Program-made: the position numbers and the translations under genes
The notes under the pieces: model-generated
Told to the model about the DNA's origin: nothing
The model's database searches: none
The model's input: only the letters and a program-made list of their open reading frames with translations
Shown: piece after piece, positions 1 to 64,000 of the stretch
Layout of the letters: the number at the start of each line of letters is the position of its first letter
Position numbering within the stretch: position 1 is the stretch's first letter
NCBI RefSeq assembly: GCF_009730915.1
Contig: NC_052487.1
Location: 1 to 64,000, forward strand
Origin: Dioscorea cayenensis subsp. rotundata
Taxonomy: Eukaryota > Streptophyta > Magnoliopsida > Dioscoreales > Dioscoreaceae
DNA: 64,000 nucleotides
Direction: 5' to 3'

Positions 1-86
1 TCAGTTACGTATTGCTACATACACATGACATAATAATATCTTGAACAGATATCAGAAAAAGGTGGATTTGGTATGAACATGGAAAA

Positions 87-1372
87 ATGGCAGACAAATT
101 TGAGGCAAATTTTTCAAAAAACAAGTTGATACTTCGACATTCATATACCGATGTCACAACCGGAGTGTTGACAATGTCATGGGTACATAATGAAGAATCT
201 TCTCAGAAATATGAAGAAGAAAAACATGAAAATACCAATACCGGCCTAGCACGAGATGCTGATTTTCATGAGGACGAGGTAGAATGCATTGAAAAGGCAT
301 GAAATCATGTCAGAATTGATTCATGAGGAACAGAATCAAGAGGCAACTGGTGAACCAGAAACCCTGAGGTTGAGAAGAGAGCCTGATGAAAGACTGGTCC
401 TGTATCAAACTCTGGAAAATTTGATTGAGGCCAGCGTGCAGAAAGGCGAAACATCGCCTTAAATGTTGAAGAAACTGAAAATGCACATATCATGTCAGAA
501 GAATATCTCGAGAAGCAAGGACCAAAGACCAATGAAACAGAAACTACTGAGGTTTATAAAGAGAGTCTGTGATGAAATATCTGGAATCTCATCGTAAGCT
601 CTGAAAAACTTGACTGTAGACAATATGCAGAAAATGGAGTCCCCCATGTTGATAAAAAAGCACAGACGAACATGATAATGAATCAAGTGAAGCGAATGAC
701 ATCTTGAAAAATAACGTCTGATGATGACAAGACCACTAATGTTTCAATATCAGGGCCAAGCAAGTGAGGAGAAAGTTGTGCAAGTTCAGTTTTTGAGGAA
801 AGAAGGAACTACAAATTAGGTATATGTTTAAATCAGAGTGAAGTAGAAACAGAAACCATAAGTTTGATGATAATAAAGATGAGATCATACCAAAGGATGA
901 AGAAACTTGTATCAAACTTCATTCTAGTACAGAAGCCGAGAACCTTGGCACGCCCATCATCACAGGAGAAACTTGACAATAAATGAGGGAGGAGGTATGA
1001 AGTTGCATATTGTAAATGTTGGAACTAAAGATGGTTGACGAGGGCTGTGAAGACAATGAGGAGAAGAAGTTTGAGGAAGCAGCAACCAAAAGTGATGACA
1101 GAGATCACAGTGAAATCAAATAAATCAACAGTCACGACCAAGGATGCAGATTCACACGAACAGGTTGGTTCAAACTATATCCTTACATAATGCATAAAAG
1201 ATTCCAACATGTTGTCTTCTTTACTTTCGCTGTGTTTCATCAACAGATAAAGATTCCACTTCCCCAAACGATGGATGTGGATGTTGCAAGAAAGCAGACA
1301 CTGAAACTGAAAAAACTGAAGTTCAGCAGAAGCAGAAACTGAACCTGCATTAGAAGAGGTCATTCCAAATTA
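87..1372 (+). pseudogene. Decayed acidic-protein gene remnant
   Basis: The plus strand reads as short Glu/Asp/Lys-rich pieces interrupted by stops and frameshifts. A 71-codon open piece at 87-302 has an acidic second half, followed by further E-rich pieces to about 1170 and again at 1250-1360. Intron-like borders are visible: an AG just before the first acidic piece, a CAG/GTTGGT-like donor near 1163 and a CAACAG acceptor near 1245. The composition resembles the giant acidic gene that converges on it from the right, but I could not align the two module by module. Reading it as a dead, tail-to-tail relative is an inference from composition and position. No function is assigned. Confidence 0.35.
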
Positions 1373-1703
1373 CAAGCAAACATAGTTCAATGTTTTTTCA
1401 AGCAGTACTAAAGCTTCTGTTTATTCATGTATATGCATGGTCAATGTGCCAAGCAAACTCATATATACCATCTCTAATATGAAAGGAGTGTTTCCAATAT
1501 TACTGCTGATTTTGTTGTTTGAATTATCTCCTGCCTTTGCAATTTCTGTATCAATGCACTTACTTGAATTGGCCGGCAGTGGAATCTGTTTAGTTGATCA
1601 GAAAACAATCAATCAAAATGGATGTTTATTTGAGTTTAAGGTAAGGATACATAATTAGGTGGCCTTTAACCATGTAACCATTTTAGAAAGATTTAAAAAC
1701 ATA

Positions 1704-4700
1704 TCAGAGAGAGGGAAAACCAACCATTTGTTCAACTTTGTCATCATATGTTAAGTTTTCAATCTTGCCTCCCAATTCACATGTAATGTCTTGGCTATGG
1801 TTATCATTTATTGATTCTGAGATAATATTATCCTTCTCAGTGTCTGCCTCATCTTTTTTCACTTCAACCAAGTTAATGCCACTTTCTGATTTTTGCTTCT
1901 GCTCATCAGACATTGTCTTCGATACATCTTGCTTCTCATAGATTGCATAATCAGTTTCCTGTTCACCATCATGTGGCTGTCAGGGCCAGAAGAAGAGAAA
2001 CCAAAAGATTAGCTGGGAAATAAAATTGCAAAAAACTTCTGAAGTAGCGCCCTATGGGGAACTAATACTTTGAAGTTTGAAAGCTTTACCTGTAGAACTA
2101 TGGAGGATATTATTTTTGGTTGAATTAGATAATAAAAAATATTTCAATTTACTTACCTGATGTTCAGGAATGCTTTCAGATGTGACATCTTCAATGTTCT
2201 CATTTATTGTTTCCTTATCATGAGAATTTTCTTCTACATTCTTTATGAAGGGTTCATTCCCTGTGCTTTCCATTTCAGTTCTGGTTGCTGCAATCATCTC
2301 AGGTGCTGGATTAAAAAGGTTTTTGCCTTCCTCTGCTACAGCCTCATCTTCCCTGGGGTGAGGATCAGAAGCTTCTTCATTATCTGCTCCCAAAATTTCT
2401 CTCTCTGAGAACTCTTTTGGTAAATCATCAGCACGCTCAATGGCATTGACTTCACTGGGAGTCTCAATACCAGCTTTCACTTCTGCATGCTTAATTTCAG
2501 AAACTTCTCGAGTATTAGTCATCAATACATTTTCTGTTTCACCTATTTGTTGTATTATTTCCTGGTCTGGAGTTGTTTCCTGTGTGATTGTACCGGTGGA
2601 TGTTGCTTGACTGGCCTCATCTTTAGGATTCCACGTGGGGACATTATCTCCCAGATTATCTGTCTCTGATTTATCTCCAGTTGCTGATGTATGACTGTTC
2701 TTTGGAGATGTCGTGTCAGACAACTGCAAATTGTGCAACTCACTAATAGATGTCTGAACTGAGGTGAATCCTTCCTCATTTGCTTTTTCTTGTTCCTTAG
2801 TTGAGCCTTGTGTTTCAGTACCTGTCTCTCCTGGAGCAACATTAGAGGATTCTTGAAGGTTCTCTTGTTCTAGTACAATTTCTTCAATCAGAGCTGGTGC
2901 TAACTCTCTTGTTTCATCTGTTTCAAACCAACCTTCAGTAGTGTGCTTGGGTGATGTTTCAGTTGGCAATTGCACATGGGGTAACTCACTGTTGGACATC
3001 TGAGCTGAGGAATCACCTCCTTCACCTGCCTTTTCTTCTTGTTTTTCCACTGAGGCCTGTGTTTCCGCTACTGGTTGTTTTGATACCACAACAGAGGATT
3101 CCGTAACTATCTCATCTTGAACATCAGTTGTTGTTGTTGTTCTGATGAGTAGTGGAGGATTTTCAGTGGAGTATTGCAAATGAGGTAGATTGCTTGCAGA
3201 GGTTTCGGCTGAGGTGTCTCCTTCTGCTGTTTCTTTATCATGTACTTCAGTTGCATCTTGTATTTCTATTTGCAATGGCAAATGGAGTTCTTCACTAGCA
3301 GATTTCTGAAGGGAGGCATCTCCTTCTTCAATTGCTTTTTCTTGTTCTTCGATTGAGTCCTCTGTTTCAGCTGGTGGTATTTCTGCTGTCACATTAGAGG
3401 TTTCTATAAGCTTCTTGTCCTCTTCCATTCTGTCCTCCGTCAAAGCAGGTGCTAACTCTTTGACATCATCTTCCTGCAATTGAGCTTCAGTTGTTGATGT
3501 ACTGATGCCAGCTGGAGAATTTTCCATTGACAAGTTCTCACAGGTAGACACATGAGCCGATACATCTCGTTCCTCTGTTTCTTCATGTTCTTCAGTTGAG
3601 TCTTGTGTTTGAGCTTCTGGTTCCGCTGATTCTGCATTAGAGTACTCTTCAAGCTTCTCTTCTTCTATCACTTGATCCTGAGTATAGCCAGGTGCTGACT
3701 CCCTTGAACCACCTATGTCAAGCTGATCTTCAGTTTTTGACGGCAATGGAGATTTTTCTGTTTGCAAATAGTGGAGCTCAGTCACAGACAGCTGAACTGA
3801 TGGATCTCCTTTCTTAGTTGTTTCATGTTGTTCTTCAGTTGTACCTTGTGTTTCTAAACTAAGTTCCCCTGATTGTTCATTAGAGGATTTTTTAAGGTTC
3901 TCGTTTTCTTCCACTCCATCAGTAAAAGCAGGTGCCAACTCTTTTGCATCATCTCCCATAACCTCAGCTTCAGTTGTTGATGCACTGATGTGGACTGAAG
4001 GATTTTCAGTTGATGAATGGGATAGTTCACCAGCAGACATGTGAACTGAGGCGTTCCCTTCCTCAGTTTCATTGTTTTGTTCTTCAGTTAACTCTTGTGT
4101 CTCAGTACCTGGCCCCCCTGATACTACATTAGAGGACTCCTTGATCTTCTCATGCTCTGTTACTTCTTGGCTAGGTGCTAACTCCTTCACCTCATCGGTT
4201 GTTGATGGTATTGCTGAATTTTCTATTGGCAATTGCAAATGGAGTTCTTCACTAGGAGACATCTGAGCTGAGGCCTCTTCTTCCTCACTTGCTTTCTCCT
4301 GTTCTTTCACTGAATCCTGTATCTCATTACCTGGTTCTTCTGATGCTGCATTAGAGGATTCTGTTAGCTTCTCGTCGTTGCCCATTCTGTCCTCAGATAA
4401 AGCAGGCACTAACTCTCTTGCATCAACTCCTGTCAACTGAACTTCATTTGCCCATGAACTGTCATGCACTGGAGGGATTTCGTTTGACCATTGCTCACCA
4501 GAAGACATGTGAACTGAGGCCTCACCTTCCTCTGTTTCTTTATCCTGTTCTTCAGTTGAGCATTGTATTTGTGTAGCCGTTTCCCCTGATTCTGCATGAG
4601 AGGATTCTTTAAACTTCTCTTCTTCCCTCACTTGTTCCACATTGATGCCAGGTGCCAACTCTCTTGCATCATCTATCTCGGGTTGATCTTCTGTTTCTAA

Positions 4701-7700
4701 TGGTTCTGGAGAATTTTCTGTTTGCAATTGCAAATGTTGCTCTTCACTCAAAGACATATGAGGTAAGGCATCACCTTCCTCAGCTGCCTTTTCTGGTACT
4801 TCTACTGGGTTTTGTATTTCAGTACCTGGCTCTTCTGATGCTGTATTTGTCCTTTCTTCCATTTGGTCCTCCCTTAAAGCAGGAACTAACTCTTGTGCAT
4901 CATCTCCTGTCAACTGAGCTTCATTACTGACGTCCACTGGAAAGTTTTCAGATGACAATTGCAAATGGGGCAGTTCTCCTGCAGATGTCTGAGCTGAGGC
5001 ATCTTGTATCTCTGTTTCTTTATCTTGTTCTTCAGTTGAGTCTTGTGTTTTAGTGTCTGGCTTTTCAAAGGGTTCTTTAAGATTCTCTTCTCCAACATGT
5101 TCCTTGACATAGACAAGTGCTAACTCCCTTGCGTCTTCTATCTCACTTTGATCTTCAGTTGTTGATGCCACTGGAGATTTCTGAGCTTGTAATTGCAAAT
5201 TGAGTTCTTCATTGGCTGACTTCCGAGCTGAGGCATCTCCTTCTTCGGTTGCCTTTTCTTGTTCTTCCAATGTGCCATGTATTTCAGCTACTTGTTCTTC
5301 TGATGCCGCGCCAGAGGATTCTGTAAGATTCTGATCTTCTTCCATTCTGTTTTCGGCTGAAGCAGGTACTGACTGGTTTACATCATCCTCTGCTGATTGA
5401 GCTTCAGTTGTTGATGTAATGATGCCTACTGGAGGATTTTCAATTGAAAATTGCAAATGGGGTAGCTCATGTGAAGAGGTTTCAACTGAGGCGTCTCCTT
5501 CCTCTGTTTCTTCATATTGTTCTTCAGTTAAGTCTCGTGCGTCAGTACTTGGTTTCCCTGTTTCCGAATCAGAGGATTCTTTAAGGTTCTGTTCTTCTTT
5601 CACATGTTCCTTGACAAAACCAGGTGCTAGCTGCCCTGCATCATCTATCTTGAGTTGATCTTCAGTTGTTGATGGCACCGGAGAAATTTCTTTTCTGGCA
5701 GATTTTTGGAGGGAGGCATCTCCTTCTTCAATTGCTTTTTCTTGTTCTTCAACTGAGTCCTCTGTTTCAGTTGCTGGTATTTCTGGTGCTATACCAGGGG
5801 TTTCTATAAGCTTCTTGTCCTCTTCCATTCTGTCCTCCGTTAAAGCAGGTGCTAACTCTTTCACATCATCTTCTTGCAATTGAGTTTCAATTGTTGATGT
5901 ACTGATGCCTGCTGGAGGATTTCCCATTGACAAGTGCTCACAAGTAGACACATGCGCTGAGACGTCTCCTTCCTCTGTTTTTTCTTGTTCATTAGTTGAG
6001 TCTTGTGTTCGAGTACCTGGTTCCCCTGATTCTGTATTTGAGGATTCTTTAGGCTTCTCTTCTTCTTTCACTTGATCATCAGTACAGTCAGCACCATCTA
6101 TGTGAAGCTGATCATCAGTTTTTGATGGCAATGGAGCTTTTTCTGTTTGCCAATGGTGTACCTCAGTCACAGACAACTGAACCGAGGGATCTCCTTCCTT
6201 GGTTGTTTTATTTTGTTCTTCAGTTGCATCTTGTGTTTCTGTGCCTGGTTCCCCTGTTTCTTCATTGGAGGATTCTTTGAGGGTCTCTTCTTTCACATGT
6301 GCCTTGGCAAAACCAGGTACTTGCTCCCTTGTATCACCCATCTCATGTTGATCTTCCCTTGTTGGTGGCCCTTGAGATTTTTCTATTTGCAATGGCAAAT
6401 GGAGTTCTTCACTAGCAGATTTCTGAAGGGAGGCATCTCCTTCTTCTGTTGCTTTTTCTTGTTCTGCAACTGAGTCGTCTGTTTCAGTTGCTGGTATTTC
6501 TGGTGCTACATTAGAGGTTTCTATAAGCATCTCATCCTCCTCCATTCTTTCCTCCGTTAAAGCAGGTACTAACCCATTCATGTCATCTTTCTGCAATTGG
6601 GCTTCAGTTGTTGATGTACTGATGCCCACTGCAGGGTTTTTCATTGACAAGTGCTCACCAGCAGACATATGAACTGAGACATCTCCTTCATCTGTTTCTT
6701 CTTGTTCTTCAGTTATGTCTTGTGTTTTAGTACCTGGTTCTGCTGATTCTACATTAGGGGAATCTTCAATCTTCTCTTCTCTCATTAGATCCTCAGTATA
6801 GTCAAGTGCTAACTCCCTTGCACCATCAATGTCAAGCTAGTCGGTTTTGATGGCAGTTTTCTGTTGGAAAATAATTGTGGCTTTCACTCGCAGACAGCTG
6901 ACTGGGTGGAAGCATCTCGCTTCCTCAGTTGTTTTATCTTACATTCTTCCGGTTGCATCTTACGCTTTCTGTGCCGCGGTTTCCCCTGTTTCTGAATTAT
7001 TAGATTCTTTGATTCTCTTCTTCTTTCATTTCGCCAATCATGACCAGGTGCTGGCTCCCTTGCATCATCTGTCTTGAGGTTGATCTTCAGTTGTTGATGG
7101 CACTGGAGGTTTATCATTACTGATGATGGTGGAGGTTCTTCAGTAGGAGACTTCTGTGGGAGGTATCTCCTTCTTCAATTGCTTTTCTTGTTTCAACTGG
7201 ATCCTCTGTTTCAGCTGCTGGGTGTTTCAGTGCCCGCATTGAGGGTTTCTATAGGCTTCTCATCATCTCCTATTCCTATCCTCCAATAAAGCGAAATTGC
7301 TAACTTTCTTCCTTCATTTTTCCTGCATTGGTGCTTCAGCTGTTGATGTACTGATTCCTCTGGGTGATTTTTCGATCGACAAGTTCTCACGGTAGACATG
7401 TGACTGGGGCCATCTCCTTCCTCTGTTTCTTGTTCTTCTGGCCAGGTCTCGTGTTTGAGCACACTTAGTTTCAAGTTCTACATTAGAGGATTCTTCAAGC
7501 TTCTCTTCTTCTATCATTTGATCCTCAGAATCGTCAGGTGCTAACTCCCTTGCACCATCAATGTCAAGCTGATCTTCAGTTTTTGATGGCAATGGAGATT
7601 TTTCTGTTGGCAAATGGTGTAGCTCACTCGCAGACAGCTGAATGGAAGCATCTCCTTTCTCAGTTGTTTTATCTTGTTCTTCAGCTGCCTCTTGTGCTTC

Positions 7701-10700
7701 TGTACCTGGTTCCCCTGTTTCTGAATTATTGGATTCTTTAAGATTCTCTTCTTCTTTCACATTTTCCTTAATAAGACCAGGTGCTAGCTCCCTTGCATCA
7801 GATGTCTTGAGTTGATCTTCAGTTGTTGATGGCACTGGAGGTTTATCCATTCGCAATGGCGAATGGACTTCCTCACTAGCAGACTTCTGAAGGGCATCTC
7901 CTTCTTCAATTGCTTTTTCTTGTTCTTCAACTGAGTCCTCTGTTTCGGTTGCTGGTTTTTCTGGTGCTACATTAGAGGTTTCTATAGGCTTCTCATCACC
8001 TCCTATTGTATCCTCCAATAAAGCAGGTGCTAACTCTTTCACTTCATCTTCCTGCAGTGGTGCTTCAGCTGTTGATGTACTGATTCCTGCTGGTTGATTT
8101 TCAATTGACAAGTTCTCACCGGTAGACATGTGACTGGAGACATCTCCTTCCTCTGTTTCTTCTTGTTCTTCTGTTGAGTCTTGTGTTTGAGTACATGGTT
8201 GTGCTGATTCTACATTTGGAGATTCTTCAAGCTTCTCTTCTTCTATCACTTGATCCTGTGTATAGTCAGGTGCTGACTCTCTTGCACCAACTATGTCCTG
8301 ATCTTCAGTTTTTGATGGCAGTGGAGATCTTTCTGGCAAATGGTGCAGTTCACTCATGGGCAACTGAGCTGAAGCATCTCCTTCCTCGGTTGTTTTATTT
8401 TGTTCTTCAGTTACATCTTGTGTTTCTGTACCTGGTTCCCCTGTTTCTTCATTGGTGGATTCTTTGAGGGTCTCTTGTTCTTTCACATGTGCCTTGGCAA
8501 AACCAGGTGCTAGCTCCCTTGCATCACCTGTCTCAAGTTGATCTTCGCTTGTTGATGGCCCTTGAGATTTTTCTATTTGCAATGGCAAATGGATTTCTTC
8601 ACTAGCAGATTTCTGAAAGGAAGCATCTCCTTCTTCTGTTGCTTTTTCTTGTTCTGAAACTGAGTCCTCTGTTTCAGTTGCTGGTATTTCTTGTGATACA
8701 TTAGTGGTTTCTATAAGCGTCTCATCCTCCTCCGTTAAAGCAGGGGCTAACTCTTTCGCTTCATCTTCCTGTGGTGGAGCTTCAGCTGTTGATGTACTGA
8801 TTTCCGCTGGATGATTTTCGATTGACAAGTTCTCATCAGTAGACATGTGAGCCAAGACATCTCCTTCATCTGTTTCTTCTTGTTCTTCTGTTGAGTCTTG
8901 TGTTTTAGCACCTGGTTCTGCTGATTCTACATTAGGAGATTCTTCAAGCTTCTCTTCTCCCATTTGATCCTCAGAATAGTCAGGTGTTAACTCCCTTGCA
9001 CCATCAATGTCAAGCTGATCTTCAGTTTTTGATGGTAATGGAGATTTTTCTGTTGCCAAATGATGTAGCTCACTCGCAGACAGCTGAGTGGAAGCATCTC
9101 CTTTCTCAGTTGTTTTATCTTGTTCTTCAGCTGCATCTTGTGCTTCTGTACCTGGTTCCTCTGTTTCTGAATTATTAGATTCTTTAAGATTCTCTTCTTC
9201 TTTCACATTTTCCTTGATAAAACCAGGTGCTAGCTCCCTTGCATCATCTGTCTTGAGTTGATCTTCAGTTGTTGATGGCACTGGAGGTTTATCTATTTGC
9301 AATGATGAATGGAGTTCTTCAGTAGTAGACTTCTGTTGGGAGGCATCTCCTTCTTCAATTGCTTTTTCTTGTTCTTCAACTGAATCCTCTGTTTCAGCTG
9401 CTGGTATTTCCGGTGCTACATTAGAGGTTTCTATAGGCTTCTCATCATCTCCTATTCTATCCTCCAATAAAGCAGGTGCTAACTCTTTCACTTCATCTTC
9501 CTGCAGTGGTGCTTCAGCTGTTGACGTACTGATTCCTGCTGGTTGATTTTCGATCGACAAGTTCTCATTGGTAGACATGTGACTGGAGACATCTCCTTCC
9601 TCTGTTTCTACTTGTTCTTCTGTTGAGTCTTGTGTTTGAGTACATGGTTGCGCTGATTCTACATTTGGGAATTCTTCAAGCTTCTCTTCAGTATAGTCAG
9701 GTGCTGACGCTCTTGCAGCATCTATGTCAAGCTGATCTTCAGATTTTGATGGCACTTGAGATTTTTCTGGCAAATGGTGTAGTTCACTCATGGGCAACTG
9801 AGCTGAAGCATCTCCTTCCTCAGTTGTTTTATGTTGTTCTTCAGTTGCATCTTGTGTTTCTGCACCTGGTCCCTCTTTTTCTGTATTAGAGGATTCTTTG
9901 AGCTTCTCATCTTCTCCCACTCTTTCCTCAGATATAACCGCTACAGACTTGCTGGTATCACTGTGAGTAACATGTTCAGAGATTGGTGTACTGATGTGCA
10001 CTGGAGATTTTTCTATTGTTGATTGCAACTGGGGCAGCTCACTAGTAGTCCTCTGACCTGAGGCTTCTCCTTCCTCTGTTTCTCGATCTTGTGCTTCAGT
10101 TGAGTCTGGTGTTTCAGTTGTCGATGGCATTGGAGATTCTTCTATTGGCAATTGTATATTCTGTAGTTCAGTAGCAGACCTCTGCACAGAAGTTGTTTCT
10201 TCTTCTTCTTCATTTGCATCTTCTATTTCAACTCCTGGTTCCTTCAACGCTGCATTGAAGGATGCTTTTTGCTCGTCTTCTCCTCCCACTCTTTCTTCTA
10301 TTGAAGCAGGTGTTAACTCATGAGTTTTTGGCTCCTCTTCTGCTGCTGTATTGACATCTTGCTTTAAATTTTGATTTTCTCCCAGAGCTCGTATGTCATT
10401 TTCAGTTGTTTCAGTGTCATCCAAAGAAGTGGCTCTCTGGTTGTCACTGATTATCTCAGTGTTTCGTAGAGTGGTGACAGACTCTTCAATAGGTACAAGA
10501 TCAACATTGTCAATGGTCTCCTCTTCTTTAGTGGGAGGCTCCTCACCAGTATCCTTCATTGTGGCTGTAAAGCCAGGACTTACATCTTCATGTTCTGTTT
10601 GAGAGTCTTCCATGAGCTTCACTTCTATTCCTGAAGTTTGTTTTTCAGAAATTTCTGGTTCGGATGTTTTCTTCTCTATGATTTCTTCTTCATTTTCTTC

Positions 10701-12067
10701 ACCTTCATCTTCTTCTACATCCATGTCTTGTGAAGATTTTGGCGGGACCTCAGACACTGTTCCATGTTCTTTCCCTTTATCAGAAGCTGGTCCATCTTCT
10801 TTGGAATCTTCATCAGAAGCAATGGGATTTATATTTGCACTCTTCGGCATTTCTTTTTCTTCTTTATCGCTGTCTGCTTGAAACCCAGCATCAATATCTT
10901 TGCAGTTGTCATCTAAGGAAATCTGAACTCCTGAGGGCGCTACATTAAAAATTTGACCCCCAGCAGTATCAACTGTTTCAGTTGTAACTTGATGCAAATT
11001 TTCATCTTTGGCTTCGATGATGATGCCATTATCATGTGTGGCTGCAGGTGATGGTTGGTTCTGTCCATCTCTGAGTTTTTCCAAGTTCTGAAGGGAAAGT
11101 GGCTCCGAAACCTCCGTCTTGATCAATGTATCATCACATACTTGTTCTGGTGATCCCTCTGCTTCTTTTATTTTTGGAATATGATCAAATGTTATATTTT
11201 CTATCTCCCCATGTATAATCTGTATGGAAACATCATAATTAGGCAGGTATATGGTACGATACTCTATAACACGGAGCTAGAACTCAATTGTTACTCTATA
11301 TTTGCTTAAGTGCAGTGTGGAAATGTTATAACTTAGCGTCAGGAGAATTTCACTAACTACAATTCTACATCCAAATTTTTAGATGGTATCAGCCTATTTG
11401 ATCCATGATGCAAACTTTACTCCAATTTCCTATTGTAAGATATGTGCCTTCATAACTCTTGTCATTGACCTTCCTCTTGGAGCCTAAAGGACCAAGTTCT
11501 GAATAATTCATTGCTGCATCTAACCAACAACTAGAGATTTACTTTCTAGGATTCTGAGAAAATTCATAATCCTGAGAAATGTTCTTTTTTTTTTTCCTTT
11601 TTGATGAAGAAAAATATGGTTTATTGTTGCAATGAAAACTCTGTTTTGCAGTAAGATCAGCACACGGAAAATTGGAACAAATGTTCTAAAGAAACAAGCA
11701 GGATCTATTAAGATCCCTCTTTCTGCTTTCTTATGCCATGAATCTAATCACAGATATGATCCTTGATGTTCACTACAATCTGAATTGCACAACTTCCTCA
11801 TTTAAGAGAAAATGATACTATTAGTTCAGGAAGAAAATGGCTCTAGACATATATCTTTTTCTCTCTTGGAAATACACATGTTTTGGAAAAACAAAAAACT
11901 TGAAACTGGAAGTGATTCAAACATATTTACATTGTGATGATGTGTTATCCCACAACAACCAGGGAAGTAGTGCCGGCAAACACAAAATACAACAGATGAA
12001 AAACACAGATCACAGGAATTCTCACCTTCTCTGAGATTGGTTCCAGCATTCCACCTTCTGCTGCCAT
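1704..12067 (-). CDS. Giant acidic tandem-repeat protein (three exons, about 3,100 residues)
   Basis: I do not recognise the family. Spliced model: exon 1 at 12026-12067 (starts MAAEGGMLEPISEK, then donor GTGAGA); exon 2 at 2157-11219 (9,063 nt, acceptor ATACAG, donor GTAAGT); exon 3 at 1704-1976 (acceptor CTGACAG, stop TGA). All junctions are phase 0. The protein is dominated by Glu, Ser, Thr, Asp and Gln with very little Cys or Trp, and I see no signal peptide or membrane segment, so it is probably disordered. A unique acidic N-terminus of about 350 residues is followed by about 33 modules of 73-80 residues with the core TEEGDAS..xS..EL..L, then a unique C-terminus of about 230 residues plus exon 3. 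Modules fall into three subtypes that alternate, giving a period near 720 bp. Exon 2 is open from 11219 to 7314 and from 6785 to 2157 in one frame, but broken between. Generic 'titin-like' or 'Glu-rich' labels would be compositional only. The last exon boundary is the least certain part. Confidence 0.75.
2052..6785 (-). CDS. Acidic-repeat gene, intact 3' part of exon 2
   Basis: The open frame holds 18 further modules and a unique acidic C-terminal segment. It lies in the same frame as the 5' part of the exon. The Met at 6785 sits inside a module and is not a believable translation start. The last residues before the stop at 2052 are intronic: the exon should end at 2157, where CAG meets GTAAGT and splices to the exon at 1976. 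Confidence 0.75.
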   Translation of the reverse strand: MREEKIEDSPNVESAEPGTKTQDITEEQEETDEGDVSVHMSAGEHLSMKNPAVGISTSTTEAQLQKDDMNGLVPALTEERMEEDEMLIETSNVAPEIPATETDDSVAEQEKATEEGDASLQKSASEELHLPLQIEKSQGPPTREDQHEMGDTREQVPGFAKAHVKEETLKESSNEETGEPGTETQDATEEQNKTTKEGDPSVQLSVTEVHHWQTEKAPLPSKTDDQLHIDGADCTDDQVKEEEKPKESSNTESGEPGTRTQDSTNEQEKTEEGDVSAHVSTCEHLSMGNPPAGISTSTIETQLQEDDVKELAPALTEDRMEEDKKLIETPGIAPEIPATETEDSVEEQEKAIEEGDASLQKSARKEISPVPSTTEDQLKIDDAGQLAPGFVKEHVKEEQNLKESSDSETGKPSTDARDLTEEQYEETEEGDASVETSSHELPHLQFSIENPPVGIITSTTEAQSAEDDVNQSVPASAENRMEEDQNLTESSGAASEEQVAEIHGTLEEQEKATEEGDASARKSANEELNLQLQAQKSPVASTTEDQSEIEDARELALVYVKEHVGEENLKEPFEKPDTKTQDSTEEQDKETEIQDASAQTSAGELPHLQLSSENFPVDVSNEAQLTGDDAQELVPALREDQMEERTNTASEEPGTEIQNPVEVPEKAAEEGDALPHMSLSEEQHLQLQTENSPEPLETEDQPEIDDARELAPGINVEQVREEEKFKESSHAESGETATQIQCSTEEQDKETEEGEASVHMSSGEQWSNEIPPVHDSSWANEVQLTGVDARELVPALSEDRMGNDEKLTESSNAASEEPGNEIQDSVKEQEKASEEEEASAQMSPSEELHLQLPIENSAIPSTTDEVKELAPSQEVTEHEKIKESSNVVSGGPGTETQELTEEQNNETEEGNASVHMSAGELSHSSTENPSVHISASTTEAEVMGDDAKELAPAFTDGVEENENLKKSSNEQSGELSLETQGTTEEQHETTKKGDPSVQLSVTELHYLQTEKSPLPSKTEDQLDIGGSRESAPGYTQDQVIEEEKLEEYSNAESAEPEAQTQDSTEEHEETEERDVSAHVSTCENLSMENSPAGISTSTTEAQLQEDDVKELAPALTEDRMEEDKKLIETSNVTAEIPPAETEDSIEEQEKAIEEGDASLQKSASEELHLPLQIEIQDATEVHDKETAEGDTSAETSASNLPHLQYSTENPPLLIRTTTTTDVQDEIVTESSVVVSKQPVAETQASVEKQEEKAGEGGDSSAQMSNSELPHVQLPTETSPKHTTEGWFETDETRELAPALIEEIVLEQENLQESSNVAPGETGTETQGSTKEQEKANEEGFTSVQTSISELHNLQLSDTTSPKNSHTSATGDKSETDNLGDNVPTWNPKDEASQATSTGTITQETTPDQEIIQQIGETENVLMTNTREVSEIKHAEVKAGIETPSEVNAIERADDLPKEFSEREILGADNEEASDPHPREDEAVAEEGKNLFNPAPEMIAATRTEMESTGNEPFIKNVEENSHDKETINENIEDVTSESIPEHQVSKLKYFLLSNSTKNNILHSSTGKAFKLQSISSP
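2200..10400 (-). repeat. Higher-order tandem repeat, period about 720 bp
   Basis: A landmark on the plus strand, ATTGACAAGTTCTCA or a close variant, occurs near 7370, 8100, 8820 and 9550, and again near 5926 and 6643, spaced about 717-732 bp. Each period contains three related modules of about 220-240 bp. Further left (2,700-5,500) the module order is less regular and copies are more diverged. Confidence 0.8.
6786..7480 (-). pseudogene. Frame-broken segment of the acidic-repeat exon
   Basis: About three modules can be followed by eye against the clean copies at about 8,960-9,640, but with a small insertion or deletion every few tens of bases and several resulting stops. The clean frame on either side is the same one. 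This is either local decay or, more likely given the abrupt edges, residual read or assembly error in a long repeat. Confidence 0.7.
7314..11219 (-). CDS. Acidic-repeat gene, intact 5' part of exon 2
   Basis: An uninterrupted frame runs from the splice acceptor at 11219. It begins IIHGEIENITFDHIPK and continues directly from exon 1. The first roughly 350 residues are unique and very acidic, including an uninterrupted Glu/Asp run. Twelve repeat modules follow. The last 50 residues before the stop at 7314 show local frame slippage: an Arg/Trp-rich stretch replaces the expected acidic sequence, after which the correct module text returns. The true frame is therefore already disturbed from about 7480 downward. 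Confidence 0.8.
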   Translation of the reverse strand: MIHGEIENITFDHIPKIKEAEGSPEQVCDDTLIKTEVSEPLSLQNLEKLRDGQNQPSPAATHDNGIIIEAKDENLHQVTTETVDTAGGQIFNVAPSGVQISLDDNCKDIDAGFQADSDKEEKEMPKSANINPIASDEDSKEDGPASDKGKEHGTVSEVPPKSSQDMDVEEDEGEENEEEIIEKKTSEPEISEKQTSGIEVKLMEDSQTEHEDVSPGFTATMKDTGEEPPTKEEETIDNVDLVPIEESVTTLRNTEIISDNQRATSLDDTETTENDIRALGENQNLKQDVNTAAEEEPKTHELTPASIEERVGGEDEQKASFNAALKEPGVEIEDANEEEEETTSVQRSATELQNIQLPIEESPMPSTTETPDSTEAQDRETEEGEASGQRTTSELPQLQSTIEKSPVHISTPISEHVTHSDTSKSVAVISEERVGEDEKLKESSNTEKEGPGAETQDATEEQHKTTEEGDASAQLPMSELHHLPEKSQVPSKSEDQLDIDAARASAPDYTEEKLEEFPNVESAQPCTQTQDSTEEQVETEEGDVSSHMSTNENLSIENQPAGISTSTAEAPLQEDEVKELAPALLEDRIGDDEKPIETSNVAPEIPAAETEDSVEEQEKAIEEGDASQQKSTTEELHSSLQIDKPPVPSTTEDQLKTDDARELAPGFIKENVKEEENLKESNNSETEEPGTEAQDAAEEQDKTTEKGDASTQLSASELHHLATEKSPLPSKTEDQLDIDGARELTPDYSEDQMGEEKLEESPNVESAEPGAKTQDSTEEQEETDEGDVLAHMSTDENLSIENHPAEISTSTAEAPPQEDEAKELAPALTEEDETLIETTNVSQEIPATETEDSVSEQEKATEEGDASFQKSASEEIHLPLQIEKSQGPSTSEDQLETGDARELAPGFAKAHVKEQETLKESTNEETGEPGTETQDVTEEQNKTTEEGDASAQLPMSELHHLPERSPLPSKTEDQDIVGARESAPDYTQDQVIEEEKLEESPNVESAQPCTQTQDSTEEQEETEEGDVSSHMSTGENLSIENQPAGISTSTAEAPLQEDEVKELAPALLEDTIGGDEKPIETSNVAPEKPATETEDSVEEQEKAIEEGDALQKSASEEVHSPLRMDKPPVPSTTEDQLKTSDARELAPGLIKENVKEEENLKESNNSETGEPGTEAQEAAEEQDKTTEKGDASIQLSASELHHLPTEKSPLPSKTEDQLDIDGARELAPDDSEDQMIEEEKLEESSNVELETKCAQTRDLARRTRNRGRRWPQSHVYRENLSIEKSPRGISTSTAEAPMQEK

Positions 12068-14900
12068 TGCTGAACAAGATTGCTTCAGTCAGGGTGAATG
12101 AAATGGCTGGAGAAGCTTCTTTTCCAGGAGGGATATAAATGAAATTCCGAAAGTAAGTGTCATCAACACTGACATTTCATTTCCTATTTTTCTTTGAACT
12201 GCCTAAAATGCCATGCTCATGGCAATAGTGACAAAAATAATGCACATATAATTGCAAAGATTTACATAAACGGGACCATTAAGTTAGGTGAAAGTAATTA
12301 TCTTTTGAGCAGTAGATCACAGAATGTGATTGCTTAGCATGAGATGACAAAATGCCACCTGTATTAAATGTTATATTTAGCTTTTGGCCATATGCAAGGA
12401 CCTCTGGTTGGTTAATAGAGTTCCTTTTGGTTGGTTCTGCAGCCTTTTTCTTGTGGAATTACAAGTGAGCCCAATGCCTCCCCCCCTCTCTCTCTCTCTC
12501 TATTATTAATGAACAACAACACCATTTCATTTTGCTTCCACCTTTGTGAGACAATTCTAATTATTCTACTTTTGTCAGAAGGTAGCTTTTCTCCCCCAAA
12601 CAAAAGGCTAGTCATTCTTCTTTCCATTCTATGAATAGTAAGGACCTTTAAATCAAATCTATCATGAAATCCATGGCTTCTGATGAGGCTAACATTGTCT
12701 TTTTGTTCAGGGTCACATTTAACTGAAGATAAAGATCCTTTATTTCCACCAATGACTTTTAAAATTAAGTGGAATTATTTATATATCACTTTGTATTAGT
12801 CCTACAATAATTAAAACTTATTCTGTCATTGTTATCTTGGAAGGCTGCAGCATTTAAAGAAAACCTTACATTACATGATAATGATGATGCCAATGACAAT
12901 TCAAGACTAAATAAAGATAATCAGGGTAGTTATAATTCTTTTTTGAATGCTCGTTGAAAGTGTTGCCCATTATCATATATGGTCACTATGTCAAACGTAT
13001 GCGTAATGAATACTTCCCTGAATCTAGTTTATACAACCACAAATTTCATTTTATTTAACTAATACTTAAATTGCAAATTCTTCAGACAAGTCATTTTTTC
13101 TATGGTTATCCTCCTGCAGAATAATAATTTTTGGCAGAATGCCCCGCCTTACACTGCCAATCAAATCTGACCTGGCTTTCGTCTTTGTTCAGCCATCTAG
13201 GATGAAGACTTCATATTGATATTTTCTTTTTCCAGATGGAAAACCCATCTTCATCCTCATAACAAGGTATGAAACATGCTCTTGAAACATTTAATTCCAA
13301 TATCTTAAACTGTCTTTTCTTTCTGTTAGGAACACATGATGTTACAAATCCTTTGGAACTGTTTATTGTTTGATAGATTTGTTTGGGAAATTATCAAATT
13401 ATGCCAAAAAACAATAGAAAAAGAACCAAATAAAAGGGAATAATAGAACATCAACTAAATTATCTTTATAGTTCAGGAGGCAAAACAAAACAAGGACCAT
13501 CTCAATCTAGCACCGACCATGCTAAAGTTATACTGTCAGCATGTGCCACCCCTGCTTTGTGACTAAACAGTCAGGCCCCAAGAACAAGTGGGCTTTGATT
13601 GACACTTTTGATAAGGAGAGCCATGAATCAATAACTCCATTGAATACCATATATATATATTTTCTCTCTCTCTCAATCATATTATACGAAAAATGATTGT
13701 CATAGTGTTGCAAGTTTCATGGTTCCTTGTATTAATATTAATTGGCCATGAGAAGAGATTGGTGAACATGTGGGGGAGCTTTAGTCTTTGATGCACTTTA
13801 GCTGTAGGAGGCCATGTGGAATAATATTAGTTAGGGTGCATAGTCCAAATGGTTGCCCTGGTGCCATGTCAGTGACACCTATAGAATCCCAAGAGGTGTT
13901 ACTAAATCACTCAATCATATGTTAACTCTTTCCATGCATTTGAAGGGCGTCCACCATGACATCAATTTGAAGTTGTTGGTTCTGACTTGGCTTATAATTA
14001 AAGTGTATGTTTGATAATGATTTGTTTTAATATTATGTTTGGAGGTTGGAGCTTATTAGTTGATTCATTATTTTGGGTAGACAGATTGTCAAATGTCACG
14101 CTTTAACTGTTCTAAAAATGGTCTTATTTTTTGGGTTAGTTCATGATCAAAATGACATGAGTACATTGAACTCTTTGCTAAGTCTTAATACGTAGGTTGA
14201 TGATTTTTGAATCGTATGGGTGCTAGGACTTTCAAGTTAACTGAAAGGGACTGACTGATGCTATTAGTCAATTGAGTGCAGCTTTGAAATTCATCTACAT
14301 TCTAAAAAAGCCGCCCTGTTATATTCCTCTTCATTCTCAACACAGGCTTAATTGCCGATAATTTTCTTTGGTTCATACATGTTGTGATTATGACCTTTCA
14401 TTTTTTTTATCTTGATTCCGTATAGGAATTGAAATCTTCGAGGATCATAGAAAGTATAGAGATATTAATAATTCATACAATCCTAAGTATACAAGCTAAG
14501 TATACATAAATCCAAAAGAATATCCAGCTAATCAAGTTTTGCGAAGAACATAGGTACATATTCTGATGCATGTTGATGCTGGGATGTGTTGAGTAAAGGG
14601 TTTAATTAAATATTCACATTAGTGTTGATGCATTTTAATGTCATGATGTCTCAATGAGAGCTTTGGGCATAGAATGACTCGAGAAAGAGAGGCCATGCCC
14701 AGAATTTAGAGGTGGCCTCAAGAGCAAGACAATAATATCTCATCATTTCAGGCAACTCCCTCATGAGCATGCTAGTGCTATTCATAAACCATAAATATAT
14801 CAAAAATGCAAAGTGACCTACATAAATACCGGATTTGAAATAATTATATATAATCATGTCAACAACTAGTAGAGAAAATCCAAGCCCCGTGATCCTTCAT
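12068..14900. other. Upstream and intergenic DNA, no gene seen
   Basis: This is AT-rich non-coding sequence upstream of the acidic gene. It contains a short CT microsatellite near 12485-12500 and a TA/CT run near 13650-13675. A 69-codon minus-strand frame at 14651-14857 looks more protein-like than the rest but was not recognised. No RNA gene or clear promoter element was found. Confidence 0.5.
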
Positions 14901-14904
14901 TACC

Positions 14905-17900
14905 TTCTATTCATATCATGCTCATAAAATTGCAGACATGCTTCAACAACAGACTTGAGAGAATTATAACCATTATACTTGCTTTTAAGACTGGTTCTCT
15001 CCCTTTTGTGCATCTTGGAGTGCTAATCTCCTCCAAGAAACTTCCAAACATTCATTTTGATTCCATGATTGATCGAGTTGAGAATTTAACAAAGGTCTGG
15101 GATCACAATCACATTTCCTCAGCTGGCAAAACTACTTTGATCAACTCTTCTATCATGTCAATTCCCCTGTACTACCTCTCTGTTTACCCAATTCCTGACT
15201 CTATCTTAGATCGAATTTCCAAAATAGCCAGGCATTTCTTTTGGTCCAAAAGTGGCAATCGAAATGGTATTTGCTCAGTATCTTGGGATGATGTTACACT
15301 CAATAAGACTGAGGGGGGCCTCTCTATCAGAAATCTAAAGTTCTCTAAAATCTCCCTTATGTCCAAGAATGTCTTTAATTATCTTAACTCTACTAATCTC
15401 AATTGGGTGGACATTGTTCGACATCTTCATATCAATGATCATTGGGATTTTGATAAGTTGCATACTATCTTTGGGAATCACTTGAACTCTCTTTTTCTGA
15501 ATGATAGTGCTATAAATGTCCCTAATGTGTGGGTTTGGCTCCCTGATTCAAAAAACTTGACACATTCTGCTTAAGTTTATTCCTATCTGAACCTTGAAGC
15601 CGCAAAAGAGCATTCTTGGGAAGGTTGGACTCATCTTTGGAGGCTAAATGTTGCTCCCCGAGCTAAGCATTTTGTTTGGCTCATGCTCAAGGGCAAAATC
15701 AAGACTCTTGAATACTTATACTCTTTGAACTTAGGTCCCCAAGCTTTATGCCCTATGTGTGGCCTTGACAGGGAAACAATTGAGCATATTTTTAATTTAT
15801 GTCCTAAGGCTCAACTCATCTGGTCCAACATTAGTTCTATCATAAAGAAAAATATTTTCTTCCCGTCAGGCATTTCTTCTGGTTTATGGCTGTTAGCTTG
15901 CTTTGCTAACACCTTAGTTTTTATGAAGTCAATTATTGCTGCAAGTGTATGGTTTATGTGGATAACTCGTTGTAACTTGATCTTTCGAAATGAAGTGCCA
16001 AATTATTCTCTGATTGCTTGCAGAGTTTTCACTCATGTAAAGGAATTTTCCACAGCTAATCTTCCCCAACAAGGTAAGTGCATGATTTTTAATAATTTTT
16101 CATCAACTGATGGCCCTTTCTTATTCCTTGCAGGTATTAGGAGAGACAATTCTACTGATGGAGCAGCTGGCTTCATAATTTCAGACTATAACTCCTCAAT
16201 TTTGATGGCGGGCTTCTGTCCAATTGCTAATTCCTCAAGGATTGGCATTGATGCTAAAGCATTACTTATAGCTCTTCAAATCATTGTCAACAATTACTCA
16301 AGTCTTCAGCACATTTTCATTACCAGTAAAGACCTTCAAGTTGCTTTAAATTCTGAGGATTCAAGTCTTCATTGGCGGGTAGATCCGTGGGTCAAGCATA
16401 TTAAGGATATTCTTCATGACCTTGGAAATCCAGAAATTCATGTTATCCCCCATAATTGGAATGCAGCAACTCATAGACTGGCCATTCATGGTCTCAGTCT
16501 TCATAGTCTCACTTTGTTTTCCAATCCTTTCTGATATTTCCAAAGTTGTTAGGAAATTCTTTTGGAATAGGAATGGAAATGGAAAGGGCATCCATAATGT
16601 GAGTTGGAGTATTTTAACAGAAGGTAAGTCTAAGGGGGGCTTAGGTATTAAGAACCTCAATCTTGCTAAACATTCTCTCATGTCTAAAAACATCTTCAAA
16701 TATTTAAACAAACATGATTGTATTTGGGTCGATATCTTACTGAACAAATATGGGACTATTAATTTTTGTCAAGACTCTGTGCCGGCTAAATGTTCTTGGT
16801 TCTTTAGGGGTCTTTGTAAATCAGCAGTTTTTATTAAATATCATTGCAAAATTAACAAAGTTAACCCTTTGAGAACATCCCTGCTCTGGGATCCCTGGTT
16901 ATATGATATTCCTGTCGCTTTAAAACCCACTTTCCTTAATATGGAAGTTGATTTTGATGCAATTTCTTTCTCTGATATCATTATTAATGAACAATGGTCT
17001 ATTCTGGATATTAATCATATTTTTGGTAACAATGCTGGGCATTTACTGTGTTCTCCTATTGCTATTGATTACAACTCTGAGAATCATTGGACCTGGTTTT
17101 CTGTTGAATCTCACACTAAAATATCTTCTGCTGTTTATCATACTTTGAACAAGCAATCTGTTTGTTCTGATGATTGGGATGGTTGGAACATTGTTTGGCA
17201 TATTCCAGTTGCTCCTAGAATTAAACACTTTATTTGGCTATGCTTGAGAGGTAGGCTTTCTACATCTGCTTTTCTTCACAGCATTCACCTTGGTCCTGAT
17301 AGCTCTTGTGTCTTTTGTGGTTTACAACGTGAGACTACTGATCACCTGTTCTGCCAGTGTGATAGAATCCTAGCAATTTGGGATCAGGTTAATTGTCTGT
17401 TTAATTTATCTATTACATTCATTAATGGTTTTTCCTCAGGCAATTGGGTCACTGATTACAGGCATTCTGCATATACTTTAGCATTAATTGCCGCCTGTGC
17501 TTGGTTCATTTGGTTGTGCCGTTGTGATTACATCTTCAGGGACATTCGTCCCATTTTCCTTAACATTGTTCTCAAGGCTGCTGCTCATGTGGATGAGTTC
17601 TACTGGAGCAATTATGTGCTAATGGGTAGAAAACTATTGCTGTCTAACTTCTCCTCTGCCGATGACAACTTCTTGTTCACTCATGCAACAACAAATCACA
17701 CTCTTAAGGTAAATTCGGTTGGCTTTTTCTTCTCCTCAGCTAACTATAAAATCTCCTTTGCTGGCAGCTCCTCCCGCCAACTCTCGGACATCATCTTCGC
17801 CCTGATCCTTGCCATTGAAGTTGCTCTCCAGATTGCTTTGGATCTTCATATCCCAGTGAAACACATTCTCTTCGACCACGCTGCAGTCATTCATCTTCTC

Positions 17901-18226
17901 CAATGCTTTGATCACGTCTCGTCTTGGAGAATTGAAGCACAAGTAAACAATTTGAAATTCCTTCTTGACGTGCGGGCATCCTCATATTCATATCATCCCC
18001 TCATTTGTCGATTATCCGGCAGCGAATCTAGCTTCGTATGGCATGCTTCATCAACATCTTAATTTGTTTTTGTTTGGCAAAGACCTCCCATTTTGGATTA
18101 TGAAATCGTTTAGAAAGTTTGGTTTTTTCTTTTAACTTGTTTCTATTATTTTCCTCAGTCTGTAGTCTTGTTCTTCTTGATTTAATTTCAATAAATTAGC
18201 TTCTCCTTTTGGAGAGGTTCTTCCAA
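14905..18226 (+). mobile_element. Two fused 5'-truncated LINEs (RNase H lineage)
   Basis: The first copy begins inside the reverse transcriptase and continues through the RT C-terminus (to a stop near 15574), the zf-RVT cysteine region (CPMCGLDRETIEHIF) and an RNase H-like domain to about 16530. There it switches abruptly to a second copy, which restarts at the 'DISKVVRKFFWNRNG' segment. The second copy repeats the same order and ends at 18062. A 3' UTR with TTCAATAAA and a poly(A) run at about 18224-18235 close the pair. Several stops and frame breaks make the first copy non-functional. Confidence 0.85.
16530..18062 (+). pseudogene. LINE ORF2 C-terminal part: RT end, zf-RVT, RNase H-like
   Basis: One long open frame contains the RT C-terminal segment, then zf-RVT with CVFCGLQRETTDHLFCQC (Cys and His of the zinc-binding region), a Trp-rich stretch and an RNase H-like end. 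The catalytic core of the RT is missing because of 5' truncation, so this is transposon debris, not a host gene. The open frame extends upstream to 16416 only by accident, running through the previous LINE's tail. Confidence 0.8.
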
Positions 18227-18239
18227 AAAAAAAAACAAG

Positions 18240-18882
18240 GAAGAGAACTACCTCACTGGCTCATGAAGTGCCTCTCTGTTTGTCTAAACCCCATCTGTTT
18301 AGAACTTGTTTTACACATGGCTTGCCTGTGCCTAGGAACTTGGCAATGCCGACTTCCAAGCCCTGGCTATTTGAAACACCTGAAATTGGTCTTGGACTCA
18401 CGCATGCTCATAACATGCACTATATAGAGAGATGCCTCAATTAAATAATTATACTAATGATTTTCATCTAAGAGCACAGAATGCATAAAAAATTTAAGTG
18501 GCTTGGCAATAGCTCAACTATGTCTGCCACATCTTAGCTACATACAAATTTTACCATCATGATAAAATTTAGATTACATAATAAGAACAATGCCTAAGAG
18601 TTCTTAAAGAAACCAAGGAAAACACACAACATAATGTACATGAGTTATTGCAAATAGTGGAGAAACTCTTAAAGAATTTTGAATAATAGACGACAAACGC
18701 CCTTTTTTATGAATATAAACAATACTAAACAGTACTAGAACCCGGATGTATAGTATATGTACAGTAACTCTTAAAGAAATTAACTAGGGGAAACACACAA
18801 AATAATGTACATATATATGAGTTCTTGCAAATTAATGCTTATTACACACCATAGATCAGAAAGAAAGTACCCATAGAACTTC
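18240..18882. other. NLR1 downstream flank, duplicated at 48.4 kb
   Basis: This is non-coding sequence downstream of NLR1. Long stretches match 48,425-48,960 nearly base for base, for example the run around 'cttgcctgtgcctaggaac'. It was therefore part of the duplicated block. Confidence 0.75.
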
Positions 18883-21800
18883 TTATGAGCCTGCCTTACT
18901 ACCATCTAATATGATCTGGAAGGATGTTGGCAGCGTGGTGATTGAGTTCATCTGAGGGCAATTCTCGATGTACAGGCGTTTGAGGGAGGTGAGGCATTCG
19001 AGGTTAGAAGGCAAGGAGGAAAGGCTCTTGCAATTCTTGAATGAAAGAGTCTGAAGAGAGGTGAGGTGCTTCAGACACTCCTCCTGCTCGGGTGTGAATG
19101 GGACGTCCTGACCAATGATACTCAAAACTTGAAGTGAGGAAAGGCCTTTTCGGGAGAGCAATGCTTGCATCAGTGAAATGTTGTCTACAGTGATGTTAGG
19201 AACACTGTCACTTAGTGGACCATCTCCAGTACCTGATTCTAGGAGGCCTAGGCAGCCTTGAACATGTAGCGAACTTAGGGAACTGAGCATATGCAACCCG
19301 CCCATTGAAACCAGCTTCTCACAATCTTTTAGTGTCAAACTTTCAATGGATGTCAAGTGTGAGAGTTCATCATCTGATGGGAAAGAAGTTATATGCTTAA
19401 GCTGTTGCAATGACAAATGTTTGAGCCTGGTGAGACCCCTCAAGCACCTACTGACAAGTTCATTGGTCATGAGCTCACAATCTGTGATGGCTAGATCGGT
19501 CAGAGACTCTGGTAGGAGTGCACTACTGCTGCCTTCAGACAGGATCAATGCCAGCAAGTTGGGACATGACCATATGTTGAGCACTCGGAGTGAAGGGTGT
19601 TCCCCAAGGCCCCCGAGTGATGTGAGCAACACGCAGTCCTCAATTCGAAGCTCCTGAAGCAGTGTGAGTTTGCTTAGTACCTCTTCTGAGGGGAGTGATG
19701 TTATGCAGTAGCAACCAGCAAGAACAAGGTGAGTGAGCAAGGTCAGCTTGCTGATGCAATTGAGCAGCTCGCTATCATCCACAAAGCAGTTGCTGAGGTG
19801 AAGCTGTGTGAGACTTGAGGGCAGTGGTTGCACATTTCTATCGATGGACTGCATCTTGGTCGTCAACTTCTCACGGATGGCATCATGTTTCCTTGATAAA
19901 CCCCAAGATTGGAGACTTGCCAGGCGTGATGATGATGGTTCAATATCATAACTGCTGGCTGATGGTTCAAGATCATAACCGACGGCTGATGGTTTAAGAT
20001 CATAACCGCTGGCTTCCAAGGACTGTATTTGAAGTTCAAGTTTTGCCATTGCCCTGTTATTCTTCTTAAGAGATTCTTGGATTCTGACTTCTTCCTCAAT
20101 CACTGCTACTGATCTGCTGTCATAACCAGCCTTCATTTCTTGGGCATATCCCTTTACCAGGTCTGCCTCAGTTATGATAGCCAATAAATAACAGCCCGAT
20201 AGTAATAGCTTCTCCAGATTTAATGGGAGGGGAGGGAGGCAGCGGAGTTTAGAACATTTCCTGAGCTCAAGCTGATGGAGTTGCGGAACCCATTGGTCGA
20301 GTAGTGGTAGGGTGCCCAGCCACTGGTTGAGGATAAGAACTTTCAGGCATGGAAGGGAGTGCTGTACTGAAATTTGCATCCAAATGGGAGGTCTCTTACC
20401 GGTGTAACCGACAATCTCAAGGTCATTGATCTGATGAGGTGGTTGGAGTTCATCAAGCACCTTCTCCATTGTCTCACTAGCACTTGCACCGCCATTGTTG
20501 TTCCACTCTAGATACAGTTTATGGAGGCATGTCTTCTTCTTTAACTTCGCTCCAGCCAACTCTTTGCTCCTGCTCACATTTTGCAGATTGCTAATGCGAA
20601 GCTCCCCTCGGAGCTTGTTCAATTTCTTCAGCTCTCCAATCTTGTGTCCTTCCTTTTTCTTGATGCTGAACAGCGGCAATTGCTGGAGCGCAGTCAGTTC
20701 ACCTATTTTACCAAACCTGTCAAGTGTTGCAGCATCAGATATTATTCGTCTCAAGTTGATCAGCTTGCTGAGACTGCCAGGCATATTGTCGGCTTTGAAA
20801 TTCATCAGATCCAAGTACAGCAGGTGATACAGTCTGCAGACCGATCGGGGTAGCCTTTTCACTTGCAAGTCTGAGAGGTCCAGCAGCCGTAGGTGGTGCA
20901 GATCACCGAGCCATTCAGGTAGCTGGTCTATGTGACATGATGCCAAACGCAATACCCGTAACCTCTTCGCCTTCTTTAATGTCTTGCCAAGAAGTTCATT
21001 GTCAATGGGAACTTCAATGCCTGATGACTTGCAGGTGAAGACAAGAGTTCGCAGGTTCTTCAGTTTGCATATCTTCTTCTTGTACTCGGCAAGTCTCTCC
21101 ATGTCAATTCGAAGATGTTTAATAGTGGGTGGAATTTCTCTTCTTGTGTCATGCTCAATTCTAGTGCATACATCATTTGTAACAAAGTCTGCGACGTCAT
21201 GCATCAGACCATCCAGTACAAATAAGCCATCATCTCTGCATTGAAAGAAAGACCTCGACACCAGCTCATTCAAGTAAGCACTGGCAATATCTTCCACTGT
21301 CAACCCATTGTTTTCTTCGGCCAAATCAATTATTAAACCATCTCCTATCCATGAATGAATCAAGTATTCCCGAGACAGCGCCATGCCTTTTGGAAATATG
21401 CTGTGGTGAGCGACATACCGTTGCAGATGTTGAGGCAGACGTTGATAAGAAACCATCAGGATCTTTATAACATCTTGGAATGCGTTGTCGCTCCTCAAAA
21501 TATACTTCCATTCTTCAGCATCAAACATTTGCCTTAGCATCCCTGCCACCACCATGACGGCCAATGGCAGTCCACTGAATCTGGCAACTATTATCTCAGC
21601 TACAATTTTCTTGCCCATCTCCAGCAGATGTTCATCTGGTGTCTGTGGATCAGCAAGAGCCACAATTTTCTTGCCCTTCTCCAGCAGATGTTTATCTGAT
21701 GTCTGTGGATCAGCAAGAGCCACAATTTTCTTGCCCTTCTCCAGCAGATGTTCATCTGGTGTCTCTGGATCAGCAAGAGCCACAATTTTCACGCGCTTCT

Positions 21801-22917
21801 CCAGGTATCTGTTGAAGAGTGCAAAGCAATCATCTTCTTCCAAGCCCTTGAGAACAACAGGCTCTATGCTATTAGCAAATATCTTGGCCACCAATTTCAT
21901 GCGGCTTGTGACCAAAATCATGCTCCCGGGATGGCAATATTCCAAAGGAGCAAGGAGCCTCATCCATCTAACTTTGTTGGCCAACTCTGTGGACTTCTCA
22001 TCATACCAGACATCATCCAGGACAAGCAAAACCCTCTTGTCTCTTACATGGTCTTTGAGCAGTTTTTGAAGCTCATCCAAGTTTTTAGTGTCAGGGCAGG
22101 TTCCATTGGAAGCTAATTCTACCATGCTAGTGGTTATATTGACCTCATCGAAATCTTCAGGTACATAAACCCAGATCCTCTGATCAAAATGGCGCTCGAT
22201 TTCTGGATGATTATACACAGATTTGGCAAGAACAGTCTTGCCAACTCCTCCGACCCCAATTATAGGAAGGATTTGATAGCTCTGATCATCATTGCATAAA
22301 AGAAGCTTTATTACATGTTTTATTTCTTCATCTCTGCCAAACACTTGCTCATATAACCAAGAGGTTGTGACGACGCCAGCACAAGCATGAGTATGAGCAG
22401 TGCCCTTATTGCCATCAATATAATCTGAGCGGATAAGTTTGATAAAATCATCCACCCTGGAAGAGAACTGATCCAAGCGCTTGAGAATTGCTTCCACCCT
22501 TGACACATAATGAACATGACTAGTGTAGGAGTAAAAGGAACGCACAAATGCATGTTGTTTGCGCTGCACTTGTTGTTCCAGATGTTTGTACTTGTACTCA
22601 TCAAGAACATCCTCAGCTTCACAGATAACATCATCGAGCTCCCACAGCCACATGATCAACGACTGGTTTTCGCCTCTGAAACGCATCTCAGCTTCTTCTT
22701 TGATGGCTTTGATTTTGGGAAGACTTTCAGTCTCTAAATTTTGCAACATGGTCTGGATTTTCTCTTCCAAGATGAAATGGAAATTCTTGGAGAGGACAGA
22801 CCGGATCTTGGCATCTGAGATGGGACTTAGACTCTTGAGAAGTGAACGCTCAATGTTTACGAGATCTTGTATTGCTGTGTAGAGTTTTTGAAAGCAAGAG
22901 CCAACATCTAGCCCCAT
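18883..22917 (-). CDS. CC-NB-ARC-LRR immune receptor (NLR1)
   Basis: This is an intracellular CNL-type resistance protein of about 1,344 residues in a single exon. I chose the Met at 22917 (MGLDVGSCFQK) because the 24 open codons upstream look like leader sequence. The coiled-coil region contains an EDVID-like stretch (DDVICEAEDVLDEY, about residue 95). NB-ARC follows with P-loop GVGGVGKT (about 221), kinase-2 LLVLDDVW (about 297), RNBS-B-like MILVTSR (about 333), GLPLAV (about 449) and MHD in LMHDVADF (about 572). About 700 residues of LRR follow. Between the RNBS-C-like CFALF and GLPL, a 20-residue unit (KKIVALADPQTPDEHLLEKG) is repeated three times. A charged, helix-prone insertion with a 9-residue repeat (GYDLEPSAS-type) interrupts the LRRs. 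A hAT MITE lies about 260 bp upstream. All key ATPase motifs are present, so the gene may be functional. The pathogen it senses cannot be inferred. Confidence 0.92.
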   Translation of the reverse strand: MGLDVGSCFQKLYTAIQDLVNIERSLLKSLSPISDAKIRSVLSKNFHFILEEKIQTMLQNLETESLPKIKAIKEEAEMRFRGENQSLIMWLWELDDVICEAEDVLDEYKYKHLEQQVQRKQHAFVRSFYSYTSHVHYVSRVEAILKRLDQFSSRVDDFIKLIRSDYIDGNKGTAHTHACAGVVTTSWLYEQVFGRDEEIKHVIKLLLCNDDQSYQILPIIGVGGVGKTVLAKSVYNHPEIERHFDQRIWVYVPEDFDEVNITTSMVELASNGTCPDTKNLDELQKLLKDHVRDKRVLLVLDDVWYDEKSTELANKVRWMRLLAPLEYCHPGSMILVTSRMKLVAKIFANSIEPVVLKGLEEDDCFALFNRYLEKRVKIVALADPETPDEHLLEKGKKIVALADPQTSDKHLLEKGKKIVALADPQTPDEHLLEMGKKIVAEIIVARFSGLPLAVMVVAGMLRQMFDAEEWKYILRSDNAFQDVIKILMVSYQRLPQHLQRYVAHHSIFPKGMALSREYLIHSWIGDGLIIDLAEENNGLTVEDIASAYLNELVSRSFFQCRDDGLFVLDGLMHDVADFVTNDVCTRIEHDTRREIPPTIKHLRIDMERLAEYKKKICKLKNLRTLVFTCKSSGIEVPIDNELLGKTLKKAKRLRVLRLASCHIDQLPEWLGDLHHLRLLDLSDLQVKRLPRSVCRLYHLLYLDLMNFKADNMPGSLSKLINLRRIISDAATLDRFGKIGELTALQQLPLFSIKKKEGHKIGELKKLNKLRGELRISNLQNVSRSKELAGAKLKKKTCLHKLYLEWNNNGGASASETMEKVLDELQPPHQINDLEIVGYTGKRPPIWMQISVQHSLPCLKVLILNQWLGTLPLLDQWVPQLHQLELRKCSKLRCLPPLPLNLEKLLLSGCYLLAIITEADLVKGYAQEMKAGYDSRSVAVIEEEVRIQESLKKNNRAMAKLELQIQSLEASGYDLKPSAVGYDLEPSASSYDIEPSSSRLASLQSWGLSRKHDAIREKLTTKMQSIDRNVQPLPSSLTQLHLSNCFVDDSELLNCISKLTLLTHLVLAGCYCITSLPSEEVLSKLTLLQELRIEDCVLLTSLGGLGEHPSLRVLNIWSCPNLLALILSEGSSSALLPESLTDLAITDCELMTNELVSRCLRGLTRLKHLSLQQLKHITSFPSDDELSHLTSIESLTLKDCEKLVSMGGLHMLSSLSSLHVQGCLGLLESGTGDGPLSDSVPNITVDNISLMQALLSRKGLSSLQVLSIIGQDVPFTPEQEECLKHLTSLQTLSFKNCKSLSSLPSNLECLTSLKRLYIENCPQMNSITTLPTSFQIILDGSKAGS
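19935..20015 (-). repeat. 27-bp minisatellite in the LRR insertion of NLR1
   Basis: Three copies of a 27-bp unit encode GYDLKPSAV, GYDLEPSAS and SYDIEPSSS. They lie next to a Glu/Lys/Gln-rich, helix-prone segment between two groups of LRRs. Confidence 0.85.
21601..21805 (-). repeat. 60-bp in-frame tandem repeat inside NB-ARC of NLR1
   Basis: There are three complete 60-bp copies (21601-21660, 21661-21720, 21721-21780) plus about 25 bp of a fourth. They differ at only a few positions. Each encodes 20 residues and keeps the frame. Confidence 0.95.
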
Positions 22918-23175
22918 GATTAAGTTCCTGTTTTTTTTTTTTGGTTCTCTGGCAGTTGGACAATATGACAATAGCATATAGCAAAACACATAAAAGATAC
23001 ATCGACCTCACCGGGATATATTAAAGAACTAATAAAAGCATGAGAATCTGTAGGAGGAGAATTTATTCTTTGAAACTCACTCAAGCAAACCGTGCCGTGC
23101 CGCCTCCGGGAGTGAAGGTAAGAACAAGAATACGCACTGATTTCAAAATAATTTTAGGCCAATTTGACTCTTTAG

Positions 23176-24080
23176 CAAGGTTGTCAGACCCGGCCCAGGC
23201 AATGACCCGGCTAAGCCCAGGGGTCAGGGGTTAATGGGTTCAACCGGGTTGAACCGGGGTTGAACCGGGGTCAATAATTAAATATAAAAAAAATATTATA
23301 ATAATTAATAATGAGCAAATATAATATTAAACCCATAATTATATTATAAAAACCTACTCAAATTTGATATTTAAATTGATAAATGACCTTATATACAGTA
23401 GAATTTTCTAATTTTATCATTTATTTTTACATTTTTTAAATATTTATAAATTTAATATATTAATATATAATTATCGAACTTATCTCGGTGTTATTTATTT
23501 ATTTATTTATTTGTTTATTGGTTGATTTTGTTAAAATAAATAAGAAATTTAATTCACTAATTCTTATATTTTAATTAAGTTTTTTTATTTTTGTTTTTAA
23601 ATTTTTCTTATATTTTTTTATTTAATTAGAATACTTTAATTTTTATATTTTTTTATAATAAAATTACTCATTTATTGTTTTTATTTTTATTAATAAATTA
23701 AATTTTTTTAGAAAAGTATTTACATAATACATTAATATATTTTATTTTTAAATATTAATTTTTGTTGGTATGTTTATGATATATATATATATATATTGTA
23801 ATTCTATTTATTGATTATAAATTATAAATTAATATTAATAAATAGTGGTTTTTAATGAGAAAATAATAATAAATTATTAAATATTGTAAAAAAAAATTAA
23901 ACATTGTGACCCGATTGACCCGGCCGGGTCAACCGGTTCCCGGTTGAACCGCCCGGGTCACCAAGTTAACTCCGGGTTTTTTAATACCCGGGTCAATAGG
24001 GTATACCCGGGCCGGCCACATAGCCGGTTCCTGGTATTTCCGGTTGAACCGGCCGGATCGGTCCGGGTCTGACAACATTG
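23176..24080. mobile_element. hAT-type MITE upstream of NLR1
   Basis: This 905-bp element has terminal inverted repeats CAAGGTTGTCAGACCCGG and CAATGTTGTCAGACCCGG, flanked by a perfect 8-bp target-site duplication CTCTTTAG (23168-23175 and 24081-24088). The ends are rich in CCGG/AACCGG motifs and the core is extremely AT-rich with no coding capacity. The 8-bp duplication and the CA..TG ends indicate a non-autonomous hAT element. Confidence 0.9.
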
Positions 24081-24427
24081 CTCTTTAGAGCTGCGTCTAA
24101 GCAAAATAGCAATATATTTTCTTGTTTTTTTTGGGAAAGTGATGGAAAATCCTCAGCACTTTTCTACATATAGTCCTTCAAAGTGTGGTTTATCCTTCCT
24201 TTAAAAATAAAAAGAAAAAGAAAAAGAAAATCTTCCAAGTTTTCATCTACCCAAAGATTATTATATTCAAGGTTTTTTAATTTTAAATTCAGGATAAAGA
24301 AAATCTTACGCCTTGCATTGGGAGCCATGAAAAATAATAAGAATTAAAATTGAAACGAATAAAAATTCTACAGAATTTTAAGTAATTTGCCCTAATTTAA
24401 ATATGTGAACCAAATTTATTCCAAATT

Positions 24428-24802
24428 AACAACCACTACTTGTATGTTACTTGGATAATGAATGAGCTAGGGTCAAATCTCTGGGTCGGTAGTACTGTGT
24501 ATATAATGAAGATGCTGCATAAATACTGTTCATTCATTGTTCATGGGTCCCTTATGGGAGGATGTCATTTTTCTCCCCTTCAGGGTTGAGGCAGGGGGAA
24601 TTTATTAATTTGGTTTGGTTCCTAAAATATTTTCTGGGCATGTATATGGTAAAAATCAAATTGCCTCTTGTGACATCTGGCCGAGTTAATAAATCTCTAA
24701 GGGGTCGTTCAACCATTATAACTGGTGCACTTTCGTACCTGTTTGTCCCTTGACACCCCTTTGTGGGGGTGGTGCTTGTCGCTTTTGTAAAAAAAAAAAA
24801 AT
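24428..24802 (+). mobile_element. Short poly(A) retroposon, type unknown
   Basis: This is a 375-bp insert ending in about 13 A residues. It is flanked by a 13-bp direct repeat TTTATTCCAAATT (24415-24427 and 24803-24815). It has no convincing tRNA-like A box and no recognisable LINE protein, so it could be a SINE, a LINE 3' end or a retroposed transcript. Confidence 0.55.
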
Positions 24803-24924
24803 TTTATTCCAAATTTATTAGTAAGCTATTTCCTGTCATTTACATGATCACAAATTTCTTACCTAAATTATTGTTTTGGAATTTTCATGACAATTAAATC
24901 ATGGTTAAGTCACCCTGCAAGATC

Positions 24925-24975
24925 AGAGGATTTATTATTATTATTATTATTAATTAATTAATTAATTATTTTGTT
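24925..24975. repeat. TTA/TTAA microsatellite
   Basis: A run of TTA units changes into TTAA units. This is simple sequence in intergenic DNA. Confidence 0.8.
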
Positions 24976-25229
24976 GTTGTTGTCAACTTGTTATTGTTGT
25001 GGAAAAGATGGATGTATTGTTTAGCAAGTAATGAAAGACAGTTCTCCTGGGATCGTTAGACTGATATATCATACAGAACAATAGTGAGCACCAGGAAGGG
25101 ACAACCGGACAAAACTATTTATTTACATTTCTTTTAACGTTTTGGGTAGAAGATTGTATTATTTAATATTTACTCACCTCAAAGACTGTGTTCCACTTTT
25201 CTCAAATAATTGAACTTAACATGCATGCA

Positions 25230-28200
25230 TTTTTTTTAATAAGGTAGATAAACCACTAATTTATTAATAAAAGATAGAAACAAAGTAGTACAAAGTTCAA
25301 GAAGTAGATGCGACAAGTAAAACTAATAAAGTAGAAAATTGTAATCCTCACCAGAGATGAGGAGAACAGTGAACAGAGAAAGCAAAAAAAAACACAGAAA
25401 AAGAGAAAGAAACTGGAGCCGGAGAAGTCAACCATCTGAAGACACAGGCCTGCTCAGTGTCGAAAGAGGCGGATTACTCCTGACTCGAGTTGGGCGCCAT
25501 ATTGCCGGTGAAGTCAGTGGATCTGGAGCTCAGGAAACTTAAGGAGCACTTGATCTTCTGAATGTCCTCTGTAGCTTCCTGCTGGTGGGACTCCGAGTCT
25601 GTAGAAATCCAAGAAAGAACCATATTAGCTGTTTTGTAGAGAGTTGAAGAAATATGTGAACAGCTTTGGTTAAAAATACGATTGTTTCGTTCCAGCCAAA
25701 TATTCCAGAAAATGGCTCTGGAACAGAAGTCCCAGAGATTTCTGAGATAAGGGTTCAATGAGGGTATCCAATTGGTCCAAATATTTGAAACTGAGGAAAA
25801 TAGAGTTTCAGAATCAAATATACACTTGAAAAAGGACCAAATGCGAACTGAAAAGATACAATTTAAAAAAAGGTGGTCCACTGATTCTGAGTTATTGTGA
25901 CAAAGTATACATGTGTCAGTGACATAAGGATTGCAACCTTTTTTGAACAAGTTCTCAAGTGTTAGAATTTTGTTATCCCAGGCAAGTCAACAGAATAAAG
26001 TGATTTTGCTAGGAGATTTAGTTTTCCAAAAATTGGAATAGAGTTGAATGCGAAGACCTCCATTGATTAAGAAGTTGTAGAAGGATTTGACGGAGAATTT
26101 TCTATTTTTATCTAAAGACCAGGAGTAGGAATCTTCAATTTCATTTGCACAATCCGGTAAAAAATTTATTAAAAAGTCGAAATCTTCAGTAGTGGCTGTT
26201 CTAAATGGATTACCATGGGAATTAAGTATGAGAATAAATTGTTTTAAAGTAATCCAAAGGTAAGAACAGTCCAGGAATAGAGATGCCCAGCGGTTATTGG
26301 GGGATTTGCCCTCCAGCCATCTATCAAACCAAAATAAAGTGTTTTCTCCATTACCAACTGACTTGGTTAAGCAGGAGCGAAATGTAAGTAAAATGGTATT
26401 GATTCTTGTCCAAAAGAATGATTTATTTCTTGGTGGTTGTAAATACAGGATACCGGGGGAATCACTATTAAAATAGTTGACTTTGATAATCTTGGACCAA
26501 CAAGGGTCCGGTGTGGTGATGAATTTCCACCATCATTTTCCAAGTAAAGCTTTGTTGAACTCTTGTAGATCAAGAATACCCCAGCCACCCATGCTTCAGG
26601 GGTGACGGATTCTTTTCCAAGCAATTAATCTTATCCCCTTCGGGCCAAGATCAGGTCCTTTCCATAGAAAATCTCTCCTGATTTTGTCAATTTCATAAAT
26701 GACCCAGGTTGGAAGTTTGAAAATTGACATCCAGTAAATTGGGATTGAAGATAACACAGAGTTAATGAGGGTTAACCGTCCCCCTAAAGAGAGATAGATT
26801 GCTTTCCAGGGCGTGAGTCTGGCATGAACAGATTCAATCAACTTAGTCCAGTCAATTCTTCTGGTTCATCTACTAGATAGGGGAACGACTAGATAAGTAA
26901 TGGGGAGAAAATCTCCATTGCAATTAAGGATTCTCACTGAGGAGGAGAGCGGTTGGAAACCAAAGTTGGTGGAATATAGGCAGCTTTTTGAGAAGTTGAT
27001 TGAAAGACCAGAGCAGCCTTCGAAGAGGCAAAGAATTAATTTAATGATTTTGAAATGTTCGTGTTCACCAGCTGAGAAAATGATAAGATCATCGACATAT
27101 TGTAAATGAAAAATGTTGTTTGATTAGTCTAGTTAAACACCAATCAAAACTTTGGAATTAATAACATGATAAAACATTGCACTAAGAGTATCGGCCTCTA
27201 AAGCAAAGAGAAGGGTGAAAGAGGATCACCTTGTCTCAATCCTCTTTTACAGCGAATATAACCCTATGCAGATCCATTAATGGGAATTTGAGTTTTGACA
27301 GTTTTGAGAATAGTGTGTATCCAAGAGATCCAGTGATTACCAAATCTTCTGGCTTCTAGAATCTCAAGAAGAAAATTCCAATCTAAAGAGTCAAAGGCTT
27401 TAGTGAAATCAACTTTAAAAGCAAAGCCAAGAATTTTCCTTTTTTGGAGGTTAAAAATCACTTCTTGGGCAGCAATAATATTATCTGCAATGCATCTACC
27501 CTTAATGAATCCGGATTGAGAATTATCCACTAAGAGACCAATCTTATGACTCAATCTGGTGACGAGAATCTTGGAAATGATTTTATAGGTTGAATTAATA
27601 AGACTGATAGGTCTGAATTCAGTGACCTCAGTTGGGGTATTTGTTTTGGCAATAAGTGCAATGTGAACCCAATTGAGTCTTTCAAAGTTGATAGAGCCAT
27701 CATAAAAATTATTACAGATTTTAAATAAATCCTCCTGAATAAGGCTCCAATTTTTTTGAAAAAAGAACATTAGAAAACCATCTGGACCTGGAGCCTTATC
27801 AGCGTTAAGCTCATACACAGCGTGTTTAATTTCCTCAGAAGTGAAGGGAAGTTCAAGCATAGATAGATCAACTCTATCTTTGAAATTAAACATATGATGC
27901 CAGTTGAAAAGGAATCTATGTGTAATCGGAGTACCAAGCAGGGCTTGAAAATGATTAGTGAATACTTTCCCAATTTCATGGTTACCTTCAATCCAATTCC
28001 GATTATTACGAATTCTAGGAATGAAATTTTTATTCTTCCTACCATTAGCCTATAGATGAAAGAATTTTGTATTTGCATCACCTTCTTTGAGCCAAGTAAT
28101 TTGACCAGGTGTGGTGGCAACAGCAGGGTGCTTTCCAGTAGGTGGAATATCAGGAACTTTCTCTACCAACATGTCTGAAGAAGAGTCATTACCACTGATC

Positions 28201-30360
28201 ATTCCAATCCCTAGAACAGTCAAAGGATCAAATGTTAGTTCCTCCTGGTGAATACCAGATTCAAACTGATTAAGATTCTCCTCATTCAGAATAAGATCAT
28301 CATCTGCGATCACATCAGAGGGGATGTCATCATCTTTCCCCCAGTCAAGTAACTCATCGTCAGAATGATCATCCTGTGGAGTAATAGGTGGTGTAGGGTC
28401 TTGAGAGAAGAATTTCTTAGAATTAATGATAGGAACCAGAGTCCAACCTCCATGAACAAAGATCCATTTATAACCATTAAGGATAGGAATAGTCGGTGGT
28501 AGTGAATTTAAGTGTGTAGGTAAAACATCATAATTAGATGAGTCGGTGTCTTTAGGAAAAGCAATTTCTTTGCCTTTATCACCAGCTAAAGGAACTGATG
28601 AAGAGGTCGCTTGAATATTCACTGGTTTAGGCCTAAAGTTCGGATCAAGATTGGCCATAATTTGGTTCTGATTTAATATATTTGATTGAATTAAATCCAT
28701 TTGAGAGTTGATAGGAATAACCATATCCCAAGGCATGATCAATTCAGCTGATGAGTTAGCTTTGATCTCATGTGTGATCAAATCCCTAGGAGCCCTTATC
28801 TCATAAGAACCCAAGGATTGAGTCTGGGTGTCTTGGGATTGGATCATATTTGAATTATTGAGAGAATCAGAAGAATTATGATCTCAAGGCGATCTAGACA
28901 CCCGCAAGCGTCCAAGATGATCAGGTGAAGCATGATCACGATGCACATGAATGACCATTGTGTGAGCATCCATCATGTGGCCGTTGTGTGTTAACAGTGC
29001 ATCCCCTTCCTCGTTTCTCTCTCGAGAGTCAGAGGAATCTGGGGGATCACTTTGGGAAGATTACTGGAGCTCAGGCTTTCCTTGGCCAAGGACAAGCTGT
29101 CCGAGCTCTCGGCGGAGGCTAGGGGTTTCTCTGAAGGAACTGAAGGGCGAGAAGATGAGGCGGCAACAGGTTTTTTTAGAAGAGGAAGCAGGTCTGTGAT
29201 GATCGGAACGCCGTCGTCCTCGAGCCTAACTTTGAAGCTTCTTACTCCCATGTCAACGGTCATCTCTATAGGGAAGGAGGTGGGGGATTTAAGCCTCACG
29301 AGAGCTCTCATGTGTTCAAGAGAGACATCTTTTTTTTTGAACGAAGATAAGCTCTCCCATAGGTCTCAAGACTTCCATGATGGAATCCTAGTTCCAGTAG
29401 TGGAGAGGAAGATTGGTTAATCTTATCCAATTATAATTCCCAGCGGCCACAACGTGAGATCCAAACTCTAGGGTCTAATGTGAGAGGCTAATGGTGCAAG
29501 GGCCATGCTAGGTGGAGAGGTTGAGCTGGTTTATCTTAACAATGGTTGTTGCTGCTCTTGCTGAGAAGAGAGTGAGTATGAAGAAATCACCGAAAGGAGT
29601 GATGTTCTCGCATTGATCAGAGTTCATTTGGGTTAGCAGTGCATCATGAAGAGATTGGACGCTTGCGTTGCCAGATAACACCTTGATGATCACTCGTCTC
29701 TTGAGATCTTCTTTGGTTTGAATGATGGCTTCAGAAATGGGAAGAGAAACCCTTAGAGAGGTGATCTTTGAATTAGGGCGAGAGACGGGGACGTGAAGCA
29801 GAGGTTTAGAAGAGGGTAAGTTTCTCTTCATGTTAAGACTTCTTAGGGAGAGGACCAGAAGAAGGAGGTTTGAGAGGGCATCTAGCTGCAAAATGCCTGA
29901 CTCCAGAGCAACATCGACAGGTGAGTTGGTGGCGACAATCTTCAACTTTGTGACCAGCTCTAAGACAACATTTACATGTTTCTTCATTTTCCGGAGATCG
30001 GCGGCGCTTCAATGAGGAAGTGTTCTCTGGAGGTGGTGAAAGACGAGCAACATCAGCAAATGAAATACCCTCCTTCACAGGAGAATTCAGGATCTTTTGA
30101 GGTCCCTCAGTCGGAGGTGGTGAATGGGAAGCCAAGGGAGCGGTGTTGACGGGTTGATGAAGCGAACATGCTCGAGAACGTCTCTGCGGGGGCCTCCATG
30201 GCCTTGACGAGCACTGCCGTGTGGTCCACCGTGTGAGAAACGGGTTCCACCGCAAGGATGACAAGCACCGCCGTGGGAAAAACGAGGACCGCCGTAAGGG
30301 CCGCCATGAGGATCCCGAGCACCACAGTAACGGTCCCTAGCACCGCCTAGGAACCTCATA
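25230..30360 (-). mobile_element. Near full-length LINE lacking its endonuclease domain
   Basis: Reading right to left: a GC-rich 5' leader (about 30,340-30,170) with imperfect Gly-coding repeats; an ORF1-like region with two CX2CX4HX4C zinc knuckles (CKCCLRAGHKVEDC and CRCCSGVRHFAARC, near 29,850-29,900) and a further ORF1 part near 29,500-29,800; a linker region; then RT (PGPDGF, FRPISLINS, DFTKAFDSLDW, YVDD), zf-RVT (CILCHNNSESVDHLF) and a 3' tail ending in a T run at 25,231 that represents poly(A). There are multiple stops and frameshifts. The region before 'WLKEGDANTKFFH' should encode the APE-type endonuclease, but a linker of another origin joins directly there at about 28,110. There is no RNase H domain. 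Confidence 0.85.
27264..27893 (-). pseudogene. LINE reverse transcriptase core fragment
   Basis: An open frame carries RT signatures: EEIKHAVYELNADKAPGPDGF, the FRPISLINSTYKIISKIL block and KVDFTKAFDSLDW. It stops before the YVDD block, which is found just downstream near 27,080 after a break. This is a dead part of the surrounding LINE. Confidence 0.85.
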
Positions 30361-30772
30361 CTCCGCTGAAAAAATTTATAGTTTTGAGAAAGGCACAAAT
30401 TTTTTTTTTAAATAAAGTTATATATACACATCACTCTCACATTTTTAGGTTAATCAGTATATGTGCAATTATTATTTTTTTTTTCAAAAATGACAAGCAC
30501 CACTCCATAAGAGGGTATCAAGGGATATGTAGGTATAATGATGTATTAGTTATGATATTTAATTTAATGATCCCATAGGGATTTAATAACTCATTCAAAT
30601 ATCATATGAGGCGATTAGAATTTTATCGTGTGTACGGCTAGAAGATATTTCAGAAATCAAACTGAGTTAATAATTTTTTTCTACCATGCAACTCTGGATG
30701 AGAGGGAAATATCCTCTCAAAGTGGACCATGAACAATAAATTAATCAACATTACGATAGTATTTATACATTA

Positions 30773-31090
30773 CTCTCTCCGTTCTTTTTACTTGTCACAT
30801 TTACCTAATTCAGACTGGTTAATAAAAGTTGGTTGAAGTTAGTTAGTTGCCTATATTTTATAAAAAAATTCATTACTTTCCAAAACTACTTTTATTTAAA
30901 ACTCCATGAGTGGAGCATATAATTTAATATTTACTTGATTATGATTTACTAAAAATTTTGCAAGTACATTAAATTAAAGGGTAAATTTGAAAAAAAAATT
31001 ATTTAATGTTGCACAAAATTTCTAATGTGACAAGTAAAATGGAACAAAAAAATTCTCCAAAATATGACAAGTAAAAAGGAATGGAGAGAG
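30773..31090. mobile_element. Stowaway-type MITE
   Basis: This 318-bp element has inverted ends CTCTCTCCGTTCTTTTTACT and its mirror ending GAATGGAGAGAG, flanked by TA on both sides (30771-30772 and 31091-31092). The CTCYCTCCGT terminus and TA duplication are the known signature of Tc1/Mariner-derived Stowaway MITEs. It has no coding capacity. Confidence 0.93.
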
Positions 31091-31304
31091 TAGTTTACAA
31101 CATATGCACAGTACTATAATAGTATTGTCATCAATTTGACTTTAGGTCTGTCTATTCACTATTACCATAACATTTTATTACACAACATAGTTGTTGTTTC
31201 TATATGCAATTATTGAATGATGATTGCCGGTAGTTGGGTAATCCCCATTTAACTAACAGTTGCCGATTATTATTAATAGAGCAGGAGCCATACATGCCTA
31301 ATGG

Positions 31305-31430
31305 GTGGAGGGTGGGGTGTCATTATCTTGTAGTAGGAGTTTTGTTTTTTGGTGAGTGTGGGTGGGGTGTCATTATCTTGTAGGCATAGGGATTTTTTGT
31401 TTTTTGGTGGATGGGTGGGTGGGTGTGTGT
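31305..31430 (+). repeat. Imperfect G-rich tandem duplication
   Basis: Two copies of a unit of about 55-60 bp contain GGTGGGGTGTCATTATCTTG. They are followed by GGGTGGGTGGGTG runs that could fold into a G-quadruplex. Confidence 0.7.
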
Positions 31431-31549
31431 GAGTTGGAATCACCTTTGGATGGGGGTGGGAGTAGGCCCTTAGGATATCTTGTGCCTTGAATCGTTGAAC
31501 AAAGCCCTTCTGGAAAATTGGTGGTGAAAGATTTTGAACTCCTCGAACT

Positions 31550-33632
31550 AGTGCGATTTGAACATCATTCGGTTTAACTATTACTATACCACGACGACGT
31601 CCCCGCCTGGAACCTCTTCCTACACATCCCTAAAGAAATATTTCTCCTGGCAAATGGTGCTTAACTGCTTACCAACGTTTAGGATTTGCATCACACTAGT
31701 CAACAGAGATAAGGATTCCACCCTCTTATGGTATGAGTGTGTGATCAATGGTTGTGCTCTTATGAATGTTTGGCCAGAGTTGCTTCGAGTATCCCCTTCC
31801 CAATAAGGTACTATCAGGGAGATCCTATCATCTGAGATGATAGTGATATTGGCCCACGATCCTGTGGTCACAAATATGCCAAATAGGATTCATGGGTCCC
31901 AATAAACTACCAAAGATGTTTAACTCTAGAGCCTCACCCCCAACAGTATTTTCACCGTAATGTCTTGTGCAATGATTTAAAAACCGGACCGGACCGCCGG
32001 TTGAACCGGAAACCGGCCACCAGTCCGGTTCATTTGTATATATTGAACCGGGTTCTAATTGAACCGGCTATGAACCGTTGTCGGACCGGGAACCGGTGAA
32101 CCGGTTCAACCGGACCGACCGTTTTTTTTTTTTTAAAATTGAACTTTGAATTTATTTGGTGGTTCATGTTGTATTAATATTGGAAAATTTGTTGTATTAA
32201 TATTGGAAAATTTGAATTTTATTATGTTGAAGTTGTGAATTGAATCAATTGATACTTGTGGACTTGTTTGGTGCTTTGTTATTTGTACTTTGTAGATTTA
32301 TAGTATTTTTGTATATAACTATGTATGTTCATGTTGAGAAATTAAATTTTATATAGAAGTGAAAGTTGTGAATTCTTCAAGCTTGTGCCTTGTGGTAGTG
32401 GTGGGCTTGTTTGTTACTTGTTGGTCTTGTTTTTTAATGTAGTCTTGTCTTGAGTCTTATAGAGTGTAGACTTGTAGTTATATGCTTATATTTTAAAAAT
32501 AAAATTCATGGACTTGTGATTTGTGACTTGTGAGCTAGTAAAAGAAATAAAATTTTAATTTCATAGTTATATTTATTAAATTTCTATTTTTCCCCATTTT
32601 TCTGATTTTTTCTGGATTTTTTTCATAATTTTATGAAATTTTATTATTATTTTTTAAAATTTATTTATTTTAAAAAAATTTAAAAATAGAAAGCATTGAA
32701 CCGGCCGGTCGAACTGGTTGGACCGGTTGAACCGCGAACCGGTTGGCCAACCGGTTCGTCGACCGGTCCGGTTTTTAAATCCTTGGTCTTGTGGCTTCCT
32801 TATTTATGGTGGGTACAGGTGTCAGCTGACTTCTATTCACTAGAATAGTTTCTATCCAAATAAAATATGTTTAGCTGGCTGGCATAAGATAATAAGATTA
32901 TCATGTTGGATAATCCTTTCCAATGATGTAACAAACTTCTCACAACCACATATATCCTCTGTCATGCGGTTATGGAAACGGTAGATCACATGTTCTTACC
33001 TGCCCCTTCGAAGTGTCTTTTTGGAATCACTTCGGTAGCCTTTTTGGACTATCACATACCCTTCCTCTTGCAGTCTTGGGGTTTTGTGGACCTCGTGGAG
33101 ACTCAACTTTCGAGCCCTTTTTTAAGGAATCTTGAGATATTTTATCCAAAGTGAATATATGAAGCATTTGGCAAGAGTGAAATGATCGCACCTTTAATTT
33201 CAAGTCTCATTAGCCAAATTTTATCATTACTAAGATTATTCATGTGTATTTACTTTGAATGTTTGCAATCCTTGAGGTTTAACGTTAGAAATTTAAGAGC
33301 CATATTGGATGGCGAGGAGCATTATTGAATTCTTGAGACTCAATGATGATGATGTAGGAGCTACTAACGTAGGAGCCCCCTCAGAACTATCATCCTCTAG
33401 TGAGTAGTTACATTGAACTCTTCGGTGCTTACTCTAAAAGAGGATCATCTTATTTGATCTTAGGGGTTTTCTTTCTTTTTTTTCTTCATATGTTCGGATA
33501 AATTATCTCATTATCTTCCAAAGCTAGTGGATTGTTTATTCTCTGTTCATTATTATGTTTGGTAGGTGTTGTTTGTTTAGTCTTTGTTTTGAGTTAGTGT
33601 TTTAGTTTAAATTAGCTTGATGTTTTTGTCTT
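31550..33632 (+). mobile_element. LINE 3' fragment interrupted by a hAT MITE
   Basis: The piece near 31,640-31,800 translates to the pre-zf-RVT region (LLWYECVINGCALMNVWPE resembles the 40-kb LINE). After the MITE, the piece near 32,950-33,000 carries the zf-RVT signature LCHAVMETVDHMFL. The 3' untranslated part continues to about 33,632. It is heavily decayed. Confidence 0.75.
31970..32785. mobile_element. hAT-type MITE inside a LINE
   Basis: This 816-bp element has inverted ends CAATGATTTAAAAACCGGAC and CAAGGATTTAAAAACCGGAC, with a perfect 8-bp duplication GTCTTGTG (31962-31969 and 32786-32793). The subterminal regions are full of AACCGG/CCGGTT palindromes and the core is AT-rich, the same architecture as the MITE at 23.2 kb. 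It is non-coding. Confidence 0.93.
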
Positions 33633-34970
33633 TTTTTTTATTTATTTATAAAAGTGAATAAACTACAACTTTATTGAAAAGAAACAAAATTGCTACAAAG
33701 CATAGAAAAAAAGCAACAGAAAAAGAAAAGAAATACAACCCAAACTAGCTAAGTAAGATGGCCATCACCAGGAGTGAAGAACCATCAGAAACTTGCTGAC
33801 TGAACACAAAAATGAACTAAGAAAGTGCTGCAACTGAGAAGACGAAGATTGCCATAAGGTGACGAAGATCTTCTTTAGTTGTTGAGGGGGAGGGAAGAGG
33901 TGGATCACTCCCGAGTCGAAGGGTCTGTGGTGGTAGTACTATTCTCAGCCGATCGAGTACTTAGGAAGTCTAGAGAGCATTCGAGTTTTTGCGCTGAGTC
34001 CGAAGGAAGATGTTGAAGATGCGGGTCCCGAGCTGTAGAAATCCAGGCAAGAAGCATATGAATTATTTTAATAGTAATTATAGAGAAACAAGTTTGAACA
34101 AGAGAATTAAATATGCGGTTATTTCTCTTAAGCCAAATATTCGAGCTAATTGCTTTAGAAATTATTGCCCATAATTCTTGCTGCTGCTCATCTAAGGATG
34201 GTATCCAAGAAGTCCAGATCTCTGAGAAGGAACGAGCGTGTTGGTGTATATTTAAGTTTTATTCAAAGAACACCCATATTCTTTCAAAGAATTTACACCT
34301 AAGCAGAAGTTGATCAGCTGTCTTTGAGTCTTTGTGGCATAAGACATATATAGGTATCCGTCGCATTTTGAATATTGCAACCTTTTTTTGCTAGTTTGGC
34401 AAGGGTGATGATTCTATCCTCATTGGCTAGCAAGCAGAAGAGAGTTATTTTACTAGAACATTCAGTTTTCCAAAACTGAGGTCATAGAGCACTACGCAAA
34501 ACACCATCTATTAGAAACTTATAGAAAGAACCAACTGAGAAGATTCTGTTGTTCTCTAATTTCTAGAGCCTTAAATCTTCCTAATTACTAGAACAATATG
34601 GAATGGAAAAGAGAAAATGTAATCTTTCTAAGAGGATGGTCATATGATAGAAAATCTTGTGAGAAAGAAATCCTTGCGTAAATTGTTTAACTTCAACCTA
34701 AGGGAAATTGTAGTCACTGAAGAGATTTGGCCAAATGTCTTTAGGAGTTCGACCTTCCAGGTAGTTATCATGCCAAAGAAATGTAGAGCCACCATTATGT
34801 ACCATTTTAGAAATACAAATACGGAAAGAAGGTAGGATCGGGGTAATTACTGTCCAGAAAAAAAAGATTTATTTCTGGGTGATGAGTGGAACAAAGGTTC
34901 TGAAGGTCCTCCAAACAAATAATGTAGTGAATGATTTTAGTGTGAAATCATTAACACCGATTTTAGACAA
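33633..34970 (-). mobile_element. LINE 3' fragment
   Basis: A poly(T) start and a degenerate copy of the GTGGTTTATCCAC tail mark the 3' end. The sequence upstream of it (to the right) aligns by eye with the zf-RVT part of the 25-30 kb LINE, for example the segment around 34,380-34,510. There is no intact frame. Confidence 0.7.
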
Positions 34971-35177
34971 ATCATGTCTAGGAATTTTTTTTTTTTTTTT
35001 TAAACTGCTATCATGTCACACCAATTTTAGTAAACAATTAGAGTAGCCAATTTGTTTTTTATATAAAAGAAAAGTTTTAATTATTTTGCCAGTCTATTAT
35101 AGTTGTTCTAGTCCTCTGGGGAGGTGTTGGCCAATCATGTCACATTGATTAAAAAAATCCTTTAGTAGACAATACAA

Positions 35178-36372
35178 TGTGAAAGGAAAAAAAATCTCTT
35201 TATTATTTTAAAATTTTTAATTTAAATTTTGAAAATAGTTTTTATTTAATATTTAATATTTATTTTAACTTTATTAGTTAGAGAAAATTATTTATATCAT
35301 CTTTCTAACTTTCTCACTTGATAAAAAAATTCTTTGACTATTTCATATCATCAAAAAGCCCTTCCTTTTTCTGACAATCTCTAACAACTTACTTTTCAGT
35401 ATTTTTTTATCAAAAATGTTCTTTAGTGATTTAAAAAGAAACACAAAATACTAAACAATAAATTAAGATATTAAATATCAAAAACAAATACTAAACAGAA
35501 ACGTTATATATTAAATGAAAATTTATGTAGTTACATATAAACACACAATGTTAAATAAAAAATATACTTAATAAATGGAAAGTACATTTTTTAAGCGGGG
35601 CAAAATTAGATTTTTAAATAAAATAAATTGATGCAAGGATTGAGAAATAAGTAAACTGAAAACAGAGGGACTGTTGGGAAAATTGAAATGTCTGAGGGGC
35701 TGCAGTGGAAATTTGAAAAGTTATACGGACTAATAAATAATTTCCCCTATTAGGTATCTTAGTTTTATTTATTGATCTAATAATTTGTCATTATTTACTA
35801 TTTTGTTTTTAGTTTAAATCTCTATAAATACTTGTTTTAAGGTTTATGGGGAAAAAATCCATCAATTGAAGTTTTATGTTCTTGTTTACTCTATTTTGAG
35901 TGTGAGCTCTTGTATTAGAATTGGGTATCCGCTGTGTCAAGTGGTATCAGAGCCATTAGTTGCTTAAAAAGTATTCAATACTATTACTGATGATGAAAGT
36001 TGTGAAAATGTAATTAGAGAAGCTTCTAAAATTGAGGGAAAAGATAAAAATATTGATTAGTAAGAGTGTTGATGAAAGAAAGAAGAATAATGAAAAGGAT
36101 TTCTCTAAGCTTCGCAAAGAATCCAAGCTAAGGTTGTTGTTTTCAAAGAAGAGAAGGAAAAAACTAATAATGGAAAGATTTGAAGACCAAAAAATTCAAA
36201 TTTTGGAATGGTGATGGTTTAATAAAATATTCAATCACAAGTTTAATTGCCTAGATCAAAACTCGAGGTCAAGTTTCTTGCAAGTGGGGGTGAATAACGT
36301 AGCATGATGGAAGAAATCTTTTTATTATTTTAAAATTTTTAATTTAAATCTTCAAAGTAGTTTTTATTTAAG
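35178..36372 (+). mobile_element. Short non-autonomous LTR retrotransposon
   Basis: The left LTR spans about 35178-35939 (TG...CA). Two bases later comes a perfect primer-binding site TGGTATCAGAGCC (35942-35954), complementary to the 3' end of initiator tRNA-Met. The internal region is only about 360 bp with no gag or pol. It ends in CAAGTGGGGGTGA, a polypurine tract of the usual plant type, and the right LTR starts at 36305 (TGATGGAAG). Only about 68 bp of the right LTR are recognisable before homology ends. A TATAAATA box lies in the left LTR near 35823. Confidence 0.82.
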
Positions 36373-36564
36373 AGTAATGCTATATAAAGCAAAATTCTTG
36401 TTCGAAATGGTTGCACTACTGACTTGTATCCTATTTTCTCTCTCCTAATCAACCACCTTAAAAAAAAGAGAGAAAATATCACCCATTCCTCTCTTGTCCG
36501 AAATTTGGCCTTAATTCCTTTTTCTCTCTTCGTTTTCGACGAACCCCATCACCGACGCTGACGC

Positions 36565-36785
36565 CGATACCCTTCATCATCTCCGAACCTCTCTTCTCCT
36601 GCGTCATCCAAAGTCCATCACTAGCGCGCCACCAATCTTGTCGCTTGCCATCACTACCGCCATCAACACCAACAAACCCATCACCCGTTACCCTTCGTCT
36701 TTGAACCTTTCCTCTCTGACGCCATCTAAATCCATCACCAGTGCGCCACTAAGGTCGTCACTCGTTTCTAGCCATCACTACCACC
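36565..36785 (+). repeat. Duplicated C-rich segment, period about 120 bp
   Basis: Two imperfect copies of a C-rich, leader-like sequence (landmarks 'ccatcactagcgcgccac' and 'ccatcaccagtgcgccact') stand in AT-rich surroundings upstream of the FAR1-like fragments. It could be the untranslated leader of the transposase-like gene they came from. Confidence 0.6.
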
Positions 36786-36916
36786 ACTTACATCAATTAA
36801 CATCTCCATAGATACTGTCACTCCTCCATCAACTCGTGTAGCTGAATCTTGCCACTCCATGGTTGTCGCCATTGGCTGAACTTTGTCGCACCATTTGGTA
36901 ACACTCACCCTTTTTG

Positions 36917-36917
<1 letters not shown>

Positions 36918-36952
<35 letters not shown>
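36918..36952. repeat. CT microsatellite
   Basis: About 17 CT dinucleotides. A TA run follows at about 37077-37100. Confidence 0.95.
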
Positions 36953-36953
<1 letters not shown>

Positions 36954-37275
36954 AATATACTCACTCTTTCTATCTCTTTCACTAACAAAGTTGCCTAACT
37001 AGGCCAACCTGTGCCATTTGCCTGCAATTGAACCTCGGCATGCCGTTTGGTAACATACTGTTATTCTCTCTCTCTTTATATATATATATATATATATATA
37101 TCTTCTGTGTTTGATGGTTAGAGATGATATTTTAACTAATTTTTTCGCTAATCAATAAGCTATCATTGGTACTGATTGTTATTATTATTGGCACAATAGT
37201 AATAATGGCAATTAATAACATGTTAATTAGCTAGAATCAATGTTTTCTACAAAAGCTTGATTGTTGAAGCCTTGA

Positions 37276-37551
37276 GGTAGAATACCCTATTTAATCTCTG
37301 TATTTTACACAATTTGCCCCTTTAGTCCTTATCTTTTAAATTGTCTTTAATAGGTCCCTCTATTGTCAAAATTGGGCAAATTAGGTACATTCCTCTCACG
37401 GTCGTTCCCCTATTTAGTCGTTGTATTTTACTTGATTTGGACTTAATTTGTTCAATTTTGACAATATAGGTATCTATTGAGGATAAATTAAAATATAAGA
37501 ATTAAAGGGACAGGTTGAGTAAAATACAGGGACTAAATAGGGTATTTTACC
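37276..37551. mobile_element. Mutator-type MITE
   Basis: This 276-bp element has inverted ends of about 30-45 bp. The left end starts GGTAGAATACCCTATTTA and the right end, reversed, GGTAAAATACCCTATTTA. It is flanked by a perfect 9-bp duplication AAGCCTTGA (37267-37275 and 37552-37560). The 9-bp duplication with long inverted ends is the Mutator signature. Confidence 0.9.
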
Positions 37552-38491
37552 AAGCCTTGATTATTAAAACTGAGAAGAAGTTCAAAAGATGAAACTATAC
37601 TTCCCTGTAAAAGTGTCTTGTTATACAAATGTTTCTAGATCATACTTATATACAATATTATGTTTTAGAGGAAAGGTATACTATTTGATTTGTTTAAAAG
37701 CTAAAAAAATGAGCTGTAAAATGATAGCATGAAGTAGGAGTTCTTATACATAGCTTTATCAAATAAAACTATAGTGTAATTTTTATTAATTTATTGTACT
37801 TATTTTTTTTTATCTATCAATATAGTTGCAAATCGAGGAAAATATGAAAAAAATCAAAGGTTGGGTTTTTTTATCTGAAAAAATTGTCCTAGAGGCCGGT
37901 ATGGTGCTTAATTCTGAAGAAGAAATTTATAATTTCTATATTGAGTATATCGGCGGGAAAGGTTTGGTATTACCAAAAAGAGTACAGGGTTAGATGATGA
38001 TGGGAAATTGAAATATATTGAGTATATTAAGTCCAAATCGAGTAAAATACAGGGACTAAATAGGGTATCTTACCAAGCCTTGATTATTGAAACTGAGAAG
38101 AAGTTCAACAGATGAAACTATACTTCCCTGTATAAGTGTCTTGTTATACAAATGTTTCTAGATCATACATATATACAATATTATGTTTTAGAGGAAAGGT
38201 ATACTATTTGATTTGTTTAAAAGCTAAAAAAATGAGCTGTAAAATGATAGCATGAAGTAGGAGTTCTTATACATAGCTTTATCAAATAAAACTATAATGT
38301 AATTTTTATTAATTTATTGTACTTATTTTTTTTATCTATCAATATGGTTGCAAATCGAGGAAAATATGGAAAAATCAAAGTTTGGGTTTTTTTATCTGAA
38401 AAAATTGTCCTAGAGGCCGGTATGGTGCTTAATTCTGAAGAAGAAATTTATAATTTCTATATTGAGTATATCGGCGGGAAAGGTTTGGTAG
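37517..38491 (+). repeat. Tandem duplication of a FAR1-like fragment, period about 522 bp
   Basis: About 500 bp from the right end of the Mutator MITE through the FAR1-like exon is repeated directly (37517-38038, then 38039 onward) with few differences. The second copy is split by a LINE at 38490 and resumes at 41230. Confidence 0.92.
37825..38040 (+). pseudogene. FAR1-like DNA-binding domain fragment, copy 1
   Basis: The translation contains GMVLNSEEEIYNFYIEYIG followed by GFGITK, then a Lys/Asp stretch, matching the start of the FAR1 DNA-binding domain (PF03101; the plant FHY3/FAR1 family, derived from Mutator-like transposases). A frame break and a stop end it early. Confidence 0.6.
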
Positions 38492-38650
38492 AGTTTTTGC
38501 GGATCATTTTAAACCGCATTTTGGTTGTAGGCAATCTGTTAGGCTTCGTATTGATCTACAGAAACTATTTGCGCATAAGGGATCGGTGAATCTGGGGGAG
38601 TTGGAAAGGCCTTTCACGTTGGAGGAAATCAAAAGAGCTGTTTTTGACCT

Positions 38651-39772
38651 GTGGGTGATAAGGCCCCTGGCCCGGATGGTTTCCCCATTCATTTTTTCAA
38701 ACATAACTGGGACACAGTTAGCTTTGATCTCTTTCGGCTTTGTAACGACTTCTACTCTGGTAATGCTAATCTTGAAAAGATCAATTGGGCCAGTATTGCC
38801 CTAATCCCTAAGGTTGAGGCGCTTGATTCCCCAGGAGACTACAGGCCAATTAGTCTGATTAATTCGTCACTGAAAATCTTGTCAAAGCTGTTGGCCTCTA
38901 GGCTTCGGAAGGTGCTTCTTGAGCTGGTGGAACCGGAACAGGCGGCTTTCTTGCAGGGACGCTGCATCCTTGATAATATTGCTACTGCGGATGAACTGAT
39001 CTTCAGTTTGCATAAACACAGGATTCCGGGTCACATACTGAAAGTTGATTTTTCTAAAGCCTTTGATATGGTGGACTGGAATTTCCTTTTTGAGCTGTTG
39101 GAAGCCAGGGGTTTCAGGGTTCGGTGGATTGGATGGATTAAAAGCATTTTATCTTCGTCTAAGGCCTCGATCTTGGTCAATGGTGCTCCAAACGGGTATG
39201 TTCGTTATCAAAGGGGGCTTAGGCAGGGAGATCCTTTATCTCCCATGCTATTTGTGCTGGTGATGGATACCCTTTGCTCTATGTTCTCCCACGCCCTTAG
39301 CTCTAAGGTGTTGGTTGGAGTACCCCTTGGGGACTTGGGGTCGAGATGCAATCTTCACTATGCTGATGATCTTCTGGTACTGACCGCAGGTGGTCTTGAG
39401 GATTTGCGTCTGGTTAAGCTTTTGCTGTATGTCTTTGAGGGGATAACAGGGTTGGCTACGAATTTCTCAAAAACTTGCTTATATGCAGCGTCTCGGGACG
39501 TTCTTCCTGATACGGCAGCGGCGGAAACTTTGTGTTGCGCTAGGGGAGTTCTTCCGGTGACATACTTGGGCATCCCGATTTCGGGGAGTAGGCCACGGAG
39601 GCAAGATTGGGAAGATCTTATTTCTAAAGTCAGAAAAAGGCTTGGTTCGTGGAAAGTGAAACACTTGTCGCTAGGGGGACGGCTTACCTTGGTTAATGCG
39701 GTTCTCTCTGCTATCCCGACGTATTGGTTGTCCTTGTTTAAGGATCCCCTATTGGGTCATAAAAAGGATTGA
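38651..39772 (+). pseudogene. LINE reverse transcriptase
   Basis: An open frame of 373 codons carries the RT blocks in order: APGPDGFPIHFF, DYRPISLINSSLKIL, LKVDFSKAFDMVDW, RGLRQGDPLSPMLF, HYADDLLVL and TYLGIPISG. The catalytic YADD is intact. A frameshift near 39,740 separates it from the downstream zf-RVT part, so ORF2 is broken. Confidence 0.9.
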
Positions 39773-40552
39773 TAGGATTCGTAGGGATTTTTTGTGGATG
39801 GGTCCGGACATTGACCATCCCAAATGCAGATTGGTTGCGTGGAAAATTATTTGTCGCCCTCGCGAGCAAGGGGGATGGGGCATTTTAGACTTACACTGCT
39901 TCAATCAAGCTTTCCTTGGTAAATGGTGGTGGAAATTCATGACGGACTCGTCTTGGGGTGGTGCGAAAGTGATTCAATTCAACTATGGTATGCAATGTTG
40001 GAACATGTATCCTAGGCAGTCGGGTTGAGTGTCTTTCTTTTGGAAATGGGTGATGAGCTGTCTTCCGGCTCTTAGAGGTTGTGTTTTGCATGGAGTTAAT
40101 TCTGGGACGGAGACCCTGTTCTGGAAAGATCGGTGGGTTAATGGCAAGGCACCTATGTACATCTGGCCGGATGAATTCAGTAGGACACGGGCGCCCAATG
40201 GTACTATTAGTAAGCTCTCGAGCTTCTTTGATACTGCCCCCTTATCGGCTGATCTTGATATTCAGGCAATTAGTGCATGTATTAGGGGGTCTGTTGGTCG
40301 GGTGGGGGACAGAAAATGGTGGAGACTCACAGGAAATTGAACATTTACTGTGAAATCCTTTTATTATTTCCTGATTGATGGGGGAGGGTCCGGTGTCCTG
40401 TCACGAGATTCTTCTAGCGTAATCTCTGTCCCAAAAAGATTAATGTCTTCAACTGGCTAGCGTGGAATGATCGAATTCTCACCCTTGAGAATTTAGAAAA
40501 GCATAGATGCAACAAACTCCCTACGGCTACTTGCGTTTTATGTCATGCTGGC

Positions 40553-41008
40553 GTGGAAACGGTTGATCATCTCTTCCTGCATTGTGATTTTACAAAGCAG
40601 GTGTGGAGTCATTATGTGGAGATTCTGCGACTCCCGGAACCCCCCAGTTCCATGAGTTTGGTCTGGGGTTCTTGGAGATATTCAGTTAGAACTGCATGTA
40701 GGGATATGGGGGATCTTGTGGTTAAGGCTGTTGTGTGGAATATTTGGATTGCTAGAAATGATTGCATTTTTAATGCTACTTGCTTGTCTGCACATGCTCT
40801 TATGCTTAAAATTGATCGTATGCTATTGGCGTGGTTCTCTACAGTTATGGAGGGACCTAGAGCGAAGTTGGTGGAGTCTTGTGATGCCATCCGTCGCAGT
40901 CTGGACTTTGCTGGGCCCCGGGCCTCGGTGGCTAGCGGGGTTCTTCCCCCTAAAGAGGATGGAGGAGATATTCCTTCTGAGGAGACACAGATGCAATCCA
41001 CGGGCTAG
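40553..41008 (+). pseudogene. LINE ORF2 C-terminal zf-RVT region
   Basis: The frame covers the end of the zf-RVT motif (ETVDHLFLHCDF), the VVWNIWIARNDCIFN segment typical of plant LINE C-termini, and a hydrophilic tail of about 80 residues. It belongs to the same LINE as the RT frame upstream. Confidence 0.85.
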
Positions 41009-41386
41009 TTGGTTGCTCTCTCTAGGCGCGTTGTGTCGGCCTGTTTTTTCGTTGTGTTGTCCTTTTTCTCTTTTGGTTCTGTCCTATGTTGGTTTCTTGT
41101 GCCACTTCTTGTGGTTTGTTCGGTTTCGCTTTTGTCCTGCGGTTGTATGTGTGACGCTGTGGGGTGCTGTTTTTTGTATTTTGTTTCTGTTTCTTTTTAA
41201 TTGAAGTGGTTTATCCACCTTTTCAAAAAGTTTGGTATTACCAAAACGAGTACAAGGTCGGATGATGATGGGAAATTGAAATATTACACTTGCATATGTA
41301 AGAAGTGGCAAAAGAATATTTACCACAAAAAATGTATAATACAAAATTAATACATTATTGATAATTTAATATTTTTCGCTTGGTGG

Positions 41387-41621
41387 TTTTTTTTAGATAA
41401 AATGGACAAATCACGTGTTAGAGATTTACACACCATCTAAAATTAATTGCTGATTCGAGCGCACTCACTTAACGACTGTAATTAAGGATTGGGTTGCAAG
41501 CCCAGTCCCATATATAGGTTTTTTGGCACCACTATATCTGGTACGTTTTGAACCCTAGATGAAGAAAGCCCTCATAAGACATCTTTCACAATAAAATCAG
41601 TACCATTATACCAAAGTCCCT
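41387..41621 (-). mobile_element. tRNA-derived SINE
   Basis: On the minus strand the element starts near 41621. It has an A-box-like TGGTATAATGG (41603-41613) and a B-box-like GGGTTCAAAACGT (41543-41555), spaced as in tRNA genes. It ends in an A run (T run 41387-41394 on the plus strand). The flanks share only a weak TTGGT-like repeat. Expression cannot be judged. Confidence 0.55.
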
Positions 41622-41814
41622 TTGGTTGTTTTTATTATTCTTTTTTATAATCAGTTTTTTCAATAAATTAGTTGTTTGGTTTTTTATTAATAGTTTGTTA
41701 ATAGTCATTTTCTTTTAATGCTGTGTTATAACTGTCATGATACAGTCATTGGCAAGATTTTCTACGATTGCTTGGGATTGCTGTTAATATAATTATTTAA
41801 TCTTGTGTTATAAC

Positions 41815-42195
41815 TATCATTTTCTTTTAAGGATGGAAACCGGATCGAATTTTCTGCGACTATAGGGGTATTGCTTAGCTGGTGAAGCACTACGACGCCT
41901 ACATTGCTTGGCATGTCAATACTGACTACCAGAGATTGAAGCATAACCTAAACCTATTTCCTAATGTTTCCATTGAAACCATCCCCCGTGAGGACAATGA
42001 CATGGCTAATGCTCTCGCAAATTTTGGAAACTGAATCCTTAGCCACCCCTCTTTTTTCTGGGGATGGATTGTCCAAATTGGCTCAAAAAAATTTGCACAA
42101 GAAAAAACTTTAGCTTTTAATCTGGTTTTTCTTTTCTTTTCTTTAGCTTTAAGCTCTCTTTTGTTAAGAAAAAATAATAATAATTAAAAAAAATA
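41815..42195 (+). mobile_element. LINE RNase H tail fragment
   Basis: The piece translates to FPNVSIETIPREDNDMANAL-ANFG, matching the RNase H end of the LINE at 49-52.7 kb (ISLETIDRDSNILADALANF). It is followed by a T-rich 3' UTR and an A-rich tail. It is severely 5'-truncated. Confidence 0.75.
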
Positions 42196-42473
42196 CATTC
42201 AATGGCAATAAATATAACACTCTCTCTTATTCAGAATCAAAACAATCTATAAGTACCAAAAAGTCTTTGGTTTAGTTATACTGGCCCCACTAAGTAAAAT
42301 TGTTTACGTGGATTTTTATTATCCAAGATTAAAAACATATTAGACAAATCCTCGGCTGTAGGAGTGGGCTTGCAACCCAATCTCCACATTCACCGGGTGA
42401 ATATATATGAGTCAAATGATTAATTTCTGGTGATATGCATGCCCTTTACTCGTTGCTTGTCCACTTTATCAAC

Positions 42474-42526
<53 letters not shown>

Positions 42527-42828
42527 CAAAGAGCAACAACCATTAGATGCGGAAATAACCACTATAAAAATTATATATAGATATATAGTAGCACTTTGGA
42601 AACAATGCCTGGGGAGGCCATTAACCAAATTACTGATGAGTATAATACTGGAGCCAGCATGAGGACATTTTAAGAAGAAAAGATAAAATAGTGATGTGTA
42701 CTCATTGAGTGGTCAAAACAAGAACCACAGCAGGCACTCTCCTCCTCAGCCCTGCTCTGCTCTCTTTTCTATCACCTTTGGGTCTCGCTCTCATCTAAAA
42801 CAGATAAGAAAATACCTCTACTCTCATC
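42196..42828. other. Upstream region of NLR3
   Basis: The region contains an AAT microsatellite (42473-42524) and a TATA-like stretch (tatatatagatatatag, about 42570-42588), about 250 bp before the start codon. The piece around 42,365 shares GGGCTTGCAACCCAAT with the SINE, which suggests a SINE scrap. Confidence 0.5.
42473..42524. repeat. AAT microsatellite
   Basis: About 17 AAT units in the upstream region of NLR3. Confidence 0.95.
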
Positions 42829-45800
42829 ATGGTGGCTGCTGCTGCAACCATAGCTCTAACTCTGATAAGCTCGTTTTTTGCTCCTCACCTCAATCAGCTC
42901 GTCAAGGAGGTCTTCGATAAACTCACTGAAAATACCAAGGATAAGTTGACAAAACTGCAGACCGTGATGCTTCCAAGACTTGAACTAATGATACAGACTG
43001 AGCAGATGACCGATAATGATAACGATAGACTGTCCCAGTTGCTGAAGGAATTCGTGGATGTGGCATATGAAATTGAAGACGTTGTAGACAAAGATGAATA
43101 TAAAGATCTGAAGAAACAATCAAAAGGGAAAGTGTGGAAATGGGTGAGCTCAGTTAACCCCCGCTTATTTTCTAAGTGGAAGATGAGCAATACTCTGACG
43201 AAACTAGAGGAAAAAGTTTCTAGCATATATGATTTCTATCAAAGGCTTCCTCAACGTGCTCCAAATGGCAGGGATGCTACTTCCATCACCAACTTGTCCG
43301 ACACACAACTACAACCTGCTGAAGGATTTTTGGGGAGAGACACTGACATTGAAAGCATAGTCAGGAATCTAATCGGAACTGCAATGCCAAACAATTTGAA
43401 AGTTGTTGTCATCGTCGGTGTTGGAGGAGTTGGCAAAACCGAGCTTGCCAAGTCCATATATAACCTCATCAATGTTAGGCATAAAAAGTGGCTTTCCTTC
43501 TCACGAGGAAAGTTTGATGAAGTTGAGATGACCAGATGCATGGCGGGCTTGGGTGAGGATGGTGGCCTTATCAGTAAAGCCTTGGAAGTGGCTGGAAACA
43601 TGCTCAGGACAAATGTATTTAGGAAGAAGTTTTTGCTTGTATTGGATGGTATTTGGTATGATGAGGAGCTGGGCCTCTTTGAAAACCGGGAGAGATGGAG
43701 TAGACTCTGTGCTCCTCTGCAAAAGTGTGCTCGTGGTAGCATGATTTTGATCACAACCCGCATGCAAATAGTGGCGAAATCATTCAGTCGCGTCAGTGGA
43801 GAGCTGACATGTCACTTACTTGAGGGTTTGGAACATCAACACTGCTTGGCTATCTTCAACAAGCAGGCATTTGGTGATGCTGGTCCAGATCAAAGAGCTT
43901 TAAATGCAAATCTACCAATGATTGCGAGTGAGATAATAACTAAAATAATCAATAATCTAGAAGGCATACCTTTAGCAGCAACAGAAGCCGGAGAAAAGTT
44001 GAGAAATAAGTATTGTCTAGAAGTCTGGAATGGAATCAAGAGTAACATCATTCAAGAAGATACCGAGAAATCGTTGATGTGGAGCTACAAAATGCTACCC
44101 TGTCACCTTCAACAATGCATTCGACACTTTACTTTATACCCACAAGGTTTTAAGTTTAATCATAATTTCTTGGTTTTGTCATGGATTGCAGCTGGAGTTA
44201 TTACTCACCAACAAAGAAGCCAAAACGATCTGGAGCGCTTGGGACGTAAATTCTTTGATGCCTTGGTGGATAGATCTTTCTTGCAAGAAAAGGAAGATGG
44301 ATTGTTCGTCCTGCATCGTGCATTGCATGCTTTCTTAGACATTATAACTAAGGGAGAATGCATCAGAATCGCAGGCAATGAAAGGCAAGAGATTCCATCA
44401 ACCATAAAACACCTTAGCATCGAGGTGAACAGCCTGGACCGATATGAGAATGAAATCTCCAAATTGGATAAGCTTCGCACTCTATTCCTCAATTGCAACA
44501 ATGCAAACTCATGTTCTGTTCAAGGTGGTTATCATGCTGTTCTTGAGCGCATATTAAAGAATATGAAGAGGCTACGAGTATTGCGTATAGCTTGTTGCAG
44601 CATAAATAAGCTACCTGATTCAGTTGGTAGGTCAAAACACTTACGTTTCCTGGACCTCTCCAACTCTTCTTTCAATCAGCTTCCAGAATCCGTATGCCGT
44701 ATCTATCTCTTGTGGTATTTGAATTTGAGTAACTGCAATCTGAATACTGTTCCTAAATATCTCAAGAAGCTGATCAAACTGCAGTATCTAGTGTTCAATG
44801 GTCCAACCCGCTCTTTGATTCCTCATATCGATAGACTCACCTTACTTCGAGAACTGAAGGAGTTTCATGTGAAGAACGAGAGAGGACAGCTTAATGGCAT
44901 GGACAATCTTCTAGGCACACTTCGTATCATAAATCTGGAGGCTGTGGGCGATGCCACTGATGCTGATGAAGCAATGTTGAATAGAGAAACTCCGCTCAAA
45001 GAATTTGTTTCTGAATGGTCTATGCCTGAAACGGCTGATGCCATTCTTTTGCCTGAGCAAGTACTTGACATACTGCAACCTCATGATGACATTACTAGCC
45101 TGACAGTCAGAGGTTATACTGGTAACAGACCTCCTGATTGGATGATAAACCAAAACTCCAAACTGGAAGCCCTTCATCTTGACAACTGCCCCAATTGGGG
45201 TACTCTTCCAGCACTTGGGAACATTTATACTTATCTCAAGAAACTGGTGTTGTCTGGCTGCTGTATAGATGACGCCACTCTGGCCTTATGTCTCAACAAC
45301 CTCACCTCCCTATCTTGCTTGAAGTTATCAACATGCTCACACATAACATCCCTCCCCTCCGTGGAGGTCTTTGGCACGCTTGTAAAGCTTAAGGTGCTCC
45401 AAGTCATGGATTGCCAGTTGCTCACTTCACTAGGTGGTATACTGGCACTCCCATTTCTTCAGGAATTCAATATCAGCTTGTGCCCGGCCTTGCTGGCTGT
45501 GATCCAACCTAATGATAGAGGCATCAACCTGCAGGGTCATGCTGTAGGTGCTGTTGCTGTCTTGCCTAAGTCTCTTCTTGATCTTAAAATCACAGATTGT
45601 GGGATTTCTGACAATTATCTCAGCAGCTGTTTGATGGGTCTCAATAAACTCATCAGCCTTGAACTGCACCAGTGTGCTAGTGTCACCACACTACCTTTAG
45701 AGGAGGTGATGAGGCACTTGACATCACTTGAATGTGTGAATATTCATAGCTGTGTTAATCTGCAGTCTGTTGGAGGTTTACAGGTCCTAGCACCAACTGA

Positions 45801-45897
45801 TGGCTCTGGGCCTCTTCGGAGGCTTTCAATCCAGAATTACGGCAGACTTCAACGACCTTTGCATGATAATCTCGAACGTCTCATGCAAGCAAATTAG
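42829..45897 (+). CDS. CC-NB-ARC-LRR protein with degenerate motifs (NLR3)
   Basis: This is a single-exon CNL-type protein of 1,022 residues. The ATG at 42829 opens a typical hydrophobic N-terminal helix (MVAAAATIALTLISSF), and the EDVID-like motif is VDVAYEIEDVVD (about 76-87). The P-loop GVGGVGKT (197-204) is intact. Kinase-2 reads FLLVLDGIW, with Gly in place of the second Asp. RNBS-B is MILITTR. GLPL reads EGIPLAA. The MHD position reads LHA (499-501) in a segment that otherwise aligns well with NLR1 (GLFVLD.LMHD versus GLFVLHRALHA). About 500 residues of LRR follow. It is a diverged relative of NLR1 on the opposite strand. The frame is fully open, so it may encode a protein, but the altered switch residues make ordinary ATP cycling doubtful. 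Confidence 0.92.
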   Translation: MVAAAATIALTLISSFFAPHLNQLVKEVFDKLTENTKDKLTKLQTVMLPRLELMIQTEQMTDNDNDRLSQLLKEFVDVAYEIEDVVDKDEYKDLKKQSKGKVWKWVSSVNPRLFSKWKMSNTLTKLEEKVSSIYDFYQRLPQRAPNGRDATSITNLSDTQLQPAEGFLGRDTDIESIVRNLIGTAMPNNLKVVVIVGVGGVGKTELAKSIYNLINVRHKKWLSFSRGKFDEVEMTRCMAGLGEDGGLISKALEVAGNMLRTNVFRKKFLLVLDGIWYDEELGLFENRERWSRLCAPLQKCARGSMILITTRMQIVAKSFSRVSGELTCHLLEGLEHQHCLAIFNKQAFGDAGPDQRALNANLPMIASEIITKIINNLEGIPLAATEAGEKLRNKYCLEVWNGIKSNIIQEDTEKSLMWSYKMLPCHLQQCIRHFTLYPQGFKFNHNFLVLSWIAAGVITHQQRSQNDLERLGRKFFDALVDRSFLQEKEDGLFVLHRALHAFLDIITKGECIRIAGNERQEIPSTIKHLSIEVNSLDRYENEISKLDKLRTLFLNCNNANSCSVQGGYHAVLERILKNMKRLRVLRIACCSINKLPDSVGRSKHLRFLDLSNSSFNQLPESVCRIYLLWYLNLSNCNLNTVPKYLKKLIKLQYLVFNGPTRSLIPHIDRLTLLRELKEFHVKNERGQLNGMDNLLGTLRIINLEAVGDATDADEAMLNRETPLKEFVSEWSMPETADAILLPEQVLDILQPHDDITSLTVRGYTGNRPPDWMINQNSKLEALHLDNCPNWGTLPALGNIYTYLKKLVLSGCCIDDATLALCLNNLTSLSCLKLSTCSHITSLPSVEVFGTLVKLKVLQVMDCQLLTSLGGILALPFLQEFNISLCPALLAVIQPNDRGINLQGHAVGAVAVLPKSLLDLKITDCGISDNYLSSCLMGLNKLISLELHQCASVTTLPLEEVMRHLTSLECVNIHSCVNLQSVGGLQVLAPTDGSGPLRRLSIQNYGRLQRPLHDNLERLMQAN

Positions 45898-45933
45898 CCC
45901 ACTTGCTTGGTCTGTCTTGTATGCAAAGAGCTT

Positions 45934-46050
45934 TGTTTTGTGGTTTCTTTATTTCATGTTTGGTGTGTTCTGTCTGCTGCTCCATGAACTTATGTTTTGT
46001 GGTTTCTTTATTTCATGTTTGGTGTGTTCTGTCTGCTGCTCCATGAACTT
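45934..46050 (+). repeat. 59-bp tandem duplication in the NLR3 3' flank
   Basis: There are two nearly identical 59-bp units (45934-45992 and 45993-46050), with a shorter diverged third piece near 46095. They start about 35 bp after the NLR3 stop codon. Confidence 0.9.
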
Positions 46051-46215
46051 CCATTGCTTCTGATTGATCTCGAATGTACTGAACTTTGGTTAGTGTGTTT
46101 CTTTATTTCATGTTGGTATGTCTTGTGTGCTCTATAATCTTTCAATTGCGATCAATTTGATTTATCTTTTTTAATGAGTAAACTGTTGAGTACACTTAAC
46201 CCAATTCTTTAGGTG

Positions 46216-46220
46216 TATAC

Positions 46221-46255
<35 letters not shown>

Positions 46256-46260
46256 CATAA
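46216..46260. repeat. TA microsatellite
   Basis: A long TA/TATG run between NLR3 and the acidic pseudogene. Confidence 0.9.
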
Positions 46261-46389
46261 ATTCTAGAGTTTATCCAATGAATCAATTATGCATGGTAGT
46301 TGTCAAAGTTATTACAATGAATGCAATTACATTAGACATATGTATATATATGCATGTATGTATGTATGTATCCCATGTGCCATTCTTTT

Positions 46390-47830
46390 CAGCTACTGAT
46401 TCTCCTGATGCCACGCTAGAGGATTCTGTAAGTTTCTCATCTTTCCCATTCTGTTTCTAGTTGAAGCAGGTACTAACTCTTTTACATCATCTTCTGTCAA
46501 TTGATCTTCAGTTGTTGATGTACTGATGCCTACTCGAGGATTTTTTATTGCTAAATTGCAAATGGGGTAGCTCTAGTGCAGATGTTTCACCGAAGGCATC
46601 TCCTTCCTCTGTTTCTTAATATTGGTTTTCAGTTGAGTCTTGTGCTTCAGTACTTGGTTCCCTGTTTCTGCATTAGAGGATTCTTTTCTCTCACATGCGA
46701 TATAACTCTCACCAGTTGAATATTGTTTTTTAGGACGTGGTTCCGCTGATTCTAGATTAGAGGATTCTTCAAGCCTCTCTTCTTCCATCACTTGATTCTA
46801 AGTATAGTCAGGTGCTTACTCCATTTTACCATCTGTGTCGATCTGATCTTCAGTTTTTAATGGCACTGGAGATTTTTTGTTAGCAAATGGTGTCACTTAT
46901 TCAACGGCAACTGAGCAGAGGCATCACCTACCTCAATTGTTACGTCTTGTTATTTTTCAGTTGCATCTTTTGTTTCTGTACCTGGTTCCCCTGTTTCTGA
47001 ATTAGAAAATTTTTTTAAGCATCTCAGTTCTCATCTTCTCCCACTCTTTCCTCAGATATAACAGCTACAGACATGCCGGAATCATTGTGGATAACCTGTT
47101 CACAGATTGGTGTACTAATTTAAACTGGGGGTTTTTCAATTGATGATTGCAATTTTGTGTAGCGCATTAGCAGGCCTCTGACCTGACCCCTCTCCTTCCT
47201 CTATTTCTTGATCTTGTGCTTCAGTTGAGTCTGGTGTTCCAGTTGTTGATTGCACTGGGGATTTTTCTAATGGCAACTGCAAGTGCTGTAGCTCAGCAGG
47301 AGACCTCTTCGCAGAAATGTCTCCTTCAGTTGTTATTTCTTGTTCTTCATTTGCATCTTCTGTCTCAATTCCTGGTTCTTATAATGTTGTATTGAAATGA
47401 TTCTTTCTGTTTGTCTTCTCCTCCCAGTCTTTCTTCAATTGAAGCAGGTGTTAACTTATGAGTTTTTGAAGTTCTGTTTCCAATGTTTCCTTCTCTGTGA
47501 TTTCTTATTCAGTCATTCCTTCATTGTTTTCATCTTTTACTACATACACATCTTGTGAGGATTTTGCTGAGTACTCATACACTGTTCTATGTTCTTTCCC
47601 TTTATCAGAAGCTGGTCCATCCTCTTTGGAACCTTCATCAGAAGCAATTGGATTTATATTTGCACTCTCAGGCATTTCCTTTTCTTCCTCTTTATTGCTG
47701 TCTGCTTGAAAGTCAGCATCAATATCTTTGCAGTTGTTTTATAAGGAAATCTGAGCTCCTGGTTATCCATCCACTTCTTTTATTTTTGGAATATGATAAA
47801 ATCTTATATTTTCAATCTCCCCATGTATAA
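46390..47830 (-). pseudogene. Pseudogene copy of the acidic-repeat gene (5' half)
   Basis: On the minus strand this matches the acidic gene. 47,500-47,830 corresponds to exon 2 from its splice acceptor through the unique N-terminus (about 10,640-11,219), with a gap of about 200 bp. 46,390-47,490 corresponds to several repeat modules. Stops and frameshifts are frequent throughout. No exon 1 counterpart exists because the block jumps at about 48,250 to the NLR flank. Confidence 0.85.
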
Positions 47831-48960
47831 TCTGTATGGAAACATCATAATTAGGCAGGTATATGGTACGATACTCTACGACACGGAACTAGAACTCAAT
47901 TGCTACTCTATATTTGCTTAAGAGCAGTGTGGAAATGATATAACTTAGCATCAGGAGAATTTCACTAACTACAATTCTACATTCAAATGTTTAGATGGTA
48001 TCAGTCTAATTGATCCATGATGCAAACTTTACTCCAATTTCCTATTATAAGATTAGTGCCTTCATAACTCTCGTCATTGACCTTCCTCTTAGAGCCTAAA
48101 GGGCCAAGCTCTGAATAATTCATTGCTGCATCTAACCAAAAACTAGAGATTTACTTTCTAGGATTCTGTGAAAATTCATAATCCTGAGAAATGCTCTTTT
48201 TTCCCTTTTTGATGAAAAAAAAAATGGCTTATTGCTGCAATGAAAACTCTGTTTGGTTTATTGTTGTTGGATGGGATCTAATCCAACAACTTCAGAGTTT
48301 TCAAAAGGAGGGTAAGTATTGTTGTTGTAGAAGGATGGTTTATTGTTGCCCTAAAGCTCTAACAGTCAACTGTTTCAAATTAAAGAGTAGCTCCATGCAT
48401 GACTTCTGGAGTTCCACAGTCAGCTCGATTCCCACTTCTTGGCCATGGAGTTCTCTGTTTGTCTAGACACCGTCTGTTTAAAACTTGTTTCACACATGGC
48501 TTGCCTGTGCCTAGGAACATGGCAATGCTGACTGCCAGGCCCCTGCTATTTCAAACTCCTGTAATTGGTCTAGGACTCATGCATGCTCACATGCACAATA
48601 TTGAGAGATGCCTCAATCAAATAATTATACCAAATGATTTTCATCTAAGAGCACAGAACGGATTGAAATTTTAAGTGGCTTGGCAAAAGCTCAACTATGT
48701 CTGCCACATCTTAGCTACATACAAATTTTACCATCATGATAAAATTTAGATTACATAATAAGAACAATGCCTAGGAGTTCTTAGAGAAACCAAGGAAAAC
48801 ACATAACATAATGTATGAGTTATTGGAAATAGTGGAGGAATTCTTAAAGCAACTAGGGAAAACACACAAAATAATGTGCATTTGAGTTCTTGCACATGCT
48901 TATTACACACCATAGATCACAAAAATATGAACATAGGAGTAGAAGGTACCCATAGAACTT
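47831..48960. other. Duplicated intergenic DNA with a deletion junction
   Basis: 47,831-48,255 matches intron 1 and adjacent DNA of the acidic gene (11,220-11,650). From about 48,425 the sequence matches the NLR1 3' flank (18,240 onward). The roughly 6.6 kb between these points in the first block, including exon 1 and the fused LINEs, are missing here. Confidence 0.8.
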
Positions 48961-49090
48961 CTTATGAGTCTGCCTTAATTACTACCATCTAATATGATTT
49001 GGAGGGATGTTTGCAGCGTGGCCTGTGAGTTTTTTTTTTTTTGCAAAGGAGGGCAAAAAGATAAAGAAGAAAAAAGAAAAAGACAAAAAA

Positions 49091-49627
49091 CTAGAAACAG
49101 AGCTTTAGATGGGAGCACAGGTCATCCAGCCAACGGGGACGATCACGGCCCTGAAGAAAGAGAGAGATTTCAGGATTTGAGTGGCCGAAATTCGCTAGGG
49201 CATCCGCCAGGATATTTGAGTCGCGGTCGATGGTTTCCAAAGAAATGCTGGGGAAGTAGCTCAAAAGATGCAGCATCTTCTTGAAGGTTGGCTCGAGGCG
49301 CCAAGCAACCGATTTGTGAAAAGATTTGGTCATCAGAAAGACTCCAGGGTAATCACAGAAGAGTCTGGAAGGAGTCCAATTATTCTCAATGCAAAGCTCC
49401 AGGGCAAGGTTAATGGCTTCAATTTCAGCTTGGATTGGGGAATCAACAGAGGCGCCACAGGACCCTGCAAGCAAAATTTTTTTGAAGTTAGAGGTGATCA
49501 CAAAACCCAGTCCACACTGCAAAGAGTTCTGAGAAAAAGAGGCATCAGTGTGGACAGAGATGGAGTTATGAGGAACTCTGGGAAGAGAAAACTCCCTTGA
49601 GTGGTTCTTGGTATTCTGATCAAACAT
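49091..49627 (-). pseudogene. LINE C-terminal RNase H-like domain
   Basis: The RNase H-like (RVT_3-type) domain shows the acidic residues in the expected contexts: TDASF near the start, QAEIEAINLAL in the middle and DRDSNILADAL near the end. It is the last domain of the LINE ORF2 whose RT lies to the right. Confidence 0.85.
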
Positions 49628-51019
49628 CGAGCAATAAGATAGAGCACGATCGAGAATGGAATTAAAATTTGGACGCCACTTCTTAAAAATAAGATTGCAA
49701 CATTCCTTCTAGATCAGCCAAGCAGCAGTGGCAATAAGAGCCTTGGCGAATTGAATTTTGTGAGGATGTTTGACAGTGCTGGTTAGCCAAAGTGCAGAAC
49801 AAAGGAAGGCTTGGTTTAAATGAGATAAACCAAGGAAACCAAGGATCCTGGACCAACAGGAGCTAAGCTTAGAGCAAGTCCAGATGACATGGCTTGAGGT
49901 TTCAGCTTCCAAGTCACAGAAATAGCAGGGAGTGAACGGACCGATGTTGAGATCATAGAGATAGGCACCCGTAGGTAATCTCCCATGCGCCAATTTCCAA
50001 ATGAACACTTTAATGCGGGGAATAACCCTCAGTCTCCACACATGATGCCAACCATCCCACCGATCACCAGAAAAGGAATTCAGGTGGTTGTAAATGGCAG
50101 AGGCCAGAGTGGTCTTAATAGTGCTAGGGCCCCAGACCCAAAAGTTCTGGGGAGAATTAAGATCAATGGAATTAATCCACTTCCAATCAATATTGGGGCC
50201 GAGCAAAGCAACCAATAAGTTTGTGTCCCAGGAATTATGATGAATCAAATCAGCGAAGGAAAGATTTTCATGGTGAGCAGTCATGTTGAGGAATGTTGGC
50301 TTCAGATTAATAGGAAGGTCCAAGAGACAGGGGTCATTCCATAAATCAATTGAATAGGGGTTGCCAGCCGCAATTTTAAGATTGACCCGTAACATCAAAG
50401 CAGTTTTGCATAAGGATTTGAAAAACCAGGAAGTACGGGGAGGGAAATTTGGGGACCAAACATTCCATTGACCATACTTAGATTGAAAGATGTCTACCCA
50501 GATTTTATTCTCCGAATTCAAGAGAGTAAGAATGTTTTTAGCCATTAGAGAGCGCGTGACATGGTTTAGATTGCGAATACTGAGGCCCCCATCAGATTTG
50601 CTAAGGGTTGTAACAGACCAACCAACAGAATGGAAGCCATTTCGATTGCCATTCCTACCCTAGAGAAAGTTTCTAGCTAACTTAGAGATGTCCTGGATAA
50701 TAGAAGCAGGGAGATGCATGACAGAAAGGTAATGGTTTGGGACCGAGAAAATGTTGCTGTTGATGAGAACAACCCTCCCAGCAGTGGAGATGTTGGTGTG
50801 GTTCCAGGAGTGTATGGATTTTTTGACTTTATCACAGAGGAAGTTAAAATGATTAACAGGAAGGCGTTTGGGGGAGATGGGGATACCAAGGTAGGTAAAA
50901 GGGAAGCTTCCAATCCCAATACCAAGGATTCCGGCGATTGAGCAAGAGAGCTTGCGATTACACCAGGAGGGAAAATAGATTTCAAATTTGTTGAGGTTAG
51001 GTTTTTGACCCGTAAGATT

Positions 51020-51910
51020 TTAGTAAATGTTTAAGCAGAAAAGGATGTTACGGGCAATAAGTCTGGACGCTTTGGTAATAATAATAAGGTCGTCAGCGAA
51101 CATAAGGTGGTTAAATTTTCGTCTGAGGTTGACATCAAAGACAGGGATAAAATTTGAAGAAAGGGCTTTGTTGAGGATGGCAAAAAAGGTTTGGTTAACA
51201 AGGAGGAAGAGGAGGGGGGAGATGGGATCCCCCTGTCTCACTCCGTGACTACTAGAGAACCAAGGGGAGGGTCTGCCATTAATTAGGAGGGAGAACGAAG
51301 TTGAGGAGAGACAAGAATTGATCCAGGAAACCCAAGAAGCAGGAAAATGCATTCTCTGGAGGGTTGCGAGAATTGCTGGCCATTCAATAGTATCAAAGGC
51401 TTTCTCAATGTCTACTTTAGCAATCATCCTCGGGGGCTTATCAGAATCACAATCTAACGAATGAGCAATCTCCTGGACAGCAATGACATTGTCAAAAGCC
51501 TTGTGACAGGAGAGGAACCCACATTGCTCCACACCAACTAACTTATCAATCACCAAATTAAGACGGTTTGTGAGAATTTTTGTAATAATTTTGTAGCAAA
51601 CGTTGCACAAGGAGATAGGCCTAAAGTCAGAGACAAAGGTCGGGTTGTCCTTCTTGGGGATGAGAACCACGAAGGTTTTTACCCAAGAAGGAGGGAGCTT
51701 AGAAGTAAGAAAGAAATGCGAGATAGCTCTAAAGAGATGGTCCCCGAGAATATTCCAGTAAAAAATATAAAACTCCACAGTTAAACCATCATGGCCAGGA
51801 CTTTTACCACGAGACATAGATTTAAGGGTAAGGAAGACCTCCCTCTTCGTGAGAGGTTTGATCAAATTTACCCTATCATCATCAGAAAGCGTGGCAAAAT
51901 CGTCTGGCAA
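51020..51910 (-). pseudogene. LINE reverse transcriptase
   Basis: A 296-codon open stretch holds all core RT blocks with the catalytic motif MFADDLIII. It continues in frame upstream to the stop at 52277 and downstream past the stop at about 51018. Confidence 0.9.
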
Positions 51911-54608
51911 AGCATTGAAAATGAAATCAATCGAGGAGGTTGAGGAGGAGGTCCAGAGATTTTTAAAAAAATTTAGAAAGCAAGTCTCAATCCCAACATG
52001 GTCAGAGAAGAGAGTACCTGAAGAGTCGTTGATGTGCTTAATATTGTTTTTATGTCTTCTAATTTTGACAGAAGTGTGAAAAAACCTGGTATTGAGATCA
52101 CCATGCTGCAGCCATTGCAGTTTGGCACGTTGGGACCAGAATATAGAGTTTTGGCGCAGGAGAGCCTTGTGCCGGTTGTATAGTGCTCGAAGCCAGGTGT
52201 GATTCCAGTGGTTCCCGTCATTATTGTTAATCAGGTTATCTTCGATGGCAGCAATTTCCTTCTCAATATTTTGAATTTATGAATCAATGGGGCAAAGACT
52301 TGCATTTCTCCACTTAAGAAGGTTATGCTTAGTGCGAGAAATGGAGTGAGAGAAGGAGTGAAGGGGAGAAGAAGAGGTATTCAAGTTCCAAGAATTTAAC
52401 ACACTGTTATGGCAACCCACATAATCGAGCCAAAAATTTTCAAAACGAAAGATTTTAGGTTTTTTGAAATCAGAATCATAAATAGTAAGGAGAAGGGGGG
52501 AGTGGTCAGAATTGGTTTTCGCAAGGTGCTTGTTAGAAAAGTTTTGAGAAGCGGAAATCCAGGAAGGGTTGGCAAGGAAGCGGTCAAGCCTGGCCCAGCG
52601 ACAGGGCAGGCCATCTTGCCCATTGCACCAAGTGAAGCGGGGGCCACTGAAACCGAGATCAATAAGAGAGTTATCGAGAATAAAGTTAGAAAAAATGGCA
52701 TGTGAGTTGATATGAGGATAATTCTCTACGTACAGTTGTTCGAGGGAGGTGAGGCATTCGAGGTTCGAAGGCAAGGAGGTAAGGCTCTCGCAATTCTTGA
52801 ATGAAAGCGTCTAAAGAGAGGTGAGGAGCTCAAGACAGTCCTCCTGTTTGGGTGTGAATGGGACTTCCTGACCAACGACAGTCAAAACTTGAAGTGAGGC
52901 AAGTCCTTTTCTAGAGAACAACGCTTGCAGCAGTGAAAGGTTGTCTACAGTGATGTTAGGAACATGTAGTATACCATCACCAATATCTGATTCTAGGAGG
53001 CCTGGGCAGCCGTTAACATGTAGCGAACTTATGGAACTGAGCACATGCAACCCGCCCATTGAAACCAGCTTATCATAATCTTTTAGTGTCAAACTTTCAA
53101 TGGATGTCAAGTGTGAGAGTTTATCATCTGATGGGAAAGAAGTTATGTGCTTAAGCTGTTGCAATGACAAATGTTTGAGCCTGGTGAGACCTCTCAAGCA
53201 CCTATTGATAAGGTCATTGGTCATGAGCTCACAATCTGTGATTTCTAGATCGATCAGAGACTCTGGTAGGAGTGCACTAGCAACACTACTGCTACCTTCA
53301 GATGGGATCAATGCCAACAAGTTGGGGCATGAGCGGATGTTGAGCACTCGGAGTGAAGGGAGTGCCCGAAGGCCCCCGAGTGATGTGAGCAATACGCAGT
53401 CCTCAATTCGAAGCTCCTGAAGCTGTGTGAGTTTTCTTAGTACCTCTTCTGAGGGGAGTGTTGTTATGCAGTGACAAGCAGCAAGAACAAGGTGAGTGAG
53501 CGAGGTCAGCTTGCTGATGCAATTGAGCAGCTCACTATCATCCACAAAGCAGCTGCCGAGGTGGAGCTGCGTGATACTTAAGGGCAGTGGTTGCGCGCTT
53601 CCATCATGGACTGCATCTTGCAAACCCCCAAGAACAACAGGATCTATAGTACATGTAAACATCTTGGCCACCAATTTCATGGTGCTTGTGACCAAAATCC
53701 TGCTCCCAGGTTGGCCATGTCTTAAAGGGGCACGGACCCTCATCCATCTAACTTTGTTTTCCAATTCTGTGGATTTCTCATCATACCAGACATCATCCAA
53801 GACAAGCAAAAACTTTTTCCCTCTAATATGTTCGCTGAGTAGTTTTTGGAGCTCGTCCAAGTTCTTGGTGTCAGGGCGGGATTGCTTGGAAACTAATTGT
53901 ATCATGCTAGTGGTTATACTGACCTCATCGAAATCCTCAAGTGCATGAATCCACACCCTCAGATCAAAATGCTGACTGATTTCTGAGTGATGATACACAG
54001 ATTTGGCAAGAACAGTCTTGCCAACTCCTTCGACACCAATAATAGGAAGGGTTTCATAGTTATGCTCATCCTCATCAGCATCACTGATTGGCCTTCGATT
54101 ACTAGCCAGCATTGGATGCGTGGTTAGAAGCTTTGTTACATGTTTAATCTCTTTATCTCTGCCAAACACTTCCTCATATAAATAAGAGGTCGTATCGACA
54201 CGAGCATCAAACCTGTCTTCACCGATATCATTGAGACGGGAGATACAATTATCTGCAGAGTAAGAAATCTGCTCCAACTGCTTGACAACTTCTTCCAACC
54301 TTGATGAGTGATGAACAAGAAATTTATAGGAATAAAAGCAACACACACATGCATGTTGTTTGCGCAGCACTTGTTGTTCCAGATGTTTGTACTTGTACTC
54401 ATCAAGAACATCCTCAGCTTCGCAGATAACATTATCTATCAACCTCAGGGTAATCCTCAACGACAAGTTATGCACTCCAGAACGTATCTCAGATACTTCT
54501 TTGATGGCTCTGATTTTGGGAAGGCTTTCAGTCTTTAAATTTTTCACCATGGTCTGGACCTTCTCTTCCAAAATGGAGTGGAAATCCTTGGAGGGAACAA
54601 ACCGGACC

Positions 54609-57600
54609 TGTCACGCCTCGAACCGGCTCACCGGACCCAATGCGCAGACAAACGGCCGCAAATCCACAAGGTGTGAGCCCCATAGGCCTGCAAGGCCTCA
54701 GAATCTGATACAAAGCAGACGAATCTATAACAACCCAACTGAGTTACAGGATTACAAACTCTACAAAGTACACAATATCGGGATATAGAAGTTTAAAAAT
54801 ACAAAATACGGGAATACATGGATAGACAATAACAAGAACTCAAAATTTACAACAGGATAAGACAACATCTACAGACAAACTGTCGAGATCCACGCCGGTC
54901 TATCACTCATGATCTGAAAAGAATTAAAAGAAAATCCATGAGCTTACTAGCCCAGTAAGTAATCCAGAAATTGTTTTAAAACAATTGGGTTTACGAATCT
55001 TGAATCCAAAGATTAAGAATAATTCAAAGTTTAAACATAGTTTAAACAAATACAAAATACAAAGTGAAATATTCTAATAAAGAATATTTACAAATATGAT
55101 TTACCGGAATACAAAACCCAGAAATACGATATAAAAAAATACGGAAAAATCAAAATCAAAAAGGGCAAAGCCAAAAAGTACAGATTCAAGTGTGTGTCTC
55201 CAAATTCATCGCGTGCCAAAGGTCATTTGTTTATCCTCGATGGACGGTCCGAGCCAAAAATAATGAAATCATTTATTTACCCTCGGTGACCGAGATTGAA
55301 TACCAGGTGGCCGTTGATTATTTCACCGAACGGACACGGTGCGAAACTGCAGTCTCACTTTCCCAAAATTACTTGTCGACAAGGTCAGGGTTTAACCCCC
55401 CACTAACAGGGTTGCATATCGCTCATTTGGAGACCAAAGCATTCAAACAAAAACTCAAAGTTGAAATGCAGAATATTCATGAATTTTCCAAATATTCAAA
55501 CAAACAGAAATACACAATTTCATAATCCCAATTTAGGAAAAATAACTGAAAATACAGAAAATTACTTACAAAATTAAATAAATAATTTCCCAAATCATTA
55601 CTAAAAACTAATCACTATGTACATTTATATCTCACAAGCTCTGCATAACAATACTTCTAATATGTCTCATTTCAAAATGCATAACTCCCAGAATTTAACA
55701 TCAAATGCAAAGATATTTTGTAGTAAGTAACTGAGGAAAATTCTGAACCTTTTCCTTGTTTAATACTTGACCCAATTTTAGTCTCCGAGAATGAGAAAGA
55801 TCATGTTAAATCTGAAGATTCTGCATATAGATGTCATCATGTGCAAGTCTTTTTAATGGGTCATAACTCATAATCTATAAATCCAATAAACATGAAATTT
55901 TGCAAATTGAAGGTCATGGTAGTAAGGAATATTTTCTATACTGAGCACTTTTCCTAATTTTACTTATTAAATCCGGAAATTGGCCTCTAAATCTGCATGT
56001 ATGCACAATAATACCTCCAAGACATGACAACTATAATTGATCATATCTTAGAGAATATATATATATCCAGTAAGTATGAAATTGGCAGGTAGAGAGATCA
56101 AAGAAACCATTACAACCTTTCAATTTTACTCATATGAAAATTGTGCTTCTATGACCTCCGAATTTAGGCCCCAATTCCTATTCAACTCATTATCATAACT
56201 TAAAACTTCATTCTAGCAATTTCATGCATGAACATAGAATGTCGAAGTCTCTAATCTGTAATAATATCCAGCCCAATAAACCTTGAAATATTGACTCTAA
56301 ACCACCAAATCATTTAATTTAATTCCCAAGTGCTAACCTCAATTTTAGTAAGGATACCATTAAGGAAAGGCTATGATCTCCACCACAGATAGTATGTTAA
56401 AACCTGAAATTCAAGACTCAACCTTGCCTCAGGGTTGTAGTACGACATTTCTCTTGATGTATTCACATCTAGCATTCACCCACATTAACATTTTCTCTAA
56501 ACACATATAAGCCCATCAAACTTGTACATCGACTCAATATTATCAATAATTAACATACACCCTTTAAAACATAAAAGCATCCACTATACATTAACTCAAG
56601 ATACTTGATCTTATCATCATACCATAATATGATCTTAACCCCATCGTATAAGAACAAAAAGATAAATAAGGAACTGGTTACAACCAAATATTCTAATATA
56701 TAGGATGCATTAACGTTTCAAGATAAGTAGTAGCCATTCTAAAAATAACATACCAAAACATAAATACTAAGTCCATAACTAATTAAAGCCGTAAATCAGA
56801 AATACATGAAAATACCTATTCGACAATAGATAATTTTATAATTAATAACAATAAGCAAGAATATCATAATAAAATAATATATAATAATTTTGCCGAGAAA
56901 AATAAATTCTTCAAATAATGAAAACATGAGTTCTCGGGGGATTACTTACCTGGTATTTCCTAAGTGCAAAAATGAGATCCAAGACCACTCCCTAAAATGA
57001 TCCTAAAACCCAATGATTTACCAAAGTTAGAACAAAATCACTCTAATCACAAGTTAAAACACTAACCAAATATTTCTTTTACATACTCTAGAGAGAGAAA
57101 CCAAATAAATAAATAAACTAAATAAAATAAGTGTCTTGCATGTATTCTAGCATGAACTCACCTAGGAAATTAAATGCATCTCAAAGGCTTAACCAATTAA
57201 CATGATTAAAATTAAAGTGATCCAATGCTTAACCTCCAATCATTTGACATTTGTCTTGAACCAATATTTCAACTTGATGAGAAATCTCCACCATCCAATC
57301 TAAACACATTCCACTACAATGCTTCCTTCATACTCTTAAACTATCACTATTACTAATCACAAGAAATATACATTGCTTTTAGCTTTGCAATATCATTCCA
57401 CCAACTTAACAAATGATGTACAACTAGACCTATAGAATAAGGGTATGTATATAACTACTTATACATATCCAACATATGAAAATAAAATAAAATAAAAAAA
57501 AAAGAATTTCAAAAGAAGGATGAGGGATGCAGTCAACAATTTGAAATCAATATGCAGCTACAACAAACTCGCAAGATGGAAGGATAGAGTGAGATCAAAA

Positions 57601-57857
57601 CTCCAAATAGATGTAAAAACCTTGGCCTTAACATGCAGATCATGCATTCAATAATACCATTATTATCTAAGGCACATGACAATCATCACCCAAGTATTTT
57701 CAAGCACTACAACATCTAATAATTAAATAGAAGGAAAGGCTAGGAGATTACATGGAAGGTTGACAAAATCAGGACAAGAAATCTATGTTGTTGAGTCCAC
57801 AAACTCATCATTGGACGTTCACCGGAGGATTGCCGGAAGTTCGCCGGATGAGATCAC

Positions 57858-57906
<49 letters not shown>

Positions 57907-58245
57907 AAAGGATAGAAGAAAGGATGCTAAAGGCTCATGCTCCATTGTCAATAACAAGATGGCAACAAGGGCAAGTTTAAGACAAGTTTCATAAAATTAT
58001 GCAAAAGTTTGCATAATTTTGGCCAGGAATCTTGGGCTCTCATGGCTTTTACAAATGAATGAGGACAAGGAAGCTGGGGCCCACAGGACCTTGTCTTCCG
58101 TCATTGGGAGGAGACTTGTTAGGCGTGAAGGCACAAATTTTGCCAAAACTTTCATTGCCATGCATGTAGAGTTTCTTAGAGCGGGAACAAGTGTTTATAT
58201 AGAATTATATCAAGATTGAGTGATTTTTTAATTAAATTTAAAATT
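54609..58245 (+). mobile_element. AT-rich block, probably a transposable-element insertion or solo LTR
   Basis: Homology to NLR1 ends at 54608 and a new sequence begins TGTCACGCCTCGAACC, the type of 5' end seen on plant LTRs. The block has no coding frame of note; a 111-codon frame at 55190-55525 has no recognised domain. It contains a CT microsatellite (57860-57905) and ends somewhere near 58.2 kb, where a short sequence GTTTATATAGAATTATAT occurs twice (about 58193 and 58335). The missing NLR2 N-terminus is not found on its far side. The right border, type and orientation are uncertain. Confidence 0.4.
57860..57905. repeat. CT microsatellite
   Basis: About 23 CT units inside the AT-rich block. 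Confidence 0.95.
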
Positions 58246-58739
58246 TATTTGGATAAATTTAGTATCTGATCACCATCCTATTCCGGATGAGAGTAATAAA
58301 AGAGAACATATAATGTAATGACGATGTTTCCCGTTTATATAGAATTATATGGTTGGTATCCAAATCAAATTCAAATTATTTTTGAAAAAAAAATTATTTA
58401 CGAGAGGTGTTCCCTATTTTGTACTGTCGTTCTTTATTTTCAATAAATTTGTGATTTATCCATATTTATTTAAAAAAAATTATTTTTGGAAAAACGCGGG
58501 GTTAAAAAAGAGGAAAATTTCATTTGATTTTTAAATAAATATGTAGTTCATCTATTTTTATAAAAAAATAATAATAAAAGAATAATGATATGAAAAAGAT
58601 ATATAAAAATCATAGCTGAGTTATATATATATATATATATCAACCATATATTAAAAATATTAGACTTTCAAATATAGTTTTGTGAAAAAAAAAATTAAAT
58701 ATCTGAATTTTGATTTTATTTTATTTTTAGGTGATGATA

Positions 58740-59036
58740 TTCTTAAAACGAAGTATGATGTCTTTCATTCTTGGAATTTCAATCCTCCACTCAATTGCTC
58801 TTGGTTGGTTTATAAATCTTTGTAAAAATATTGATATTATTAAGCCTAATCTTTGAATATTACCATTCTTAATAATATTTAGTTATTTAAAATTCCTTTA
58901 AGCTTTAAATCAACTTTTTTTAAACATGGGCCTTTTGGATTATATATTATCTTCAAATTAAGGATTTTATGCTTGATTCTCGTTAGGATTTGGATTGTAT
59001 TTGAAATTTCTTCAGCCAAATAGACTCCTCCAATTT
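58740..59036 (+). mobile_element. LINE remnant hosting a second LINE
   Basis: The translation includes NPPLNCSWLVYKSL and, after a break, PLSFKSTFF, matching the region between RT and zf-RVT in the RNase H-lineage LINEs (AKCSWFFRGLCKS and PVALKPTFL). It is short and decayed. The minus-strand LINE at 59,037 is inserted at its right edge. Confidence 0.6.
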
Positions 59037-59977
59037 TTTTTGATAAAAAGTGGATAAACCACTGCTTTATTGAAAAAAAACCAACTCAAACAGACATAAA
59101 ACTAGCATACCAGAAGAACAAAATACAGAAGCTCTCTCACCAGGAGTGAGGCGAATACAACTAGGAAAGCAAGAGAACATACACAAATAAGATAGAACAG
59201 CCAAGTAGACGAAATTCGCCGTCTGGGAATACAGGTCTACTAAGCTGTAAGAAGCTCACAGCGTGGGCTATTCTCAGGCAAGGTTATGGTCTGAATCGCC
59301 GGAAGTATTAGAAACCCTGGCACTGATGAAATTAAGGGAGCGTTTAATCTTTTGAGAGGCCTCAGAAAGGGTTTGTTGTTGATTGCCTGCCTCTGCTGAA
59401 AACCAAGAGATAATCATATTAGCAATTTTAATCATAATCATGTAAGAAGGTAATGCTAATGACTGAAAAATGCGATTATTTCGCTCAAGCCAAATATTCC
59501 CAAAGTTGTTGGAAATGAGTTTGGAGAGGGGGAATCCACGTGGTCCAAATCTTAGATAAAGAAGGAGGATTGAGCTGAACGTCAAGAGTTTGTGAGAAGA
59601 AAGACCATATGCGTGATGAATAAATGCAATCAATGAAGAGATGGTCAACGGTCTCAGAGGATCTATGACAGAGGACACAAGTGTCTGTGGCATTTTGAAA
59701 ATTGCAGCCTTTTTTGAAGAAATTTGTGAGAGTGAGGAGTTTATCCTCCCAAGCAAGCCAACAAAAGAGTGTAATTTTGTTAGAGCATCTTATCTTCCAG
59801 AATTGGTTATAAAGTGGGCAGTGAGTACCGCCATCAATAAGGAACTTGTAGAAGGATTTAACTGAAAATTATCCACTTTTCTCCAAGGGCCAGGTGTGGG
59901 AGTTATCCTGATCACTAGAACAGTCAGAGAGAACTTCTAGAAGGGGAGATAACTCTTCAGAGGAAGAAGATTGGAAA
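59037..59977 (-). mobile_element. 5'-truncated LINE with a 15-bp target duplication
   Basis: This 941-bp fragment of the stem-loop-tail lineage starts with a T run and GTGGATAAACCAC (the complement of the 3' tail). It encodes the zf-RVT end and the NIWLERNNRIFQ segment, then stops. It is flanked by AGACTCCTCCAATTT at 59022-59036 and 59978-59992. Confidence 0.92.
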
Positions 59978-60009
59978 AGACTCCTCCAATTTGAACCAAG
60001 GGCAAATTG

Positions 60010-62150
60010 ACTCAAGTAACTCTTGAGTCTAGTTCCCAAAATCTAACAGCTCTTATTTTTCTTTGATTTTTGCTATTTATTTTTCTCTGAATAGCATAAA
60101 TACGGGAGATTATATGTGGTTGTCTCACACCACACCATTCACAGTTAGTAACTACAGAGTGGCTAGAAGTATTAGATCTATTCTCCAATTCTCTACTGAT
60201 TCCTTCCCCTTTATGTACCTTGGTGTCATGATTTCTCCTAAAAGACTCTACTCTAGTTCTTTCAAACCAATTGTTGATAAGATTTCCCGCACTTGTGCCA
60301 GATGGAAACATTCTAAACTTTCTTTAGCAGCCAAGTCCACCTTGATTAATTCCTCTCTGTTAGCGATCCCTACATATTATCTGTCTGTTCTTCCTATTCC
60401 CGATTTTGTTCTCTGTGAGATTTCCAAAATTGTTCGAAATTTTTTTTGGCATAAAAGTGGCAATGGAATGGGCATCCATGCAGTCTCTTGGAGTCGTGTT
60501 ACCATGGCAAATTCTGAGGGGGATCTTGCTCTTCGGAACTTAGCTATCGCTAAACATTCCCTCAAAGCTAAACATGTTTTCAATTACTTAAACAAGGTTG
60601 ATATTACTTGGGTCAATATTGTGCAGCTCAAATATGGTCATGTTAATTTCTGGAAGGATTCCATTCCTCGCAATTGTTCCTGGTTTTTTCAAGGTTTATA
60701 TCACACTGCTAAAATTATGAGGCCTTACTGCAGGATTCTTTCTATTAATCCTTCAAATACTTCTATCTTATATGATTCCTGGTGTTCAGATATTCCTATT
60801 GCTTTTATGCCCACATACATTAATATGCATACCAATCTAGAAAACATCTCTTGCTCTGACTTTTGTAATAATACTAGCTGGGATTATGATAGTCTATATA
60901 ATATATTTGGCTCCCATGCTGGTGAGTTCTTCTCTAGACTTGGCTACATTGACCACTCCACCCCGAATGTGTGGGTTTGGGCTCCCAAAGCTGTGAATCA
61001 TAAGATTGCTCCCAATGTTTATCATACCTTAAATTGTAACACTCCTTCTCCCTCACCTTGGATTGGGTGGGGTAAAATTTGGTCTTTAAAGGTTATGCCT
61101 CGTGTTAAGCATTTTCTGTGGTTGTTGTTTAATGGTCGTCTTGCTACTGCTGATTTTTTACATTCTATTCACTTGGGTCCCAGACGCAGCTGTGTTTTTT
61201 GTAATCTTTGTGATGAAACCCCTGAACACTTGTTTAATCATTGTGCTAAATCTCAAAGTACTTGGAATGCCTTATCTTCAATAACCTCTAAAAATTTCTC
61301 ATTTCCTGATGGCTTTTGTATGGGTTACTGGTTGTCTCAGTCTAATTTTTCCTTTAAATCTAAATCAATTATTGCTTTGATGACTGGTATATCCTGGAAA
61401 GCAAGATGCGATGCCATTTTCAGGGACATTAAGCCTAACTTTATCAATATTAGCGCATGTGGGCTTCTTCTCAAACTTTATCTCTCTTATCTGTTGGCAA
61501 TTCTCCTCGAGAACCTTATTCTTAATAACTTCAGAATTTGATGGCCCCTTTCTATTTATCGCATCTATTTGGAATTGTGCCACTCGGATCTCGAGAGGTG
61601 CTTTCATGTTTCTCGATTCTAATTTTATAATTCTTCTCGAGGAAGACACCGCAATTCCTCTGAATCTCGCTTTCGCCGATCCGCAAAAATCTTATTGGTG
61701 TTCTTCGAATGTTTCTAATCTCGATGACTCACCCTCAAAGTTATTTTTCATCACCAGACACCTTTGTCTTGGATGCTCTCCGATCCACTCATCAATCTTG
61801 TTCTCGGCAATTTCTTCATTGGATCAATGGCATCAACTGTCTTCTCCGAATTTGGGCTCTCCCTCGTCTCTGCGTCATCCCTCGTTCTAGCCTAAGCATT
61901 GTTATCAAAGTCGGCTTCCCATAGCCTCAACCTTCATCAACTCTCTTTTTCATGCCGCCATGATCTCCCACATTGGATAATGAAGCTCGTTTAACACTCT
62001 TTGGATTTTTTTAAAAAAAGCTTTTCTGTTTTTTTTTTTTCTCTCTTGTTAGGTCTTTTGTTTTAGTTTAGTTCTTGTATTTGTCTTCCTTTTGTCTTTT
62101 TTCTGTCTGGTTTTTCCTTCAATAAAACCCTCTGGGCTCCTTTCTAAATA
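60010..62150 (+). mobile_element. 5'-truncated LINE (RNase H lineage)
   Basis: It begins in the RT C-terminus (SFPFMYLGVMISPKRL), then zf-RVT (CVFCNLCDETPEHLFNHC), and from about 61,540 an RNase H-like region (DGPFLFIASIWN) after a frame break. The 3' UTR contains TTCAATAAA and ends in a TA run at about 62,146-62,170 in place of a clean poly(A). Confidence 0.85.
60063..61541 (+). pseudogene. LINE ORF2 C-terminal half (RT end and zf-RVT)
   Basis: There are 492 open codons. The first 25 or so are junction sequence; the rest aligns along its length with the LINE frames at 15-18 kb. The RT catalytic core is lost through truncation. It is not a host gene despite its length. Confidence 0.85.
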
Positions 62151-62170
62151 TATATATATATATATATATA

Positions 62171-62951
62171 TGGCTAGGATAGGAACCCTTGGTCTCATTT
62201 ATTATATATTTTCATATCATATATTTGATGGCTTGCAATTTTAATCTTCTAATCCATTTGTATTAGACATACACGTGGCTCTCGACTTCTTCTAGCGGAT
62301 CCGGATTTGAACCTAACTAAATATTCGGGCACTTACTCAAGCGTTCAGAGTTCAAACCCCAACCCAATTATTGTTAACGGATTTGGATCCCAATATTATA
62401 TACAGCACTGCATCTCTTTTTTTGGGGCTTTTTTATTAAAATAATATATATTTTTTAATTATTTGGTAAAATATGCATTTCCGTAATTATTTACAGAAAG
62501 ACGTATTTTTATTTTTTTAATATTTTTTAAATTAAATATCCACTTCTGTTTTTAATATTTAAATTTTATTTTTTATAAAACCAAAGAACCATTAGTTTTT
62601 TAATATTAAATTTTTATATTTTTAAAAACTGCGGATCCAATAGTTTTTTAAATTAAAAAAAAAATTACATTCAAGCCTTTATAATTTTTATTAATTTTTT
62701 TTATAATTTATTTATTTTAAAATATCAGTGATATCAATTTCTCATCAGTTGCAAACTAGTTTTGCCAATATATCAATCAATCAATTTTGATAATATATAT
62801 AAGTCATAAGTCTTGCTAAATTGAGCAGGCATAACAGAATCATCAACCCCATCAATGATGTTACATGTGTTAGTCTTAATTCATAATTGAGAATTTAGTT
62901 CAATTTTATCATCAGCACAATTGCTGTGATTGTATCTCTCTTGTGCATGAA
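62171..62951. other. Intergenic DNA and the TLC gene 3' flank
   Basis: This is AT-rich sequence with no gene. It forms the region downstream of the TLC-domain gene. I see no reliable structured element. Confidence 0.4.
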
Positions 62952-64000
62952 TCATGAATGTTTGCTGGGTGTCATCATCCTCCTTCCAATCTTATGATTA
63001 ACCATCCTGACTATCTTGTAGAACCAGAATGCACTCACCAACTGCAACCCAACTGCCATTGCCTGCCATTCCACATATCACTATAAAAACTGTGTACAAA
63101 CTGTGTAGGATCAACTAACTGCAACTAACTGCAACTAACTGCAACTAACATGAAAACATAAAAAATAAAATAAAGTCCTTACCTTGATGATCAGTGGGTT
63201 ATCAGCTGAGCAAGTTACATACATGAGATATGGCCCCCCAAACATCCTTGCAAATGTAAAGATCCCTGCAAACAAAATCTGCAGCAAATAGTTGATAGTT
63301 TTATCACTGCAAAAATGAGATTAATTAATTCTCTTTGTAACTTTTATAACACTAAGTACTATACTAAATAATTGGCAAGATAAGATACTGACATCAACTG
63401 CTAAATTGAGGTCTGTGTCTCTGTAGCCAAGCTCTTTAAGCATCTCTCTTGCATGGAGGAAAGGACTTGACATCTCAGTTATCCATAGTGCAGCCACCAT
63501 CTCTGAACCACACTGCAACAAAAGACACAGTAAATTGTAACATATATATATATATATATATAAATCATTCCCAAAGCCTTTGAAGTTTCAACACAAATAT
63601 TTCTTCTCTTACTCTTTCATATGCAAGGCCTGCACCAAGGCCAATTATGCACACAATGTGATGAACTGAATTATCAACGTTCACTTTCTTGTCCAAAGCA
63701 GAGCAAACCAAATCATATATCAGATATGAAACACTCACTGCCAATGTTTTCATCTGCAATTTTTTTTTTTTTTTTTGAAAAAGTGGATAAACCACGTTAA
63801 TTAAATTTCATCTGCAATTAAACACACACATATATATATAAATTTTATTAAACATAAAACAAAAAAGAATTTAAAAGTTACTGAAAGATTACCTGGAAAG
63901 GAGAAGAGTGAGAGGCCAGAGGACAAACAGGGCAAGCCCAATCTTGAACAGAAAGAGAAGCCAAGCAAACTGCAAGACAAGCATGGATTGTAGACACAAG
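62952..64000 (-). CDS. TLC-domain membrane protein, C-terminal five exons (partial)
   Basis: Exons at 63893-64000 (continuing beyond the window), 63613-63753, 63393-63512, 63183-63278 and 62952-63062 all join in phase 0 with GT/AG borders. They give about 190 residues ending TPSKHS. The sequence has the TLC (TRAM-LAG1-CLN8) layout: hydrophobic helices, SYLIYDLVC, the NSVHHIVCIIGL His pair, EMVAALWITEMSSPFLH, FTFARMFGGPYLMY and a final helix with AFWFYKIVRMV. It resembles plant TMEM136/TLCD-like proteins of the endomembrane system rather than ceramide synthases, since I see no Lag1p-type motif. The biochemical role is not settled for this subgroup. A mini LINE tail lies directly upstream of the exon at 63613-63753. 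The acceptor before GCAATGGCAGTTGGG was chosen to keep the frame. Confidence 0.88.
63541..63562. repeat. TA microsatellite in a TLC-gene intron
   Basis: About 11 TA units between two exons. Another TATA run lies near 63,831 in the next intron. Confidence 0.9.
63762..63805 (-). mobile_element. 44-bp LINE 3' tail inserted at a splice acceptor
   Basis: A T run (63762-63776) followed by GAAAAAGTGGATAAACCAC is the reverse of the stem-loop-lineage LINE 3' end. It is flanked by a perfect 14-bp duplication TTTCATCTGCAATT (63748-63761 and 63806-63819). It is an extremely truncated insertion, and the duplicated target contains the exon's 3' splice site. Confidence 0.9.

Follow-up and report, generated by a model that had tools for sequence, protein, structure and literature searches.

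A gene for a giant acidic repeat protein lies on the minus strand at the start of pseudochromosome C17 of Dioscorea cayenensis subsp. rotundata. By the exon model it consists of 11 exons encoding about 4,855 residues, a length that is approximate because of a noise patch; an alternative with longer exon 9 and exon 3 encodes 4,865 residues. The reading frame of its long module array is kept open by selection. The protein ends in a basic tail, shared with a second acidic protein of the yam genome. The window (the whole stretch of 64,000 nucleotides analysed, C17:1-64000) shows only the first two thirds of the gene, which continues at C17:599955-606194, about 600 kb off in the assembly.

Gene structure and the assembly break

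Exon borders were set by eye and by codon score, not by a gene predictor. Exon 1 (minus strand, 12026..12067) was recognised by sequence and translation; it carries the start codon, has 14 codons with the letters MAAEGGMLEPISEK (12067-12026) and is followed by the GT donor GTGAGA. Intron 1 (minus strand, 11220..12025) has a GT donor and an AG acceptor. Exon 2 (minus strand, 2158..11219, 9 kb) lies between the acceptor CATACAG and the donor GTAAGT and holds an N-terminal cap (10338..11219, 294 codons), a module array (2703..10337) and an acidic linker; it was recognised by open frames, profile hits and stop avoidance. As the first-pass annotation had stated, the frame is open apart from one segment: two open runs, 11276-7317 (1320 codons) and 6836-2055 (1594 codons), flank a single broken stretch. 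The coordinates drawn there were also essentially right, the reading as a spliced coding gene holds, and the splice signals of exons 1-3 and of the start of exon 4 are usable. Exon 3 (minus strand, 1725..1976, 84 codons) has an AG acceptor and a GTTGGT donor; the coding frame has a codon score of 36.3 (1976-1722), the other two frames -52.3 and -45.5. Exon 4 begins in the window (minus strand, 1495..1585) and is whole at C17:599955-600299. The further exons are exon 5 (C17:600448-601566), exon 6 (C17:601655-601765), exon 7 (C17:601906-602106), exon 8 (C17:602176-602262), exon 9 (C17:602616-603251), exon 10 (C17:603392-603865) and exon 11 (C17:603954-606194). Exons 4-11 are in phase 0 with AG/GT borders.

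The window occupies the very start of a 22.36-Mb pseudochromosome in a 584-Mb genome, so its left edge is a sequence end. A gap of 1,000 N lies at C17:595305-596304; on the contig behind it (contig B) the match to the giant gene starts 5 bases on, inside the gene. C17:596310-600045 repeats window positions 5265-1495 on the other strand, noisily, with 268 mismatches and 160 gap openings in 3917; the window frame is open there. The next 383 bases (C17:600046-600428) are missing at the window junction. C17:600429-601898 (exons 5-6 with introns) matches window positions 30-1494 in plus orientation; these positions are therefore a later part of the giant gene, inverted and noisy, within a plus-strand tail (1..1494) at the end of the assembled sequence. 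On contig B the 1119 bases of exon 5 are free of stops; the window version has 13-34 stops per frame. A last exon with a stop at window 1-1340 was considered and rejected, because contig B has an open exon with a donor at the same place. The C-terminal cap formerly placed inside the window was not upheld: the gene runs past 1704, and the assembly break cuts the window. Read most simply, contig 1-595304 was built into the pseudochromosome in reverse and shares an overlap with contig B within the giant gene.

Two genes would exist if C17:596310-606194 were a real inverted duplicate about 600 kb away and the window gene had a rearranged 3' end of its own. The assembly does place both copies on one pseudochromosome in opposite orientation, and pieces of the giant gene are indeed present at other places in the genome. 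Such a duplicate is nevertheless unlikely: it would start 5 bases after the 1,000-N gap, inside a gene, its overlap is full of small gaps (the 160 openings) where the window is open, flipping the 595-kb contig would join both gene parts, and the N-terminal cap has two matches in a genome search, namely itself and a decayed copy. Very unlikely is an end of the gene at the stop codon 1706-1704 with a poly-A signal near 1630, as drawn earlier; exons 5 and 7 use the same GTTGGT donor that stands behind exon 3, and exons 4-11 follow on C17 in phase 0 with the same acidic composition, although an in-frame TGA follows exon 3 and AATAAA lies at 1630. A shorter isoform ending at 1706-1704 is possible. 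With the contig read as reversed, the locus illustrates how an assembly can be broken at a chromosome end, and one of its contigs inverted, by a long in-frame repeat gene. Gene length and copy number in annotation made on this assembly are probably wrong, because the gene is split across contigs.

Module array and reading frame

A profile HMM iterated from one seed module finds 31 modules in exon 2. One of these (7577-7362) already enters noise, and 7361-6837 has room for about two more; the earlier count of about 33 modules therefore holds. Modules are 73-80 residues long, in three subtypes (A, B, C) that return every 720 bp or so. The A-B-C triplets are regular at 9740-5430 and irregular before and after; the three-subtype period first described therefore stands for the first half of the array and becomes looser afterwards. 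Protein identity at lag 3 averages 0.511, compared with 0.454 ± 0.018 once the module order is permuted (maximum of 1000 permutations 0.518); at lags 6 and 10 it is 0.511 and 0.519, as high as at lag 3. Identity to the nearest relative ranges from 43 to 92%, or from 52 to 92% if the diverged first module (10337) is set aside, and the repeat homogenisation suggested at first pass is thus only partial. Since nearest relatives often sit 6, 7 or 10 modules apart (e.g. 9266 and 7820, at 92%), modules have been copied in blocks.

Of the residues encoded by exon 2, 2805 were analysed; they comprise 19.1% E, 7.0% D, 8 Cys and 5 Trp. Net charge is -537, even along the chain, in agreement with the even acidity and near absence of Cys and Trp reported before. 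This composition suggests that the chain is intrinsically disordered; the earlier proposal of disorder fits as far as composition goes. CK2-type motifs are not enriched (140 against 138.9 ± 8.9 expected), nor are S/T-P motifs (27 against 31.5 ± 4.6). Searches of Pfam, NCBIfam and PDB with modules, body and tail gave nothing above cut-offs, and sub-threshold matches vary from member to member; the earlier statement that no known domain is recognised stands for these three databases. The three-module unit of 243 residues gave 60 and 259 pattern matches in viral and prokaryote contigs, with no relative among them. No description of a module array of this kind was found in the titles and abstracts searched, which is not proof of absence.

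Module-pair tests covered 27 of the 31 modules; one noisy and three short modules were left out. Null tests used the 10 closest disjoint module pairs (20 modules), each difference being counted once. Pair direction is random in these tests, so observed counts vary slightly between runs (synonymous 82 and 75). The ten pairs differ at 270 sites, and no stop is created. Random placement of 270 changes gives 12.1 ± 3.1 stops under a simple null and 7.9 ± 2.4 under a stricter null that keeps the next base; a zero-stop outcome occurred in 0 of 1000 runs under both. In the other two frames, module differences give 10-17 stops, not fewer than chance. Because no stops stand against 7.9-12.1 expected and the other frames are at chance level, the reading frame of the array is under selection to stay open, as the first reading of the sequence had claimed.

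Apart from stop avoidance, amino-acid constraint on the modules is near neutral. Replacement changes are near expectation: N/S is 0.93 of the null in one test, and in a second test it comes to about 0.8 of the simple null and 1.0 of the stricter one. For 36 close pairs the plain pN/pS falls below this (0.130/0.202), but that ratio takes no account of mutation bias. Slightly more synonymous changes occur than the simple null predicts (82 against 68.2 ± 6.8), but there is no excess over the stricter null (75 against 73.5 ± 6.6). Charge changes are fewer than the simple null predicts (58 against 77.5 ± 6.9) and not depleted when the next base is kept (66 against 70.6 ± 5.8). Selection on charge is not established, because the depletion vanishes under the stricter null. 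The decayed copy (minus strand, 46371..48254) is a truncated 5' part with a piece of intron 1, the N-terminal cap and some modules. It is 92.6% identical over 500 bases, mostly intron 1, and has stops and frame shifts; this is how sequence of the giant gene looks without selection.

The broken stretch (minus strand, 7480-6837) spans about two and a half modules, and the reading frame switches within it. Aligned to unit U1 over 683 bases, the unit at 7577-6846 shows only 58 mismatches but 43 gaps, of which 40 break the frame; the control pair U1/U3, 94% alike, has two gaps of a length not divisible by 3. The stretch is most likely uncorrected long-read sequencing error and not biology, because natural decay does not leave so many small gaps per few changes and uncorrected long reads do. 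Were the break real, this allele would be a pseudogene or would make two proteins, and the ten stops in the array frame of the broken unit would be expected of it. That is highly improbable, given 40-58 frame-breaking gaps in the five comparisons of this unit against 0-16 in ten among the other units, and a frame free of decay on either side.

C-terminal tail and its relatives

Acidity persists along the 3' part of the protein (17 windows, with -8 to -24 per 100 residues) up to its last 45 residues, which carry a charge of +11. The highest basic-amphipathic score of 4612 windows of 18 residues belongs to GSKVKHSIAKVKKAITGK, in the C-terminal tail. Dehydrins and MARCKS are disordered chains that touch membranes via short basic amphipathic segments; in MARCKS the charge is tuned by phosphorylation. 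By analogy with these, and by the one amphipathicity score, the basic amphipathic tail (about 40 residues) probably binds membranes. The likeness is one of working only and no homology is claimed; dehydrins and MARCKS are far smaller than the giant, and no match to the dehydrin family was obtained in Pfam scans at E up to 1, so that the protein is not placed among dehydrins.

The last 84 residues match C12:170239-170454 in a genome search (E 0.0065). The protein encoded there (C12:168739-170478) has a frame open for at least 580 residues over the stretch examined. It is acidic (-93 without the last 60 residues), has one Cys, no Trp and a 20-residue repeat, and ends NNIISKVKQSIVKVKKAIIRKSSSSKAISMENKDEITVK. 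Tail against tail, the two proteins score 89; 2000 shuffles score 27.7 ± 5.1, with a maximum of 48. In BLASTP the C-terminal 81 residues match with E 9e-9, and nothing beyond them is credibly similar. Like the giant, the C12 protein combines a basic tail with an acidic body poor in Cys and Trp; unlike it, the length is at least 580 residues and the repeat is of 20 residues instead of 73-80. Two further tails occur in short frames at C12:195596 (E 0.017) and C20:25678067 (E 0.55), and a short tail match lies at C9:31046252 (E 1.8). No paper text carrying the tail sequence strings was found in a literature search. Tentatively, these proteins may form a family whose one defining mark is a basic, membrane-binding tail, every gene having made a new acidic body through expansion of a repeat of its own. 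If so, tail, open frame and perhaps charge would be kept by selection, and sequence and length would drift almost freely.

Possible role and comparison with RBB1

The basic tail may dock the protein on a negatively charged membrane, plausibly the tonoplast. The acidic body of about 4,800 residues would then stand off as a charged brush or spacer. Its open frame, its length and perhaps its charge would matter more than the exact letters, and copying of module blocks would lengthen or shorten it. Thus built, the protein might work like a vacuole-shaping protein of the RBB1 type. Such a disordered, cytosolic, tail-docked acidic chain is the leading reading, and the case for it is evenly poised. 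Proteins of the RBB1 type rank with the largest described from plants, and no molecular mechanism is known for them. The layout of tail plus brush raises two simple questions: whether membranes are bound by the tail, and whether the length of the body governs a distance or a crowding effect.

RBB1 (REGULATOR OF BULB BIOGENESIS1, At5g40450, Arabidopsis) has 2,890 residues and no known domain, according to the available part of PMC4411111. In the same text, the match of about 40 hits is confined to the 75 C-terminal residues, that of two proteins extends over 40% or more of the length, and putative orthologues are up to 3,715 residues long. RBB1 is present in soluble and membrane fractions, and in rbb1 mutants vacuolar bulbs are more numerous and trans-vacuolar strands scarcer (PMC4411111, available part). 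Phosphopeptides with S2831 and S2834, within the last 75 residues, decrease under stress or ABA (PMC5386979, as far as available), and RBB1 is one of two proteins common to all four osmotic-stress phosphoproteomes compared in the accessible text of PMC6117580. PMC9440338 and PMC8894768 cite it in their reference lists only. As speculation, phosphosites in the last 75 residues would fit a tail charge tuned as in MARCKS.

The giant resembles RBB1 in being a very large plant protein (about 4,855 residues by the exon model against 2,890) with no recognised domain, nothing in Pfam, NCBIfam or PDB exceeding cut-offs, and in bearing a conserved C-terminal segment on a body that, for RBB1, is poorly conserved in the available description. 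It differs in its regular array of 73-80-residue modules; none is mentioned for RBB1, the word "repeat" occurring 0 times in the available text of PMC4411111. RBB1 is the closest known kind, and by size, acidity and conserved C-terminus as described the giant may be one. Against a role at the tonoplast, the 3xYpet-RBB1 line has a mainly cytosolic signal and no co-localisation with a tonoplast marker (PMC4411111, available part); against a role of charge, the stricter null leaves charge changes at 66 against 70.6 ± 5.8. It is possible, if somewhat doubtful, that the giant is a member not of the RBB1 family but of some other acidic family with such a tail, and that its role has nothing to do with the vacuole. 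At least two different bodies carry the tail in the yam genome. Two published RBB1 peptides, of 8 and 10 residues, were compared with the window and with C17:596305-610000, and no place there shares 6 or more identical residues with either. That absence says little, because both peptides lie outside the conserved 75 residues, and size, acidity and conserved C-terminus fit RBB1 as far as its description is available.

Other features were noted in the window and around the gene and its fragments. Two long NLR-type frames (NB-ARC, Rx N-terminal and LRR in a Pfam scan) lie at 18886-23007 (minus strand) and 42808-45894 (plus strand), the former with a 60-bp tandem repeat of 3.5 copies at 21598-21804. 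Frames at 14873-18059, 25477-28883, 38648-41005, 49094-52276 and 59277-59868 resemble LINE-type reverse transcriptase with RNase H by eye. The downstream neighbour of the gene (C17:608265-609287) has a weak spermine synthase/methyltransferase match, 20.1 of 22.9 bits and below the Pfam cut-off. Fragments of the giant gene occur in pairs of places with flanks about 88-94% identical, as if on larger mobile or duplicated segments: C9:18800001-18819649 with C4:18624862-18644000, C6:17551757-17558484 with C64:67226-74002, and C19:3057027-3062188 with C1288:42733-47997. A decayed piece of exon 11 lies at C2:1526799-1527312 among NLR-like resistance-gene fragments recognised by eye.
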